Shown here piece after piece: positions 1-64,000 of a DNA stretch of 64,000 bases. Every line of letters begins with the position of its first letter. The first letter of the stretch is position 1. The notes below the pieces were generated by a model. It was given only the letters and a program-made list of their open reading frames with translations. It ran no database searches and was not told the origin of the DNA. The translations under genes and the position numbers were made by a program. The stretch covers positions 62,001 through 126,000 of the forward strand of contig NZ_JADPKR010000094.1 in the NCBI RefSeq assembly GCF_023074055.1, read 5' to 3'. This DNA comes from Bradyrhizobium sp. 141. GTDB taxonomy: Bacteria; Pseudomonadota; Alphaproteobacteria; Rhizobiales; Xanthobacteraceae.

Positions 1-1104
1 GATCTTGGCGTAGATCGCGGCGAAGATCGAGCCGATGACGCTGAGCGCCGCGGCGCCCAGATACATCAGGTCGCTGTACTTATCCATGAACGACTTGGTG
101 TCGTCATTGATGTAGTCGGCCGCGCCCTGGTGCGCCATCACGAAGGCGTCCTTCTCGACGGAGGCCGGCTCTATCCTGGTGGCAAAGCTGTTGTCGAGCC
201 CGAGCGCCGATTTGTTCTCGTAGACGATGCGTGCGAGCTCGCCTGCCGTGCTCGGGGACATCCTGGATTGCGCGACCAGCAGCCATTCGAGCCCGATCGT
301 GTCGAGATCGTCGTCGGGAATTTGCGGCGAGGTCGACAGCGTACCCGCCGTCAGCGTCTCGCTGGAAATGCCCGGAAGTCTGCGCGCCAGCACCTTGGCC
401 TCGTCGATCGCGTTGAGCGTGAAGCCGCCGCGCTTGGCGACCTGCTCATAGGCCTTGTCCCGCACCGCCCTGGAGGCATGGACGATGGCAATCACCGCGC
501 CGAAGCCGTTTGACGGCGCAAACAGCTTGTCGAGCGTTGCGCCCTGCGGCGCCATCTGGATTTTCGCGGCGTCCGGACCATCGGGGATGTCGAGGATGCT
601 GCGGACGAAGGCGAGGGAGGACTCGTTCTCGGCGACGACCGCGACCTTCTTCTTCTTCAACTCGGCGATCGACTTGATCTTCTTGTTGCCGGGACCGAGC
701 AGAAGCACGAGATCGTGCTCGAGGATCGCGAGCGTGCGCGCCCGCAGCGGTACCTTGGCGTCGGTACGCAGGACGGCAAGGTCAGCCTGCTTGCGGTCGA
801 ACTGTGCGAGCGCCTTGGCGTTGTCTGCGTTGTTGACGATCTTGATCCGGAAGCGCGAGGCGTTGGTCTTCAGCACGGTGGCGAGCTTGGCCGCGAACAG
901 CGCCTCGTCGCTGTTGGGGGCGCCGACGGCAAAGGTCAGCGTTTCCGAATTGTGCAGCATGGCGCGGCCGCCCCAGACGGTGGCGAGCGACAACAGCAGG
1001 GTCAGCACGACGTAGAGGAAGACCTGCTGCTGATTGGTCTTGATCACCTTGGGGCGCCGGGGCGGCGGCTCCGTCGGTGACGAATTGGGGCCGTCAGTAC
1101 TCAT
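1..1104 (-). CDS. TAXI-family TRAP-type solute receptor, 3' end outside window
   Basis: This frame runs from ATG at 1104 to the window edge without a stop, so the C-terminus is missing (about 368 residues seen). A proline-rich cytoplasmic start is followed by one membrane helix (about residues 25-45), then a periplasmic TAXI-like binding domain that begins with FAVGAPNSDEALFAAKLA and contains the typical AELKKKKVAV segment. A second hydrophobic helix (LMYLGAAALSVIGSIFAAIY) lies at the edge of the window. TAXI receptors normally deliver organic acids to a fused DctQM permease, but none is adjacent here. A receptor-like domain anchored at both ends may instead be a sensor or an orphan receptor. 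Family assignment is fairly sure; function is not. Confidence 0.75.
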   Translation of the reverse strand, partial: MSTDGPNSSPTEPPPRRPKVIKTNQQQVFLYVVLTLLLSLATVWGGRAMLHNSETLTFAVGAPNSDEALFAAKLATVLKTNASRFRIKIVNNADNAKALAQFDRKQADLAVLRTDAKVPLRARTLAILEHDLVLLLGPGNKKIKSIAELKKKKVAVVAENESSLAFVRSILDIPDGPDAAKIQMAPQGATLDKLFAPSNGFGAVIAIVHASRAVRDKAYEQVAKRGGFTLNAIDEAKVLARRLPGISSETLTAGTLSTSPQIPDDDLDTIGLEWLLVAQSRMSPSTAGELARIVYENKSALGLDNSFATRIEPASVEKDAFVMAHQGAADYINDDTKSFMDKYSDLMYLGAAALSVIGSIFAAIYAKI

Positions 1105-1481
1105 GGCAGCACTCTGGCCTTATCTATCGGTGGCGGGCGGCTCGCGGACGTAATCGCGGCGGGCGCCCTGCAATTCGTAAACGCCTGAAAAAAAGAACGA
1201 TATTCTCTGCCGTCAATGATACCGCGAAGGCAGCGGAAAGCAAATTTCGAGCCGTAGGTAACCTTACTCCACGCCGCCGCGGCGATTGGTCATCCTATCA
1301 CCAGTTAGCCACACTTGGCGATTTTCCGGTTCCCCCCGGCTGCATTCGGCCGCGGGAGATGTCATAAATCGCACGTCCCGGCGATTTGACCGGTCCAAGA
1401 ACCGGTCCAAGAAGAAGTTGCGCTGAACGCTCCAGTTTTTCTTGTCACGTCAATGAGGGCGTCAGCTTGTCGTTTCCAACC
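1105..1481. other. Intergenic region between divergent genes, with a 12-bp tandem repeat
   Basis: This gap of about 380 bases separates two divergent genes and should hold both promoters. I see no convincing coding frame. A perfect tandem duplication of accggtccaaga occupies 1389-1400 and 1401-1412. An A-rich tract lies near 1188-1200. No hairpin terminator or riboswitch is evident. Confidence 0.5.
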
Positions 1482-1868
1482 ATGTCATCGGCGGTTCCAG
1501 TCGAAGCGCTCATTGGCTGGATGTTGCTGCTCACCTTCAAGCACATCATCGCCGATTTCGTCCTCCAGACCGCCTGGATGGCGCACGGCAAGGACCAGAA
1601 GCACGGCTGGGCCCTGCCGCTGCTGGTGCACTGCCTCGTTCACCTTGCGGTTGCGCTGCCGCTGATCCTGATCGTGGCGCCGAAATTCTGGTTCGTGGCT
1701 CTGATCGACTTCGTGATCCACATCACGATCGACCGCGCCAAAGGGTTCGTCTCGGCCAATTTCGGGGTCGATCTTGCGCATCCGTGGTTCTGGACCTTGA
1801 TCGGCGTCGACCAGGCCCTCCACCATCTCACCGGCTTTGGCCTCTCCATCTTCATGGCGGCGAACTGA
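1482..1868 (+). CDS. DUF3307 family membrane protein
   Basis: A 128-residue hydrophobic protein of unknown function. It shows the family's conserved polar motifs inside membrane helices: FKHIIADFVLQT (residues 19-30), HITIDRAK (80-87) and GVDQALHHLT (108-117). The spaced His, Asp and Gln residues suggest an intramembrane catalytic or metal-binding site, but no activity is established that I know of. The ATG at 1482 is chosen because the upstream in-frame sequence is polar and unlike the family; a TTG at 1467 is the nearest alternative. No operon partner is present. Confidence 0.8.
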   Translation: MSSAVPVEALIGWMLLLTFKHIIADFVLQTAWMAHGKDQKHGWALPLLVHCLVHLAVALPLILIVAPKFWFVALIDFVIHITIDRAKGFVSANFGVDLAHPWFWTLIGVDQALHHLTGFGLSIFMAAN

Positions 1869-1921
1869 GGCCGGCCTTCTCTCGGCCGCCGGTTGGAAGC
1901 GATCGCTATCAGCATAAAAGG

Positions 1922-2004
1922 TCGTCATGCCCGGGCTTGTCCCGGGCATCCACGTTCTTTGTGCCTCTTTCCGGGGATGGCCGGGACAAGCCCGGCCATG
2001 AAGT
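1922..2004. repeat. Palindromic intergenic repeat, family A
   Basis: Two inverted half-units, tcatgcccgggcttgtccc and the complementary ggacaagcccggccatga, flank a short variable centre. The same design recurs at 17760, 22167, 38814, 40101 and 44350. The element lies downstream of the DUF3307 gene and may act as a transcript-end hairpin. Confidence 0.85.
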
Positions 2005-2176
2005 CGTGGAGACTTTCGCGGCCACCACTCCTGCTATTGCAATAGCCGGCCGGGTCCCGCTTCCCGCCCCCTGATTCGCGGCCAGGGCGCAACTACCCCG
2101 GGTGACTACCGGGCAGCGTGGTTAACCTTTCATTAGAGAATTGCGCTGCATCTTCGCCACACGAGGGAGAACTGCA

Positions 2177-2575
2177 ATGTTTTCAAGCCGCGATTCCATT
2201 GAAAGCGATTTCTGCCCGGTCCGCGACGAGCTCCTTGGCGAGATGTATCGCGCCAGCGAGAGTGGCCTGCCGAGGTTGGTTGAGAGTGTTTCCCCTGACG
2301 CGCGCGCCAGGCTGGCGCTGTTCTGCTATCGCCGCAGCCATCTGCATTCGCTGGCGGTCGCGATCGCCGGAAGCTGTAGCGAGCGCGACCTGATCGAGAA
2401 TGGTGGCCGCGTCGGCTCGACGCTCTACGCGCTGGCGCGCGAAGGCAAGGCGAAATCCTCGCCGTCGCTGTCGGGCGGCCGCAAGCCGATCACGCTGTCG
2501 ACCAAACCGCTCTCGGTGCTCGCACCGCTCGAGGACGAATTCGACGACGAGATTAGCGAAGCCGTTCCGGCCTAA
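2177..2575 (+). CDS. Conserved-looking hypothetical protein
   Basis: A 132-residue soluble protein of unknown function. The ATG at 2177 follows a good ribosome binding site (gagggaga, 2162-2169). The N-terminal 90 residues look helical with a basic His/Arg stretch (CYRRSHLHSLAVAI), and the C-terminal 40 residues are low-complexity and acidic. It converges on the Cys-cluster gene, and the two stops overlap by four bases. I recognise no domain; codon use matches the neighbours, so I take it as a real gene. Confidence 0.65.
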   Translation: MFSSRDSIESDFCPVRDELLGEMYRASESGLPRLVESVSPDARARLALFCYRRSHLHSLAVAIAGSCSERDLIENGGRVGSTLYALAREGKAKSSPSLSGGRKPITLSTKPLSVLAPLEDEFDDEISEAVPA

Positions 2576-2904
2576 GCGACCTCTATTACCGGCAACCCGA
2601 ACTTCCGCCGCGCCATCGCGCATTCGGCATCGCCCGGCATGCAGGTGCGGCACACCTCCGGCCGCATCGCATAGATGCCGCACGCGGTCGCTTTCCCAAT
2701 TTCCCCCTGCAAGGCCGAGCAGCGATCGCCCTCGCAATGCATGCCGGACTGGCGTTCGTTGACCAGCGTCTCCGGAATCGCGGCAAGTTCCTCGTCGCTC
2801 TCGATCGAGAAGCGCGGCCAGTTGGCCGAATAGCCGCAGCACGCGCCGCAATTCTGGCAACAGCTCGACAAATCGGTGGGGGAGCTCTCTTCCATCATCG
2901 TCAC
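2572..2904 (-). CDS. YkgJ/UPF0153-type cysteine-cluster protein
   Basis: A 110-residue protein with eleven cysteines, many in the family pattern: CCQNCGACC (residues 15-23), then CEGDRC (57-62), a single Cys at 75, and CRTC (85-88). The YkgJ family is predicted to bind a zinc ion or Fe-S cluster through these residues; its role is unknown. The start may be the ATG at 2904 or the one at 2898. It lies just downstream of the WYL regulator on the same strand with a 7-base gap, so the two are probably co-transcribed. Confidence 0.8.
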   Translation of the reverse strand: MTMMEESSPTDLSSCCQNCGACCGYSANWPRFSIESDEELAAIPETLVNERQSGMHCEGDRCSALQGEIGKATACGIYAMRPEVCRTCMPGDAECAMARRKFGLPVIEVA

Positions 2905-2911
2905 GTGTTCT

Positions 2912-3610
2912 TCAAGTATCTTTGGGAGGGCCCCAGACCAGGCTCTGCCGCCATCTTGCGCGCAGCACGTCGCGTCGTTCCGGATATTTCTCGTCGAGAT
3001 AGTTCGCCTCCACGACGCGGTCGGTGCGGAAGCTGCGGAAGTCGCCGCGCAGCTCGCACCAGGCTGCGAGCAGCCGCACGGCTTCGAGATAGCCGACCGA
3101 GATCGGCCAGATCATGCGTTCGCTGGCGCGGCCCTGCTCGTCGCGATAGCGCAGCATGATCTTTCTGCCTTCGTGGATCTGAGTGCGGGTGCGGACCATG
3201 TCCAGACGGTCCGGCTCCCTGTTCCAGCTCGGCCGCGCACGGCTCGCCGGCTCCAGCACGAAGGGCCGCAGGCGCTCAGGCACGGTGTCGGCGATCTTGG
3301 CCATCAGGTCTTCGGCCGCGCGTGCCAGTGCCGAATCGGCATGGCCGGCAACCCATTGTGCGCCCAGCACAGCCGCCTCGATCTCGTCGGGTGTCAGCAT
3401 CAGCGGCGGCAGGTCAAAACCCTTTTCCAGGATGTAGCCCATGCCGGCTTCACCGCGGATCGGCACGCGTTGACCGATCAGCGTGGCGATATCGCGATAG
3501 ATCGTGCGCTTCGAGGTCTCGAGCTCGGCCGCAATGGTATCCGCCGTCAGCGGCTTACGCGTGCGCCTCAGCACCTGGATGATTTGAAACAGCCGATCGG
3601 CGCGTCTCAT
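2912..3610 (-). CDS. YafY-type HTH and WYL-domain transcriptional regulator
   Basis: A 232-residue regulator. The first 60 residues form a DeoR-like winged helix-turn-helix (RADRLFQIIQVLRRTRKPLT, then AAELETSKRTIYRDIATL). The remainder is a WYL ligand-sensing domain, with the family's IMLRYRDEQGRASERMIWPI strand region around residues 150-170. WYL domains often sense nucleotides or nucleic acid ends; the ligand here is unknown. It is divergent from the small gene at 3731 and the GST gene, which are plausible targets. Confidence 0.85.
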   Translation of the reverse strand: MRRADRLFQIIQVLRRTRKPLTADTIAAELETSKRTIYRDIATLIGQRVPIRGEAGMGYILEKGFDLPPLMLTPDEIEAAVLGAQWVAGHADSALARAAEDLMAKIADTVPERLRPFVLEPASRARPSWNREPDRLDMVRTRTQIHEGRKIMLRYRDEQGRASERMIWPISVGYLEAVRLLAAWCELRGDFRSFRTDRVVEANYLDEKYPERRDVLRARWRQSLVWGPPKDT

Positions 3611-3730
3611 GAGGGGTCTCTTGTCGCTGCTCAGGGGTTTTTTCAGAAGGCGGCGCGCGGCTGCTGACAGGATGTTGGCAGCAGGGGGGTTCTATACCGG
3701 GACAACACATCGACTGAAGAGGATTTGTCC

Positions 3731-4006
3731 ATGATCATTCCAACCCATTTCGGCCCGGCCGTTCCGTTGTGGCGCGCCCAGATGTGGCAGGCCCAGATTT
3801 GGCAAGCATTGGCGCTCAGCCGCCTCGTTTCGCTCGATCTCATGGCCGTTGACCTCCGATTGGCACTCGCGAGCCTGGTGACACGCTCGCTGGTCCAGGC
3901 CGCGGACGCGCTGGTCCGCCATGTGATGGGCCGTGCCTGGCGTGGCGCCCGCTTCGCAGAAGATATCACGGCTGCTGCCACCATGGTGGCAGCAGCCGGT
4001 CGCTAG
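3731..4006 (+). CDS. Small hypothetical protein with Trp/Gln repeat
   Basis: A 91-residue predicted protein of unknown function. The ATG at 3731 has a Shine-Dalgarno-like gaagagg nine bases upstream; a TTG at 3725 is an alternative. A short imperfect repeat, AQMWQAQIWQA, near the N-terminus is followed by a probable amphipathic helix and a C-terminus rich in Ala. It lies between the divergent WYL regulator and the GST gene, 36 bases before the latter, so it may be co-transcribed with it. It has no recognisable domain. Confidence 0.5.
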   Translation: MIIPTHFGPAVPLWRAQMWQAQIWQALALSRLVSLDLMAVDLRLALASLVTRSLVQAADALVRHVMGRAWRGARFAEDITAAATMVAAAGR

Positions 4007-4042
4007 GTTCCGTCAACTTTCGAGAGGTTCAGGAGAGCTCGC

Positions 4043-4771
4043 ATGATCACGCTTTATGGCTTTGGCACGGGCTTTGGCCTGCCGGAAATCAGCCCTTTCG
4101 TCACCAAGACCGAGGTGCAGCTCAAGATGGCGGGATTGCCCTACCGGAAGGAGCGGGCGATGCCGCCGGCCTCGCCCAAGGGGCAACTGCCGTTCATCGA
4201 CGACGGCGGTGAGGCGGTGGCCGATTCCACCTTCATCCGCGCCCATATCGAGCGCCGCTACGGCTTCGATTTCGACGCCGGCCTGTCGCTGGCCGAGCGT
4301 GCGCAGGCCTGGGCGTTCGAACGGATGATCGAGCACCATGTCTATTGGGGGCTGGTCGGGGCGCGCTGGGTCGACCCGGTCAATTTCGCCAAGGGTCCCG
4401 CGCATTTCTTCGACGGCGCACCGGAGCACAACCGCGAGAAGCTGCGCGAGGATGCGCAATTCCGCGTCGCCGAGAACTATCTGCTCTCTGGCCTCGGCCG
4501 CCACGCGCCCGACGACGACGTCGACCTCGCCGTGCGCTCGCTGTTCGCATTGTCGGTGCAGCTCGGCGACAAGGCATACCTGATGGGCAACAAGCCCTGC
4601 GGCGTCGATGCCACGGCCTTCGGCATGCTCGCCGGTATCCTCTCGCCGTTCTTCGAATCGATCCTGCGCGAACGCGCCGAGGGCTTTCCGAACCTCACGG
4701 CTTACGTCGACCGCATGATGGACGATTACTATCCCGAGTTCGCCTGGACCCCGCTGCGGCAGGCGGCGTAG
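4043..4771 (+). CDS. Glutathione S-transferase-like protein
   Basis: A 242-residue protein. The N-terminal 80 residues have a thioredoxin-like GST fold (ITLYGFG, then SPFVTKTEVQLKMAGLPY and the cis-Pro-type KGQLPFI), and the rest is an alpha-helical GST C-domain ending in FPNLTAYVDRMM. The layout resembles the metaxin/FAX-like branch, in which GST activity is often unproven. The start follows aggagagctcgc. The substrate is unknown. Confidence 0.8.
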   Translation: MITLYGFGTGFGLPEISPFVTKTEVQLKMAGLPYRKERAMPPASPKGQLPFIDDGGEAVADSTFIRAHIERRYGFDFDAGLSLAERAQAWAFERMIEHHVYWGLVGARWVDPVNFAKGPAHFFDGAPEHNREKLREDAQFRVAENYLLSGLGRHAPDDDVDLAVRSLFALSVQLGDKAYLMGNKPCGVDATAFGMLAGILSPFFESILRERAEGFPNLTAYVDRMMDDYYPEFAWTPLRQAA

Positions 4772-4796
4772 CGATCAGTCTCGCCACGAGCTCGGT

Positions 4797-4960
4797 GCAA
4801 CCTCTCCCGCAAGCGGGAGAGGTCGGCGCGGAGCGCCGGGTGAGGGTTCTCTCCGCTGGGGGATTTTCTCGGCGAACATCAGACAATCCCTACGCGGTGA
4901 CACCCTCTCCCCAACCCTCTCCCGCAAGCGGGAGAGGGAGCGCAGCGACGCCGCGGCGGC
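4797..4960. repeat. Palindromic intergenic repeat, family G
   Basis: Two copies of an inverted repeat built on cctctcccgcaagcgggaga: 4801-4822 and 4915-4938. Between them are short segments typical of composite REP-like elements. A related element lies at 12768-12950. It occupies the gap between the convergent GST and ABC binding-protein genes. Confidence 0.8.
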
Positions 4961-4985
4961 AGCTTGCGATCGACTGCCAAACAAA

Positions 4986-5010
4986 AGAGCCGGCCCATCG
5001 GGCCGGCTCT
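4986..5010 (-). terminator. Rho-independent terminator of the ABC solute-binding gene
   Basis: An 11-bp perfect stem (agagccggccc and its complement) with a three-base loop. The A-tract at 4983-4986 becomes a T-tract on the minus strand. It sits 28 bases after the stop at 5039 and closes the minus-strand aromatic operon. Confidence 0.85.
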
Positions 5011-5038
5011 CTCGTCGTCTCGAGACTTTCGCTTGCTG

Positions 5039-6190
5039 TTACTTCACCAGCATGTACTTGCCGTTCTTCACCGTGAGCAGGATGCGCGAGCGCTCGTCGA
5101 GGCCGTAGCGGTCCTTTTCGGTGAAGTTGTAGACGCCTTGGCTCGCCGCCAGCTCCTTCTCCGTCAGCAGCGCCTGGCGGATCGCTTCGCGGAATTCCGG
5201 CGTGCCGGGCTTTGCGGTCTTCAGCGCCGCCGGGATGATGCGCTTCAGAATCTCGAACGCATCGTAGGAGTGACCGGCGAACTGGCTGCGGCTGTTCGGG
5301 CCGTACTTGGCCTCATAGGCCGAGTTGAGCGCGAGGCCCGGCTTCTTGGTCGCGGCTTCATCCGGCTGGTCCTCGGGGTCCATCACCGGGCCCGAGGCCA
5401 TCAGCACGCCTTCCGCCGCTTTGCCCGCGATGCGAATGAAGTCCATGCTGGCGGCGCCATGGGTCTGGTAGATCAGGCCCTGATAGCCACGCTCGCGCAG
5501 CTCGGTCTGCGGCAGCGCGGCCGCGGTGCCGGAGGCGCCGATCAGGATGGCGTCGGGATTGGCGGCGACGAGCTTCAGCACCTGTCCGGTCACTGACGTA
5601 TCGGGACGCGCGAAGCGCTCCTCGTCGACGATGGTCATGCCCATCGGCACGGCCTGCGCCTTGAGGTCATTGAACCAGAGGTCGCCATAGGAGTCGGAAT
5701 AGCCGATATAGCCGAGCGTCTTCACGCCCTTGGCTTTCATGTGATCGTACAGCACCTTGCCCACGATCGGGATCGGCTGCGGCATCGCCACCGACCACTT
5801 CATGCGCTCCGGCGTGATCGGGAAGGGCGCGAGGCCGAAATGCGGAATGCCGGCTTCGTTGGCGACGTTGGAGACCGCGATCGTCGGCGGCGTCAGCGCC
5901 GAGCCCATGATGATGTCGGCCTTGGATTCAGTCACGAAGCGGCGGGCATTGGTGGTCGCAGTGGTGGGATCGCCGCCGTCGTCGAGCACGATCACCTTCA
6001 GCGGCACGCCGCCGATCTCCTTCGGCACGAATTCCAGCGCGTTGCGCTCGGGAATGCCGAGGGCTGCGCCCGGACCGGTCGTGGTGGTCGTGATGCCGAT
6101 GGTGATTTCGCTGGTCTGGGCCAGCGCGGGCAGCGCCGGCAAGGCAAGCGTCGCCGCGGTGATGGCGGCAGTCAGGTAAAAGCGTTTCAT
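5039..6190 (-). CDS. Liv-type ABC transporter solute-binding protein, probably for hydroxycinnamates
   Basis: A 383-residue periplasmic binding protein of the type 1 (LivK-like) fold. A Sec signal peptide (MKRFYLTAAITAATLALPAL, cleavage after the following PALAQ) is followed by EITIGITTTTTGPGAALGIP, the usual first strand and ligand loop. It is the last gene of the aromatic-acid operon, 90 bases after the thioesterase, and its start has a strong gggagga site. Its likely partners are the permease and ATPase genes at 17901-21446. I recall the R. palustris CouPSTU system having the same components (CouP is the binding protein); the assignment here rests on context. Confidence 0.8.
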   Translation of the reverse strand: MKRFYLTAAITAATLALPALPALAQTSEITIGITTTTTGPGAALGIPERNALEFVPKEIGGVPLKVIVLDDGGDPTTATTNARRFVTESKADIIMGSALTPPTIAVSNVANEAGIPHFGLAPFPITPERMKWSVAMPQPIPIVGKVLYDHMKAKGVKTLGYIGYSDSYGDLWFNDLKAQAVPMGMTIVDEERFARPDTSVTGQVLKLVAANPDAILIGASGTAAALPQTELRERGYQGLIYQTHGAASMDFIRIAGKAAEGVLMASGPVMDPEDQPDEAATKKPGLALNSAYEAKYGPNSRSQFAGHSYDAFEILKRIIPAALKTAKPGTPEFREAIRQALLTEKELAASQGVYNFTEKDRYGLDERSRILLTVKNGKYMLVK

Positions 6191-6280
6191 CTATTCCTCC
6201 CTTTACGTGTTTCTTTGAAAGCAGAAATCGGGGGGTAATTCAGCCCCCTCTTTTGGTGATGCGGCGATTTAGCTTCAGAC

Positions 6281-6700
6281 CTAGCTCCCCGTGAATTTGG
6301 CGACCATTTCCGCAGGGAACGGTGCCGATTTCAGCTTGTCGGGGTTGTCAGGATCACGGCCGACCAGAACACGGGTCTCGAAACCCTCGATCGCCAGCGC
6401 CTCGCCCTTGTAGACATTGTGCTTCACCTCGAAGCTCGAGCGCTTGATGCTCTCGATCTTGGTTTCGATGGTGATCCAGTCGCCATAGGTCGAGGGGATG
6501 TAGAACTTGGCCCGCGTGTCGACCATGGGGATTCCCACCAGGCCGTATTTCCGGACCAGGTCCTGCTTGGAGAAGCCGGCGACCTCGAACAGGGTCGAGG
6601 TCGAATCGTCGAACATCGCGAAATAGCGCGGGTAGTAGACGATGTTGGCGGGGTCGCAATCACCCCACTGGATCTGGACGTCGCGCCGGTTCACGAACAT
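6281..6700 (-). CDS. 4-Hydroxybenzoyl-CoA thioesterase-like hotdog protein
   Basis: A 139-residue single hotdog-fold thioesterase. The motif QWGDCDPANIVYYPRY (residues 11-26) matches the active-site loop of the 4-hydroxybenzoyl-CoA thioesterase family, with Asp16 at the catalytic aspartate position. It would hydrolyse 4-hydroxybenzoyl-CoA, or a close aryl-CoA, to the free acid, which PobA (14235-15404) could then use. It starts ten bases after the SDR stop in the same operon. Other acyl-CoA substrates are possible. Confidence 0.8.
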   Translation of the reverse strand: MFVNRRDVQIQWGDCDPANIVYYPRYFAMFDDSTSTLFEVAGFSKQDLVRKYGLVGIPMVDTRAKFYIPSTYGDWITIETKIESIKRSSFEVKHNVYKGEALAIEGFETRVLVGRDPDNPDKLKSAPFPAEMVAKFTGS

Positions 6701-6710
6701 GCGCGGTGCC

Positions 6711-7472
6711 TTATTTCGGCGCCATGCGCAGCGAGCCGTCGAGGCGCACCACCTCGCCGTTCAAATACGTATTCTCGACCATGTGCAGCGCAAGCGCGGC
6801 GAACTCGTCGGCCTGACCGAGCCGGCGCGGGAACGGGATCGCGGCGGCGAGCGAGTCCTGGGCTTCCTGCGGCAGGTTCGCGAGCAGCGGCGTCAGGAAG
6901 AGGCCGGGTGCGATGGTCAGCACGCGCACGCCGAACTGCGCCAGCTCGCGCGCGATCGGCAGCGTCATGCCAACGATGCCGCCCTTCGAGGCCGAATAGG
7001 CTGACTGGCCGATCTGGCCGTCATAGGCAGCAACGGAAGCGGTGTTGATGATGACGCCGCGCTCGCCGGTCGCCTGCGGCTCCAGCTTGGACATCTCGGT
7101 GGCGGCAAGGCGCAGCATGTTGAAGGTGCCGATCAGATTGACCTTGATGACCTTGTCGAAATCGGCGAGCGCCATCGGGCCGTCGCGGCCGACCACGCGC
7201 TTGGCAACGCCGATGCCGGCGCAATTGACCAGCACACGCGCCGGGCCGTGAGCTTTCGCAGCCTGCGCGACCGCGGCCTCGGCGGAGGCGGCATCAGAGA
7301 CGTCGCAGGTCACGGCCACGCCGTTGATCTCGGCGGCAACCGTCTCGGCAAGCTTGGCATTGAGATCGCAGACCGCGACCTTGGCGCCCTGCGCCGCCAG
7401 TTTTCGCGCAGTGGCCGCGCCCAATCCCGATGCGCCGCCGGTGACGATGGCTGCCTGATCCTTCAACAACAT
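6711..7472 (-). CDS. SDR-family 3-hydroxyacyl-CoA dehydrogenase-like enzyme
   Basis: A 253-residue short-chain dehydrogenase with NAD-binding TGGASGLG (residues 11-18), a conserved NCAG (83-86) and the catalytic Ser146, Tyr159 and Lys163. Its sequence style ([18 protein letters not shown]) is that of the type-2 3-hydroxyacyl-CoA dehydrogenase group. In this operon it would oxidise the 3-hydroxy-3-arylpropionyl-CoA produced by the crotonase, which points to beta-oxidative side-chain shortening. It lies 26 bases after the ligase gene. Confidence 0.85.
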
Positions 7473-7498
7473 GGCGTTCTCCTGTGGCGATGATTTTC

Positions 7499-9382
7499 TT
7501 AAGCGACCGATATCACACGGTCCGACGGATTGGCAGCGTAGAGCTCCTCGATCAGGGCTGTGCGATGCTCGAGCACCGCGCGCTGGTTGATCGAGCCCTT
7601 GTCGGTGACCTCGCCCTTGTCGATCGAGAGCGGCGCGTCCATCAGGATCGCGCGCGTGATCCGGGTCGAGGAGCCGGTGGCTTGGCTGAGGAAACCGGTC
7701 AGGCGCTCGCGAAAGGCTTCGCGCACCAGCCGGTCACGCGTCGCGACGACGAGGTCGTCGGTCGGGAGCGTCGGGTTGATCAGCCGGCAACCGTCGAGGT
7801 CGAGCACGACCAGCGCGGAGACCTCGTCGCGGTTGATGCCGGCGATGACGACGTCGCGCACCAGCGGGGCGCAGGCCGCTGTGAGGCGCGCGCGCAGCGG
7901 GCCGACGCTGACCCAGGTGCCGCTGGCGAGCTTGAAGTCTTCACCGACACGGCCGTCGAAATCGAACCCGGCGTTGAGATCATCGGGGTCTGCGGGCTTG
8001 AGCGCATCCCCCATCTTGTAAAATCCCTCCTCGTCGAAGGATTTCGCGCTGATGTCGGGCTGGCGCCAGTAACCGGGCATGACGTTCGGCCCCTTGGCGC
8101 GGACTTCCAGCTTGCCGTTGTTCGGCACCAGCTTGGCGTCGTTGCCCGAAACAGGCAGGCCGACATGGCCGGAGCGGCTTGTGCGCGGATTGACCGACAT
8201 GAAGAACGGCGCGGTCTCGGTCGCGCCGAGCCCGGTCAGCATCGGCACGCGATACCCCTTTTCCTTCACCGCGAGTTCGTCGAGGCTGTCCCAGATGAAG
8301 GGCGACAGCGCCGCGCCGGAGAAGAACATCGCGTGCAGCCGGTCGAAGAACTTTGCGCGCAGGCCCTGGTCGTCGCGCAGATAAGGCAGCAGCGACTCGT
8401 AGCCCTTGGGGACGTTGAAATAGACCGTCGGCGAAATCTCCTGGAGATTGCGCACAGTCTCCTCGATGCCGCCCGGCACCGGCTTGCCGGCGTCGAGATA
8501 CATCGAGCCGCCATTGTAGAGCGTCAGCCCGATATTGTGGTTGCCGCCAAAAGTGTGGTTCCAGGGCAGCCAGTCGATGATGACGGGCGGCTCGTCCTTG
8601 AGGAAGGCCAGCGTCTCGCGCAGCATCACCTGGTTGGCGCAGATCATGCGCTGGGTGTTGATGACGGCCTTGGGATTGCCGGTCGAGCCCGAGGTCAGCA
8701 GGAATTTCGCGATCGTGTCGGGGCCGATTTTTTCGTGGGCCTCGTCGAGATCGCCGCGGATCGGCGTCGCCATGAGGTCGGCGAGCAAGGTGACGTCGCG
8801 GCCCGGCACGTGGCCATAGGACGCGGCGATCTCGGTGCCGAGCGAGACGTTGGCGGCCAGCGCGTCCGCGAACTTGTCGGCGTCCTCGGCGAAAACGAGG
8901 CCGGGCGTCAGCAGCTTCATCAGGTAAGAGAGCTTGCCGTAATCCTTCGAGACCAGCGAATAGGCCGGCGACACCGGGCAAAACGGAATGCCGGCATAGT
9001 AGGCGCCGAACGCCAGCAGCGCGTGGTCGATCGAATTGCCGGAGAGGATGACGACCGGCCGCTCCGCCGACAGGCCGCGCGCAATCAGGCTTGAAGCGAT
9101 GTGCCGGCTCGCGGCGAGCAGCTCGGCGTAGGTGATCTTGCGCCAACCGCGGCCGCCTGCGCGCTCGGCCATGAAAACGCGGTCCGGCGTCGTCGTCGCC
9201 CAATGATGCAGGCGGTCGGTGAGGCGGACCGGATAATCGCCGAGCGGCTGTTTGGGCCGCAGGTAAATCGTGCCGTCGTCGCGCCGCTCGATGTTGACGA
9301 CGGGATCACCGAACGAAATGGGCCGCAGCGGAGAAGTGCTCGCGCCGCGCTCCATGCTGGAAGAGGACGGCTGCGCGCTCAT
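7499..9382 (-). CDS. fcs: Feruloyl/p-coumaroyl-CoA synthetase
   Basis: A 627-residue ANL-superfamily acyl-CoA ligase of the feruloyl-CoA synthetase group. It carries the AMP-binding loop [12 protein letters not shown] (residues 228-239), [14 protein letters not shown], which is characteristic of this subgroup, and the adenine motif [10 protein letters not shown]. It activates hydroxycinnamic acids (ferulate, p-coumarate, caffeate) with ATP and CoA. The usual C-terminal lysine region ([20 protein letters not shown]) is present. It overlaps the crotonase stop by four bases (translational coupling). It corresponds in position and type to CouB of R. palustris as I remember it. The exact substrate is inferred. 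Confidence 0.88.
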
Positions 9383-10188
9383 GATTTCGGCTTCACCTTT
9401 GCGGTCTTGTGTTCGAGGAACTCGCGGATCCTGCGTTTTGCCTCTTTGTCGCTCTGCGCGACGGTCGCCATCAGCGATTCCATGAGGAGGCCGGTCTGCG
9501 GGTTGGCCTCGGCGATCATCGGCAGCGCCTGGAGCACGGCGAAGTTGGTCAGCGGCGCGTTGGAGGCGATCTTGGTCGCAAGCTCCAGCGCCTTGCCGAG
9601 CCCGTTACCGGTCTCCGTGAGGTATTGCGCGAAGCCGTAGGAGGCGCCTTCGGTCGCGCTATAGACACGGCCGGTCAGCATCATGTCCATCATCCTGGCG
9701 ACGCCGATCAGCCGTGGCAGCCGCACCGAGCCGCCGCCGCCGACGAAGATGCCGCGCTGCCCTTCCGGCAAGGCGAAATAGGTCGAGGGCTCGGCGACGC
9801 GAATATGGGCGGAGCAGGCGAGTTCCAGCCCGCCGCCGATCACGGCGCCCTTCAGCGCCGCGATCACGGGCACGCGGCTGTACTGGATGCGGTCGAACAC
9901 CCGGTGCCACATCTGAGAATGCAGCAGGCCGCCAGTGGCGTCATGGTCGGTCAGCTCGGAGAGGTCGAGGCCGGAGGAGAAATGGTCGCCGATTCCATGG
10001 ATGACGACCGCGCCGATATCCTCGGGCAGGGAGGCAAAACACTCGCCGATTTCCAGGATGATACCGTCGTTGAGCGCATTGCGCTTGGCCGGCCGGTTCA
10101 GACCGATGGTCAAAACCCGGTCCGCCCGCTCGATCCTCAAAAGCCCGGAGGCGCCCGCGTCAGCGGTCTCGGCGTTTCCCTGTGTCAT
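9379..10188 (-). CDS. Crotonase-family enoyl-CoA hydratase for hydroxycinnamoyl-CoA
   Basis: A 269-residue crotonase. It keeps both glutamates of true enoyl-CoA hydratases: Glu122 in GGGLELACSAH and Glu142 in FALPEGQRGIFVGGGGSVRL. The second segment resembles hydratases rather than the hydroxycinnamoyl-CoA hydratase-lyase motif I remember (WGIPPGN), so hydration without aldol cleavage is favoured. It is coupled to the CoA ligase and followed by an SDR and a thioesterase. A 15-bp inverted repeat (10208-10222) lies just before its start, probably the operator of this transcript. Lyase activity cannot be excluded. Confidence 0.82.
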   Translation of the reverse strand: MTQGNAETADAGASGLLRIERADRVLTIGLNRPAKRNALNDGIILEIGECFASLPEDIGAVVIHGIGDHFSSGLDLSELTDHDATGGLLHSQMWHRVFDRIQYSRVPVIAALKGAVIGGGLELACSAHIRVAEPSTYFALPEGQRGIFVGGGGSVRLPRLIGVARMMDMMLTGRVYSATEGASYGFAQYLTETGNGLGKALELATKIASNAPLTNFAVLQALPMIAEANPQTGLLMESLMATVAQSDKEAKRRIREFLEHKTAKVKPKS

Positions 10189-10207
10189 TTGCGTCCTTGT
10201 CAGAATA

Positions 10208-10222
10208 GTTATGTTGTATAAC
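10208..10222. promoter_or_regulatory. Operator-like inverted repeat upstream of the crotonase-ligase operon
   Basis: The arms gttat and ataac are separated by five bases. The core TTATGTTGTATAA matches the 13-bp palindrome TTATATGATATAA before pobA at most positions. It is 20 bases upstream of the crotonase start. It is a candidate binding site for the MarR regulator at 21627. Confidence 0.55.
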
Positions 10223-10271
10223 GAATTCTGGGGGAGTCAAGCTGGGGCAGCAAAATGCTGCTCTGCACACA

Positions 10272-10403
10272 CTATGTCGTCCCTGCGAACGCAGGGACCC
10301 ATATCCCCAAGGAGGAGTTTGGCGAAGGCTCGTCGTTCGGTACCCAGCCAACCAAAACCGATAGATCACGCGGTATGGGTCCCTGCGTGCGCAGGGACGA
10401 CGG
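10272..10403. repeat. Palindromic intergenic repeat, family H
   Basis: Outer inverted segments cgtccctgcgaacgcaggga and its near-complement gtccctgcgtgcgcagggac enclose about 85 bases; each is itself a hairpin. It lies between the DUF3237 gene and the crotonase gene and probably separates two transcripts. Confidence 0.8.
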
Positions 10404-10415
10404 CGGAGTGCGTGG

Positions 10416-10877
10416 TTACATAACTTGATGCACGTCGATCACCACCCGGTCCGCATGCCGCGCGGCCGAGCCGACGAAAATGTGCTCCATCAGCCAGCGA
10501 TACTTGTCATTCCCGGTCTCGAACCGCGGGACGGTGCGGAAATAGATCAGCTTGGGATCGACCGGCTCGCCGCGCTTGAGCTTCTGCAGCAGCTCGACCG
10601 GTCCGAAGCGCATGCCCTTGTTCTCGACATAGACGGTCGCGCCGTCATCAGTCTCGAAGGCGTATTTCGCCTCGAGGTCGATCAGCTCGTTGGGGCGGAT
10701 GGTCTGGAAGTCGGCGCCGTATGGCAGCACCTCGCCGCTGATCGCGCCCTTCACCGCACCGCCCAGGATCGGGATGATGCGACGGACGCCGATGCCGGTC
10801 TCGCCAACGGTGATGACGTTGCCGATTTCAGCGATGATGGTGAAGACGTATCTGGTCTCGAGCGTCGGTATGGTCAT
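10416..10877 (-). CDS. DUF3237 family protein
   Basis: A 153-residue protein of the DUF3237 family, small proteins predicted to form a beta-barrel. Typical features are the opening LETRYVFTIIAEIG, GGAVKGAISGEVLPYGADFQ (about residues 39-58) and KLIYFRTVPRFETG near the C-terminus. The function is unknown, but such genes often occur in aromatic and terpenoid catabolic clusters. It starts 11 bases after the TRAP large permease stop and is probably co-transcribed with it. The ATG at 10877 is chosen because longer frames upstream are only the shadow of dctM. Confidence 0.8.
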   Translation of the reverse strand: MTIPTLETRYVFTIIAEIGNVITVGETGIGVRRIIPILGGAVKGAISGEVLPYGADFQTIRPNELIDLEAKYAFETDDGATVYVENKGMRFGPVELLQKLKRGEPVDPKLIYFRTVPRFETGNDKYRWLMEHIFVGSAARHADRVVIDVHQVM

Positions 10878-10888
10878 CGTTTCACCGC

Positions 10889-12208
10889 TCAATGTGCCAT
10901 CATGCGTGTCGGCAGCCAGGTCGCCAGCAGCGGGAAGGCGATCAGGATCACGAGGCGGATCAGGTCCGTGACCACGAACGGAATCACGCCCTTGAAGATC
11001 GTGGAGAAGGAGACGTCCTTCACCACGCTCTTGATGACGAAGACGTTCATGCCGACCGGCGGGTGGATCAGGCCGAGCTCGACTGTCATGACGATGATGA
11101 CGCCGAACCAGATCGGGTCGAAGCCGAGATGCGTGATCACGGGGAAGATGATCGGCACGGTGAGGATGATCATCGCCATGGCGTCCATCAGGCAGCCGAG
11201 CACGAGATACATCACCATGATCAGCGCCAGCACGCCGTAGCTGCCGAGGCCGAGGCCGGTGAGGAATTCGGTCACTTTCTGCGGCGTCTGCGTCACCGTC
11301 AGGAAATAGCCGAAGATCAGCGCGCCGATCAGCACGGTGAAGACCGCGGCCGCGGTGCGCGTCGCCTGGAGCAGCGAGGCCAGGATCTTCTCGCGGTCGA
11401 GGCGGCCCGTCAGCACGCCGATGATGAACGCACCGGCGGCGCCGACGCCGCCGGCTTCCGTCGGCGTGAAGCGCGGCAAATAGGGCAGGCCGTAGAGACC
11501 GCCGATCACGAACACGAACAGCAGCACCGGCGCCCAGATCTCCTTCAACCCGGCGAAGCGCTCGCGCCACGATGTCACCTTGCCCTTGGGCAGGAAGTCG
11601 GGGCGGAAATAACCGATCAGGAAGATCGTGATCATGTACATGCTCATCGCGAGCAAGCCCGGGATGATGCCGGCGATGAAGAGTTTTCCGATGTCCTGCT
11701 CGGTGATGATGCCGTACACCGCAAGCACGGTGGAGGGCGGCAGCATCGCGCCTAACGTACCGCCGGCCGCGATCACGCCGGTGGCAAAGGATTGCGGGTA
11801 GCCGAACCGGCGCATCTCGGGATAGGCGACGGCGGAGAAGGTCGCAGCGGTCGCGACCGAGGAGCCGCAGATCGCGGCAAAGCCGCCGCAGGCGCCGACG
11901 GTGGCGATGCCGAGCCCGCCGCGCAAATGTCCGACGAAGCCGTTGGCGGCGCGGAACAGCTCGCGGCTCATGCCGGAATTGCTGACGAACGAGCCCATCA
12001 GCAGGAACATCGGGATGACGCCGAAGGTGTAGTCGGTGACCGTGCGCATCGAGGTCTGGCCGACCAGCTTCAGCGCCGCATTCCCATTGACGAGATAGGC
12101 GAAGCCGGAGACGCCGACGAGGCCCATGGCCATGCCGACGGGCACGCGCAGCAGCATCAGGGCGAACAGGGAAACGAAGCCGATTACGGCGACGGCATCG
12201 GTGCTCAT
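10889..12208 (-). CDS. TRAP transporter large permease (DctM/TarM-like)
   Basis: A 439-residue integral membrane protein of the DctM family, with about a dozen hydrophobic segments, conserved MFLLMGSFVSNSGMSRELF and IAAGGTLGAMLPPSTVLAVYG, and the second inverted-repeat signature HPPVGMNVFVI near the C-terminus. Together with the small permease and DctP it forms a Na+-driven importer for an organic acid. It starts two bases after dctQ. I recall TarPQM of R. palustris as an aromatic-acid TRAP system next to the cou genes; this set fits it by position. Confidence 0.9.
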   Translation of the reverse strand: MSTDAVAVIGFVSLFALMLLRVPVGMAMGLVGVSGFAYLVNGNAALKLVGQTSMRTVTDYTFGVIPMFLLMGSFVSNSGMSRELFRAANGFVGHLRGGLGIATVGACGGFAAICGSSVATAATFSAVAYPEMRRFGYPQSFATGVIAAGGTLGAMLPPSTVLAVYGIITEQDIGKLFIAGIIPGLLAMSMYMITIFLIGYFRPDFLPKGKVTSWRERFAGLKEIWAPVLLFVFVIGGLYGLPYLPRFTPTEAGGVGAAGAFIIGVLTGRLDREKILASLLQATRTAAAVFTVLIGALIFGYFLTVTQTPQKVTEFLTGLGLGSYGVLALIMVMYLVLGCLMDAMAMIILTVPIIFPVITHLGFDPIWFGVIIVMTVELGLIHPPVGMNVFVIKSVVKDVSFSTIFKGVIPFVVTDLIRLVILIAFPLLATWLPTRMMAH

Positions 12209-12210
12209 GA

Positions 12211-12720
12211 TTACTCCGTCGCCTTCAATTTGGGGGCATGCATCTCTTCGGGATGGAAGATCAGCCGGTAGGTGCGGATCGCGATCAGCAGCACGGCGCA
12301 GATGTCGCCGATCCATGCGACCGCGAAGAACGGCCAGGTCGGCATGTGCATATCAAAAGTCTGGACGTTGTCGTTGTAGGTGCCGCGCACCTTGTCGAAC
12401 AGTGTCCAGGTCTGCACGGTCACCACGAACAGCAGCACCAGCGTTGCGAACACGTCGATCCAGCGCTGATAGCGCGGCCCGACATTGCCCCAGACCAGAT
12501 CCACCGTGATGTGGGTGCCGCGATAGGAGGTCGCCGCGATGCCCCAGAAGATGAGGATGCCGAGCAGCATGCGGCCGATGTCGAAGCTGTCGGGAATCGA
12601 GTAGTTCAGCGTGTTGCGCAGCAGCACCGACAGGAAGATATCGAGCGCGACGATGCCGACGAAGCCAGCCGCGATCCATTCGATCGTGTCGATCACGCGA
12701 TCCATCCAGGAGCGCTTCAT
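12211..12720 (-). CDS. TRAP transporter small permease (DctQ/TarQ-like)
   Basis: A 169-residue membrane protein with four predicted helices. The DctQ-type segment GILIFWGIAATSYRGTHITV carries the conserved R-G-x-H motif (residues 67-70). It pairs with DctM. The upstream gap to dctP (about 235 bases) contains a family G palindromic repeat, which could lower expression of the permease genes relative to the binding protein. Confidence 0.88.
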   Translation of the reverse strand: MKRSWMDRVIDTIEWIAAGFVGIVALDIFLSVLLRNTLNYSIPDSFDIGRMLLGILIFWGIAATSYRGTHITVDLVWGNVGPRYQRWIDVFATLVLLFVVTVQTWTLFDKVRGTYNDNVQTFDMHMPTWPFFAVAWIGDICAVLLIAIRTYRLIFHPEEMHAPKLKATE

Positions 12721-12767
12721 GGGGAAAGAGTCCTTCCGACGAGTGCAAGGTGTGCCCGCGATGGAGC

Positions 12768-12950
12768 TGCGCTCCCTCCCCCGCTTGCGGGGGAGGCATA
12801 GGCGGCCTTCAGCCGCCGTTCTTCAAGAACGCCGATGCGGAGCATCGGCAATGGGAGAGGGTGCTTCCACAATCGAGAACCCCGAAGAGGAGAGAACCCT
12901 CGCCGACCTCTTCCGCAAGCGGGAGAGATGCAGCGAGTGCAGCCGCAGCT
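12768..12950. repeat. Palindromic intergenic repeat, family G, inside the TRAP operon
   Basis: An inverted repeat cctcccccgcttgcggggga (12775-12796) is followed by smaller hairpins and a second, degenerate half around 12905-12926. It separates dctP from dctQ. Hairpins here may stabilise the dctP message. Confidence 0.75.
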
Positions 12951-12955
12951 TGGGG

Positions 12956-13972
12956 CTACTCCGCCAGCGCGTTGTACTTCTTCAGCGAGGCCTTGAGGTC
13001 CGCAAGCGCGGCGTCCGGATCGGCGCCGCCCTTCTTGGCGTTGTCACTCCAGGTCTTCACCAGCGGCTCGGCGGCCTTCTTCCAGGCGGCGGTCTGCTCG
13101 GGTGTCAGCTTGTAGACCTCGTGGCCGGATTCAGCTTTCACCTTGTCGATGCCGGCATCCTCGAACTTGCCCCAGTGCTCGCCGACCACGCCCGCCATTT
13201 CGACCGAGCAGTTCTTGTCGATCGCGGCCTTCTGCTTGTCGGACATCGCATTGTACTTGTCCTTGTTGATCACGAACACGAAGGTCGTGGTGTAGAGCGG
13301 CGCCTCCATGTCGTATTTGGTCACCTTGTCGATGCCGAACAGCACCAGGGAGCCCCAGGGGAAGGTGACGCCGTCGGCGACGCCGCGCTCGATGATGTCG
13401 CGCACTTCTGGCGCCGACGACTGCACGTTGGTGCCGCCGAGCGAGGTGACGAAATTCGCCATGGTGGCGTGCGCCGGGCGGATCTTCATGCCCTTCACGT
13501 CCTCAGGGCTGACGATCTTCTTGGTTTTGGAATGGAAGGAGGAGGGCGAGTGGACGAAGGCGAGGCAGTATTTGACGTCCTTCATCTCCTTCTCGGCATA
13601 TTTGCGATACCAAGCGTCCAGCCCCATCGAGCCGCCCTTGGCGTCGGAGATCAGGAACGGCAGCTCGCCGGCGCCGACGATCGGGAAACGACCGGGCTGG
13701 TAGCCGGGATTGACGTAGGTGACGTCGGCGATGCCGTCGCGTGCCATGTCGTAATGGTCGAACGCCTTGCCGAGCTGCTGAGCCGGAAACACCTTGCCCT
13801 TGATGGTGCCGCCGGAGTCCTTCTCCACCGCCGCAGCCCAGTCTTCCAGCGACTTCTGCAGCGGATGCGAGGCCGGCACCCAGTGCGAGATCTTCAAATC
13901 GAAGGTCTTGTCCTGCGCCAAGGCAGGCGTCACGCTCGCGGCCAGCAGCAATGCCAGACAGGCTTTTCTCAT
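12956..13972 (-). CDS. TRAP transporter solute-binding protein (DctP/TarP-like)
   Basis: A 338-residue periplasmic receptor with the signal peptide MRKACLALLLAASVTPALAQ. DctP features are ISHWVPASHPLQKSLEDWA, the conserved substrate-carboxylate arginine region GMKIRPAHATMANFVTSLGG and the hinge-side DGVTFPWGSLVLFG. It captures an organic, here probably aromatic, acid for DctQM. The ATG at 13972 is chosen; a GTG directly before it is also possible. It is the first gene of the minus-strand operon and divergent from pobA. Confidence 0.88.
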   Translation of the reverse strand: MRKACLALLLAASVTPALAQDKTFDLKISHWVPASHPLQKSLEDWAAAVEKDSGGTIKGKVFPAQQLGKAFDHYDMARDGIADVTYVNPGYQPGRFPIVGAGELPFLISDAKGGSMGLDAWYRKYAEKEMKDVKYCLAFVHSPSSFHSKTKKIVSPEDVKGMKIRPAHATMANFVTSLGGTNVQSSAPEVRDIIERGVADGVTFPWGSLVLFGIDKVTKYDMEAPLYTTTFVFVINKDKYNAMSDKQKAAIDKNCSVEMAGVVGEHWGKFEDAGIDKVKAESGHEVYKLTPEQTAAWKKAAEPLVKTWSDNAKKGGADPDAALADLKASLKKYNALAE

Positions 13973-14025
13973 CACGCGTCTCTCCCTTTTTCGACGGCGG
14001 GCTTCGATGGCCCGGTCTCGTTAAT

Positions 14026-14035
14026 TAACATGTTA
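14026..14035. promoter_or_regulatory. Perfect palindrome upstream of the TRAP operon
   Basis: taacatgtta is a perfect 10-bp palindrome inside an AT-rich block (14020-14042) about 55 bases before the dctP start. It is a candidate operator or core promoter region of the TRAP genes. Confidence 0.4.
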
Positions 14036-14154
14036 TCTAATTGGCCGGCGCGTTCAAGCCGGAACTAGCGCACGCCCTATCGCACCGTCTACGTCAGCCA
14101 TGTTGCATGGATTTGTCGCTGCCCGGCGACGACCGCTCCCCTTTTGCCCAAACG

Positions 14155-15404
<1,250 letters not shown>

Positions 15405-15419
15405 GGGCGGGCGCAGGTG

Positions 15420-15514
15420 CCGTAGGGTGGGCAAAGGCACGAAGCGCGGTGCCCACCGTCTTGCTGCAATTAAGAAAGTTCGTGGGCACGCTTCGCTTTG
15501 CCCACCCTACGGGA
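15420..15514. repeat. Palindromic intergenic repeat, family B
   Basis: Inverted ends gtagggtgggcaaaggcacg and the complementary cgctttgcccaccctac enclose about 50 bases with an inner gtgcccac/gtgggcac pair. This unit is typical of repeats dispersed in Bradyrhizobium genomes as I remember them. It lies after pobA. Confidence 0.8.
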
Positions 15515-15635
15515 TCCGTGCTCGCAGCATCGTCCGTTTCAAACGCCCGTGCAAATTCCGTTTAAAACTTTGTAGGCGGTGAAACTGTCGTCCACATCGC
15601 GTTCAATGCTCGCGACACAGCAACCCGAGACAGCC

Positions 15636-16091
15636 ATGACGTCCACCGACATCCCCGCCGGCTTCGAGCCGCTCGTTCGCAAGAGCCCTCTTACCGAGCC
15701 CTGGGAGCCGCTCTACTCAAGGAACACCGACAAGGCCGTCATCATCGGTTTGCGGTTGGCGAGGCCCCACACCAACGGCCGCGGCCTGATCCACGGCGGC
15801 CTCATCACCGCGCTCGCCGACAACGCCATGGGCTATAGCTGCGCGCTGGTGACGAACTGGACCACGTCGTTCGTGACGGTCTCGCTCTCGGTCGATTTCG
15901 TCGGCTCCGCCGAGATCGGCCAGTGGTGCTCGATCGAGAGCGATGTAATCAAGACCGGCAAGACGATCTGCTTCGCGCAGTGCCTGATCAAGGCCGATGG
16001 CGTTGTGATCGCGCGGGCGAGCGGGACGTTCCGAGTGGTGCCGAAACCTACCCAAACCGCCACTCCGCCGTCTCCACCACGAGATCGATGA
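15636..16091 (+). CDS. PaaI-family acyl-CoA thioesterase
   Basis: A 151-residue hotdog-fold protein. The motif LIHGGLITALADNAMGY (residues 51-67), with HGG and Asp62, is the active-site helix of the PaaI/YdiI branch. The substrate is unknown; its position beside aromatic genes permits an aryl-CoA. The ATG at 15636 follows gagaca, but in-frame ATGs at 15579 and 15606 are possible. Its 3' end overlaps the convergent LysR gene by 44 bases. Confidence 0.75.
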   Translation: MTSTDIPAGFEPLVRKSPLTEPWEPLYSRNTDKAVIIGLRLARPHTNGRGLIHGGLITALADNAMGYSCALVTNWTTSFVTVSLSVDFVGSAEIGQWCSIESDVIKTGKTICFAQCLIKADGVVIARASGTFRVVPKPTQTATPPSPPRDR

Positions 16092-16938
16092 ACGCGCGCA
16101 CCTTGGCCGAGAGCAGGCGCGAGGTCGGATAGACAATGTGGATAGGCAGCGCCGGCTGTTCGTAGGCCGCGAGCACGATTTTAAGCCGTCCGCGCTTCAA
16201 GCCGTCGGTGGCCTGATAGGCCAGCACGCGCGTCACGCCGCCGCCGGCCTCGGCATATTGCAGCGCCGCGTCGGCGCTGTTGCTGATGAAGCGGGGAGAC
16301 GGCGTCACCTCGATGTCGCGGCCGTCGCGCTGGAAGCGCCATTCGGACCAGGGGCCGAACTGGATAGTCTGATGTACGGGGAGGGCTTCCGGCGTCTTGG
16401 GTTCGCCGTGGCGCTTGAGATAGCCGGGCGAGGCCACCACGATCCGCCGCATCTCGCCGACCTGACGCGCCACCAGCGAGGAATCGGCGAGATGGCCGAT
16501 CCGCACCGCGGCGTCGACGGCATCCTCCACGAGGCTGACCAGATGGTCGGACAGCCGCAATTCGCAGGCGACCTCGGGATAGCGCTTGAGATAGGCGGTC
16601 ATGACCGGCCCGACATGCAGACGGCCGAAGCCGACCGGCGCCGATACCACGAGCCGTCCGCTCGGCCGGTTGCGCTCGTCCCGCGCTGAGCCGTCGGCCT
16701 CCTCGACATCGGCGAGGATGCGCCGCGCGCGTTCCAGATAGCGCGTGCCGACATCGGTCAATCTCACCTGCCGCGTGGTCCGCTGCAGCAGCCGCGCGCC
16801 GAGATGCTCCTCCAGCGCCGCGATCAGCCGCGTCACCGCCGAGGGCGACAGTCGCAGCTTGCGCGCCGCCGGCGCAAAGCCGCGCAGATCGGCGACGGTG
16901 ACGAAGACGTGCATGGCTTCGAGCCGGTCCATGGGCAT
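16048..16938 (-). CDS. LysR-family transcriptional regulator
   Basis: A protein of about 296 residues with a LysR-type N-terminal helix-turn-helix (FAPAARKLRLSPSAVTRLIAALEEHLGARLLQRT) and a periplasmic-binding-like effector domain that starts near GRLVVSAPVGFGRLHV. Three ATGs compete for the start (16941, 16938, 16932). The operator-like palindrome at 16941-16955 touches the first, so a later start is likelier. Divergent from the flavoprotein gene at 17054, its presumed target. The effector is unknown. Confidence 0.85.
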   Translation of the reverse strand: MPMDRLEAMHVFVTVADLRGFAPAARKLRLSPSAVTRLIAALEEHLGARLLQRTTRQVRLTDVGTRYLERARRILADVEEADGSARDERNRPSGRLVVSAPVGFGRLHVGPVMTAYLKRYPEVACELRLSDHLVSLVEDAVDAAVRIGHLADSSLVARQVGEMRRIVVASPGYLKRHGEPKTPEALPVHQTIQFGPWSEWRFQRDGRDIEVTPSPRFISNSADAALQYAEAGGGVTRVLAYQATDGLKRGRLKIVLAAYEQPALPIHIVYPTSRLLSAKVRAFIDLVVETAEWRFG

Positions 16939-16940
16939 CA

Positions 16941-16955
16941 TTGCATATATTGCAA
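16941..16955. promoter_or_regulatory. LysR-type T-N11-A box between divergent genes
   Basis: TTGCATATATTGCAA has perfect 5-bp arms around TATAT and fits the T-N11-A rule for LysR operators. It abuts the regulator's start codon and lies 99 bases before the divergent gene, an arrangement suited to autorepression plus activation. Confidence 0.6.
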
Positions 16956-17053
16956 CGATGAAGTGTCAAGCGGCTGGATTGTTTTAAGCGGTGGGAGGTC
17001 CATCTTAAGCAACGAAAACGCAGACATGTGCCTGAGTTTCAGGAGACGTTCCG

Positions 17054-17680
17054 ATGACGACAACAGCCGACACCTATGCCAGCGACGTGGCCTTCTCGCC
17101 CGCTGTGAAGGCGATCCAGGCGCGCAAGGGTTCGCGCGAGGCTTATGCGCGCAGCGAGCAGCGCGGTTGGCGCACCGAGGTCGACGACAACCTCGAAGCC
17201 TTCCTCACTGACGCCAACAGCTTCTATTTCGCCACCGCCTCGGCCGACGGCCAGCCCTATATCCAGCACCGCGGCGGCCCGAAGGGCTTTTTCAAGGTGC
17301 TGGACAAGCAGACGCTGGCCTTCGCCGACTATGCCGGCAACCAGCAATTTATCACCCAGGGTAACCTCTCGGAGAACTCCAAGGCCTATATCTTCGTGAT
17401 GGACTACGCCCATCGCCGCCGCGTGAAGATCTGGGGCGAGGCGCGCGTCGTCGAGGACGACGAGGCGCTGACGACGTCACTGATGCCGAAGGGCTATCGG
17501 GCGCGGCCGGAGCAGGTGATCCTGTTCAAGATCGCGGCATGGGACACCAACTGCCCGCAACACATCCCGCAGAAGTTCGATGCGGGTGATGTCGCGGCGG
17601 CGCTGGCGATGAGAGACGCGAGGATAGCGGAGCTGGAGGCGGAAGTGGCGGCGCTGAAGGGCGAGAGGGGAGCGACGTAA
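17054..17680 (+). CDS. Pyridoxamine 5'-phosphate oxidase-family FMN protein
   Basis: A 208-residue split-barrel flavoprotein-like protein. The segment SFYFATASADGQPYIQHRGG (residues 56-75) followed by LAFADYAGNQQF is the family's flavin-binding strand pattern. The C-terminal 25 residues (AMRDARIAELEAEVAALKGE) form a short coiled coil. True PNPOx activity is unlikely; these proteins often act as small-molecule or heme/flavin reductases. The start follows aggagacgttccg. Divergent LysR control is likely. Confidence 0.8.
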   Translation: MTTTADTYASDVAFSPAVKAIQARKGSREAYARSEQRGWRTEVDDNLEAFLTDANSFYFATASADGQPYIQHRGGPKGFFKVLDKQTLAFADYAGNQQFITQGNLSENSKAYIFVMDYAHRRRVKIWGEARVVEDDEALTTSLMPKGYRARPEQVILFKIAAWDTNCPQHIPQKFDAGDVAAALAMRDARIAELEAEVAALKGERGAT

Positions 17681-17759
17681 GCCGCCGGTCACTTACCCTC
17701 CCCTGGAGGGCAGGGCAATGCATGTGAGCTTTGCACTTGGGACGCGATAGTCCCCACAT

Positions 17760-17847
17760 CGTCATGGCTGGGCTTGTCCCGGCCATCCACGTCTGGCTAC
17801 GCAGCACAAAGAACGTGGATGCCCGGGACAAGCCCGGGCATGACGAC
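17760..17847. repeat. Palindromic intergenic repeat, family A
   Basis: Inverted halves gtcatggctgggcttgtccc and gggacaagcccgggcatgac enclose about 45 bases with an inner atccacgt/acgtggat pair. It lies between the convergent flavoprotein and ABC ATPase genes and may serve as a shared transcript end. Confidence 0.85.
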
Positions 17848-17900
17848 CTCTTGTGACGGTCCATATGCGATCCCGCTGCCCTCCAGGGGGGCAAGAGAAA

Positions 17901-18632
17901 TCAGATCGCGCTGTCACCTTCGTGCTGGAAGCCGAGATAGCTGGCCGCGACGCGTTCATTCGCCGCGATGTCGCTGGCCTTGCCGCTGAGCACGAACTCA
18001 CCGAGCTCCATGACATAGGCCTGGTCCGCGATCTTCAGCGCGGCCTGCGCGTTCTGCTCGACCAGCAGCACGGAGACGCCGCTGGCGCGCAGCTCGGTGA
18101 CGATGCGGAAGATGTCGGCGACGATGATCGGGGCGAGGCCGAGGCTCGGCTCGTCCAGCATCAGGAGCTTCGGCTCGCCCATCAGCGCGCGGCCCATCGC
18201 GAGCATCTGCTGCTCGCCGCCGGAGAGCGTGCCGGCGAGCTGCTTGCGGCGCTCCTTCAGCCGCGGGAACAGCGTGTAGACGCGCTCCATCGACGCTTTC
18301 GCCTTGCTTCGCTCGATGCGAAAGGCCCCGAGCTCGAGATTGTCCTCGACATTCATGGTCACGAACAATTCGCGGTGCTCCGGGACGAGGCCGAGGCCCA
18401 TTGCGACGCGGTCCTCGATGTCGAGCCGGGCGAGATCCTGGCCGGCAAAGGTAACGCGGCCCTTCAGCGGCAAAATGCCCATGATGGCGGAAAGAAGCGT
18501 TGTCTTGCCGGCGCCGTTGGCGCCGACGATGGTGACGATCTGGTTGGCGCCGACCTCGAGCGAGACCGAGCGCACCGCTTCGACCTTGCCATAGGCGACA
18601 TGGGCGTCGGTGACGGACAACAGCGCGCTCAT
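17901..18632 (-). CDS. livF: Liv-type ABC transporter ATPase (LivF-like)
   Basis: A 243-residue ABC ATPase with Walker A GANGAGKTT (residues 37-45), signature LSGGEQQ, Walker B LLMLDEPSLGLAP and a His-switch replaced by the LivF-typical VEQNA. It works with the fused permease/LivG protein upstream, which it overlaps by four bases (ATGA). It is the last gene of this ABC operon. By context it powers uptake of the aromatic acids bound by the receptor at 5039. Confidence 0.92.
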   Translation of the reverse strand: MSALLSVTDAHVAYGKVEAVRSVSLEVGANQIVTIVGANGAGKTTLLSAIMGILPLKGRVTFAGQDLARLDIEDRVAMGLGLVPEHRELFVTMNVEDNLELGAFRIERSKAKASMERVYTLFPRLKERRKQLAGTLSGGEQQMLAMGRALMGEPKLLMLDEPSLGLAPIIVADIFRIVTELRASGVSVLLVEQNAQAALKIADQAYVMELGEFVLSGKASDIAANERVAASYLGFQHEGDSAI

Positions 18633-20398
18633 GCCGCCACTCCGAGATAGGCCTTGATCACTTCGGGGTTGGTCTTGATCGTGGCGGGGCTGCCCTCCGC
18701 GATCTTGGTGCCGAAATCGAGCACCACGATGCGGTCGGCGAGGTTCATCACGAAGCCCATGTCGTGCTCGACCAGGAGGACGCTCATGCCGCCGTCGCGC
18801 AAGTCCCGCAGCAACTTGGCGAGCTGCTGCTTCTCCATGTGGCGCAGGCCGGCGGCCGGCTCGTCGAGCAACAGCAGCATCGGATCGACGCAGAGCGCGC
18901 GGGCGATCTCGACGATGCGCTGCTGGCCGAGCGAGAGACTGCCCGCGAGCTGATGCATCTGCTCAGTGAGGCCGACACGCTCGATCTGGCGGGCGGCCTC
19001 CGCGAGCAGTTTTGCCTCATCAGTGCGGTCGAGCCGCAGCATCGAGGCAATCGGCCCCGAATGGCCGCGCAGATGCGCGCCGATCGCGACGTTTTCCAGC
19101 ACGGTCATGTCAGGCACCAGCTTGACGTGCTGGAAGGTCCTGCTGATGCCGAGCTTGACGATCTCCTGCGGCGGCGCCTTGTCGACCTTCCTGCCCAGCA
19201 CCGAGATCGAGCCTGAGGTCGCCGATAGCACGCCGGTGATCAGGTTGAACGTCGTGCTCTTGCCGGCGCCGTTCGGGCCGATCAGCGCGACGATCTCGCG
19301 GGCCTGGACGTCGAAGGAGACGTTGTTGACGGCGACCACGCCGCCGAACTGCTTTCGCGCTTTATCGACCTGGAGCAGGACGCTGGACTGGCCGGGCGAA
19401 CGGGTGCGCTGCGCCAGCTTCAGGGACGTGTCGGGCTTCTTGCCACGGGTAGGTTCAGGCAGGAACGACATCAGCCACGGCCAGAGGCCGCCGGGGGCGA
19501 GTTGCAACAGGGCCACCAGCATGATGCCGAACACGATGGTCTCGACCTGTCCGGAGCCGGGCAGGATCAGCGGCAAATAGCTTTGCAGCACCTCCTTCAG
19601 GACCACGACGATCGCCGCGCCCAGGACGCCGCCCCAGACATAGCCGGCGCCGCCGACCACGGCGATGAAGAGATATTCGATGCCGGCCTGGGCGCCGAAC
19701 GGTGTCGGGTTTACCGCGCGCTGGAGATGCGCATAGAGCCATCCCGAGAGGCCGGCGAGAACCGCGGCATGGATGAACACCAGCAATTTGGCACGGGGCG
19801 TGTGCACACCGAACGCTTCGGCTGCGACATGGCCGCGGCGCAGCGCGCGGATGGCGCGGCCGGTGCGGGAATCCAGCAGGTTCATCGTCAGCAGCGCCGA
19901 CACGATCACAGCGACCCAGATCGCGTAGTAGATCGAGCCGGGCGAGAGCATCTTGAACGTGCCGATCGAGAGCGGCGGGATTGCCGAGATGCCGTCGTTT
20001 CTCCCGAGGAATTCCAGCTTGCTGAAGAGATAGAACAGTCCTAACCCCCAGGCGAGGGTGCCGAGCGGCAGATAATGGCCGGAGAGGCGGACGGTGATCA
20101 GCCCGAGCAGCACCGCCAGCGAACCGCTGACGACCAGCGACAGCGGCAGCGTCAGCCAGGGCGACAGGCCATAGGCCGTCGACAGCACCGCGGTGGTGTA
20201 GGCGCCGAAGCCGACGAAGGCAGCCTGTCCGAACGAGGTCAGGCCGCCGACGCCGGTGAGCAGGACGAGGCCCATCGCGACCAGGGCCGCGAGACCGATA
20301 TTGTCGAGCAGCACGATCCAGAACGGGGGCATCCCCGGGACAAACGGGATCGCCGCCATGAGAGCTGCGAAGACGATGATGGGAAGCCGGCTCTGCAT
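18629..20398 (-). CDS. Fused LivM permease and LivG ATPase
   Basis: A 589-residue fusion. Residues 1 to about 312 are a LivM-type permease ([20 protein letters not shown] near 51-70, [15 protein letters not shown] near 184-198). A linker of about 30 residues follows, and the rest is a LivG-type ATPase with Walker [10 protein letters not shown] (374-382), signature [16 protein letters not shown], and [11 protein letters not shown]. The fusion explains why this importer has three non-receptor genes. I recall the R. palustris Cou system also having three (S, T, U). It starts seven bases after livH. Confidence 0.92.
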
Positions 20399-20405
20399 CT
20401 TGGCG

Positions 20406-21446
20406 TCAGTCCTTCTCTTCCTCGACCGCGGGCGCGGCGAGCGAGCGCAGCAGCAGCACGGGGATCAGCAGCATGAAAACGATCACCTCCTTGTAGTTGG
20501 AGGCATAGAAGGACGAGAACGCCTCGACGAGGCCGACGACCAGCGCCGCGACGGCGGTTAAGGGGTAGCTGACGAGGCCGCCGATGATCGCGGCGACGAA
20601 GCCCTTCAGGCCGATCAGGAAGCCGCTGTCATAGTAGAGCGTCGTGATCGGCACGATCATGATGCCCGACAACGCGCCGATGACGGATGCCAGCAGGAAG
20701 GCGATCTGCCCCGATAGTGTGGTGCGGATACCCACGAGTCGCGCCCCCAGCCGGTTCACGGCGGTCGCGCGCAGCGCCTTGCCGTAGAGCGTCAGGCCGA
20801 AGAACAGCCAGAGCCCGACGATGAAGGCGATGGTGATGCCGTAGACGGTGAGGCTCTGGCCGGTGAAGCGCAGCGCGCCGGCGGTGAAGGCGCCGGACAG
20901 CACGGCTGGTCCGCGCTGACCTTCGGCACCGAAGAACAGGAGGCCCAGTCCCTGCAGCGCGAGGTGGACGCCCACTGAGGCGATCAGCAGCACCAGCACG
21001 GAGGTGTGGGCCAGCGGCTGGAATGCGACGCGGTAGAGATAGAGGCCGATCATCGCCACGATCACCAGCGACAACGCGATGCTGACCGCGACCGGCGGCT
21101 TCTGGCCGGCGAAATACACGGTCAGGGCCAGCACGATGGCCGGCAGCACGATATTGGTGACAGCGCTGCGCAGGATCAGCCGCCCGTGCAGCGCCTTGCG
21201 CGCGACGAACAGGTCGAAGGCGAAGGCGCCGATGCCCAGCGCAAGCGCGAGCTTTGCCGTGCCCGGCATCTGGCCCGCCGCCAGCGAGGCATAGGTCAGC
21301 GCGCCGTAGGTGACGAATTCGCCCTGGGGAATGAGGATCACGCGGGTGACGGCGAACACCAGCACCAGCGCCAGGCCGAGCAGCGCATAAATCGCGCCAT
21401 TGGTGATGCCATCCTGCACCAGGAACAGCATGATGGTGGTATTCAA
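20406..21446 (-). CDS. livH: Liv-type ABC transporter permease (LivH-like)
   Basis: A 346-residue membrane permease with the LivH opening QDGITNGAIYALLGLALVLV and the EAA-loop-like KALRATAVNRLGARLVGI. A TTG at 21446 is preferred because aggggga lies about nine bases upstream; the ATG at 21431 lacks a ribosome binding site. It is the first gene of the permease-ATPase operon, divergent from the MarR gene, with an AT-rich inverted repeat between them. Confidence 0.88.
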   Translation of the reverse strand: MNTTIMLFLVQDGITNGAIYALLGLALVLVFAVTRVILIPQGEFVTYGALTYASLAAGQMPGTAKLALALGIGAFAFDLFVARKALHGRLILRSAVTNIVLPAIVLALTVYFAGQKPPVAVSIALSLVIVAMIGLYLYRVAFQPLAHTSVLVLLIASVGVHLALQGLGLLFFGAEGQRGPAVLSGAFTAGALRFTGQSLTVYGITIAFIVGLWLFFGLTLYGKALRATAVNRLGARLVGIRTTLSGQIAFLLASVIGALSGIMIVPITTLYYDSGFLIGLKGFVAAIIGGLVSYPLTAVAALVVGLVEAFSSFYASNYKEVIVFMLLIPVLLLRSLAAPAVEEEKD

Positions 21447-21532
21447 GACCGGACGCTCCCCCTAAAGATTACGGACCGGTCCCCCTCGATTGCGGTGGAC
21501 GGTCCGCTCACAGCCATTGAAAAACGCATGCG

Positions 21533-21566
21533 ATATTTGATATGGTCCATAACAATTATCAAATAT
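21533..21566. promoter_or_regulatory. MarR-type operator between livH and the regulator gene
   Basis: The perfect 10-bp arms atatttgata (21533-21542) and tatcaaatat (21557-21566) flank a 14-base spacer in the 180-base divergent gap. A site here could control both the importer and the regulator itself. Confidence 0.65.
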
Positions 21567-21626
21567 AACATCAAGGGTGGGACGGACGACCTGTCCCGAA
21601 TTTAGCGGGATTACGAGCACGAGGCG

Positions 21627-22148
21627 ATGACCGTTTCCAAAACCGCTGAAAAGTCCTCTGAGAAGCCTGCCGACACGGCCAAGGGCCGCAAGGACGCGGC
21701 CGAGGCGCAACCGGAGGCGCTCCAGCTCGGCGAGCTCTCCGAGCAGCTCGGCTATATCCTGAAGCGGGCGCAGCTCAAGGTGTTCGAGAACTTCCTGCGC
21801 TGCATGGCCTCGCTCCAGCTGACGCCGGCGCAGTTCTCCGTTCTGCTGCTGGTCGAGAAAAATCCCGGCCGTAACCAGACCGAGATCGCCTCCACCCTCG
21901 GCATCCTCAGGCCGAACTTCGTGGCCATGCTCGACAATCTCGAGAGCCGCGACCTTTGCGCCCGGATCCGCTCCACCAACGACCGTCGCTCGCACATCCT
22001 GGTGCTGACCGACAAGGGCAAGGCCGTGCTGGCCCGCGCCAAGAAGCTCGTCGCGACCAAGCATGAGGCCCGGTTGAACGATTTGCTCGGCCAGGCCAAC
22101 CGCGAAGCCCTCATCGCGATGCTCTCGAAGGTCGCGAACGAGTTTTAA
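21627..22148 (+). CDS. MarR-family regulator of the hydroxycinnamate locus (CouR-like)
   Basis: A 173-residue MarR protein. A charged 35-residue N-terminal tail precedes the winged helix: LTPAQFSVLLLVEKNPGRNQ, then the recognition helix region GILRPNFVAMLDNLESRDLC and the wing RSTNDRRSHILVLTDKGKAV. It is divergent from livH. In R. palustris, CouR is a MarR repressor released by p-coumaroyl-CoA; this protein fits that role by family and position, which is inference. The start follows gagg. Confidence 0.85.
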   Translation: MTVSKTAEKSSEKPADTAKGRKDAAEAQPEALQLGELSEQLGYILKRAQLKVFENFLRCMASLQLTPAQFSVLLLVEKNPGRNQTEIASTLGILRPNFVAMLDNLESRDLCARIRSTNDRRSHILVLTDKGKAVLARAKKLVATKHEARLNDLLGQANREALIAMLSKVANEF

Positions 22149-22166
22149 GGGACGCTCCACGTCCAC

Positions 22167-22242
22167 GTCATGCCCGGGCTTGTCCCGGGCATCCACGTCT
22201 TCCTGCCGCGAGGGAAGGCGTGGATGGCCGGGTCCATGACGG
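22167..22242. repeat. Palindromic intergenic repeat, family A
   Basis: gtcatgcccgggcttgtccc followed by cgtggatggccgggtccatg; the second half is shortened compared with other copies. It lies between the convergent MarR and glycerate kinase genes. Confidence 0.8.
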
Positions 22243-22258
22243 AGGGGAGATCTCGGCC

Positions 22259-23542
22259 TCAATCCACCAAAATCACCCTGATATCATTCACGTTGGTCAG
22301 CGTCGGGCCCGGCAGCAGCAGGTCCCCCGTCGCCTCGAAGAACGCGGTGGCGTCGTTGTTGTCCAGGTAGGCCTGCGGCTGGAGCGCTAGCGCCTTCATC
22401 TTCGCGAACGTGGCCGCGTCGATCAGCGCGCCGGCGGGGTCGGTGGGGTTGCCGGCGCCGCCGTCGGCACCATCGGTGTCGGCGGCCAGCGCCGAGATAT
22501 CTGGCGTGTCCTTGAGCAGGCTGGCGAGCGCCAGCGCGTATTCCTGGTTCGGCCCGCCGCGCCCCTGGCCGCGCACGGTGACCGTGAGCTCGCCGCCGGA
22601 GAGGATCGCGAGGCGCTTGCCTTGCGCGCGTGCTTGCAGCGCCAGCCTGGCGTGAGCAGCGGCGACCTCGCGCGCCTCGCCCTCGAGATCGGCGCCGAGA
22701 TCGATCGTCTCGTAGCCGGATTCGCGCGCGAGCTTCACCGCGGCGTCGAGCGACTGCTTGGGTCGCGCGATCAATTCGAAACGCGCGCGCGCGAAGGCGG
22801 CATCGTCAGGCTTGCAGCTTTCGTTGCGTTCGTCCTCGAGCGCGCGGCGCACGGCGTCGTCGATGTCGAGCTTGTATTTCGCGACGTTGGCGCGCGCATC
22901 GGCCAGCGTGGTCGGATCGGGGACGGTCGGACCGGAGGCGATCGCGGAAGGATCGTCATGCGGCACGTCCGAGATCGCGAGCGTCACGATCTCGGCGGCA
23001 TTTTTGCCGGCGCGGGCGAGACGGCCGCCCTTGATCCGCGACAGATGTTTCCTCACCGTGTTCATCTCGCCGATCGGTGCGCCCGAGCGCAGCAGCGCCT
23101 TGTTGACGGCCTGCTTCTGCGCGAAGCTGATGCCGTCGCTCGGTGCGATCCAGTTCGCCGAGCCGCCGCCGGTGAGCAGCACCAGGAGCAGATCATCCGG
23201 CCTTGCCTCGCCTGCGAGCGCGAGCGTGTCGGCTGCGCCCTTGAGGCCGGCCTCATCGGGCACGGGATGTCCGGCTTCGACGACGCGGATGCGGCGCGTC
23301 GGCACGCCGTAGCCGTGGCGCGTGGTGGCGATGCCGACGAGGCGTTCCGGTGCGAGCTCGAGCGTGTCGAGATAATGCCGCTCGGCCGCTGCGGCCATGG
23401 CACCTGCGCCCTTGCCGGCGGCGAGGCAGATCACGCGTCCTTTGGGCGCGCGCGGCAAGTGCGGTGCCAGCACCACATTGGGATGGGCGGCGCCGACGGC
23501 GGCGTCGTAGAGCGCGCGGAGCAGGGGACGTCGGTCGGTCAT
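22259..23542 (-). CDS. Glycerate 2-kinase (MOFRL family)
   Basis: A 427-residue protein of the DUF4147/MOFRL glycerate kinase type, often named TtuD or GckA. It shows AAGKGAGAMAAAAERHY at the N-terminus, the glycine-rich LLTGGGSANWIAPSDGISF, ISDVPHDDPSAIASGPTV and the C-terminal GELTVTVRGQGRGGPNQEYA. It phosphorylates D-glycerate to 2-phosphoglycerate with ATP, for example in hydroxypyruvate or tartrate metabolism. The ATG at 23542 fits the family N-terminus. It stands alone, without hydroxypyruvate reductase nearby. Confidence 0.88.
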   Translation of the reverse strand: MTDRRPLLRALYDAAVGAAHPNVVLAPHLPRAPKGRVICLAAGKGAGAMAAAAERHYLDTLELAPERLVGIATTRHGYGVPTRRIRVVEAGHPVPDEAGLKGAADTLALAGEARPDDLLLVLLTGGGSANWIAPSDGISFAQKQAVNKALLRSGAPIGEMNTVRKHLSRIKGGRLARAGKNAAEIVTLAISDVPHDDPSAIASGPTVPDPTTLADARANVAKYKLDIDDAVRRALEDERNESCKPDDAAFARARFELIARPKQSLDAAVKLARESGYETIDLGADLEGEAREVAAAHARLALQARAQGKRLAILSGGELTVTVRGQGRGGPNQEYALALASLLKDTPDISALAADTDGADGGAGNPTDPAGALIDAATFAKMKALALQPQAYLDNNDATAFFEATGDLLLPGPTLTNVNDIRVILVD

Positions 23543-23680
23543 GACGATGGCCTTCGGCAGACGGAAGAAACCGGCGGCCAACGCCGCCGTTCACCTGCCT
23601 ACCGCATCGGGCGTCAAAGCGTAAGCCGGCTTTGCCATCATTCGATTATGCAATCGCGTGATCATAATCGGCGCGCAAGC

Positions 23681-23715
23681 AAAAGCCCCCTGCGATGGCC
23701 TCGCAGGGGGCTTTT
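23681..23715 (-). terminator. Strong bidirectional-looking terminator after receptor 1
   Basis: A perfect 15-bp stem (aaaagccccctgcga and its complement) with a five-base loop and T-tracts available on both strands. It lies 22 bases after the stop of the binding protein at 23737. Confidence 0.9.
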
Positions 23716-23736
23716 CGTCGTCAAATCGTCAGGCGG

Positions 23737-24966
23737 CTAGCCGCCGACGTCGGCGCTGATCACGTCGCCGAACAGTTCCCACTTCTCGCCCTTGAACCTC
23801 TCGAGCTGAAGCTGGCTGATCGGTGCGAAATCGGTCGGCGAGGTGTTGATCTTCACGCCCGGCAGCAGCGCCTCGGTACGGAAGTCCTTCAGGCTCGCCG
23901 CCTGCTTCATGACGTTCGCGCGGGTGAGATCGTCACCGCACTGCTTCAACACCTGCACGAGCGTCTGCGCCACGGCATAACCCACGATCGTGCCTTTATC
24001 GAGCTTGTCGCCCTCGGGGAAGTATTTGGTCATGAATGCCAGGAAGTCCTTCATGCCGGCATCGTTAGCCCACGCGGGATCCGACACGTCCTTCAGATAA
24101 TCGGCCGAGATGATGTCCTGGCCGTTCTCGAAGCCGGCGGGCTTCATCACGCTGCCGACCGAGGCCGAGACGTTGTTGAGGAAGTGCAGCGGCTTCCAGC
24201 CGATCTCGGCGTTCTTCTTGATCGCCTGCGCTGCGAATTTCGGCGTCGTGATGTTCATGAAGACGTCGGCGCCGGTCGACTTCAGCTTGACGATGTGATT
24301 GTCGACGGTCGGCTCGGAGGTCTCATAGCTCTCCTCCATGACGATCATCGAGGCGGCCTTGGCGCCGAGGCCGTCCTTCAGGCCCTTCAGGTAATCCTTG
24401 CCGTAATCGTCGTTCTGAAAGAGCACGGCGATCTTGGCGTCCGGCTTGTTCTTCAAGAGCCACTTCGCATAGATCTGCGTTTCGCTCTGGTAGTTGGGTT
24501 GCCAGCCCATGGTCCATGGGAAGTCCTTCGGATCGTTCCACTTGGTGGCGCCGGTGGCGACGAACAGCTGCGGCACCTTCTTGGAATTCATGTATTTGTG
24601 AATCGCCGAGTTCGGCGGCGTGCCGAGCGAGTTGAAGATGAACAGCACCTCGTCGCTCTCGACCAGCTTGCGCGCCTGCTCGACGGTCTTCGGCGGCGAA
24701 TAGCCATCGTCGTAGGAGATGAAGTTGATCTTGCGGCCATTGATGCCGCCCTCTTCGTTGATCTTCTTGAAATATGCGGCTTCGGTCCGCCCGATGATGC
24801 CGTAGGCGGAGGCCGGTCCGCTGTAGGGCATAATGTTGCCGATCTTGATCTCGGTATCGGTCGCGCCGGTATCGTATTTCTTCTGGGCCGACGCAGTGGA
24901 GGTCGTGGCCGCAAAGAGCGCGAGCGCCAGTGAAGCGGCCGCAAGCTTGCCGGTGACAGCGGGCAT
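23737..24966 (-). CDS. Liv-type ABC solute-binding protein, paralogue 1 of 4
   Basis: A 409-residue periplasmic type 1 binding protein with a Sec signal peptide ending STASAQ and the shared mature start KKYDTGATDTEIKIGNIMPY. The SGPASAYG loop (ligand carboxylate region) and the FVATGATKWNDPKDFPWTMG segment are common to the four paralogues. It has its own terminator and a 179-base upstream gap, so it is probably an independent transcript. Its partner permease is most likely that at 29245-32666. The ligand is unknown; medium-chain or dicarboxylic acids are suggested by the nearby pim-like operon. Confidence 0.88.
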   Translation of the reverse strand: MPAVTGKLAAASLALALFAATTSTASAQKKYDTGATDTEIKIGNIMPYSGPASAYGIIGRTEAAYFKKINEEGGINGRKINFISYDDGYSPPKTVEQARKLVESDEVLFIFNSLGTPPNSAIHKYMNSKKVPQLFVATGATKWNDPKDFPWTMGWQPNYQSETQIYAKWLLKNKPDAKIAVLFQNDDYGKDYLKGLKDGLGAKAASMIVMEESYETSEPTVDNHIVKLKSTGADVFMNITTPKFAAQAIKKNAEIGWKPLHFLNNVSASVGSVMKPAGFENGQDIISADYLKDVSDPAWANDAGMKDFLAFMTKYFPEGDKLDKGTIVGYAVAQTLVQVLKQCGDDLTRANVMKQAASLKDFRTEALLPGVKINTSPTDFAPISQLQLERFKGEKWELFGDVISADVGG

Positions 24967-25073
24967 TCCTATCTCCCTATTTTCTTGGTGTGTGTGCGTC
25001 CCTTTTCTTGGCTTGATTGTTTTTGGCGACGCTGCCGCAATTCAATACGATTTACCCGAGGGCTTCAAGGAAA

Positions 25074-25100
25074 AGCCCTTGCGGCAAGGCCGCAGGGGCT
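25074..25100 (-). terminator. Terminator after receptor 2
   Basis: A 12-bp stem with one G-U pair, formed by agcccttgcggc and gccgcaggggct, has a three-base loop; the A-run at 25071-25074 becomes a T-run on the minus strand. It lies 46 bases beyond the stop at 25146. Confidence 0.8.
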
Positions 25101-25145
25101 GCGTCTTTAGTCGATTTGGGCCATATCTTCAGTGACTGGTTAATG

Positions 25146-26375
25146 TCAGCCGCCGACGTCGCCGCTCAGGATGTCGCCAAATCGCTCCCAGTTCTCGCCC
25201 TTGAACCGGATCAGTTGCAGCTGCGAGAGCGGTGCGAAATCGGTCGCTGAGGTGTTCACCTTGATGCCCGGCAACAGGCCGGCCGGCTCGTAGTCCTTGA
25301 TGTTGGCGGCATGCTTCATGACGTTCTCGCGGGTCAGATTGTCACCGCAGGCCTTGAGCACGTGAACGAGGCCCTGGCTGACGATGTAGCCATACATCAC
25401 AGCGGCGTCGGCGCGGTTCGCTTCCGGATAGTACTTGTCCAGGAATTCGTTCCAGCCGATCATCGCCGGGTCGCTCTTCCACTGCGCGTCGGTGGGATCC
25501 TTGAAATATTGCGACGAGATGACGTCCTGCGCGTTCTCGAAGCCGGCCGGCTTGATCACGCTGCCGATCGAGTTCGAGACGTTGTTGAGGAAATGCAGCG
25601 GCTTCCAGCTGAGCTCGGCGTTCTTCTTGATCGCCTGCGCCGCGAATTTCGGCGTGGTGATGTTCATGAAGACGTCGGCGCCTGAGGCCTTCAGTCTCAC
25701 GATGTGCGAATCGATGGTCGGCTCGGAGACCTCATAGGTGTCCTCGATGACGATCATCGAGGCCGCCTTGGCGCCGAGCCCGTCCTTGAAGCCCTTCAGA
25801 TAGTCCTTGCCGTAATCGTCGTTCTGATAGAGCACCGCGATCTTGGCGTCCGGCTTGTTCTTCAGGATATACTTGGCATAGATGACGGTCTCGCTCTGGT
25901 AGTTCGGCTGCCAGCCCATCGTCCACGGAAAGTTCTGCGGGTCGTTCCACTTGGTGGCGCCGGTGGCGACGAACAGCTGCGGCACCTTCTTCTGGTTCAG
26001 ATACTTCTGAATCGCAGAGTTCGGCGGCGTGCCGAGCGAGTTGAAGACCACGAGCACCTCGTCGCTCTCGACCAGCTTGCGCGCCTGCTCCACGGTCTTC
26101 GGCGGCGAATAGGCGTCGTCATAGGAGACGAAGTTAATCTTGCGGCCGTTGATGCCGCCTTCCGCATTGATCTTGCGGAAATATGCCTCCTCGGTCTTGC
26201 CGATCACGCCGTAGGCGGAGGCTGGTCCGCTGTAGGGCATGATATTGCCGATCTTGATTTCGCTGTCGGATGCGCCGGTGTCGTATTTCTTCTGCGCGAA
26301 CGCTGTCGTGGATAGCGTGGCAGCCAGCACGAGGGCGGCCGACAAGGCCCCCAATCGCACATGCATTGCAGGCAT
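25146..26375 (-). CDS. Liv-type ABC solute-binding protein, paralogue 2 of 4
   Basis: A 409-residue paralogue of the 23737 gene. The signal peptide ends STTAFAQ, then KKYDTGASDSEIKIGNIMPY. It differs mainly in the C-terminal lobe (DPAMIGWNEFLDKYYPEANR), where ligand specificity could vary. The ATG at 26375 follows gggaga. It has its own terminator and a 248-base upstream region. Confidence 0.88.
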   Translation of the reverse strand: MPAMHVRLGALSAALVLAATLSTTAFAQKKYDTGASDSEIKIGNIMPYSGPASAYGVIGKTEEAYFRKINAEGGINGRKINFVSYDDAYSPPKTVEQARKLVESDEVLVVFNSLGTPPNSAIQKYLNQKKVPQLFVATGATKWNDPQNFPWTMGWQPNYQSETVIYAKYILKNKPDAKIAVLYQNDDYGKDYLKGFKDGLGAKAASMIVIEDTYEVSEPTIDSHIVRLKASGADVFMNITTPKFAAQAIKKNAELSWKPLHFLNNVSNSIGSVIKPAGFENAQDVISSQYFKDPTDAQWKSDPAMIGWNEFLDKYYPEANRADAAVMYGYIVSQGLVHVLKACGDNLTRENVMKHAANIKDYEPAGLLPGIKVNTSATDFAPLSQLQLIRFKGENWERFGDILSGDVGG

Positions 26376-26623
26376 CTTGCTCTCCCTAGGTCGGTTTGAA
26401 TGTGTCGATGTTCTTGATTGGAAGCGATCGTTTCGCGTCGCTCCGGCACACATTCAATACCCTTCCCAGGCGGCCAGCAAGGAGAACGCCTTTGCAGCTA
26501 GGCGATCTTTATTCGAGACGATGCGGAATATTCCGGCGCGTGAGATGAAATGCGCCGTCAATCGGCTGCGCGGAAGTTGTCTTGTGGAATATAAGCTATT
26601 TTTAATTGTGAGCCCGCTCGGCT

Positions 26624-27850
26624 TCAGTGACCGGTCTCGCTGGAGATGATGTCGCCGAACGGCTCCCATTTCCGGCCCTTGAAGCGCATCATCTGGAGCT
26701 GCTCGATCGGGGCAAAATTGTCCGGCGCGGTGTTGATCTTGATGCCGGGCAGCAGCGTGTCGGGTGCGAAATCCTTCAGGCGGGCGGCCTGCTTCATGAC
26801 GTTCTCGCGGGTGAGATCGTCGCCGCACATCTGCAACACCTTCACCATGGTCTGCGCGGCGGCGTAACCGAACACGACGCCGGCATCGAGCTTGTTGGCC
26901 TTGGGATCGTATTGCGCGAGGAAACTATAGAACCTCTTCATGCCGTCGTCGGCGTTCCACTGCGGATCGGCGCCGTCCTTGAGGTAGCTCGCCGACAGGA
27001 TGCCCTGGGAGATCTCGAGGCCCGCCGGCTCGATCACGCCGCCGACCGAGGCCGAGACGTTGGAGACGATGTGGACCGGATGCCAGTTGATCTCCGCCGC
27101 CTTCTTGATCGCCTGCGCGGCGAACTTCGGCGTGGTGATGCTGATGAACACGTCGGCGCCCGAGGCCTTCAGCTTGACGACGTGTTCATCGATCGCGGGC
27201 TCGGAGGTGTCGTAGGCCTCCTCCAGCACGATCATCGAGGCCTTGGCGCCGAGACCGTCCTTCAGCCCCTTCAGATAGTCCTTGCCGAAATCGTCGTTCT
27301 GGTAGAGCACGCCGATCTTTCCGTCAGGCTTTTCCTTCATGATGTACTTGGCATAGATGCGCGCTTCGCTCGCGTAGCTCGGCTGCCAGCCCATGGTCCA
27401 GGGATATTGCTTGGGATCGTTCCACTTCGAGGCGCCGCTCGCCACGAACAATTGCGGCACCTTCTTCTCGTTCATGTATTTGCGGATGGCGCCGTTGGTG
27501 GACGTTCCGAGCGAACCGAAAATCAGGAGCACCCCGTCGCTCTCGACCAGCTTGCGTGCCTGCTCCACCGTCTTCGGTGGCGAATAGGCGTCGTCATAGG
27601 AGATGAACCTGATCTTGCGACCGTTGATGCCGCCCTCGGCGTTGACCTTGCTGAAATAGGCTTCCTCGGCCTTGCCGATCGCGGCATAGGCCGAGGCCGG
27701 GCCGCTATAGGGCATGATGTTGCCGATCTTGATCTCGGTATCGGAGGCGCCGCTGTCGTACTTTTTCTGCGCCAGTGCCGGGTTGCTCATCGCAGTGCAC
27801 AAAGCGAGCCCGGTCCAGAGGGCCACAACCTGAAAACGAACGGCGGTCAT
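26624..27850 (-). CDS. Liv-type ABC solute-binding protein, paralogue 3 of 4
   Basis: A 408-residue member of the array and probably the most divergent by eye: KYDSGASDTEIKIG at the mature start, SLGTSTNGAIRKYMNEKK where the others have LGTPPNSAIQKY-like sequence, and FIAQ-region changes (FVASGASKWNDPKQYPWTMG). The signal peptide ends NPALAQ. The ATG at 27850 follows ggagaac. I see no strong terminator immediately downstream. It shares the same putative permease partners. Confidence 0.87.
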   Translation of the reverse strand: MTAVRFQVVALWTGLALCTAMSNPALAQKKYDSGASDTEIKIGNIMPYSGPASAYAAIGKAEEAYFSKVNAEGGINGRKIRFISYDDAYSPPKTVEQARKLVESDGVLLIFGSLGTSTNGAIRKYMNEKKVPQLFVASGASKWNDPKQYPWTMGWQPSYASEARIYAKYIMKEKPDGKIGVLYQNDDFGKDYLKGLKDGLGAKASMIVLEEAYDTSEPAIDEHVVKLKASGADVFISITTPKFAAQAIKKAAEINWHPVHIVSNVSASVGGVIEPAGLEISQGILSASYLKDGADPQWNADDGMKRFYSFLAQYDPKANKLDAGVVFGYAAAQTMVKVLQMCGDDLTRENVMKQAARLKDFAPDTLLPGIKINTAPDNFAPIEQLQMMRFKGRKWEPFGDIISSETGH

Positions 27851-27913
27851 TGTTCTCCTACCCCGAGTTGGATCGGCGCCGCATTGAACAAGATTGACGC
27901 CAGCCGTCAACAA

Positions 27914-27943
27914 AAAGCCCCCGCGATCGTTCGCGGGGGCTTT
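27914..27943 (-). terminator. Terminator after receptor 4
   Basis: A perfect 13-bp stem, aaagcccccgcga and its complement, with a TCGT loop and a T-run on the minus strand. It closes the operon livG-livF-livH-livM-receptor 4 and separates it from the three downstream receptor genes. Confidence 0.9.
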
Positions 27944-27970
27944 CGAGGGGCGGACTATTGCGTCAGCGTG

Positions 27971-29206
27971 TCACTCGGAAGCGACGTCGCCGCTGATGAT
28001 CTCGCCAAACAGTTCCCACTTCTCACCCTTGAAGCGCTGCATCTGGAGCTGCGAAATCGGGGCGAAGTCGGTGGCGCTGGTGTTGAGCTTGACGCCGGGC
28101 AGCATGGTGTCCGGCGTGAAGTCCTTCAACGAGGCCGCCTGCTTCATGATGTTGGCGCGGGTCAGATCGTCGCCGCACATTTCCAGCACCTTGGCGAGGG
28201 TCGAGGCGGCGCCATAGCCGTACACCATGCTGGTGTCCGACTTGTCGGCGCCCGGCATGTACTTGTCGACGAACTCGTTCCACTTTTTCATGCCGGGGTC
28301 GTTGGCCCACTGCGGATCCGTCGAATCCTTGGCATAGGCCGCCGACAGCACGCCCTGCGCGTTCTCGAAACCGGCCGGCTTCATCACGCTGCCGACCGAG
28401 ATCGACACGTTGGTAAGGATTTGGAGCGGCTTCCAGCTCAGCTCGGCGGTCTTCTTGATGGTCTGGGCCGCGAACTTCGGCGTGGTGTAGATCAGCAGCA
28501 CGTCGGGATTGGCGGCCTTGATCTTGACGATATGGCCGTCGATCGACGGCTCGGAGACCTCGTAGCTCTCCTCCATGATGATCATGGACGAGGCCTTGGC
28601 GCCGAGGCCGTCCTTGGTGCCCTTGAGGTAGTCTTTGCCGAAATCGTCGTTCTGATAGAGGATCGCGACCTTGGCGTCCGGCTTCTCTTTCATCAGCCAT
28701 TTCGCGTAGATCTGCGCTTCGCTCTGGTAGGAGGGCTGCCAGCCGATGGTCCAGGGGAAGTTCTTCGGGTCGTTCCACTTGGTGGCGCCGGTGGCGACGA
28801 AGAGCTGCGGGATCTTCTTGGCGTTGAGGTATTTCTGGATCGCCGTGTTCGAGGGCGTGCCGAGCGGGTTGAACACCACCAGAACCTCGTCGCTCTCGAC
28901 CAGCTTGCGGACCTGCTCGACGGCCTTCGGCGGCGAATAGCCGTCGTCGTAGGTGACGAAGTTGATCTTGCGGCCGTTGATGCCGCCCTTGTCGTTGATC
29001 ATCCGGAAATAGGCTTCTTCGGTCTTGCCGATGACGCCATAAGCCGACGCCGGACCGCTATACGGCATGATGTTGCCGATCTTGATCTCGGTGTCGGACG
29101 CCCCGGTGTCGTATTTCTTTTGAGCGAGTGCAGCGCCGGAGGTGAGGGCAATGGCCGCCGTTGCCGTGACCAGCGCGGCGGCTCGCAGTGTTCTTTCAAA
29201 ACGCAA
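27971..29206 (-). CDS. Liv-type ABC solute-binding protein, paralogue 4, operon member
   Basis: A 411-residue paralogue that lies 39 bases downstream of livM and ends at a terminator, so it is the receptor co-transcribed with the permease. The signal peptide ends GAALAQ and the mature part opens KKYDTGASDTEIKIGNIMPY. A TTG at 29206 is the start: aaggag (29212-29218 on the minus strand) is well placed and no ATG lies nearby. It ends DVASE, where paralogues 1 and 2 end DVGG. Confidence 0.9.
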   Translation of the reverse strand: MRFERTLRAAALVTATAAIALTSGAALAQKKYDTGASDTEIKIGNIMPYSGPASAYGVIGKTEEAYFRMINDKGGINGRKINFVTYDDGYSPPKAVEQVRKLVESDEVLVVFNPLGTPSNTAIQKYLNAKKIPQLFVATGATKWNDPKNFPWTIGWQPSYQSEAQIYAKWLMKEKPDAKVAILYQNDDFGKDYLKGTKDGLGAKASSMIIMEESYEVSEPSIDGHIVKIKAANPDVLLIYTTPKFAAQTIKKTAELSWKPLQILTNVSISVGSVMKPAGFENAQGVLSAAYAKDSTDPQWANDPGMKKWNEFVDKYMPGADKSDTSMVYGYGAASTLAKVLEMCGDDLTRANIMKQAASLKDFTPDTMLPGVKLNTSATDFAPISQLQMQRFKGEKWELFGEIISGDVASE

Positions 29207-29244
29207 TTCGGTCTCCTTCGTTTAAACAACAGTCTTTGCGAGTT

Positions 29245-30264
29245 TCAGTTTCTTCTGAGCTTGTCGGCGAATTGCTGGCCCAGGATCGCGATCTGCCTCG
29301 CGCCATGCGGCACGAGGTAGATGACGAGGAACAGCAGGACGCCGAATACCGCGCCGGAGAGGCCCTTGGAGATGCTTTCCGCCATGTTCGGCACGAAGAT
29401 GATGAAGGCAGCACCGACGAACGAGCCGGGCAGCCAGCCGACGCCGCCGACGACCATGCCGAGGAACAGCGAGATCGCCAGCGTGATGGTGTAGCTGTCG
29501 GGCGCGACGAACTGCACGGCGATGGCGCCAAGCGAGCCGGCAACGCCGGTAATGCCGGCGGACACCCCGAAGGCCAGCGTCTTGTACCGCGCGACGTTGA
29601 CACCCATCGAGGAGGCCGCGATCTCGTTGTCGCGGATCGCCATGAAGGCGCGGCCCGAGCGGGAGCGCAGCAGGTTCACCGAGAAGATGTAGATCGCGAG
29701 CGTCACGAGGAGGGTGAAATAGTACAACCACATGTCCTGCGACATCGGCAGGCCGAATGGCGCGTCAGGCTTGGTGACGACGAGGCCCTGCACGCCGCCG
29801 GTCCAGTGCTCGAGGAAGTTCAGCTTCAGCAGCTGCGGCATCGCGGTGGCAAGCGCGAAGGTCGCGAGCGCGAGATAGACGCCCGAAAGCCGCAGCGCCG
29901 GCTTGCCGAACAGGTAACCGAATCCGAAGCAGACCGTTGCGGAAATCGGAATCGTCAGCGCGTAGTTGATGTTGGCGTGCTCCATCAGCACCGCCGACGT
30001 ATAGGCGCCGACGGCGTAGAACGCGCTCTGGCCGAGCGAGAACTGGCCGGAGCCACCCGTCAGGATGTTCAGCGCCAGCACGGCCAGCCCGTAGATCAGG
30101 AGCATCGTCATCTGGAAGATGATGAAGTTCTTGACGAACACCGGCACGATCAACAGCACCACCAGCACCAACAGCGAGGTGCCCGTGCCCAGCGTCATGG
30201 CCCGCTTCGGAACCGCCTCGACCGCTTCGTGGCCTTCGCCAACGACTTCTTCTGCAGCGCTCAT
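29245..30264 (-). CDS. livM: Liv-type ABC permease (LivM-like)
   Basis: A 339-residue membrane permease with LivM motifs LTGGSGQFSLGQSAFYAVGAY (positions about 88-108) and the EAA-like FMAIRDNEIAASSMGVNVAR. A charged cytoplasmic leader of about 25 residues precedes the first helix. The ATG at 30264 is two bases after the livH stop; a TTG at 30270 would overlap that stop as TTGA and is also possible. It forms the heterodimeric pore with LivH. Confidence 0.9.
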   Translation of the reverse strand: MSAAEEVVGEGHEAVEAVPKRAMTLGTGTSLLVLVVLLIVPVFVKNFIIFQMTMLLIYGLAVLALNILTGGSGQFSLGQSAFYAVGAYTSAVLMEHANINYALTIPISATVCFGFGYLFGKPALRLSGVYLALATFALATAMPQLLKLNFLEHWTGGVQGLVVTKPDAPFGLPMSQDMWLYYFTLLVTLAIYIFSVNLLRSRSGRAFMAIRDNEIAASSMGVNVARYKTLAFGVSAGITGVAGSLGAIAVQFVAPDSYTITLAISLFLGMVVGGVGWLPGSFVGAAFIIFVPNMAESISKGLSGAVFGVLLFLVIYLVPHGARQIAILGQQFADKLRRN

Positions 30265-30266
30265 GA

Positions 30267-31145
30267 TCAAACTCGCTTGACGATTTGCCGGCCGAACAGG
30301 CCAGCGGGTTTGACGACCAGGACGGAGATGATCAGCGCGAGCGCGATCGGAAGTTTCAGCTCGTTGCCGACGCCGGGGATGTAGGTGCCGGCGAGGTTCT
30401 CGAAGACGCCGACCAGGAAGCCGCCGACCACGGCGCCGAACGGGCTGGTCAGTCCGCCGAGCACCGCGGCGGCGAAGCCGTAGATCAGCACGCCGCCCAT
30501 CATGTTGGGCTCGAGGAACACGACCGGAGCAATCAGCATGCCGGCGATCGCACCAATCGCGGTCGCCATGCCCCAGCCGAGCGCGATCATCCAGGACGTG
30601 TTGATGCCGACCAGCCGGGCCGATTCAGGCACCGAGGCGGCCGCACGCATCGCAAGGCCGATGCGCGTGTACTGGAAGAAGAAGTAGAGGCCGAGCAGCA
30701 GCAGCACGGTGACGCCGATCATGCCGGCCTGGTGGGTCGAGATCAGCTGGCTGCCCAGGAACGGCGAGGAGCCGAACGGGGTCGGATACTGCTTGATGGT
30801 GAAGTCCCAGATCAGGCCGGCCGAGGAGTTGATGATCGCAAACAGCGCGATGAAGCCGGCGACATTGGTCAGCACCGGTGCCTTGGCGAGCGGCTTGAAC
30901 AGGATGCGCTCGATCGCGATGCCGGCGACAAAGGAGAATGCCAGCGTGATGATGAAGGCGGCCCAATAGGACACGCCCCACTGCATCAGCTGCCAAGAGA
31001 TGAAGGTCGAGAACATCGCCATCTCGCCTTGCGCGAAGTTGAGATGGTCGATGGCCTGGTAGATCATGACCACGGCGAGCGCCATACAGGCATAGATCGC
31101 GCCGGTGGCGATGCCGGCCAGGACCTGGTTAGTGAACAGCTCCAT
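30267..31145 (-). CDS. livH: Liv-type ABC permease (LivH-like)
   Basis: A 292-residue permease opening MELFTNQVLAGIATGAIYAC, with the LivH segment IDHLNFAQGEMAMFSTFISW and the coupling loop GLAMRAAASVPESARLVGIN. The ATG at 31145 is 13 bases after the livF stop. It pairs with LivM to import the ligands delivered by the receptors downstream. Confidence 0.92.
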   Translation of the reverse strand: MELFTNQVLAGIATGAIYACMALAVVMIYQAIDHLNFAQGEMAMFSTFISWQLMQWGVSYWAAFIITLAFSFVAGIAIERILFKPLAKAPVLTNVAGFIALFAIINSSAGLIWDFTIKQYPTPFGSSPFLGSQLISTHQAGMIGVTVLLLLGLYFFFQYTRIGLAMRAAASVPESARLVGINTSWMIALGWGMATAIGAIAGMLIAPVVFLEPNMMGGVLIYGFAAAVLGGLTSPFGAVVGGFLVGVFENLAGTYIPGVGNELKLPIALALIISVLVVKPAGLFGRQIVKRV

Positions 31146-31158
31146 TGTCCCGGCTCCC

Positions 31159-31868
31159 TCAGTAACCCAGATAGGATTTGCGGATTTCTTCGTTGTTCGC
31201 GATGTCCTTGGCATTGCCCGACATCACGATGCGGCCGGTCTCGATCACATAGGCTTGGTCGGCGAGTTCGAGCGCGAGTTGGGCGTTCTGCTCGACCACC
31301 AGGATCGACACCTTGTCCTCGCGGTTGATCTTGCCGAGGATGCCGAACAGGTCGCGCACGACCAGCGGGGCGAGGCCGAAGGACGGCTCGTCCAGCAGCA
31401 TCAGCCGCGGCCGCAGCATCAGGGCACGGGCAACCGCGAGCATTTGCTGCTCGCCGCCGGACAGCGTGCCGGCCTGCTGAGTGTGGCGCTGCTTCAGCAC
31501 CGGGAAATGCGCGTACATCCGCTCGATGTCGGAGACGATGCCGGCGCTGTCCTTGCGGGTGATGGCCCCGAGCTGGAGGTTCTCCTCCACCGTCATGGTG
31601 GTGAAGGTGCCGCGGCCCTGCGGCACATGGGCGATGCCGAACCGCACGATGTTCTCGGTCGAGCGGTTGTTCAGCGGCTTGCCGTCGAACTCGATCGCGC
31701 CGGTCGAGCGCACCATGTTGCAGATCGCGCGCAGCGTGGTGGTCTTGCCGGCGCCGTTGGCACCCAGCAGCGTCACGAGCGAGCCCTCGTTGAGCGAGAA
31801 GGACAGGCCATGGAGCGCCTGGACCTGGCCGTAATAGGCGCGCAGGTCCTTGACGTTGAGCAGCGTCG

Positions 31869-31872
<4 letters not shown>
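31159..31872 (-). CDS. livF: Liv-type ABC ATPase (LivF-like)
   Basis: A 237-residue ATPase with Walker A GANGAGKTT (residues 37-45), LSGGEQQMLAVARAL and Walker B LMLLDEPSFGLAP. It overlaps the livG stop by four bases and energises the LivH-LivM pore. Confidence 0.93.
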
Positions 31873-32666
<794 letters not shown>

Positions 32667-32732
32667 CTCGTCTCGCCCACATCGTTCAGTGAGCGAAGGG
32701 GCGATGCGAACCGCTCCCGATGATGACAAAGG

Positions 32733-33599
32733 CTATCTGAATCCCTCGGCCACACGCGCAACTTTCCCTCCTGATTTCAGCTTTTTGCTGACGTCTTTTT
32801 TGGAATGCGGCATCAGACCCCCGAGCGCCGCTTCGATGTTCCTTACCATCGCTAAGAGACGCGGTCCAATGTCGTTGATCAAATGCTCTTCCGTGAAACG
32901 GAATGCGGGCGCGCCGCAATTGAATGCGTAAGGACCGGTTCCGTCGTTGAGCTTGAGCGCGACGCCGGCGGCGCCGATGTCGTCGTGCCAGTCGCCGACG
33001 GAGATCGCAAAGCCGTATTTCGCGACGGTCTCGCCGGAACGTTCCAATCCATCGCGCATCTTCGGCCAGCGGCTGCCGTAATGCTCGCGCAGCAGGCGCG
33101 AGAGTTCTGCGCGATCGTCGCTGTCGAGCGCCCAGAAATAGGCGCGACCCATCGCGCTGGTTGCAATCGGCACGCGGGCCCCGACGTCAAGTTGGACACC
33201 GACCGTCTCGCTGCCGCGGCTCTGCCCGAAATAGATCATGCTGTGACGGTCGCGGCCGCCGACGGCGACGGCGCCGCCGGTCGCGCGCATCACGTCCTCG
33301 CGAAACGGTTCGGACAAATGCCGAACACCGAGATTGGCGAGCGCTGCGTAGCCGAGCGACATGGCGGCGGGCGTGAGCTGGTACTTCTCGAAGCGGGGAA
33401 CCGGCGCCAGATAGCCGAGCTTGGTCAGTGTATAGGTCAGGCGTGACACGGTCGGCTTCGGCAGGTTGGTCCGCGCCGCGATCTCCTGATTGCCGAGAAG
33501 GCCGTCATTGGGTTCGAATGCGCGCAATACGTCCAGTCCGCGGGAAAGCGCGACGACGAAGTTCCGATCGGTCGCGGTCTTCTTTCCTGTACGCTTCAT
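32733..33599 (-). CDS. IclR-family transcriptional regulator
   Basis: A 288-residue IclR protein: N-terminal winged helix (SRGLDVLRAFEPNDGLLGNQ, then AARTNLPKPTVSRLTYTLTKLGYL) and a C-terminal effector domain with VGARVPIATSAMGRAYFWAL, the usual ligand pocket region. It lies between the importer operon and the divergent acyl-CoA operon and probably controls both. The palindrome at 33667-33685 is its likely operator. The effector may be a dicarboxylate or acyl-CoA; this is inference. Confidence 0.88.
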   Translation of the reverse strand: MKRTGKKTATDRNFVVALSRGLDVLRAFEPNDGLLGNQEIAARTNLPKPTVSRLTYTLTKLGYLAPVPRFEKYQLTPAAMSLGYAALANLGVRHLSEPFREDVMRATGGAVAVGGRDRHSMIYFGQSRGSETVGVQLDVGARVPIATSAMGRAYFWALDSDDRAELSRLLREHYGSRWPKMRDGLERSGETVAKYGFAISVGDWHDDIGAAGVALKLNDGTGPYAFNCGAPAFRFTEEHLINDIGPRLLAMVRNIEAALGGLMPHSKKDVSKKLKSGGKVARVAEGFR

Positions 33600-33666
33600 C
33601 CCTGATCTGCTTCTTGCGCGGAGTCGTTGACAACGTCCGTGCTTCAAAATAACCCTGCCGTCAAGA

Positions 33667-33685
33667 TGCGGAATTAAATTCCGCA
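33667..33685. promoter_or_regulatory. 19-bp perfect palindrome, probable IclR operator
   Basis: tgcggaattaaattccgca is perfectly symmetrical around one base. It lies 68 bases before the regulator start and 46 bases before the divergent operon's GTG. Its GGAATT/AATTCC core resembles known IclR-family sites. Confidence 0.75.
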
Positions 33686-33730
33686 CCGCGAAATCGACAA
33701 AAGTATATAGCCCCACCAAGGAGGGACACC

Positions 33731-35827
<2,097 letters not shown>

Positions 35828-35852
35828 TGGGGCTTTGCGCTCCAACTCTCAG

Positions 35853-35888
35853 TCATTCCGGGTTCGCCCTTCGGGCGCCCCGGAATGA
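35853..35888. repeat. Short palindromic element between pimF- and pimA-like genes
   Basis: tcattccgg and ccggaatga enclose the inner inverted pair cgcccttcgggcg, forming a long hairpin. A related sequence starts at 63305. Within the operon it may attenuate or stabilise the transcript. Confidence 0.75.
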
Positions 35889-35911
35889 TTGCTGTGTGGT
35901 TTAAGGAAGCA

Positions 35912-37573
35912 ATGACCCATCCTGGCGAACAGTTTTACCCCGAGGGCGTGCGGTGGGACGACACCATCGTCCAGGGCTCGCTGCCTGACCTGCTGGCAAA
36001 AGCCGCCGCCGACTACGGCCCGCGCACCGCGCTGGAATTCCGGGACCGTTCGATCACCTATGCCGAGCTCGCCGCGATGGCCGAGCGCGCCGCCGCGGCG
36101 TTCCTGCGCGCCGGCTGCGGCAAGGGCACGTCAGTCGCGCTGTTCCTCGGCAATTCGCCGGATCACCCCGTCAATTTCTTCGGCGCGCTGAGGGCCGGCG
36201 CCCGCATTGCGCATCTGTCGCCGCTCGACGGCGAGATCGCACTGACGCACAAGGTCTCCGATTCCGGCTCGCGCCTGCTCGTCACGTCCAATCTCGCAGC
36301 GCTGCTGCCGAACGCGCTGAAGTTTCTGGAGAAGGGGCTGATCGATCGCCTCGTCGTCTGCGAGGACGATCATTGGGGCAAGGTCGGCACGCCGCAGGCG
36401 GCGATCCCCAATGATCCCCGCATCGTGACCTTCAAGGCGTTCGTCGAGGGTGCGACCACACCGGCAGAATGGCCTGCCGTGACGGCAGACGACGTCGCGC
36501 TGCTGCAATATACCGGCGGCACCACCGGCCTGCCCAAGGGCGCGATGCTCACGCACGGCAATCTCACCTCCGCTGTGTCGATCTACGACGTCTGGGGCAA
36601 GCCGTCGCGTGCCGCGCGCGGCGACGTGATTGAACGCGCGATCTGCGTGCTGCCGCTGTTCCACATCTATGCGCTCACCGTGGTGCTGCTCTCCTCGCTC
36701 AGCCGCGGCAATCTGATCTCGCTGCATCAGCGCTTCGACGTCGAAGCCGTCATGCGCGACATCGAGGTCAAGCGCGCGACGTATTTTCCGGGCGTGCCGA
36801 CGATGTGGATCGCGATCGCCGCGCTCCCCGACCTCGACAAGCGCGACTTCTCCTCGCTCGCCACCATCGGCTCCGGTGGCGCGCCGCTGCCGGTGGAGAC
36901 CGCGAACTTCTTCGAACGCAAGGTCGGCAAGAAGCTGCGCAGCGGCTGGGGCATGACCGAGACCTGCTCGCCCGGGACCGGTCATCCGCCCACAGGTCCC
37001 GACAAGCCGGGCTCGATCGGCCTGATGCTGCCCGGCATCGAGCTCGATGTGGTCGCGCTGGACAATCCGACAAAAGTGCTGCCGCCGGGCGAAGTCGGCG
37101 AGATCCGCATCAAGGGGCCGAACGTTACTCAAGGCTACTGGAACAAGCCCGAGGGATCGGCGGAGGCCTTCGTCGACGGCCGCTTCCTCACGGGCGACAT
37201 CGGCTATGTCGACACCGACGGCTATTTCTTCCTGGTCGATCGCAAGAAGGACATGATCATCTCCGGCGGCTTCAACGTCTATCCGCAGATGATCGAGCAG
37301 GCGATCTACACCATTCCAGGCGTGCACGAGGTGATCGTGCTCGGCATTCCCGACCCCTATCGCGGCGAGGCCGCAAAGGCCTTCATCAAGCTGAAGCCGG
37401 ACGCAAAGCTGCTCTCGCTAGACGAGCTGCGCGCGCAGCTCGCCGGCAAGCTCGGCAAGCATGAATTACCGGCCGCGGTCGAATTCGTCGACGATCTGCC
37501 GCGCACGCCGGTCGGAAAGTTGTCGCGGCATGAATTGCGCCAGCAGCAGAAACCGTCACAATCCAAACCATAG
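35912..37573 (+). CDS. pimA: Long-chain/dicarboxylic acyl-CoA ligase (PimA-like)
   Basis: A 553-residue ANL-family ligase with LLQYTGGTTGLPKGAM (P-loop, about residues 193-208), GWGMTETCS, the aspartate motif FLTGDIGYVD, DRKKDMIISGG, and the C-terminal lysine segment DLPRTPVGKLSRHELR. It activates fatty or dicarboxylic acids to CoA esters. The ATG at 35912 is chosen for the preceding aaggaag; nine further residues are possible. It is the ligase of the pim-like operon, but other fatty acids are possible substrates. Confidence 0.82.
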   Translation: MTHPGEQFYPEGVRWDDTIVQGSLPDLLAKAAADYGPRTALEFRDRSITYAELAAMAERAAAAFLRAGCGKGTSVALFLGNSPDHPVNFFGALRAGARIAHLSPLDGEIALTHKVSDSGSRLLVTSNLAALLPNALKFLEKGLIDRLVVCEDDHWGKVGTPQAAIPNDPRIVTFKAFVEGATTPAEWPAVTADDVALLQYTGGTTGLPKGAMLTHGNLTSAVSIYDVWGKPSRAARGDVIERAICVLPLFHIYALTVVLLSSLSRGNLISLHQRFDVEAVMRDIEVKRATYFPGVPTMWIAIAALPDLDKRDFSSLATIGSGGAPLPVETANFFERKVGKKLRSGWGMTETCSPGTGHPPTGPDKPGSIGLMLPGIELDVVALDNPTKVLPPGEVGEIRIKGPNVTQGYWNKPEGSAEAFVDGRFLTGDIGYVDTDGYFFLVDRKKDMIISGGFNVYPQMIEQAIYTIPGVHEVIVLGIPDPYRGEAAKAFIKLKPDAKLLSLDELRAQLAGKLGKHELPAAVEFVDDLPRTPVGKLSRHELRQQQKPSQSKP

Positions 37574-37598
37574 ATAAGTAAGTTCACAGGAGGATCCG

Positions 37599-38789
37599 AT
37601 GGATCTCGCATTCACGAAAGAAGAGCAGGCGTTTCGCGAGGAAGTGCGATCATTCTTCCGCGATAACGTGCCGCCGGATACGCGGCGCAAGCTGGTGGAG
37701 GGCCGCCACCTCTCGAAGGACGAGATGGTGACGTGGTGGCGCATCCTCAACAAGAAGGGCTGGGGCGTCAGCCACTGGCCCAAGCAATATGGCGGCACGG
37801 GCTGGACCTCCGTGCAGCACTACATCTTCAACGAGGAGCTGCAGTCCTATCCGGCGCCGCAGCCGCTCGCCTTCGGCGTCAGCATGGTCGGCCCGGTCAT
37901 CTACACCTTCGGCAATGAGGAGCAGAAGAAGCAGTATCTGCCGCGCATCGCCAATGTCGACGATTGGTGGTGCCAGGGCTTCTCCGAGCCCGGCTCCGGC
38001 TCCGACCTCGCCTCGCTCAAGACCAAGGCCGAGCGCAAGGGCGACAAGTGGATCATCAACGGCCAGAAGACCTGGACGACGCTCGCCCAGCACGCCGACA
38101 TGATCTTCTGCCTGTGCCGCACCGACAACAACGCCAAGAAGCAGATGGGCATCTCCTTCATCGTGTTCTCGATGAAGTCGAAGGGCGTCACCGTGCGCCC
38201 GATCCAGACCATCGACGGCGGCGTCGAGGTCAACGAGGTCTTCTTCGACGACGTCGAGGTTCCCTACGAGAACCTGATCGGCGAGGAGAACAAGGGTTGG
38301 GACTACGCGAAATTCCTGCTCGGCAATGAGCGCACCGGCATCGCCCGCGTCGGCGTCTCCAAGGAGCGCATCCGCCGCATCAAGGATCTTGCCTCCAAGG
38401 TCGAGTCCGGCGGCAAGCCGATCATCCAGGACGCCGCGTTCCGCGAGAAGCTGGCGGCCTGCGAGATCGAGCTGAAGGCGCTGGAGCTGACGCAGCTGCG
38501 CGTCGTGGCCGACGAAGGCAAGCATGGCAAGGGCAAGCCCAATCCGGCGTCCTCCGTGCTGAAGATCAAGGGCTCCGAGATCCAGCAGACCACCACCGAG
38601 CTGCTGATGGAAGTGATCGGCCCGTTCGCCGCGCCCTACGATGTGCACGGCGACGATGGTTCGAACGAAGCCATGGACTGGACCGCCCAGATCGCGCCGA
38701 GCTACTTCAACAACCGCAAGGTCTCGATCTACGGCGGCTCCAACGAGATCCAGCGCAACATCATCGCCAAAGCGGTGCTGGGGCTGTGA
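37599..38789 (+). CDS. pimC: Acyl-CoA dehydrogenase, large subunit (PimC-like)
   Basis: A 396-residue flavoprotein. FAD-contact WCQGFSEPGSGSDLASLKTK (about residues 126-145) and INGQKTWTTLAQHAD are intact. In the C-terminal segment IYGGSNEIQ, Gly stands where MCAD-type enzymes have the catalytic Glu, so the base must come from elsewhere, as in other heteromeric acyl-CoA dehydrogenases. Start with aggagg seven bases upstream. It is followed by the partner subunit gene after 133 bases. Confidence 0.87.
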   Translation: MDLAFTKEEQAFREEVRSFFRDNVPPDTRRKLVEGRHLSKDEMVTWWRILNKKGWGVSHWPKQYGGTGWTSVQHYIFNEELQSYPAPQPLAFGVSMVGPVIYTFGNEEQKKQYLPRIANVDDWWCQGFSEPGSGSDLASLKTKAERKGDKWIINGQKTWTTLAQHADMIFCLCRTDNNAKKQMGISFIVFSMKSKGVTVRPIQTIDGGVEVNEVFFDDVEVPYENLIGEENKGWDYAKFLLGNERTGIARVGVSKERIRRIKDLASKVESGGKPIIQDAAFREKLAACEIELKALELTQLRVVADEGKHGKGKPNPASSVLKIKGSEIQQTTTELLMEVIGPFAAPYDVHGDDGSNEAMDWTAQIAPSYFNNRKVSIYGGSNEIQRNIIAKAVLGL

Positions 38790-38813
38790 TCGCACCTCGT
38801 CACCACGCACTTG

Positions 38814-38896
38814 CCGTCATTGCCGGGCTTGACCCGGCCATCCACGCCTAACGGCACGAAGAACGTGGATGCCCGGCACAAGGCCGGGCATGACGA
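38814..38896. repeat. Palindromic intergenic repeat, family A, between pimC and pimD
   Basis: gtcattgccgggcttgaccc and the complementary gcacaaggccgggcatgacg flank an inner atccacg/cgtggat pair. It lies between two genes whose products should act in equal amounts. Confidence 0.85.
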
Positions 38897-38922
38897 CATC
38901 AATACCGGGAGAGTAGAGAAAC

Positions 38923-40065
38923 ATGGATTTTGATCTGAACGAGGAGCAGCGGCTTCTCAAGGAAAGCATCGACGGCCTGCTGACCGATTCCTACGATTTC
39001 GAGCAGCGCAAGAAATATATGAAGGAGAAGGGCGGCTGGAGCAAAACGGTCTGGCTCAAGTTGGCCGAGCAGGGCCTGCTCGGCCTGCCCTTCGCGGAAG
39101 CCGATGGCGGCTTCGGCGGCGGCGGCGTCGAGACCATGATCGTGATGGAAGCGCTCGGCAAGGCGCTGGTGCTCGAGCCCTATCTCGCGACGGTCGTGAT
39201 CGGCGGCGGCTTCCTGCGCCATGCCGGCACCGATGCGCAGAAGGCCGCGCACGTGCCCGGGATCGTCGATGGAAGCAAGACGCTGGCCTTTGCCCAGCTC
39301 GAGAAGAACTCCCGCTACGATCTGTTCGACGTCACCACGACGGCGAAGAAGAAGGGCGACAGCTGGGTCATCGACGGCGAGAAGTTCGTCGTGCTCAACG
39401 GCGAAAACGCCGACACCCTGGTCGTCACTGCCCGCACCAAGGGCGACCGCCGTGACAAGACCGGCATCGGCGTGTTCCTGGTCCCCGCCAATGCCAAGGG
39501 CGTTGCAAAGAAGTCCTACCCGACCCAGGACGGCCTGCATGCCGCCGACATCACCTTCACCGGTGTCGAAATCGGCCCCGATGCGGTGCTCGGCAATCCC
39601 GAGGATTCGCTCGCGCTGATCGAGCGCGTGGTGGATGAGGCCCGCATCGCGCTCTGCGCCGAGGCAGTCGGCTTGATGGATGAATCGCTGAAGACCACCG
39701 TCGAGTACATCAAAACTCGAAAACAGTTCGGCGTCGCGATCGGCTCGTTCCAGTCGCTGCAGCACCGCGCCTCCGACATGTTCGTCGCGGCCGAACAGGC
39801 GCGATCGATGTCGATGTTCGCGACCATGGCTGGTGATTTCGAGAACGCGCAAGAGCGCTCCAACGCCGTCGCTGCGGCCAAGGTGCAGATCGGCAAGTCG
39901 CTGAAATTCGTGGGACAGCAGGCGATCCAGCTGCACGGCGGCATCGGCATGACCATGGAGGCCAAGATCGGCCACTACTTCAAGCGCCTCACCATGATCG
40001 AGAACAGCTTCGGCGACACCGACTACCACCAGCGCCGCGTCGCCGATGCGGGTGGGTTGAACTAA
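38923..40065 (+). CDS. pimD: Acyl-CoA dehydrogenase, small subunit (PimD-like)
   Basis: A 380-residue acyl-CoA dehydrogenase paralogue with degenerate FAD-loop sequence (FAQLEKNSRYDLFDVTTTAK in place of the usual T-E-P-x-A-G-S-D motif) and C-terminus IQLHGGIGMTMEAKIGHYFK, then FGDTDYHQRR. The pairing with pimC and the divergent motifs suggest an alpha2-beta2 enzyme with one active site per pair, as known for heteromeric FadE pairs. It starts 26 bases after the repeat. Confidence 0.87.
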   Translation: MDFDLNEEQRLLKESIDGLLTDSYDFEQRKKYMKEKGGWSKTVWLKLAEQGLLGLPFAEADGGFGGGGVETMIVMEALGKALVLEPYLATVVIGGGFLRHAGTDAQKAAHVPGIVDGSKTLAFAQLEKNSRYDLFDVTTTAKKKGDSWVIDGEKFVVLNGENADTLVVTARTKGDRRDKTGIGVFLVPANAKGVAKKSYPTQDGLHAADITFTGVEIGPDAVLGNPEDSLALIERVVDEARIALCAEAVGLMDESLKTTVEYIKTRKQFGVAIGSFQSLQHRASDMFVAAEQARSMSMFATMAGDFENAQERSNAVAAAKVQIGKSLKFVGQQAIQLHGGIGMTMEAKIGHYFKRLTMIENSFGDTDYHQRRVADAGGLN

Positions 40066-40100
40066 TCGCCGTAACGCGAGGCGGCAGCCGCACAAAGATC

Positions 40101-40181
40101 GTCATGCCCGGGCTTGTCCCGGGCATCCACGTCTTGGCGGCGAGAAGAACGTGGATGGCCGGGACAAGCCCGGCCATGACG
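40101..40181. repeat. Palindromic intergenic repeat, family A
   Basis: gtcatgcccgggcttgtccc and gggacaagcccggccatgac with the inner atccacgt/acgtggat pair. It lies between the pimD-like and SDR genes. Confidence 0.85.
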
Positions 40182-40220
40182 GTGGAGCAAGCAAGCACGA
40201 AGTAGAAGAGGAAGCAGGTA

Positions 40221-40994
40221 GTGAAAAACACCCCGTTCGATCTCACCGGCAAGGTCGCCGTGGTCACCGGCTCCAGCCGCGGCATCGGCCGCTCCTCCGC
40301 CGAACTGCTGGCCAAGCTCGGGGCCAAGGTCGTGGTGTCCTCGCGCAAGGCGGATGCCTGCAAGGAGGTCGCCGACGGCATTATCGCTTCCGGCGGCGAT
40401 GCCACCGTCATCGCCTGCAACATCGCGCGCAAGGCCGAGGTCGAGGCGCTGATCGCGGGCGCGACCAGGCATTACGGCAAGATCGACATCCTCGTCTGCA
40501 ACGCCGCGGTGAATCCCTATTACGGCCCACTGCTCGACATCACGGACGAGGCCTTCGACAAGATCATGGGCTCGAACGTCAAGAGCAACATCTGGCTCTC
40601 CGCGCTGGCGATCCCGCAAATGGCGGAGCGCGGCGGCGGCTCCGTGATCATCATCTCCTCGATCGGCGGCTTGCGCGGCTCCACCGTGATCGGCGCCTAC
40701 GGCATCTCGAAGGCGGCCGACTTCGCCCTGTGCCGCTCGCTCGCCGGCGAATGGGGCCCGAAAGGCGTCCGCGTCAACTGCATCGCGCCCGGCCTCGTCA
40801 AGACCGATTTCGCCCGCGCGCTCTGGGAGGACGAGGCCATGCTGAAGCGCCGTACCGCCACCACGCCGCTGCGCCGCATCGGCGAACCCGACGAAATCGC
40901 CGGTGCCGTCGCCTACCTCGCCTCGGATGCGTCGAGCTTCATGACGGGACAGACCATCGTCATCGACGGCGGCGTCACCACGGCGGCCGTGTAG
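40221..40994 (+). CDS. SDR-family oxidoreductase
   Basis: A 257-residue short-chain dehydrogenase: TGSSRGIGRSSAELLAKLG (NAD(P) loop, about residues 17-35), CNAAVNPYYGPL, catalytic Ser/Tyr/Lys in SSIGGLRGSTVIGAYGISKAA. It resembles the DHRS4/3-oxoacyl reductase group. GTG start at 40221 with gaggaag about ten bases upstream. It follows the pim-like genes and could act on a 3-hydroxyacyl or keto intermediate. Substrate unknown. Confidence 0.82.
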   Translation: MKNTPFDLTGKVAVVTGSSRGIGRSSAELLAKLGAKVVVSSRKADACKEVADGIIASGGDATVIACNIARKAEVEALIAGATRHYGKIDILVCNAAVNPYYGPLLDITDEAFDKIMGSNVKSNIWLSALAIPQMAERGGGSVIIISSIGGLRGSTVIGAYGISKAADFALCRSLAGEWGPKGVRVNCIAPGLVKTDFARALWEDEAMLKRRTATTPLRRIGEPDEIAGAVAYLASDASSFMTGQTIVIDGGVTTAAV

Positions 40995-41000
40995 CGGATC

Positions 41001-41122
41001 GTGTCCCGGACGCATTGCAGCGCGAAGCGCTGCTATGCTGAGCCGGGACCCAGCAGCCCTGGCATTGGGCCCCGGCTCAGCAGCGCACCGCCAAGGCGCT
41101 GCGCTGCGTCCGGGGCACGAGA
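41001..41122. repeat. Palindromic intergenic repeat, family C
   Basis: A unit of about 120 bases starting gtgtcccggacgc and ending gcgtccggggcacgag, with inner tgagccgggaccca and gggccccggctca. Copies also occur at 45091 and 52805. It lies between the SDR gene and glpK. Confidence 0.85.
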
Positions 41123-41223
41123 CCGAGTCCAACCTTGACCTTCCGCCTCCAATCCGCTCCCTTTGGCGCGACACAATGACTCCCTCCAGGGAAACGCCAA
41201 GCTAGACGCCAGGGTAAGCCGCC

Positions 41224-42729
41224 ATGTCTTTCGTCCTCGCCATCGACCAGGGCACCACCTCCTCGCGCGCGATCGTGTTTCGCGGTGATATTTCCATCGC
41301 GGCGAAGGCGCAGCAGGAATTCCCGCAGCATTTTCCCGCCTCGGGCTGGGTCGAGCATGAGCCGGAGGACATCTGGACCTCGACCGTGATGGTGTGTCGC
41401 GAGGCGATCGAGCAGGCCGGCATCAATGCAAAGGACATCGCCGCGATCGGTATCACCAATCAGCGCGAGACCACCGTGGTGTGGGACCGCGCCACCGGGC
41501 AGGCCGTGCACCGCGCCATCGTCTGGCAGGACCGCCGCACCGCCGACATCTGCGCGAAACTCAAGGCAGCAGGCCGCGAGCCCGTGATCTCGCAGAAGAC
41601 CGGCCTGATCATCGATCCCTATTTCTCCGGCACCAAGGTCGCCTGGATCCTTGACCACGTGCCCGGTGCCCGGGCCCGCGCCGCGCGCGGCGAGCTGATG
41701 TTCGGCACCGTCGATTGCTATCTGCTCTGGCGCCTCACCGGCGGCAAGGTGCACGCCACCGATGCCACCAACGCCTCGCGCACGCTGCTGTTCAACATTC
41801 ACACCGGCCAATGGGACGACGAGCTGCTGGAGATCATCGGCGTGCCGCGCTCGATGCTGCCCGAGGTGAAGGATTCCTCCGCCCGCTTCGGCGAGAGCAC
41901 GCCCGAGCTGTTCGGCGGCGCGATTGCCATCTCGGGCATCGCCGGCGACCAGCAGGCCGCGACCATCGGCCAGGCCTGCTTCCGTCCGGGCATGATGAAG
42001 TCGACCTACGGCACCGGATGCTTCGCGCTGCTCAACACCGGCACCACGCCTGTGGTATCGAAGAACAAGCTGCTCACCACCGTCGCCTATCAGCTCGACG
42101 GCAAACGCACCTACGCGCTGGAAGGCTCGATCTTCGTCGCCGGCAGCGCGGTGCAATGGTTGCGCGACGGCCTCGGCATCATCAAGCACGCCGCCGAGAC
42201 CGGACCTCTTGCTGATCAGTCGGACTCAATGCAGAGCGTCTATCTCGTTCCCGCCTTCGTCGGCATGGGCGCGCCCTACTGGAATCCACGCGTGCGCGGC
42301 GCGCTGTTCGGCCTCACCCGCAACACCGGTCCCGCCGAGCTCGCACACGCCGCTCTGGAAAGCGTCTGCTACCAGACGTTCGACCTTTGGGCCGCGATGC
42401 GCGCGGACTGGCCAAGCTCCGAAACCGCCAGCGTCGTCCTCCGCGTCGACGGTGGCATGACCGCATCGGACTGGACCATGCAGCGCCTCGCCGATTTGCT
42501 CGACGCCCCCGTCGACCGTCCCGTGATCCAGGAGACCACCGCGCTGGGCGCCGCCTATCTCGCCGGCCTCAACGCCGGCGTCTATCCCGAGCCGACGAAG
42601 TTCGCCGACAACTGGCGCCTCGAACACCGCTTCAAGCCGAACATGAGCCAGGCGACAAGGGAGCGAAAGCTCGCGGGCTGGGCAAGGGCGGTGAAGGGCG
42701 TGCTGGCGAGCGATGAGGGGGAGGGGTAA
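41224..42729 (+). CDS. glpK: Glycerol kinase
   Basis: A 501-residue FGGY kinase that phosphorylates glycerol to glycerol 3-phosphate. N-terminal ATP motif [14 protein letters not shown] (residues 6-19), [31 protein letters not shown], the C-lobe LYGTG-type [14 protein letters not shown] and [17 protein letters not shown] all match GlpK. The ATG at 41224 is preceded by gtaagccgcc, a weak site. No glpD or glpF is nearby, so it is a single-gene unit flanked by repeats. Confidence 0.95.
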
Positions 42730-42762
42730 TACGGCATTTGCGCGACGACCTGGAGCGCGCGC

Positions 42763-42895
42763 CTCGTCCTTCGAGACGACCGCTTCGCGGTCTCCTCAGG
42801 ATGAGGCTAAGAAGCATTGGTGCTCGTTGAAACTGTGGCCGCGCACTCAATCCTCATCCTGAGGGCCCGCCAGCGGCGGGCGTCTCGAAGGATGG
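42763..42895. repeat. Palindromic intergenic repeat, family E
   Basis: Outer halves cgtccttcgagacg and cgtctcgaaggatg, inner ctcaggatgagg and tcctcatcctgagg, enclose about 50 variable bases. It lies after glpK. Confidence 0.85.
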
Positions 42896-43013
42896 CCGCA
42901 GGCGAGATCGCCTCCATATGCGATTGTCATGCGGATCTGCGCGTGCTTAAGGCGCGCTTGGCCGGGACGACAATGGAGTATGCAACTCACGCCCGGCTCT
43001 ACAGGAAACAACA

Positions 43014-43607
43014 ATGATCCTCCCCGACGGCTACTCCGACGTCCCCGCCGGCAAGATCGCGGCCGTCGTCACCCATCTCGAGATGACCGCACCTCCCGCG
43101 CGCCGCGACGATCCGCCGGGCGCCTGGACCCTGCGCAAGGTCGAAGCCCCCGCGCTTCCTTGGTACCGCGATCTCTTCCGCCGCGTCGGCGAGGATTGGC
43201 TGTGGTTCTCGCGCGCACGCATGACCGATACGGAGCTCGCCGCAATCATTCATGCGCCGGGCATCGAAGTCTACGCACTCTCCATGAATGGCCGCGACGA
43301 AGGCCTGCTTGAGCTCGACTTCCGCGAGCCCGGCCAGTGCGAGCTGATCTATTTCGGCGTCACCGCACCCCTGATCGGCACCGGCGCCGCCCGCTTCCTG
43401 ATGAACCGCGCGCTGGAGCTCGCGTGGTCACGTGACCTCCGCCGCGTCTGGGTCCACACCTGCACCCTCGACCACCCATCGGCCGTTGCCTTCTATCAGC
43501 GCTCCGGCTTCCGCCCGTTCCGCCGCCAGATCGAAATCGCCGACGATCCGCGCCTCGACGGCGCGGCGCCGCGCGATGCGGCGAAGCACGTGCCGATTAT
43601 CGAATAG
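43014..43607 (+). CDS. GNAT-family N-acetyltransferase
   Basis: A 197-residue GNAT protein. The acetyl-CoA loop is GVTAPLIGTGAARFLMNRAL (about residues 123-142), followed by VWVHTCTLDHPSAVAFYQRSGF, the conserved C-terminal strand and Tyr/Gly turn. The substrate is unknown. The start follows aggaaacaac. It stands between repeat elements with no operon partner. Confidence 0.85.
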   Translation: MILPDGYSDVPAGKIAAVVTHLEMTAPPARRDDPPGAWTLRKVEAPALPWYRDLFRRVGEDWLWFSRARMTDTELAAIIHAPGIEVYALSMNGRDEGLLELDFREPGQCELIYFGVTAPLIGTGAARFLMNRALELAWSRDLRRVWVHTCTLDHPSAVAFYQRSGFRPFRRQIEIADDPRLDGAAPRDAAKHVPIIE

Positions 43608-43631
43608 TGCGCGGCTGCCTCCTCACCGCCA

Positions 43632-43780
43632 TTGCGAGGAGCTCGCGACAAAATTGCGAAGCAATTTTGCGCTGATGCGACGAAGCAATCCAGGCTGTCC
43701 CGGCGGAAAGATCCTGGATTGCTTCGCGGAGCCTGTCATCGGGCCGCGCTACGAGCGGACCCGTTGGCTCGCAATGACGG
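43632..43780. repeat. Palindromic intergenic repeat, family F
   Basis: Outer halves cattgcgaggagctcgcga and gttggctcgcaatgacg, an inner aaattgcgaagcaatttt hairpin and gcaatccag/ctggattgc arms. It lies after the GNAT gene. Confidence 0.85.
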
Positions 43781-43830
43781 AGTATGGGCACCGCCGTCGC
43801 TCTTCCAAAAGATCAACTCGCGAGCAGGCC

Positions 43831-43900
43831 GTAGCCCGGATGAGCGCAGCGATATCCGGGACAATATCCCCGCATGTCGCTGCGCTCATGCGGGCTACGA
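43831..43900. repeat. Palindromic intergenic repeat, family D
   Basis: gtagcccggatgagcgcagc and gctgcgctcatgcgggctac form near-perfect outer arms with an inner cgatatccggg. A second copy lies at 45254. It directly precedes the end of the DUF6636-like gene. Confidence 0.85.
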
Positions 43901-43904
43901 CTTG

Positions 43905-44327
43905 TCAAAATACCTCCTGCTTCCCCCTTGCCAGCGAAAACCCACGCTGCATCGCGTTGAAGCACGTCAGCCCCGTCTGCTCCGATCGGCAGGTGAATCC
44001 AGCGCGCTGCCACACCTCGCCATAGGCCAGCACCGGCAGCGAGGCGTCCATCACCGTGTCGCCGGCGCAGATGCGGCCCGGGGCTCCCTTCGCGCTCATC
44101 TCGAAGGCGTGGCCATAATCCAGCTCGCAATCGGCGGGGCGGCGCGGGCGGGTCTCCATGTTCATGATGTCGCAACGGAGCACGCCCTGGCCGTTGTCGG
44201 TGAAAAACTGGCAGACGATGTTTTTCGACGGTGTCAAGAAGCCGATCGGGGGGGCCTGCGCGTGGGCAGGGCTCGCCGCGGCGAGCACGGCGACGCCAAG
44301 TCCCATCATTGCAAATCGCCGCATCAT
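43905..44327 (-). CDS. Exported DUF6636-like protein
   Basis: A 140-residue secreted protein. The signal peptide (MMRRFAMMGLGVAVLAAASP, ending AHAQ) is followed by FLTPSKNIVCQFF, a typical opening of the DUF6636 family, and six cysteines in the mature part that could form disulfides. The function is unknown. The ATG at 44327 has aggagc seven bases upstream. A palindromic repeat lies at each end of the gene. Confidence 0.75.
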   Translation of the reverse strand: MMRRFAMMGLGVAVLAAASPAHAQAPPIGFLTPSKNIVCQFFTDNGQGVLRCDIMNMETRPRRPADCELDYGHAFEMSAKGAPGRICAGDTVMDASLPVLAYGEVWQRAGFTCRSEQTGLTCFNAMQRGFSLARGKQEVF

Positions 44328-44349
44328 GCATGCTCCTGCGTCCGGCTCT

Positions 44350-44437
44350 GTCATGCCCGGACTTGATCCGGGCATCCATCCCTATTCTATAATGGGCTCG
44401 TGAAAAAGATGGGTGGCCGGGTCGAGCCCGGCCAGGA
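44350..44437. repeat. Palindromic intergenic repeat, family A, degenerate
   Basis: gtcatgcccggacttgatcc and gtggccgggtcgagcccggc; a decayed copy of family A between divergent genes, so it overlaps their promoter region. Confidence 0.7.
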
Positions 44438-44453
44438 CACGCGGGCGCGAACC

Positions 44454-45083
44454 ATGTTTCTGATCGGCCAATATGATTCCCCCTTCGTTCGCCGCGTCGC
44501 GATTGCGCTGAAGCTTTACGGCCTTACCTTCGAGCACAGACCGTGGTCGACCTTCGGCGACGCCGACAAGATCGCGCCGTATAATCCGCTGCGGCGCGTG
44601 CCCACGCTGGTGCTCGACGACGGCGAGGCGCTGATCGAGAGCACGATCATCCTGGATTATCTCGACGAGCACGTCGGCGAGGCGAAAGCGATGCTGCCGC
44701 GCAGCGGCGCCGAGCGGCGCAAGCATTTGCGCATCTGCGCGCTCGCGTCCGGGCTCGGCGACAAGGCGGTCAGCCTGCTCTACGAGCGCGTGCTGCGGAA
44801 GGAGCAGCTGACGCTATGGGTCGAGCGTTGCCAAGCGCAGATCGGCGACGTCCTGAAGGTGCTCGAGGCCGAGCGCACGAAGGTGCCGACGCCGTACTGG
44901 CTGGGCGATCGGATCGGTCACGCCGACGTCGCGGTGGCCTGCGTCGTCCGCTTCACCCGCGAGGCGCACCCGCAGCTGTTCGACGCGTCGCGCTATCCGG
45001 CATTGTCGGCACACGCCGAGCGCTGCGAGGCGCTGGCGCCGTTCAAGGAGATCGTGCAGCCGCTGGCCCCGCCGAAGGGATGA
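44454..45083 (+). CDS. Glutathione S-transferase
   Basis: A 209-residue GST. Thioredoxin-like N-domain MFLIGQYDSPFVRRVAIALK with a Ser-Pro-Phe active-site region, NPLRRVPTLVLDDGEALIES (cis-Pro and glutathione-binding E-S), and a helical C-domain with YWLGDRIGHADVAVACV, the usual N-capping Asp motif. It probably conjugates or isomerises small electrophiles; substrate unknown. The ATG at 44454 fits the family start. Confidence 0.88.
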   Translation: MFLIGQYDSPFVRRVAIALKLYGLTFEHRPWSTFGDADKIAPYNPLRRVPTLVLDDGEALIESTIILDYLDEHVGEAKAMLPRSGAERRKHLRICALASGLGDKAVSLLYERVLRKEQLTLWVERCQAQIGDVLKVLEAERTKVPTPYWLGDRIGHADVAVACVVRFTREAHPQLFDASRYPALSAHAERCEALAPFKEIVQPLAPPKG

Positions 45084-45090
45084 GGCACAC

Positions 45091-45226
45091 GTGTCCCGGA
45101 CGCGGTACGGCGTGCAACGCTGCGCCGCAGAGCCGGGACCCAGATAGCTGAACACGCGGCGAATGTAGGCCCCGGCTCTGCAGCGCATCACTTCGTGCTG
45201 CGCAGCGTCCGGGGCACGAGACCGAG
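45091..45226. repeat. Palindromic intergenic repeat, family C
   Basis: gtgtcccggacgcggtacgg to gcgtccggggcacgagaccg, with inner agagccgggaccca and ggccccggctct. It matches the unit at 41001 closely. Confidence 0.85.
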
Positions 45227-45253
45227 ATGCTTGTTCGCTCCCAAGGCGGTGCC

Positions 45254-45320
45254 GTAGCCCGGATGAGCGTAGCGATATCCGGGAAGTCAGGTCCCGCATG
45301 TCGCTTTGCTCATGCGGGCT
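45254..45320. repeat. Palindromic intergenic repeat, family D
   Basis: gtagcccggatgagcgtagc with tcatgcgggct near the other end; second copy of the unit at 43831. It directly precedes the 3' end of the Sel1-repeat gene. Confidence 0.8.
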
Positions 45321-45324
45321 GCCG

Positions 45325-46467
45325 CTATTTCCTCCGCGTCACGCCGTTCGTCCGCAGATACTCGTCCAGTTCGAACCCCAGATCCTCGGCGCGATCGAAA
45401 TACGCCTCCGCGGCATCCGGGTCCTTCGCCATCCCTTCGCCGCGCGCGGCCATCACGCCGAGCGCTGCGGCGGCGCGGCCGATGCCGAGATCGGCGGCGC
45501 GCTTGTACCAGTGGATGGACTCGCTGAGATCCTTCTCGATGCCAGGCAATTGCCCGGTGGCATAGAACGCGCCGAGATTGGCGCAGGCGCGCGGCTGGTC
45601 GCGTTGTCCGGCCTGCTTCAGGTAGAACACTGCCTTGTTGCGGTCACCGATGCCTTGCATCGCATAGACGAACAGCTCGAAATAGGCATCGGCGTTGCCG
45701 CGCTTCGCCGCTTCTAGATGCAAAGCAAGGCTTTTGGCCACGTCCTTCGTTTGCCCGCGACCGTTGTAGGCCATCAGTCCCAGGAGATAGCGCACGGCGC
45801 CATCGGGGTCGTCGCCTGCAAGCGCATTCTGGGCGTAAGCATAGGCGTCATCATATTTCCTGAACGTCCAATAGAGATTATAGGCGGTGAGATAGGCGCC
45901 ATAATCCGAGCCGAGTTCGGCCGCGCGTTTGTAGGCGGCGATCGCCGCGTCGCGATCGCGCGGCACGCCCCAGCCGTTCCAGAGGCAGCGGCCATAGTCG
46001 ACCCAAGCTTTGGCGTGCCCGCCGAGCGCGACCTCATGCAGCGCCCGTGCCAGCGTGTCGCGACTCTCGACCGGCGCCTCGCTTGTTTCGATCGCTTTGA
46101 ACAGGGCCACCGCGGCGGCATAGAGCTGGTCATCGCGCGACGGCGAGCGCGGGGCGGCGAGGAGCTTTGTGACGTTTTGCATGATTCCGCTGGCATCATT
46201 TGATTTGGACGGCTGCTGTGCAACCTCCGCCGCCGCCGCTTCGAGCGGGGCAGCACGATGCGAGACAAAGATCCCGCCAATCATCATGAGGCAGATGACC
46301 AGGATTTCCAGACGATTACGAATGCTTCCCTCCCGCGCGCCGAGCGGATGTTCGTCGGCACGACGTGCTGCCTTCCGGGTCCCGGTTTTGCGGAGCGGCA
46401 CCTCGTTCCATATCGCGTCCGGGACACAGATCGAAGCACGCGGCATCCGACGGAGTGCGGAACTCAC
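45325..46467 (-). CDS. Sel1-repeat (TPR-like) protein with N-terminal membrane anchor
   Basis: Up to 380 residues. After an Arg-rich leader, one hydrophobic segment (LEILVICLMMIGGIFV) suggests a membrane anchor or signal. The rest contains Sel1-like repeats such as AWVDYGRCLWNGWGVPRDRD, AAIAAYKRAAELGSDYGAYL and ESIHWYKRAADLGIGRAAAA, helical hairpins for protein-protein contacts. Such proteins often act in envelope stress or signalling. The GTG start at 46467 lacks a clear ribosome binding site, so the true start may lie further in, for example at the ATG at 46446. Confidence 0.75.
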   Translation of the reverse strand: MSSALRRMPRASICVPDAIWNEVPLRKTGTRKAARRADEHPLGAREGSIRNRLEILVICLMMIGGIFVSHRAAPLEAAAAEVAQQPSKSNDASGIMQNVTKLLAAPRSPSRDDQLYAAAVALFKAIETSEAPVESRDTLARALHEVALGGHAKAWVDYGRCLWNGWGVPRDRDAAIAAYKRAAELGSDYGAYLTAYNLYWTFRKYDDAYAYAQNALAGDDPDGAVRYLLGLMAYNGRGQTKDVAKSLALHLEAAKRGNADAYFELFVYAMQGIGDRNKAVFYLKQAGQRDQPRACANLGAFYATGQLPGIEKDLSESIHWYKRAADLGIGRAAAALGVMAARGEGMAKDPDAAEAYFDRAEDLGFELDEYLRTNGVTRRK

Positions 46468-46489
46468 GCGGCAGGCGATGATAGAATAC

Positions 46490-46584
46490 TACCTGTGTTT
46501 TGCCCGACGGATCAAGTCGTTTCGGTAACGCCGAAATTACTTAGGGTTTTCAACCCCATCGCTACTGTGCATGGGGTTGTTTTT
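46490..46584 (+). ncRNA. Candidate small RNA or transcribed repeat ending in a terminator
   Basis: A plus-strand stretch with no gene on that strand upstream nearby. It contains an AT-rich -10-like tagaat (about 46483-46488), a gtttcggtaacgccgaaat hairpin (46519-46537) and a classical terminator at 46551-46584. I recall similar sequences beginning with a tgcccgacgg core as dispersed in Bradyrhizobium genomes, so it may be a repeat rather than a unique RNA. Confidence 0.4.
46551..46584 (+). terminator. Rho-independent terminator, plus strand
   Basis: Arms caaccccat and atggggttg (9 bp) with an 11-base loop and TTTTT directly after. Only the plus strand has the T-run, although both flanking genes (metH and the Sel1 gene) are on the minus strand. 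Confidence 0.8.
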
Positions 46585-46604
46585 CGCTTTTGGCTTTCCG
46601 AGGC

Positions 46605-50462
<3,858 letters not shown>

Positions 50463-50468
50463 GTTGTC

Positions 50469-51389
50469 TTAAGCCGCCTTCTGCGCGCTCTTGGCGCGGA
50501 TGCCGAGCAAATGGCTGATCGCGAACACGAGATCGGCGCGGTTCATGGTGTAGAAGTGGAAGGTGTCGACGCCGTGCTTGGCAAGCTTCTGCACCTGGCC
50601 GGCGGCAACGGTCGCGGCCACCAGCTTGCGGGTCTCGGCATCGTCATCGAGGCCTTCGAATTTCGCGGCGAACCAGTCCGGCACCGAGGTGCCGGCGCGG
50701 GTGACGAAATTGCGAGCCTGCTTGAAATTGTGCATGGGCATGATGCCCGGCACGATCGGAATGTCGATGCCGCGGGCGCGGACGCGGTCGAGATAGCGGA
50801 AATAGAGATCGTTATCGAAGAACACCTGGGTGATCGCGCGGCTCGCGCCAGCATCGACCTTGGCCTTCAACGTGTCGATGTCGGCATCGAAGTCGCGGGC
50901 CTCGGGGTGCTTCTCGGGATAGGCCGAGACCGACACCTCGATATCGGCGTGCCGCTTCTTGATCCCCGCGACGAGGTCGGCCGAACTCTGATAGCCGTCG
51001 GGATGGCTGGCATAGGGCGTGCCGATGCCGCCGGCCGGATCGCCGCGCAGGCCCACGATGTGGCGAACGCCGACCTCGTGATAGCGATCGACGATCTCGT
51101 CGATCTCGCCGCGCGAGGCGCCGACGCAGGTCAGATGCGCCGCCGGCAGCAGCGCGGTCTCTTTCAGGATGCGCGAGATGGTGGAGTGGGTACGTTCGCG
51201 GGTCGAGCCGCCGGCGCCGTAGGTCACCGAGACGAATTTCGGGTCGAGCGGAGCGAGCCGGTTGATGGTCTCCCAGAGATTGCGCTCCATCTCTTCCGTC
51301 TTGGGCGGGAAGAACTCGAACGAGATCGCAGGCCGCTTCAGGTGCCCGTCTTGCCCGTCGGCTCGGGCAGGAATCGTCAGGTCGGTCAT
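50469..51389 (-). CDS. metF: Methylenetetrahydrofolate reductase
   Basis: A 306-residue flavin-dependent TIM-barrel enzyme that supplies 5-methyl-THF to MetH. Motifs: FEFFPPKTEEM (catalytic Glu region), VSVTYGAGGSTRERT, AHLTCVGASRGEI, GLRGDPAGG and ITQVFFDNDLYF. The ATG at 51389 is chosen because the upstream in-frame extension is unlike the family. First gene of the metF-metH operon; no adjacent ArsR-type regulator. Confidence 0.95.
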   Translation of the reverse strand: MTDLTIPARADGQDGHLKRPAISFEFFPPKTEEMERNLWETINRLAPLDPKFVSVTYGAGGSTRERTHSTISRILKETALLPAAHLTCVGASRGEIDEIVDRYHEVGVRHIVGLRGDPAGGIGTPYASHPDGYQSSADLVAGIKKRHADIEVSVSAYPEKHPEARDFDADIDTLKAKVDAGASRAITQVFFDNDLYFRYLDRVRARGIDIPIVPGIMPMHNFKQARNFVTRAGTSVPDWFAAKFEGLDDDAETRKLVAATVAAGQVQKLAKHGVDTFHFYTMNRADLVFAISHLLGIRAKSAQKAA

Positions 51390-51779
51390 GGCACCACTTG
51401 CTCCAGATTGCGTCGCCAGATTTGGCGGCCGCCGGTCAGGTTCTCGCTTGAACGGCCTAAGATAGGGCAAAGGCGAATTGATCTACAGCCCATCGCGGAT
51501 GGGAAATGGCCCACTTCGTGCTAAATATATTGAATTCGTATGCCTTAAGGCAAAATTGTGGGATACGGATTCTATCGAAAATTGTACGTAAAATCAATAT
51601 TATATGGCCGAAGAGCTGGAGCTAACGGGCAAGGTAAGGCGGTGGGCAGTGTGAATTGACGATGATGTGGTCGCCAATTGTCCCAACGTCTACTGGACGG
51701 CCGGTTCGCAGCCCGCACACGCCAGACCCGCGCCGTCAGCCCATTGCCGCGGCGTCGCCCGCAACTAACTTAGCGCGCC
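51390..51779. other. Intergenic region with AT-rich block and two palindromes
   Basis: About 390 bases between the divergent metF and LLM monooxygenase genes. 51525-51610 is strikingly AT-rich for this genome. It contains the perfect 12-bp palindrome tgccttaaggca (51541-51552), and a small hairpin cccatcgcggatggg (51489-51503) lies just outside it. The promoters of both flanking genes are probably here. I find no convincing riboswitch or coding frame. Confidence 0.55.
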
Positions 51780-52799
51780 ATGATCCCGCTCTCAGTCCTC
51801 GACCTCTCCGTCGTTACATCAGGCACCAAGCCCGCCGCGGCGTTGCGCAACAGCATCGATCTGGCGCGCCATGTCGATGGCCTCGGCTATGTCCGCTACT
51901 GGCTCGCTGAACACCACAACCTCGCCTCGGTCGCGAGCCCCGCGCCCGACGTCATGATCGGGCAGATCGCGGCAGTGACGACGCATATCCGCGTCGGCTC
52001 CGGCGGGGTGATGCTGCCCAATCACGCGCCGCTGGTGGTGGCCGAGCGCTTCAAGATGCTGGAGGCGCTGTTTCCCGGGCGCATCGACCTTGGCCTCGGC
52101 CGTGCGCCCGGCACCGACGGCGCGACGGCTTACGCGCTGCGTAGCCGGCTCGACCGCCGCGAGGGCGACGATTTTCTGGAGCGGCTGCACGAACTGATTC
52201 TGTGGCAGACGCGCGAATTCCCCGCAGGGCACCCCTACAACAACGTCGTCGCCATGCCCGACGACACCGCCCTGCCGCCGATCTGGCTGCTCGGCTCCAG
52301 CGATTATTCTTCGGAGCTCGCCGCCCAAGTCGGCATGGGCTTCGCCTTCGCCCATCATTTCGCGTCCCACGATGCGGTCGATGCGATGGTGCATTACCGT
52401 AACCGCTTCCAGCCCTCGTCCTGGCGTGCGAATCCGCAAGCGATCCTCGCGGTCGCGGCAATCGCGGCCGATACCGATGAGGAGGCCGAACGGCTCGCCA
52501 GCTCGTTCGACCTCAACCAGCTGCGCCGCGACCGCGGCCAATATCTGCCGCTGCCGAGCGTCGAGGAGGCGCTGGCCTATCCTTACTCCGATTCCGAGCG
52601 CACCTCGATCCTCCGCAACCGCTCTCGCCTGTTCGTCGGAAGCCCCGCGACGGTGCGGAAGAAGCTGCAGCCGCTGATCGACGCGAGCAAGCCGGACGAG
52701 CTGATGGTGATCACCGCCGTGTATGACCACGAGGCGCGGAAGAAGTCGTATTCGCTGCTGGCGGAGGCGTTTGGGCTGGCGAAAGTTGCAGCCGCGTAG
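51780..52799 (+). CDS. LLM-class flavin-dependent oxidoreductase
   Basis: A 339-residue luciferase-like monooxygenase of the MsnO8/YhbW group. The opening [30 protein letters not shown] (about residues 41-60), [20 protein letters not shown] and [14 protein letters not shown] are standard for this group. It uses reduced FMN and O2 on an unknown substrate. The start is the ATG at 51780. It stands alone and is followed by a family C repeat. Confidence 0.9.
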
Positions 52800-52804
52800 C
52801 CAGT

Positions 52805-52926
52805 CCTGTGCCCCGGACGCAGCGCAGCACTTCTTTAGTGGTGCGCTGCAGAGCCGGGGCCTAGCGCAGCAGCGGGTTTTGCCGCCTCTGGGTCCCGGCT
52901 CGCGCTTCGCGCGGCCGGGACACGAG
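52805..52926. repeat. Palindromic intergenic repeat, family C
   Basis: tgccccggacgcagcgcagc to cgcgcggccgggacacgag, with inner cagagccggggcc and ggtcccggctc. Third copy of the unit; it lies between the convergent LLM and pheA genes. Confidence 0.8.
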
Positions 52927-52927
52927 T

Positions 52928-53788
52928 TTAATCCTGCTGCGCTTCGCTGAACGTCGCGCGGAACGGATGGCCCGGATAGACGCCGACGATGCGGAATTCG
53001 CGCGAGAAGAATTTCAGCTCCTCGATCGCGAAAGCGAGGCCCTTGTCCTCGGGGTGGCCGTCGACGTCGGCATAGAACTGCGTGGCGAAGAAATTGCCGT
53101 CGACCATGTAGCTCTCGAGCTTGGTCATGTTGACGCCGTTGGTGGCAAAGCCGCCGAGCGCCTTGTAGAGCGCGGCCGGCAGGTTGCGCACCCGGAATAC
53201 AAAAGTGGTGACCAGCGGGCCGGAGCCCTGCGCGGCCCATTTCGGCTCCCGCGCCAGCACCACGAAGCGCGTGGTGTTGTGGGCTTCATCCTCGATGTCC
53301 TCGGCGAGGATGTCGAGGCCGTAGATCTTGGCGGCGAGGCGCGAGGCGATCGCGGCGACAGTCTTGTCCTTGCGTTCTGAGATGTCGCGGGCGCTGCCGG
53401 CGGTATCGGCGTGCACGATCGGCTTGATGCCGAGCTTGCGGATGATGCGCCGGCACTGGCCGAGCGCATGCACATGGCTCTCGACGCTCCTGATGTCGTC
53501 GAGCTTGGTGCCCTTCACCGCCATCAACTGATGCCGAACGGGGAGAAACCACTCACCGATGATGAAGAGACCGGAGGCCGGCAAGAGATGATGGATGTCG
53601 GCGACGCGGCCGGCGACCGAGTTCTCGATCGGGATCATGCCGAGATCGGCCTCGCCCGACGAGATCGCAGACAGCGCGTCCTCGAAGGTGGCACAGGGCA
53701 TCGGCTCGGCGTCGGGATAAGCCTCGACGATGGCGATGTGCGAATTGGCTCCGGGCTCGCCCTGGAATGCGATTTTCAGCTTGCTCAT
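52928..53788 (-). CDS. pheA: Prephenate dehydratase
   Basis: A 286-residue monofunctional PheA converting prephenate to phenylpyruvate in phenylalanine synthesis. N-terminal AFQGEPGANSH and PIENSVAG, catalytic TRF (residues 173-175 in NTTRFVVLA), then an ACT domain from about 193 with the phenylalanine-binding ESYMVDG (225-231). No chorismate mutase domain is present. It follows kdsB after 37 bases, an arrangement common in alphaproteobacteria. Confidence 0.95.
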   Translation of the reverse strand: MSKLKIAFQGEPGANSHIAIVEAYPDAEPMPCATFEDALSAISSGEADLGMIPIENSVAGRVADIHHLLPASGLFIIGEWFLPVRHQLMAVKGTKLDDIRSVESHVHALGQCRRIIRKLGIKPIVHADTAGSARDISERKDKTVAAIASRLAAKIYGLDILAEDIEDEAHNTTRFVVLAREPKWAAQGSGPLVTTFVFRVRNLPAALYKALGGFATNGVNMTKLESYMVDGNFFATQFYADVDGHPEDKGLAFAIEELKFFSREFRIVGVYPGHPFRATFSEAQQD

Positions 53789-53825
53789 ATCTCGAAGTGC
53801 TCCTGCGGCGCCTTGTAACAGCCGC

Positions 53826-54566
53826 TCAGGATTTGGAAAGGATGCTGCGCGCGGTTTCCAGATCGGGCGGCGTGTCGACGCCGCGGGGCACGCTGTCGAC
53901 GATCATGATGTCGATGCGCATGCCGGCTTCTACCGCCCGGAGCTGCTCCAGGCTTTCCTGACGCTCCAGCGGCGAAGGCGGCAGCGCCACGAACCGCTCC
54001 AGCGCAGCGCGGCGGTAAGCATAGAGGCCGATGTGGTGGTAACGCGGTCCATTGCCGTAAGGGGCCGTAGCGCGGGTAAAGTAAAGTGCCCGCATGCGCC
54101 GCGGGCCGATCGGCGAGCCGATGGCCTTCACGACGCTCGGGGCGAGGTCCTCCTCCTCGGTGTGGATCTGCGAGGCCAACGTCACGATGTCGACCGCCGG
54201 ATCGGCAAAGGGCGGCAGCACCTCCCGGATGGTTGCCGGCGTGATCGTCGGGAAATCGCCCTGGAGGTTGATCACGATCTCCGCCTTGCCGTCCGGGTCG
54301 AGCTTCTGCATGGCCTCGTGGATGCGGTCCGAACCAGAGGGGTGGTCGGCGCGCGTCATCACGGCTTCGCCGCCATGGGCAGTCACGACCGAGGCGATCT
54401 CCGGCGTATCGGTTGCGACCGCGACCCGGCCGATACCGGCGGCCTCGGCGCGGCGCAGCACATGCACGATCATCGGCTGGCCCGCGATATCGGCGAGCGG
54501 CTTGCCGGGCAGGCGGGTGGCGGCCATGCGGGCCGGGATCAGCACCAGGATGCGAGGATCGATCAT
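53826..54566 (-). CDS. kdsB: CMP-KDO synthetase
   Basis: A 246-residue cytidylyltransferase that activates 3-deoxy-manno-octulosonate for lipopolysaccharide core synthesis. The CTP-binding start [19 protein letters not shown] (residues 5-23), [30 protein letters not shown] and [12 protein letters not shown] match the family. The ATG at 54566 gives the family length; earlier codons are not supported. It heads the kdsB-pheA operon and is divergent from cycM. Confidence 0.95.
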
Positions 54567-54784
54567 CGGGTCAAGAGCCTGCAAACAGGGCGTTTTCCGC
54601 GCCGAGAAATGGAGTGGGGACGGGTTGAAAGTCGGGTCGCTTATACGGGTTGCCAGACCCCGGGCAAACCGATATCTCAATGGCAAAACTCGGGGAAACA
54701 ATAGGGAACGTTTGATTCTCCCGAGGCTCGTCCTGGCGGCCGATTGCGCCGCTGTTTCCTTCTTGCGGTGGGGCCTGGCCGGAA

Positions 54785-55339
54785 ATGGACTCTTTCGAAC
54801 TCAATAAAATCATGGGTGCCGTGCTTGGTACCTGTCTCTTTCTCTTGGTGACCAGCTTTACCGCCCAGGCTCTTTTCTCGCCCAAGATGCCGGAAAAGCC
54901 CGGCTTCGAGATCGCCGTGAAGGAAGATGCCGGCCACGGCAAGGAAGGCGGCGCTGCCGCCGCTGCTTCCGAGCCGATTGAAAAGCTGCTCCAGACCGCT
55001 TCGGTCGAGAAGGGCTCTGCGGCCGCCAAGAAGTGCGGCGCCTGCCACACCTTCGAAAAGGGTGGCCCGAATCGCGTTGGTCCGAACCTCTATGGCGTTG
55101 TCGGCGAGAAGCGGGGCGAGGGCCGCGGCGGCTTCAACTTCTCGGCTGCCATGAAGGCCAAGGGCGGCACCTGGACGTTCGACGACCTCAACAAGTTCAT
55201 CGCCAATCCGAAGGGCTTCATCCCGGGCACCGCGATGGGCTTTGCCGGTATCCCCAAGGATTCCGAGCGCGCCGATGTCATTGCCTATCTGAATTCGCTG
55301 TCAGAGCACCCTCAGCCGCTGCCGACCGCATCGAAGTAA
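54785..55339 (+). CDS. cycM: Membrane-anchored cytochrome c (CycM)
   Basis: A 184-residue class I cytochrome c. An uncleaved N-terminal helix (about residues 9-30) anchors it, then an Ala/Gly/Glu-rich linker, the heme motif CGACH (84-88) and an axial methionine in PGTAMGFAG (Met151). It matches the length and layout of Bradyrhizobium CycM, which passes electrons from the bc1 complex to the aa3 oxidase. A terminator follows. Confidence 0.95.
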
Positions 55340-55369
55340 GGGCTCTCAAGAACCTGTCTTGGAATATGC

Positions 55370-55391
55370 GGCCAGGCTGAAAAGCCTGGCC
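55370..55391 (+). terminator. Terminator of cycM
   Basis: A 9-bp stem ggccaggct/agcctggcc closed by a GAAA tetraloop and followed by gtttcctta. It lies 30 bases after the cycM stop. Confidence 0.85.
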
Positions 55392-55552
55392 GTTTCCTTA
55401 TCCGGGCCTCGCAGTGAATTTATCGGGGCGTTTGGCCGCATCTGACAGGCCATCGGGTCTTTCAAGATGAGGAAAAAGCAACATATTCGGTCGAAACCTC
55501 GCCTATATTGGGAACTTAAAGGAGTAGCCTCCTTCAAGACAGGGATGTTGAT

Positions 55553-57469
55553 TTGGCCATTACCCGACGCGATCTCCTGCTCACAAGCACTGCTGCCGCA
55601 GCGCTTCCCGTCCTTGGTTCCCTCGGCAGCGTTCCCGCCATCGGCACGGCGCATGCGCAATCTGCCAGTGAGCTGACTTCAAATGGGCTTCCTTGGCGCC
55701 ACGCGCTATCCCTGTTCGGGAAGGTCAAGTACCCCGCCGATTTCAATCGCTTCGACTACGTCAATCCGGAAGCGCCCAAAGGCGGCGTCGCCCGCCAGAT
55801 CGCCGTAGGCACCTTCGACAACTTCAACATCGTCGTGTCAGGTGTGAAGGGGCAGGTCGCCGGCGCCGTCGCATTCATCTACGAATCCCTCACGACGGCC
55901 TCGCTCGACGAGGTCTCGACTGAATACGGCGCGCTGGCCGAGGCCATCAGCCATCCGGATGATTTCTCCTCCGTCACTTACCGCCTGCGGCCGCAGGCCA
56001 AATGGCACGACGGCAAGCCCGTTACCGCGGACGACGTGATCTTTTCGCTCGATTCCTTCAAGAAGCACCACCCGATGTACTCGGCCTATTACAGCCATGT
56101 GGTGAAGGCCGAGAAGGTCGGCGAGCGTGAGGTGAAGTTCGTATTCGACGCGCCCGGCAACCGAGAGCTGCCGCAGATCGTGGGCCAGCTCACGGTCCTG
56201 CCGAAGCATTGGTGGGAAGGGACCGACGCGCAGGGCCGCAAGCGCGATGTCTCCGCGACCACGCTCGAAGTGCCGCTCGGCTCCGGTCCCTACAGGATCA
56301 AGGACTTCGTCGCCGGACGGTCGATCGCGCTGGAGCGCGTCAAGGACTATTGGGGTCGCGACCTGCCGGCCAATGTGGGTCGCAACAATTTCGACGAGCT
56401 GCGCTACGAATATTTCCGCGATGCCACCGTGGCGATCGAGGCTTTCAAGGCCGACCAGGTCGATTGGCGTACCGAGAACAGCGCGAAGAACTGGGCGACC
56501 GCCTACGACTTCCCGGCCGTGACGGAAAAGCGGGTGATCCTCGAGGAGTTCGCCAATCGCAGCTCGGGCGTCATGCAAGCCTTCGTGCCGAACCTGCGCC
56601 GCGCCAAATTCAGCGACCCCCGCGTGCGGCGTGCGCTCAACTACGCCTTCGACTTCGAGGAGATGAACAAGCAGATCTTCTACGGTCAGTACAAGCGCAT
56701 CAGCAGCTATTTCGACGGCATCGAAGATCTGATGGCGACCGGCGTGCCGCAGGGGAAAGAGCTCGAGATCCTCGAGACGGTCCGCGCCCAAGTGCCGCCC
56801 GAAGTCTTCACCACGGCCTACACCAATCCGGTCGGCGGCAGTCCGGAGGCCGTACGCGACAATCTGCGCGAGGCGCTGCGCCTGTTCAAGGAGGCCGGCT
56901 ACGAGGTTCGCGATCGCAAGCTGATCGACGTCAAGACCGGCGCCCAGTTCACCCTGGAATTGCTGAACTCGGATCCAAGCTTCGAGCGGATCACGCTGTT
57001 CTACAAGCCGTCTCTGGAGCGGCTCGGCATTGCCGTCAGCGTGCGGACGGTCGATCCGACCCAATACGAGAACAGGACACGCGAGTGGGATTTCGACATC
57101 GTCACCAACTCGTGGGGCGAGTCGCAGTCGCCGGGTAACGAGCAGCGCGAGTTCTGGTCGTCCAAGACGGCTGACATCGCCGGCTCCCGCAACATTGCTG
57201 GCATCAAGAATCCCGCAATCGATAAGCTGATCGAGCGGGTCATCTACGCGACCGATCGCGACGATCTTGTCGCCGCGACCAAGGCGCTCGACCGTGTGCT
57301 GCTCTGGAATCACTATGTCGTGCCGCAGTGGACCTATACGAAGGTGCGCACCGCGCGCTGGGATCGCTTCGGCCGGCCGGCCGAATTGCCCAGATATGGC
57401 CAGTCCGGCTTCCCTTTCATCTGGTGGTACGACGCAGACAAGGCGGCGCGGATCGCAAAGAAGTCGTGA
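55553..57469 (+). CDS. yejA: YejA-like peptide ABC solute-binding protein 1, Tat-type signal
   Basis: A 638-residue family 5 extracellular binding protein. The start MAITRRDLLLTSTAAAALPV, ending in AHAQ, has the twin-arginine pattern. The mature protein shows the YejA-type FDYVNPEAPKGG (about residues 67-78), LRPQAKWHDGKPVTADDVIF and the family 5 core DPRVRRALNYAFDFE. A TTG at 55553 is used; the upstream ribosome site (caggga) is weak. It is the first gene of a peptide importer operon (yejA-yejA2-yejB-yejE-yejF). The ligand is probably peptides, including microcin-like ones, by analogy with E. coli Yej. Confidence 0.88.
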   Translation: MAITRRDLLLTSTAAAALPVLGSLGSVPAIGTAHAQSASELTSNGLPWRHALSLFGKVKYPADFNRFDYVNPEAPKGGVARQIAVGTFDNFNIVVSGVKGQVAGAVAFIYESLTTASLDEVSTEYGALAEAISHPDDFSSVTYRLRPQAKWHDGKPVTADDVIFSLDSFKKHHPMYSAYYSHVVKAEKVGEREVKFVFDAPGNRELPQIVGQLTVLPKHWWEGTDAQGRKRDVSATTLEVPLGSGPYRIKDFVAGRSIALERVKDYWGRDLPANVGRNNFDELRYEYFRDATVAIEAFKADQVDWRTENSAKNWATAYDFPAVTEKRVILEEFANRSSGVMQAFVPNLRRAKFSDPRVRRALNYAFDFEEMNKQIFYGQYKRISSYFDGIEDLMATGVPQGKELEILETVRAQVPPEVFTTAYTNPVGGSPEAVRDNLREALRLFKEAGYEVRDRKLIDVKTGAQFTLELLNSDPSFERITLFYKPSLERLGIAVSVRTVDPTQYENRTREWDFDIVTNSWGESQSPGNEQREFWSSKTADIAGSRNIAGIKNPAIDKLIERVIYATDRDDLVAATKALDRVLLWNHYVVPQWTYTKVRTARWDRFGRPAELPRYGQSGFPFIWWYDADKAARIAKKS

Positions 57470-57483
57470 AGGACATCCCCCGC

Positions 57484-59370
57484 ATGACGCAGATGTCGCG
57501 CCGCCATGTGCTAGCCCTCGGTGTCGGCGGCACCTTTGGGGTGTCGCTGGGCGCGCAGCTGTTGCGTGGCGCGCATGCATCGGAAGCCGGAATTGAGGCT
57601 CACGGCATTTCGGCGTTCGGCGATCTCAAATATCCCGCCGACTTCCACCATTTCGACTATGTCAACGTCGATGCGCAAAAGGGCGGCGCGTTTTCCCTCA
57701 TTCCATCGGTGCGCGCCTACAACCAGTCCTACCAGACCTTTAACTCGCTCAACGCCTTTATCCTGAAGGGCGATGGCGCGCAGGGCATGGACATGACGTT
57801 TGCGCCACTGATGGTGCGCGCGAACGACGAACCCGATGCGATGTACGGGCTTGCCGCCAAATCCGTGCAGATATCGCCGGACAGGCTGGTCTACCGCTTC
57901 ACGATGCGGCCGGAGGCGAAATTCCACGACGGCACGAGGCTCACCGCACATGATGCGGCGTTTTCGCTGACGGCGCTGAAGACCAAGGGACATCCGCTGA
58001 TCGTCGTGCAGCTGCGCGACATGGTCAGCGCGGAAGCGGTCGACGATGCGACGCTCGTCGTCACCTTTGCCAAGGGGCGGGCACGCGACGTGCCGCTCTA
58101 TGCAGCGAGCCTGCCGATCTTCTCGAAGGCGTATTACGCGTCTCGCCCGTTCGATGAATCGTCTCTGGAGACCCCGCTCGGTTCGGGTCCGTACAAAGTC
58201 GGCAGGTTCGAGGTCAATCGCTACATCGAGTATGAGCGGGTGAAGGACTGGTGGGCTGCCGATCTGCCGCCCTGCCGCGGCACCTACAATTTCGATGTCG
58301 TGCGCTATGAGTTTTATCGCGACCGCGATGTCGCCTTCGAGGGTTTTACCGGCAAGAACTATCTCTACCGGGAAGAGTTCACCTCGCGCATCTGGGCGAC
58401 GCGCTACGACTTCCCGGCCGTGAAGGAAGGCCGCGTCAAGCTGGAGATCGTGCCCGACGACACGCCGTCCGGCGCGCAGGGCTGGTTCATCAACACGCGA
58501 CGCGAGAAATTCAGGGATCCCCGCGTGCGCGAGGCCCTGATCAATGCCTTCGACTTCGAATGGACCAACAAGACCATCATGTACGGCGCCTATGCCCGTA
58601 CGGTGTCGCCGTTCCAGAACTCCGATCTCATGGCGAGCAACGGGCCGCCGTCGCCTGAAGAGCTGAAGCTGCTCGAGCCATTCCGCGGTCAGGTTCCCGA
58701 CGAAGTGTTCGCTACGTCCTTCGTGCCACCGGTTTCCGACGGGTCGGGGCAGGACCGCGCTCTCTTGCGCAAGTCGCAGCAGCTTCTTAACGAGGCCGGC
58801 TTTCCGATCAAGGATGGCAAGCGAATGCTGCCGAGCGGAGAGGTGTTCAAGATTGAGTTCCTGGCGGAGGAGCCCTCGCTTCAGCCGCATCACGCGCCGT
58901 ATATCAAGAACTTGGGAACGCTCGGCATCGAGGCGAGCCTCCGCCTCGTCGATGCCGTGCAGTACCGCGCGCGCGTGGAAGATTTCGACTTTGACATGAC
59001 GATCCAGCGCTTCAGCATGTCGGCGACGCCGGGCGATGCCATGCGCGCGTTCTTCTCGTCGCAGGTCGCGGCGACCAAAGGCTCATACAATCTCGCGGGC
59101 GTCGCCAGCCCGGCAATCGACGCCATGATCGAGAAGATTATGGCGGCCGACAGCCGCGAGGAATTGACCGTCGCCTGCCGCGCCTTCGACCGCCTTTTCC
59201 GCGCCGGCCGCTATTGGGTGCCGCAATGGTACAACAAGACGCATCGGCTGGCCTATTGGGACCAGTTCGGCCATCCACCGAGGCTGCCGCGTTATGCCAA
59301 CGGCGTCGGCGCGCCCGACATCTGGTGGCATGAACCCGCCAAAGCCGCCAAGCTCGAGCAGGCGAAATAA
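57484..59370 (+). CDS. YejA-like peptide ABC solute-binding protein 2
   Basis: A 628-residue paralogue of the preceding gene, with the twin-Arg-like start MSRRHVLALGVGGTFGVSLG. It shares FDYVNVDAQKGG, RFTMRPEAKFHDGTRLTAHD and DPRVREALINAFDFEWTNK, but the loops differ strongly, suggesting another ligand. The ATG at 57484 has aagga about ten bases upstream; a GTG at 57466 overlapping the previous stop (GTGA) is an alternative. Next to yejB with a two-base gap. Confidence 0.88.
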   Translation: MTQMSRRHVLALGVGGTFGVSLGAQLLRGAHASEAGIEAHGISAFGDLKYPADFHHFDYVNVDAQKGGAFSLIPSVRAYNQSYQTFNSLNAFILKGDGAQGMDMTFAPLMVRANDEPDAMYGLAAKSVQISPDRLVYRFTMRPEAKFHDGTRLTAHDAAFSLTALKTKGHPLIVVQLRDMVSAEAVDDATLVVTFAKGRARDVPLYAASLPIFSKAYYASRPFDESSLETPLGSGPYKVGRFEVNRYIEYERVKDWWAADLPPCRGTYNFDVVRYEFYRDRDVAFEGFTGKNYLYREEFTSRIWATRYDFPAVKEGRVKLEIVPDDTPSGAQGWFINTRREKFRDPRVREALINAFDFEWTNKTIMYGAYARTVSPFQNSDLMASNGPPSPEELKLLEPFRGQVPDEVFATSFVPPVSDGSGQDRALLRKSQQLLNEAGFPIKDGKRMLPSGEVFKIEFLAEEPSLQPHHAPYIKNLGTLGIEASLRLVDAVQYRARVEDFDFDMTIQRFSMSATPGDAMRAFFSSQVAATKGSYNLAGVASPAIDAMIEKIMAADSREELTVACRAFDRLFRAGRYWVPQWYNKTHRLAYWDQFGHPPRLPRYANGVGAPDIWWHEPAKAAKLEQAK

Positions 59371-59372
59371 TC

Positions 59373-60482
59373 ATGAGCGCCTATATCGCCCGCCGCATCC
59401 TCTTGATGATCCCGACGCTGCTGGGGATCCTCTTCGTGTCCTTCGTCGTCGTGCAGTTCGCGCCGGGCGGCCCGGTCGAGCGCGTGATCGCGCAGCTCTC
59501 CGGGGCTGACACCGGCGGCACTTCGCGCATTTCGGGCGGCAGCGACTTTGCGCAGCGCGCGCCCGGGCAAGTCGGGGCCGGCGGCGATGCCATCAACTCG
59601 AAATATCGCGGCGCGCAGGGTCTTGATCCTGACTTCATCAAGAAGCTCGAGGTACAGTTCGGCTTCGACAAGCCCGCACCGGAACGCTTCGCACTGATGG
59701 TGTGGAATTTCGCCCGCTTCGATTTCGGCAAGAGCTATTTCCGAGACGTCAGCGTTCTGCAACTCATCAAGGAGAAGCTGCCTGTTTCGATCTCACTCGG
59801 GATCTGGCTGACGCTGATCACCTATCTGATCTCGATTCCGCTCGGCATCCGCAAGGCGGTGAAGGACGGCGCGCGCTTCGATACCTGGACATCGACCATT
59901 CTCGTGCTGGGCTATGCCATTCCCGGCTTTCTGTTCGCAATCCTGCTCATCATCCTGTTTGCCGGCGGCTCCTTTTTCAACTGGTTCCCGCTGCGCGGAC
60001 TGACCTCCGACGGCTGGTCGCAGTTTCCCTGGTACTGGAAGATCATCGATTATTTCTGGCATCTGACGCTGCCCCTGATCGCCATGGGGTTAGGTGCCTT
60101 CACCACCATGACGTTCCTGACCAAGAACTCGTTCCTGGACGAGATTCGCAAGCAATACGTCATGACCGCGCGCGCCAAGGGCTGTAGCGAGGGCCGGGTG
60201 CTTTACGGCCACGTCTTCCGCAATGCCATGCTGATCGTGATCGCCGGCTTCCCCGGGACCTTCATCCACGCCTTCTTCTCCGGCTCGCTGCTGATCGAGA
60301 CCATCTTCTCGCTGGACGGTCTGGGACTGCTCAGCTTCGAGAGCGTGCTCAACCGCGACTATCCCGTGGTGTTCGGCACGCTCTATATCTTTTCGTTGGT
60401 CGGTCTCGTGATCAACCTGGTCTCCGACCTGACCTATATGTGGATCGACCCCCGAATCGATTTCGAGGCGCGGGAGGTCTGA
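59373..60482 (+). CDS. yejB: Peptide ABC transporter permease YejB
   Basis: A 369-residue DppB-type permease. Starts MSAYIARRILLMIPTLLGIL, with a long periplasmic loop after helix 1 (residues 35-140, the YejB signature) and the coupling loop RKQYVMTARAKGCSEGRVLY. It forms the pore with YejE. It ends in TGATG, overlapping yejE by one base. Confidence 0.93.
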   Translation: MSAYIARRILLMIPTLLGILFVSFVVVQFAPGGPVERVIAQLSGADTGGTSRISGGSDFAQRAPGQVGAGGDAINSKYRGAQGLDPDFIKKLEVQFGFDKPAPERFALMVWNFARFDFGKSYFRDVSVLQLIKEKLPVSISLGIWLTLITYLISIPLGIRKAVKDGARFDTWTSTILVLGYAIPGFLFAILLIILFAGGSFFNWFPLRGLTSDGWSQFPWYWKIIDYFWHLTLPLIAMGLGAFTTMTFLTKNSFLDEIRKQYVMTARAKGCSEGRVLYGHVFRNAMLIVIAGFPGTFIHAFFSGSLLIETIFSLDGLGLLSFESVLNRDYPVVFGTLYIFSLVGLVINLVSDLTYMWIDPRIDFEAREV

Positions 60483-61660
60483 TGACGATTACCGCACCGA
60501 CGCCGATCGAGACCACCACCCAGTCCCCACTGGGCGAGGTCGTTCCGATCACACGGAAGCCGTTCGCTCCTTCGCCGCTCAACAGGCGGCGGTGGCAGAA
60601 CTTCAAGGCGAACCGTCGCGGCTATTGGTCGTTCTGGATCTTCATTGCGCTGTTCGTGGTCTCGCTGTTCGCGGAGCTGATCGCCAACGATCGGCCTTTC
60701 CTGATCAAGTTCGACGGCCGTCTCTATTGGCCCGCGTTCGTGACCTATTCCGAAACGACCTTCGGCGGGGACTTCGAAACCGCGGCTGACTACCGCGATC
60801 CCTATTTGCAGAAGCTGATCAAGGAGAAGAACGGCAGCATCGTCTGGCCCCTGATCCGTTATTCTTACGACACCCACAATCTCGACTTGCCGACGCCGGC
60901 GCCGTCGCCGCCGACCTGGATGCTGACCGAGAAGCAATGCCAGCCGGTGGTGGAGAAGAAGGGGCTGAAGAGCTGCCGCGACCTCGAATACAACTGGCTC
61001 GGCACCGACGATCAGGGCCGCGACGTGGTCGCACGGCTGATCTACGGCTTCCGCATCTCGGTGCTGTTCGGCCTTTGTCTCACCATCGTCTCGTCCGTCA
61101 TCGGCATCGCAGCGGGCGCCGTGCAAGGCTATTTCGGCGGTCGGGTCGATCTCATCTTCCAGCGTTTCATCGAGATCTGGACGGCGATCCCCTCGCTCTA
61201 TCTTCTCCTGATCCTGTCTTCGGTCCTCGTGCCCGGCTTCTTCGTGCTGCTCGGCATCCTCCTGCTGTTTTCCTGGGTCTCGCTGGTCGGTCTCGTGCGG
61301 GCCGAATTCCTGCGCGGTCGCAACTTCGAATACATCCAGGCGGCGCGGGCGCTCGGTGTCTCCAACCCGATCATCATGTTCCGCCATTTGCTGCCGAATG
61401 CGATGGTCGCGACCATGACGTTCCTGCCCTTCATCGTGTCGAGTTCGGTTATGACGCTGACGGCGCTGGATTTCCTCGGCTTCGGCCTGCCGCCGGGATC
61501 GCCTTCGCTCGGCGAATTGCTGTCGCAGGCCAAGTCCAATGTGCAGGCGCCCTGGCTCGGCTTCTCCGGCTTCTTCTCGGTCGCGAGCATGCTGTCTCTC
61601 TTGATCTTCACCGGCGAAGCCGTGCGCGACGCCTTCGATCCGCGCAAGACGTTCAGGTAA
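60482..61660 (+). CDS. yejE: Peptide ABC transporter permease YejE
   Basis: A 392-residue DppC-type permease. The ATG at 60482 overlaps the yejB stop, indicating coupling. After a 50-residue cytoplasmic tail and helix 1 it has the YejE periplasmic domain (SETTFGGDFETAADYRDPYL), the WLGTDDQGRDVVARLIYGFR segment and the coupling loop FEYIQAARALGVSNPIIMFR. Partner of YejB. Confidence 0.93.
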   Translation: MTITAPTPIETTTQSPLGEVVPITRKPFAPSPLNRRRWQNFKANRRGYWSFWIFIALFVVSLFAELIANDRPFLIKFDGRLYWPAFVTYSETTFGGDFETAADYRDPYLQKLIKEKNGSIVWPLIRYSYDTHNLDLPTPAPSPPTWMLTEKQCQPVVEKKGLKSCRDLEYNWLGTDDQGRDVVARLIYGFRISVLFGLCLTIVSSVIGIAAGAVQGYFGGRVDLIFQRFIEIWTAIPSLYLLLILSSVLVPGFFVLLGILLLFSWVSLVGLVRAEFLRGRNFEYIQAARALGVSNPIIMFRHLLPNAMVATMTFLPFIVSSSVMTLTALDFLGFGLPPGSPSLGELLSQAKSNVQAPWLGFSGFFSVASMLSLLIFTGEAVRDAFDPRKTFR

Positions 61661-61664
61661 GCCG

Positions 61665-63302
61665 ATGGACGCGATCAACCAGCCCCTGCTTGCCGTTCGC
61701 GACCTCTCGGTGGCCTTCCACCAGGGCGGCGCCACCACGCTTGCGGTCGACAAGGTCTCGTTCCAGATCAAGCGCGGCGAATGCCTGGCACTGGTCGGTG
61801 AATCCGGCTCCGGCAAGTCTGTCAGCGCGCTCTCGATCCTCAAGCTCTTGCCCTATCCGAACGCATCGCACCCCTCGGGCAGCATCCGCTTCAAGGGGCA
61901 GGAGCTGATCGACCGATCCGAGCAGGAGATGCGGGAGATTCGCGGCAGCGATATCTCCATCATCTTCCAGGAGCCGATGACCTCGCTCAATCCGTTGCAC
62001 ACGATCGAAGCGCAGATCGGCGAGATCATCCAGCTGCATAATCCGACCAGCAATGCCGAGGTGCGCAGACGGACGCTGGAACTGCTGACGCAGGTCGGCA
62101 TCCCCGAGCCCGAGACGCGGCTGAAGAGCTATCCGCATCAACTCTCCGGCGGTCAGCGCCAGCGCGTGATGATCGCGATGGCGCTCGCCAACGAGCCGGA
62201 TCTGTTGATCGCGGACGAGCCGACGACGGCGCTCGATGTCACCGTGCAGGCACAGATCCTGGCGCTGCTCGCCGAGATTCGCTCGCGGCTCGGCATGAGC
62301 CTGCTCTTCATCACCCACGATCTCGGCATCGTGCGCCGCATCGCCGACACCGTCTGTGTCATGAAGAGCGGCGAGATCGTCGAGCAGGGACCGGTCGAGC
62401 AGGTCTTCAAGTCGCCGAAACATCCCTATACGCGCGATCTGCTCGCGGCCGAGCCGAAGCCGGATCCGGCGCCGCCGCAGCCGGATGCGCCGGTGGTGAT
62501 GTCGGCCAATGACCTGAAGGTCTGGTTTCCGATCAAGCGCGGCCTGATGCGCAAGACGGTCGGCCACATCAAGGCGGTCGACGGCGTCAGCGTCGCCGTG
62601 CGCAAGGGCGAGACGCTTGGCGTGGTCGGCGAATCCGGCTCGGGCAAGACCACGTTGGGGCTGGCGCTGATGCGGCTGATCTCCTCGAACGGGCGCATCG
62701 TGTTCTTAGGGAAGGACATCCAGGGCCTCCGTTTCAAGGAGATGCGGCCGTTCCGGCGCGACATGCAGATCGTATTCCAGGACCCGTTCGGCTCGCTCAG
62801 CCCGCGCATGTCGGTCGCCGACATCATCGCCGAAGGTCTCTCCGTGCATCAGCCGAAGCTGTCGCGCGAAGAACGCGAGGAGCGCGTCGTCAAGGCGCTG
62901 GAAGACGTCGGGCTGAAGCCCGATACCCGCTACCGCTATCCCCATGAATTCTCCGGCGGCCAGCGTCAGCGCATCAGTATCGCGCGGGCGGTGGTGCTGG
63001 AGCCGGATTTCGTCGTGCTGGACGAGCCGACCAGCGCGCTCGACATGCTGTTCCAGGCGCAGATGGTCGATCTGCTCCGCGAGCTCCAGCGCAAGCGCGA
63101 GCTCACCTACATGTTCATCTCGCACGACTTACGCGTCGTCGCCTCGCTCGCCAGCCATCTGATCGTGATGCGTGGCGGCAAGGTGGTCGAGGAAGGCCAG
63201 GCCACCGAACTCTTCAAGAGCCCGAAGACGGATTACACGCGCGCGCTGTTCGCGGCGGCGTTCCGGCTGGAGACGGCGGGCAATGGGGCGGCCGCGACGT
63301 AG
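61665..63302 (+). CDS. yejF: Peptide ABC transporter ATPase YejF, two ABC domains
   Basis: A 545-residue protein with two ATPase domains. Domain 1 has Walker A GESGSGKS (residues 45-52), [15 protein letters not shown] and [12 protein letters not shown]. Domain 2 has GESGSGKTT (about 321-329), [15 protein letters not shown] and [12 protein letters not shown]. Each ends with the dipeptide-ATPase ISHD/ITHD switch histidine. It drives the YejBE pore and starts five bases after yejE. Confidence 0.95.
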
Positions 63303-63380
63303 TCCGTCATTCCGGGGGCGCGACAGCGCAAACCCCGGGGACGCTTCCAAAGCGGGCTGTGCTTGACCCGTCGCGTTGAT

Positions 63381-63608
63381 TTACGCGGCGCGTTCCTTGT
63401 CCGACCGGTCCTCGGCCGCGGTCGCAGTTTCTTCCAGCCGCTTTTCGTAATTGCCCGCGAGCCTCTCGATGCTGTCGGCCCACATCCTCAGCATTGAGAT
63501 CTGAAAGTGCATCATCGGCTTCAAGGCATTCATGCCGATTGCTGTCGCTGCGGCGATGCGCCGTTCTGGGTCGCGCGCGAAACGGTCTGCATTGGTCTTG
63601 TCTGCCAT
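63381..63608 (-). CDS. Small helical protein, possibly phasin-like
   Basis: A 75-residue hydrophilic protein predicted to be helical, with MHFQISMLRMWADSIERLAG resembling amphipathic phasin helices and a charged C-terminus (EDRSDKERAA). Function unknown; the phasin comparison is a guess from pattern. The start ATG at 63608 follows aggagcgaacagc. Convergent with yejF. Confidence 0.65.
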   Translation of the reverse strand: MADKTNADRFARDPERRIAAATAIGMNALKPMMHFQISMLRMWADSIERLAGNYEKRLEETATAAEDRSDKERAA

Positions 63609-63646
63609 GCTGTTCGCTCCTTCGCTCTGGTGTTATGGCCTGAAAG

Positions 63647-63928
63647 CTACCTGTCGTGTTGTGAACCGCGTGCCTCTAAACATTTGGCCAAAACTTGATC
63701 CGCCGCGAGGCGCGCGCATTGGTTGTCTTGCAATTCATCCAGCTTTTTCAAGTAGGCGACTGCGGCGATTTGCAAGAGATCGAAATCATCTTCGCCGGCA
63801 TCGCGAAGATTGGCGATGTAGCGGTAGAGGGCGGAACGCCTGTTATCATTCTCGCTGATGCCGCTGTGGAGCAGCAAGTAGTTCCGCCAAGCGAACGCAC
63901 ACGCGCCTTCTCTGGCCTGAGAACTCAT
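63647..63928 (-). CDS. Small hypothetical protein
   Basis: A 93-residue protein of unknown function with no signal peptide or membrane helix. The ATG at 63928 is chosen because ggagg lies six bases upstream; a GTG at 63934 overlaps that site. It contains two cysteines and a helical core (DFDLLQIAAVAYLKKLDEL). It lies 38 bases upstream of the gene at 63381 on the same strand, so the two may be co-transcribed. Confidence 0.65.
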   Translation of the reverse strand: MSSQAREGACAFAWRNYLLLHSGISENDNRRSALYRYIANLRDAGEDDFDLLQIAAVAYLKKLDELQDNQCARLAADQVLAKCLEARGSQHDR

Positions 63929-64000
63929 GGGCACCTCCCAAAGCCAGAGAAAGACTGACGACGCGTTTCGTTCCGCAAAGCTCTCAGATGTAACGTTTGT

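Follow-up and report, generated by a model that had tools for sequence, protein, structure and literature searches.

In Bradyrhizobium sp. 141, one Liv-type ABC importer core may serve many exchangeable receptors: four encoded in an array directly behind it, and others dispersed over the genome. We hold this to be somewhat better than an even bet, with a probability of roughly 0.55. The genome has one LivM permease like that of the array, the next best being 39% identical, and 18 receptors that are at least 44% identical to the array's first receptor, R4, the next being 28% identical. Four of the 18 make up the array; the remaining 14 are spread over 13 loci. LivM and receptors occur together across genomes, the receptor groups of the array are old and their number varies, and one of the receptors that is dispersed here is an array member in other genera. 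An earlier note on this DNA had suggested a single importer with separately transcribed, exchangeable receptors; the single LivM, the hairpins within the array and the variable copy number bear that suggestion out in part; separate transcription is inferred, as are the ligands in Bradyrhizobium sp. 141.

The array lies in a stretch of 64,000 nt (the window), positions 62,001–126,000 of the forward strand of NZ_JADPKR010000094.1 in assembly GCF_023074055.1, a genome of 8.5 Mb in 123 contigs (G000). Transcribed from the minus strand are, in this order, an IclR-type regulator (32733–33719; PF09339, PF01614), the ATPases LivG (31869–32729) and LivF (31159–31872), each with PF00005 and with the NCBIfam model of its own name as top match, under the cut-off, the permeases LivH (30267–31214) and LivM (29245–30270), both PF02653, and the receptors R4 (27971–29206), R3 (26624–27913), R2 (25146–26453) and R1 (23737–24966). 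Two permeases and two ATPases encoded beside receptors are the makings of a Liv-type importer, and this one adjoins pim genes, identified with NCBIfam and Pfam, which run divergently from the regulator on the plus strand (33731–40065). PimA (35885–37573), PimC (37599–38789) and PimD (38923–40065) exceed the NCBIfam cut-offs of TIGR03205, TIGR03204 and TIGR03203; a PimF-like protein (33731–35827) matches FadB/FadJ models only, under the cut-off. Within window positions 33731–42729 the order is F-like, A, C, D and then a glycerol kinase, with neither pimB nor pimE adjoining the pim genes there. Past R1 come a glycerate-kinase-like gene, GckA (22259–23581, minus strand; PF13660, PF05161 and synteny), which flanks the array in many relatives, then a MarR gene on the opposite strand, and then a second set of Liv permease genes, set B (17901–21446, minus strand), which the earlier note does not mention.

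Four head-to-tail Liv-type receptors of 408–411 residues had been described in the earlier note, and four there are: minus-strand ORFs with PF13458 matches at all four places, every one carrying the motifs KKYD(T/S)GA, SGPASAY and KWNDP that the note had named. The lengths hold if R2 starts at the internal ATG at 26375 and R3 at the one at 27850, as is likely and as we have chosen, and fail for the longest ORFs, of 435 and 429 codons. R4, the copy scanned individually against Pfam, matches PF13458 with an E-value of 1.2e-57; R1 matched no NCBIfam model at 1e-20. In the pairwise check that the note proposed, the mature parts of R1–R4 are 68–76% identical as proteins and 75–80% as DNA, far above chance.

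R4 starts 38 nt past the end of LivM. Hairpins of the terminator type lie where terminators had been claimed, 3′ of R4 (27911–27960, minus strand; −27.2 kcal/mol, z −4.8), 3′ of R1 (23680–23730, minus strand; −30.0 kcal/mol, z −7.2) and, more weakly, 3′ of R2 (25060–25120, minus strand; −20.7 kcal/mol, z −2.1, with 9 of 200 shuffles equally good). No such hairpin was seen in the folded stretch after R3 (z +0.9). These values come from folding; a simple consensus scan found the hairpin of R2 and missed those of R4 and R1. Conservation extends over 66 loci in the region 5′ of R3, just past the R4 hairpin, and over 27 and 29 loci in the region 5′ of R1; both regions may contain promoters. In the leader of R2 (window 26376–26623) there is a palindrome, CGGAATATTCCG, partly conserved in 31 aligned loci and possibly an operator.

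The 14 dispersed receptors all lie outside the window. In 13 cases PF02653 genes are lacking within 7 kb of the receptor or from the contig altogether; the exception is at C12, where one occurs at 3.2 kb, next to a receptor from a different family (PF13407). Genes for receptors of the core's own subfamily are found, then, away from any permease gene in 13 of 14 cases, which is the arrangement of the orphan BraC3 taken up below. The receptor gene on C10 (L095:9458–10657; G000 C10:27058–28257, minus strand), whose product is 61% identical to R4, has its reading frame interrupted by a single TGA, codon 175 of 400, the mark of a pseudogene or of a sequencing error. Twenty more Liv-type receptors, of other subfamilies, are likewise without a PF02653 gene within 7 kb in G000, and orphan Liv receptors are therefore common in this genome. 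From these lists of other receptors we left out five of the 69 PF13458 matches, which were weak or partial.

Enzymes of CoA metabolism adjoin 9 of the 13 dispersed loci, by a scan of 55 neighboring genes picked with a crude gene caller (it took the wrong strand for the L094 receptor). The immediate neighbor of the receptor gene is an AMP-binding-family ligase at C16, C105, C1 and C32; at C28 such a ligase is the second gene, and at one of the C53 loci it lies at a distance of 3.7 kb. The other C53 locus has a thiolase-like gene, a CoA-transferase and an enoyl-CoA hydratase; C92 has a CoA-transferase and C56 an acyl-CoA dehydrogenase as neighbor. At C10, C2, C15 and C12, no CoA enzyme gene occurs among the scanned neighbors. 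A ligase within 3 kb is found for 5 of the 14 dispersed receptors, where about 5% would be expected to have one (binomial p 0.0004). We considered whether this association might be peculiar to the array's subfamily. It is found also for 4 of the 20 other orphan Liv receptors (p 0.26), and for 4 of 26 permease-linked receptors, and so the link to ligases is not specific to the subfamily.

Wherever this LivM occurs, so do the receptors. We compared 119 genomes of the family and 385 of the class, two sets that share at least G000 and G024, calling LivM at E-values up to 1e-80 in the family set and counting receptors among the best 15 (family) or best 4 (class) scored candidates per genome. In the family set, LivM is present in 51 genomes and a receptor in 54, and all 51 genomes with LivM have receptors; in the class set the numbers are 28 and 35, and again all 28 have receptors. 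Two genomes of the 51, G021 and G095, have two LivM each, and the highest receptor counts per genome are at least 15. A Fisher test for co-occurrence gives p 1.7e-30, a value overstated by the relatedness of the genomes, which are not independent. Ten genomes have receptors only. We weighed them as counter-examples and set eight of them aside: in seven of the class and in G004, a receptor of the subfamily has permease genes as neighbors, the adjoining LivM being 43–52% identical. As for the other two, in G115 a LivM fragment, 44% identical, lies at the end of a contig, and G030, an assembly that is 82% complete, has no LivM above 40%. Throughout the class, receptor and pim-type permease have stayed linked.

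Array members and satellites may have traded places. The dispersed receptor at C16 groups, with an SH-aLRT support of 100, with receptors inside the pim loci of two other genera: the second receptor behind LivM in G005, to which it is 87% identical, and the third behind LivM in G067, at 85%. To R1–R4 it is 64–69% identical. A receptor outside the pim locus in G043 groups with an array member of G095 (support 96). The tree in question holds 120 receptors; the C10 receptor was omitted for its stop codon, and the placement is unsure for the long rows from this genome itself (C28, C12, C53b, C56, C15, C105 and C32). A different arrangement is found in the genus g26, where two receptors stay with the pim permease (seen in G026 and G066) and five, among them relatives of R1 and R4, lie away from it, together with GckA, MarR and set B (seen in G026, G066 and G107). 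Such patterns would fit exchangeable receptors, and would fit plain rearrangement too. The earlier note had held that receptors whose closest relatives stand next to a different permease in other genomes would speak against a shared importer. That situation is found in part, in one genus only.

Set B is the main reason to think again. Perhaps only the receptors of the array, or only some of them, use the pim permease, and the dispersed ones serve other Liv permeases (set B, for example) or act as sensors. The correlation of set B with receptor number is the chief argument for this alternative. An orthologue of the LivH of set B, at about 69% identity or more, is present in 29 of the 119 family genomes. 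The pim LivM is present as well in 28 of these, and among the matches listed the 28 have a median of 11 receptors (range 3 to at least 15), against a median of 1 (range 1–4) in the 23 genomes without set B. Within the genus g28, G089 (L142; 4.1 Mb) has no set B and two receptors, both in the pim locus; three relatives in the genus have from 11 to at least 15. The five g26 receptors lie near set B, and among the 66 PF02653 matches in the genome of the window are dozens of other permeases that dispersed receptors might use. The counts even suggested that set B is an orphan permease in need of the array, an idea weakened by the finding that set B seems to have a receptor family of its own. In the window this is represented by SBPx (5039–6190, minus strand; PF13458), a distinct Liv-type receptor 11.7 kb from set B. 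Among 22 set-B loci, picked from the matches and not at random, 20 have an SBPx relative in the fetched stretch, in seven cases immediately 5′ of LivH_B and in the same orientation; at L155–L159 the relative is only 35–43% identical, and in L131 and L153 none was found. We do not count the g26 block as a refutation for this very reason. Set B occurs, moreover, in genomes without receptors of the subfamily, G007 being one of those at about 69% or more, and its correlation with receptor number may mark only a clade. Set B comprises LivH_B, a LivM–LivG fusion and LivF_B; the fusion is one protein of 589 residues (18629–20398; PF02653 and PF00005). In our reading set B is not the cognate core of the array. 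With C16, a satellite here whose nearest relatives are array members elsewhere, and with receptor linkage to the pim-type permease maintained across the class, the alternative strikes us as unlikely, if hardly negligible.

Within the array itself, copy number is variable and the copies are old. Eighty loci of the Bradyrhizobium type were collected by LivM, of which 70 contain both LivM and GckA and count as complete. Labeled by best BLAST match, 29 of the 70 read R4-R3-R1, 24 read R4-R3-R2-R1 and four read R4-R3-R2-R2; the remaining 13 show various other arrangements with two to five matches, some perhaps partial genes. Array size thus ranges from two to five receptors across Bradyrhizobium. 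R2 is absent from 29 of the complete loci, and on a tree of flanking genes (71 tips) its presence changes at least nine times, by loss, gain or exchange. We also built a tree of 125 receptors, taken from the window itself and from 33 chosen loci among the 80. In it, R2 and R3 each occupy one side of a branch; R1 and R4 each need three changes, because fifth copies and divergent loci were labeled only by best BLAST match. These groups tell us that the four receptors are old: R1–R4 are orthologous groups whose order has been kept across Bradyrhizobium. Values of dN/dS against orthologues (0.03–0.29 in 21 comparisons) indicate purifying selection.

The earlier note had also supposed that copy number varies by unequal recombination. 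The variation is real, from two to five copies; the recombination, if recent, is another matter. Origin of R1–R4 by recent duplication of this kind is ruled out by the tree of old groups, and in four of the 29 R2-less loci (L013, L017, L025 and L070) the junction is intergenic, R3 and R1 are of full length, and no gene-to-gene crossover or chimeric neighbor was seen. Global alignment of the gaps between receptors was uninformative for several loci.

What the receptors bind is suggested by Rhodopseudomonas palustris, where both RPA3724 and RPA3723 have fatty and dicarboxylic acids as ligands, in differing profiles, and RPA3725 bound none of the ligands tested (PMC3223731). Differing ligand profiles, another expectation of the earlier note, are in this way already published for two of three homologues, in the parts of that work consulted (PMC3223731). 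We take R4 to be orthologous to RPA3724, and R1 to RPA3725, as pairwise identities suggest: those in G108 and G028 fit the published values of 71% and 60%, a match of percentages rather than a direct comparison with the named RPA sequences. A structure model of R4 (mean pLDDT 91.5) has 4n03, titled a fatty acid receptor, as its closest fold (Z 43.8), with 3lop (Z 42.7) and 3lkb (Z 42.4) nearly tied and many Liv receptors following; the model, with membership of the Peripla_BP_6 family (PF13458), places R4 among Liv-type receptors. Searched with a profile built from R1–R4 only, the solved structures yielded no match at 1e-20; a profile of 42 sequences did match some.

The pocket of R1–R4, which we take to be lined by the positions of the LBP contact residues, was compared with the rest of the protein. 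Positions that distinguish R1–R4 make up 7 of 40 near this presumed pocket and 30 of 343 elsewhere (p 0.09, not significant), one of the 37 being a gap column. We excluded 11 named sequences and every row from L082, L084 and L086, because the 125-receptor tree put them outside the groups or at their edges. That the four are near-redundant copies kept for dosage or for regulation by growth conditions, rather than for ligand range, might be argued from their 68–76% identity, this weak enrichment, the comings and goings of R2 and the separate hairpins, and is nonetheless improbable, for R1–R4 are old, distinct groups under purifying selection and the published profiles of RPA3724 and RPA3723 differ (PMC3223731).

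We return to the reading that we prefer, a core shared by array and dispersed receptors. In its favor we count the single LivM against 18 receptors, the 13 of 14 dispersed receptors without a near permease, the co-occurrence of LivM and receptors, the relation of C16 to arrays, the CoA enzymes at 9 of 13 loci, the 4n03 fold and, from the published work consulted, the R. palustris ligand profiles and the BraC3 precedent. Against it we count the 66 PF02653 matches, the non-specificity of ligase proximity, the tracking of set B by receptor number, the g26 block, the likely R1 homologue RPA3725 without a ligand, the relatedness of the genomes and the p of 0.09 for the pocket. The importer would take up fatty and dicarboxylic acids of medium and long chain length, probably along with further carboxylic acids, and feed them to the β-oxidation encoded by the pim (dicarboxylate) genes. 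Its single permease/ATPase core, LivHMGF, would accept several periplasmic receptors. R4, directly behind the core, would be the basal receptor, and R3, R2 and R1, behind terminators or long gaps, would widen the range of ligands. The 14 dispersed receptors, several of them beside acyl-CoA ligases or other CoA enzymes, would probably dock on the same LivHMGF, each probably importing the acid that the adjoining enzyme activates; such docking on the array's core is suggested, indirectly, by co-occurrence and by the relation of array members to satellites. Taken one step further, a single ABC core would act as a hub for about 18 receptors that move between the array and satellite loci by CoA enzymes, and a new substrate would call for a receptor and an activating enzyme, and for no new importer. 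This extended version we offer tentatively, at slightly less than even odds.

If dispersed receptors do share one core, then counts of transporters based on operons miss much of the uptake range of these soil bacteria, and duplication of a receptor alone can widen the range of ligands. There would also be a home for a group of the orphan Liv-type receptors that these genomes carry. The family also provides a graded series, from 44 to 100% identical to R4, with which to ask how much divergence of its receptors an ABC core tolerates while docking is kept. New in this work are a fourth position in the array, the age of the array and its changes in copy number, and chiefly the 14 dispersed receptors found with a single core; of these we recognized no earlier report in the literature searched, a body outside which most subscription journals fall. 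Several receptors per ABC importer is reportedly a general idea, to judge by the title of Thomas's 'Homes for the orphans' of 2010.

The shared permease is itself not a new idea. Giuliani et al. put it forward in 2011, together with ligand data, for the R. palustris homologue, in which two receptors and the transporter by pimFABCDE were held to provide broad-range uptake of fatty and dicarboxylic acids (PMC3223731). Both systems have tandem receptors beside a Liv transporter and pim genes; the R. palustris array (RPA3723–3725) has three, whereas that of the window has four, and in the parts of that work consulted, receptors encoded elsewhere are not tied to the pim-linked transporter, whereas here 14 dispersed ones are proposed to be (PMC3223731). 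In Rhizobium leguminosarum, the orphan receptor BraC3 uses the Bra core, as genetics has demonstrated (PMC2978685). The likeness lies in an orphan Liv-type receptor with its Liv core encoded elsewhere; the difference is that BraC3 is one orphan, with amino acid ligands and genetic proof, in the parts of that account consulted, whereas ours number 14 and are known from sequence alone (PMC2978685). A further parallel is offered by the Bug/TctC receptors of Bordetella, which, in what was consulted of that source, are likewise many orphans with few membrane components, but belong to tripartite tricarboxylate transporters rather than ABC importers, and have another fold (PMC5812351).
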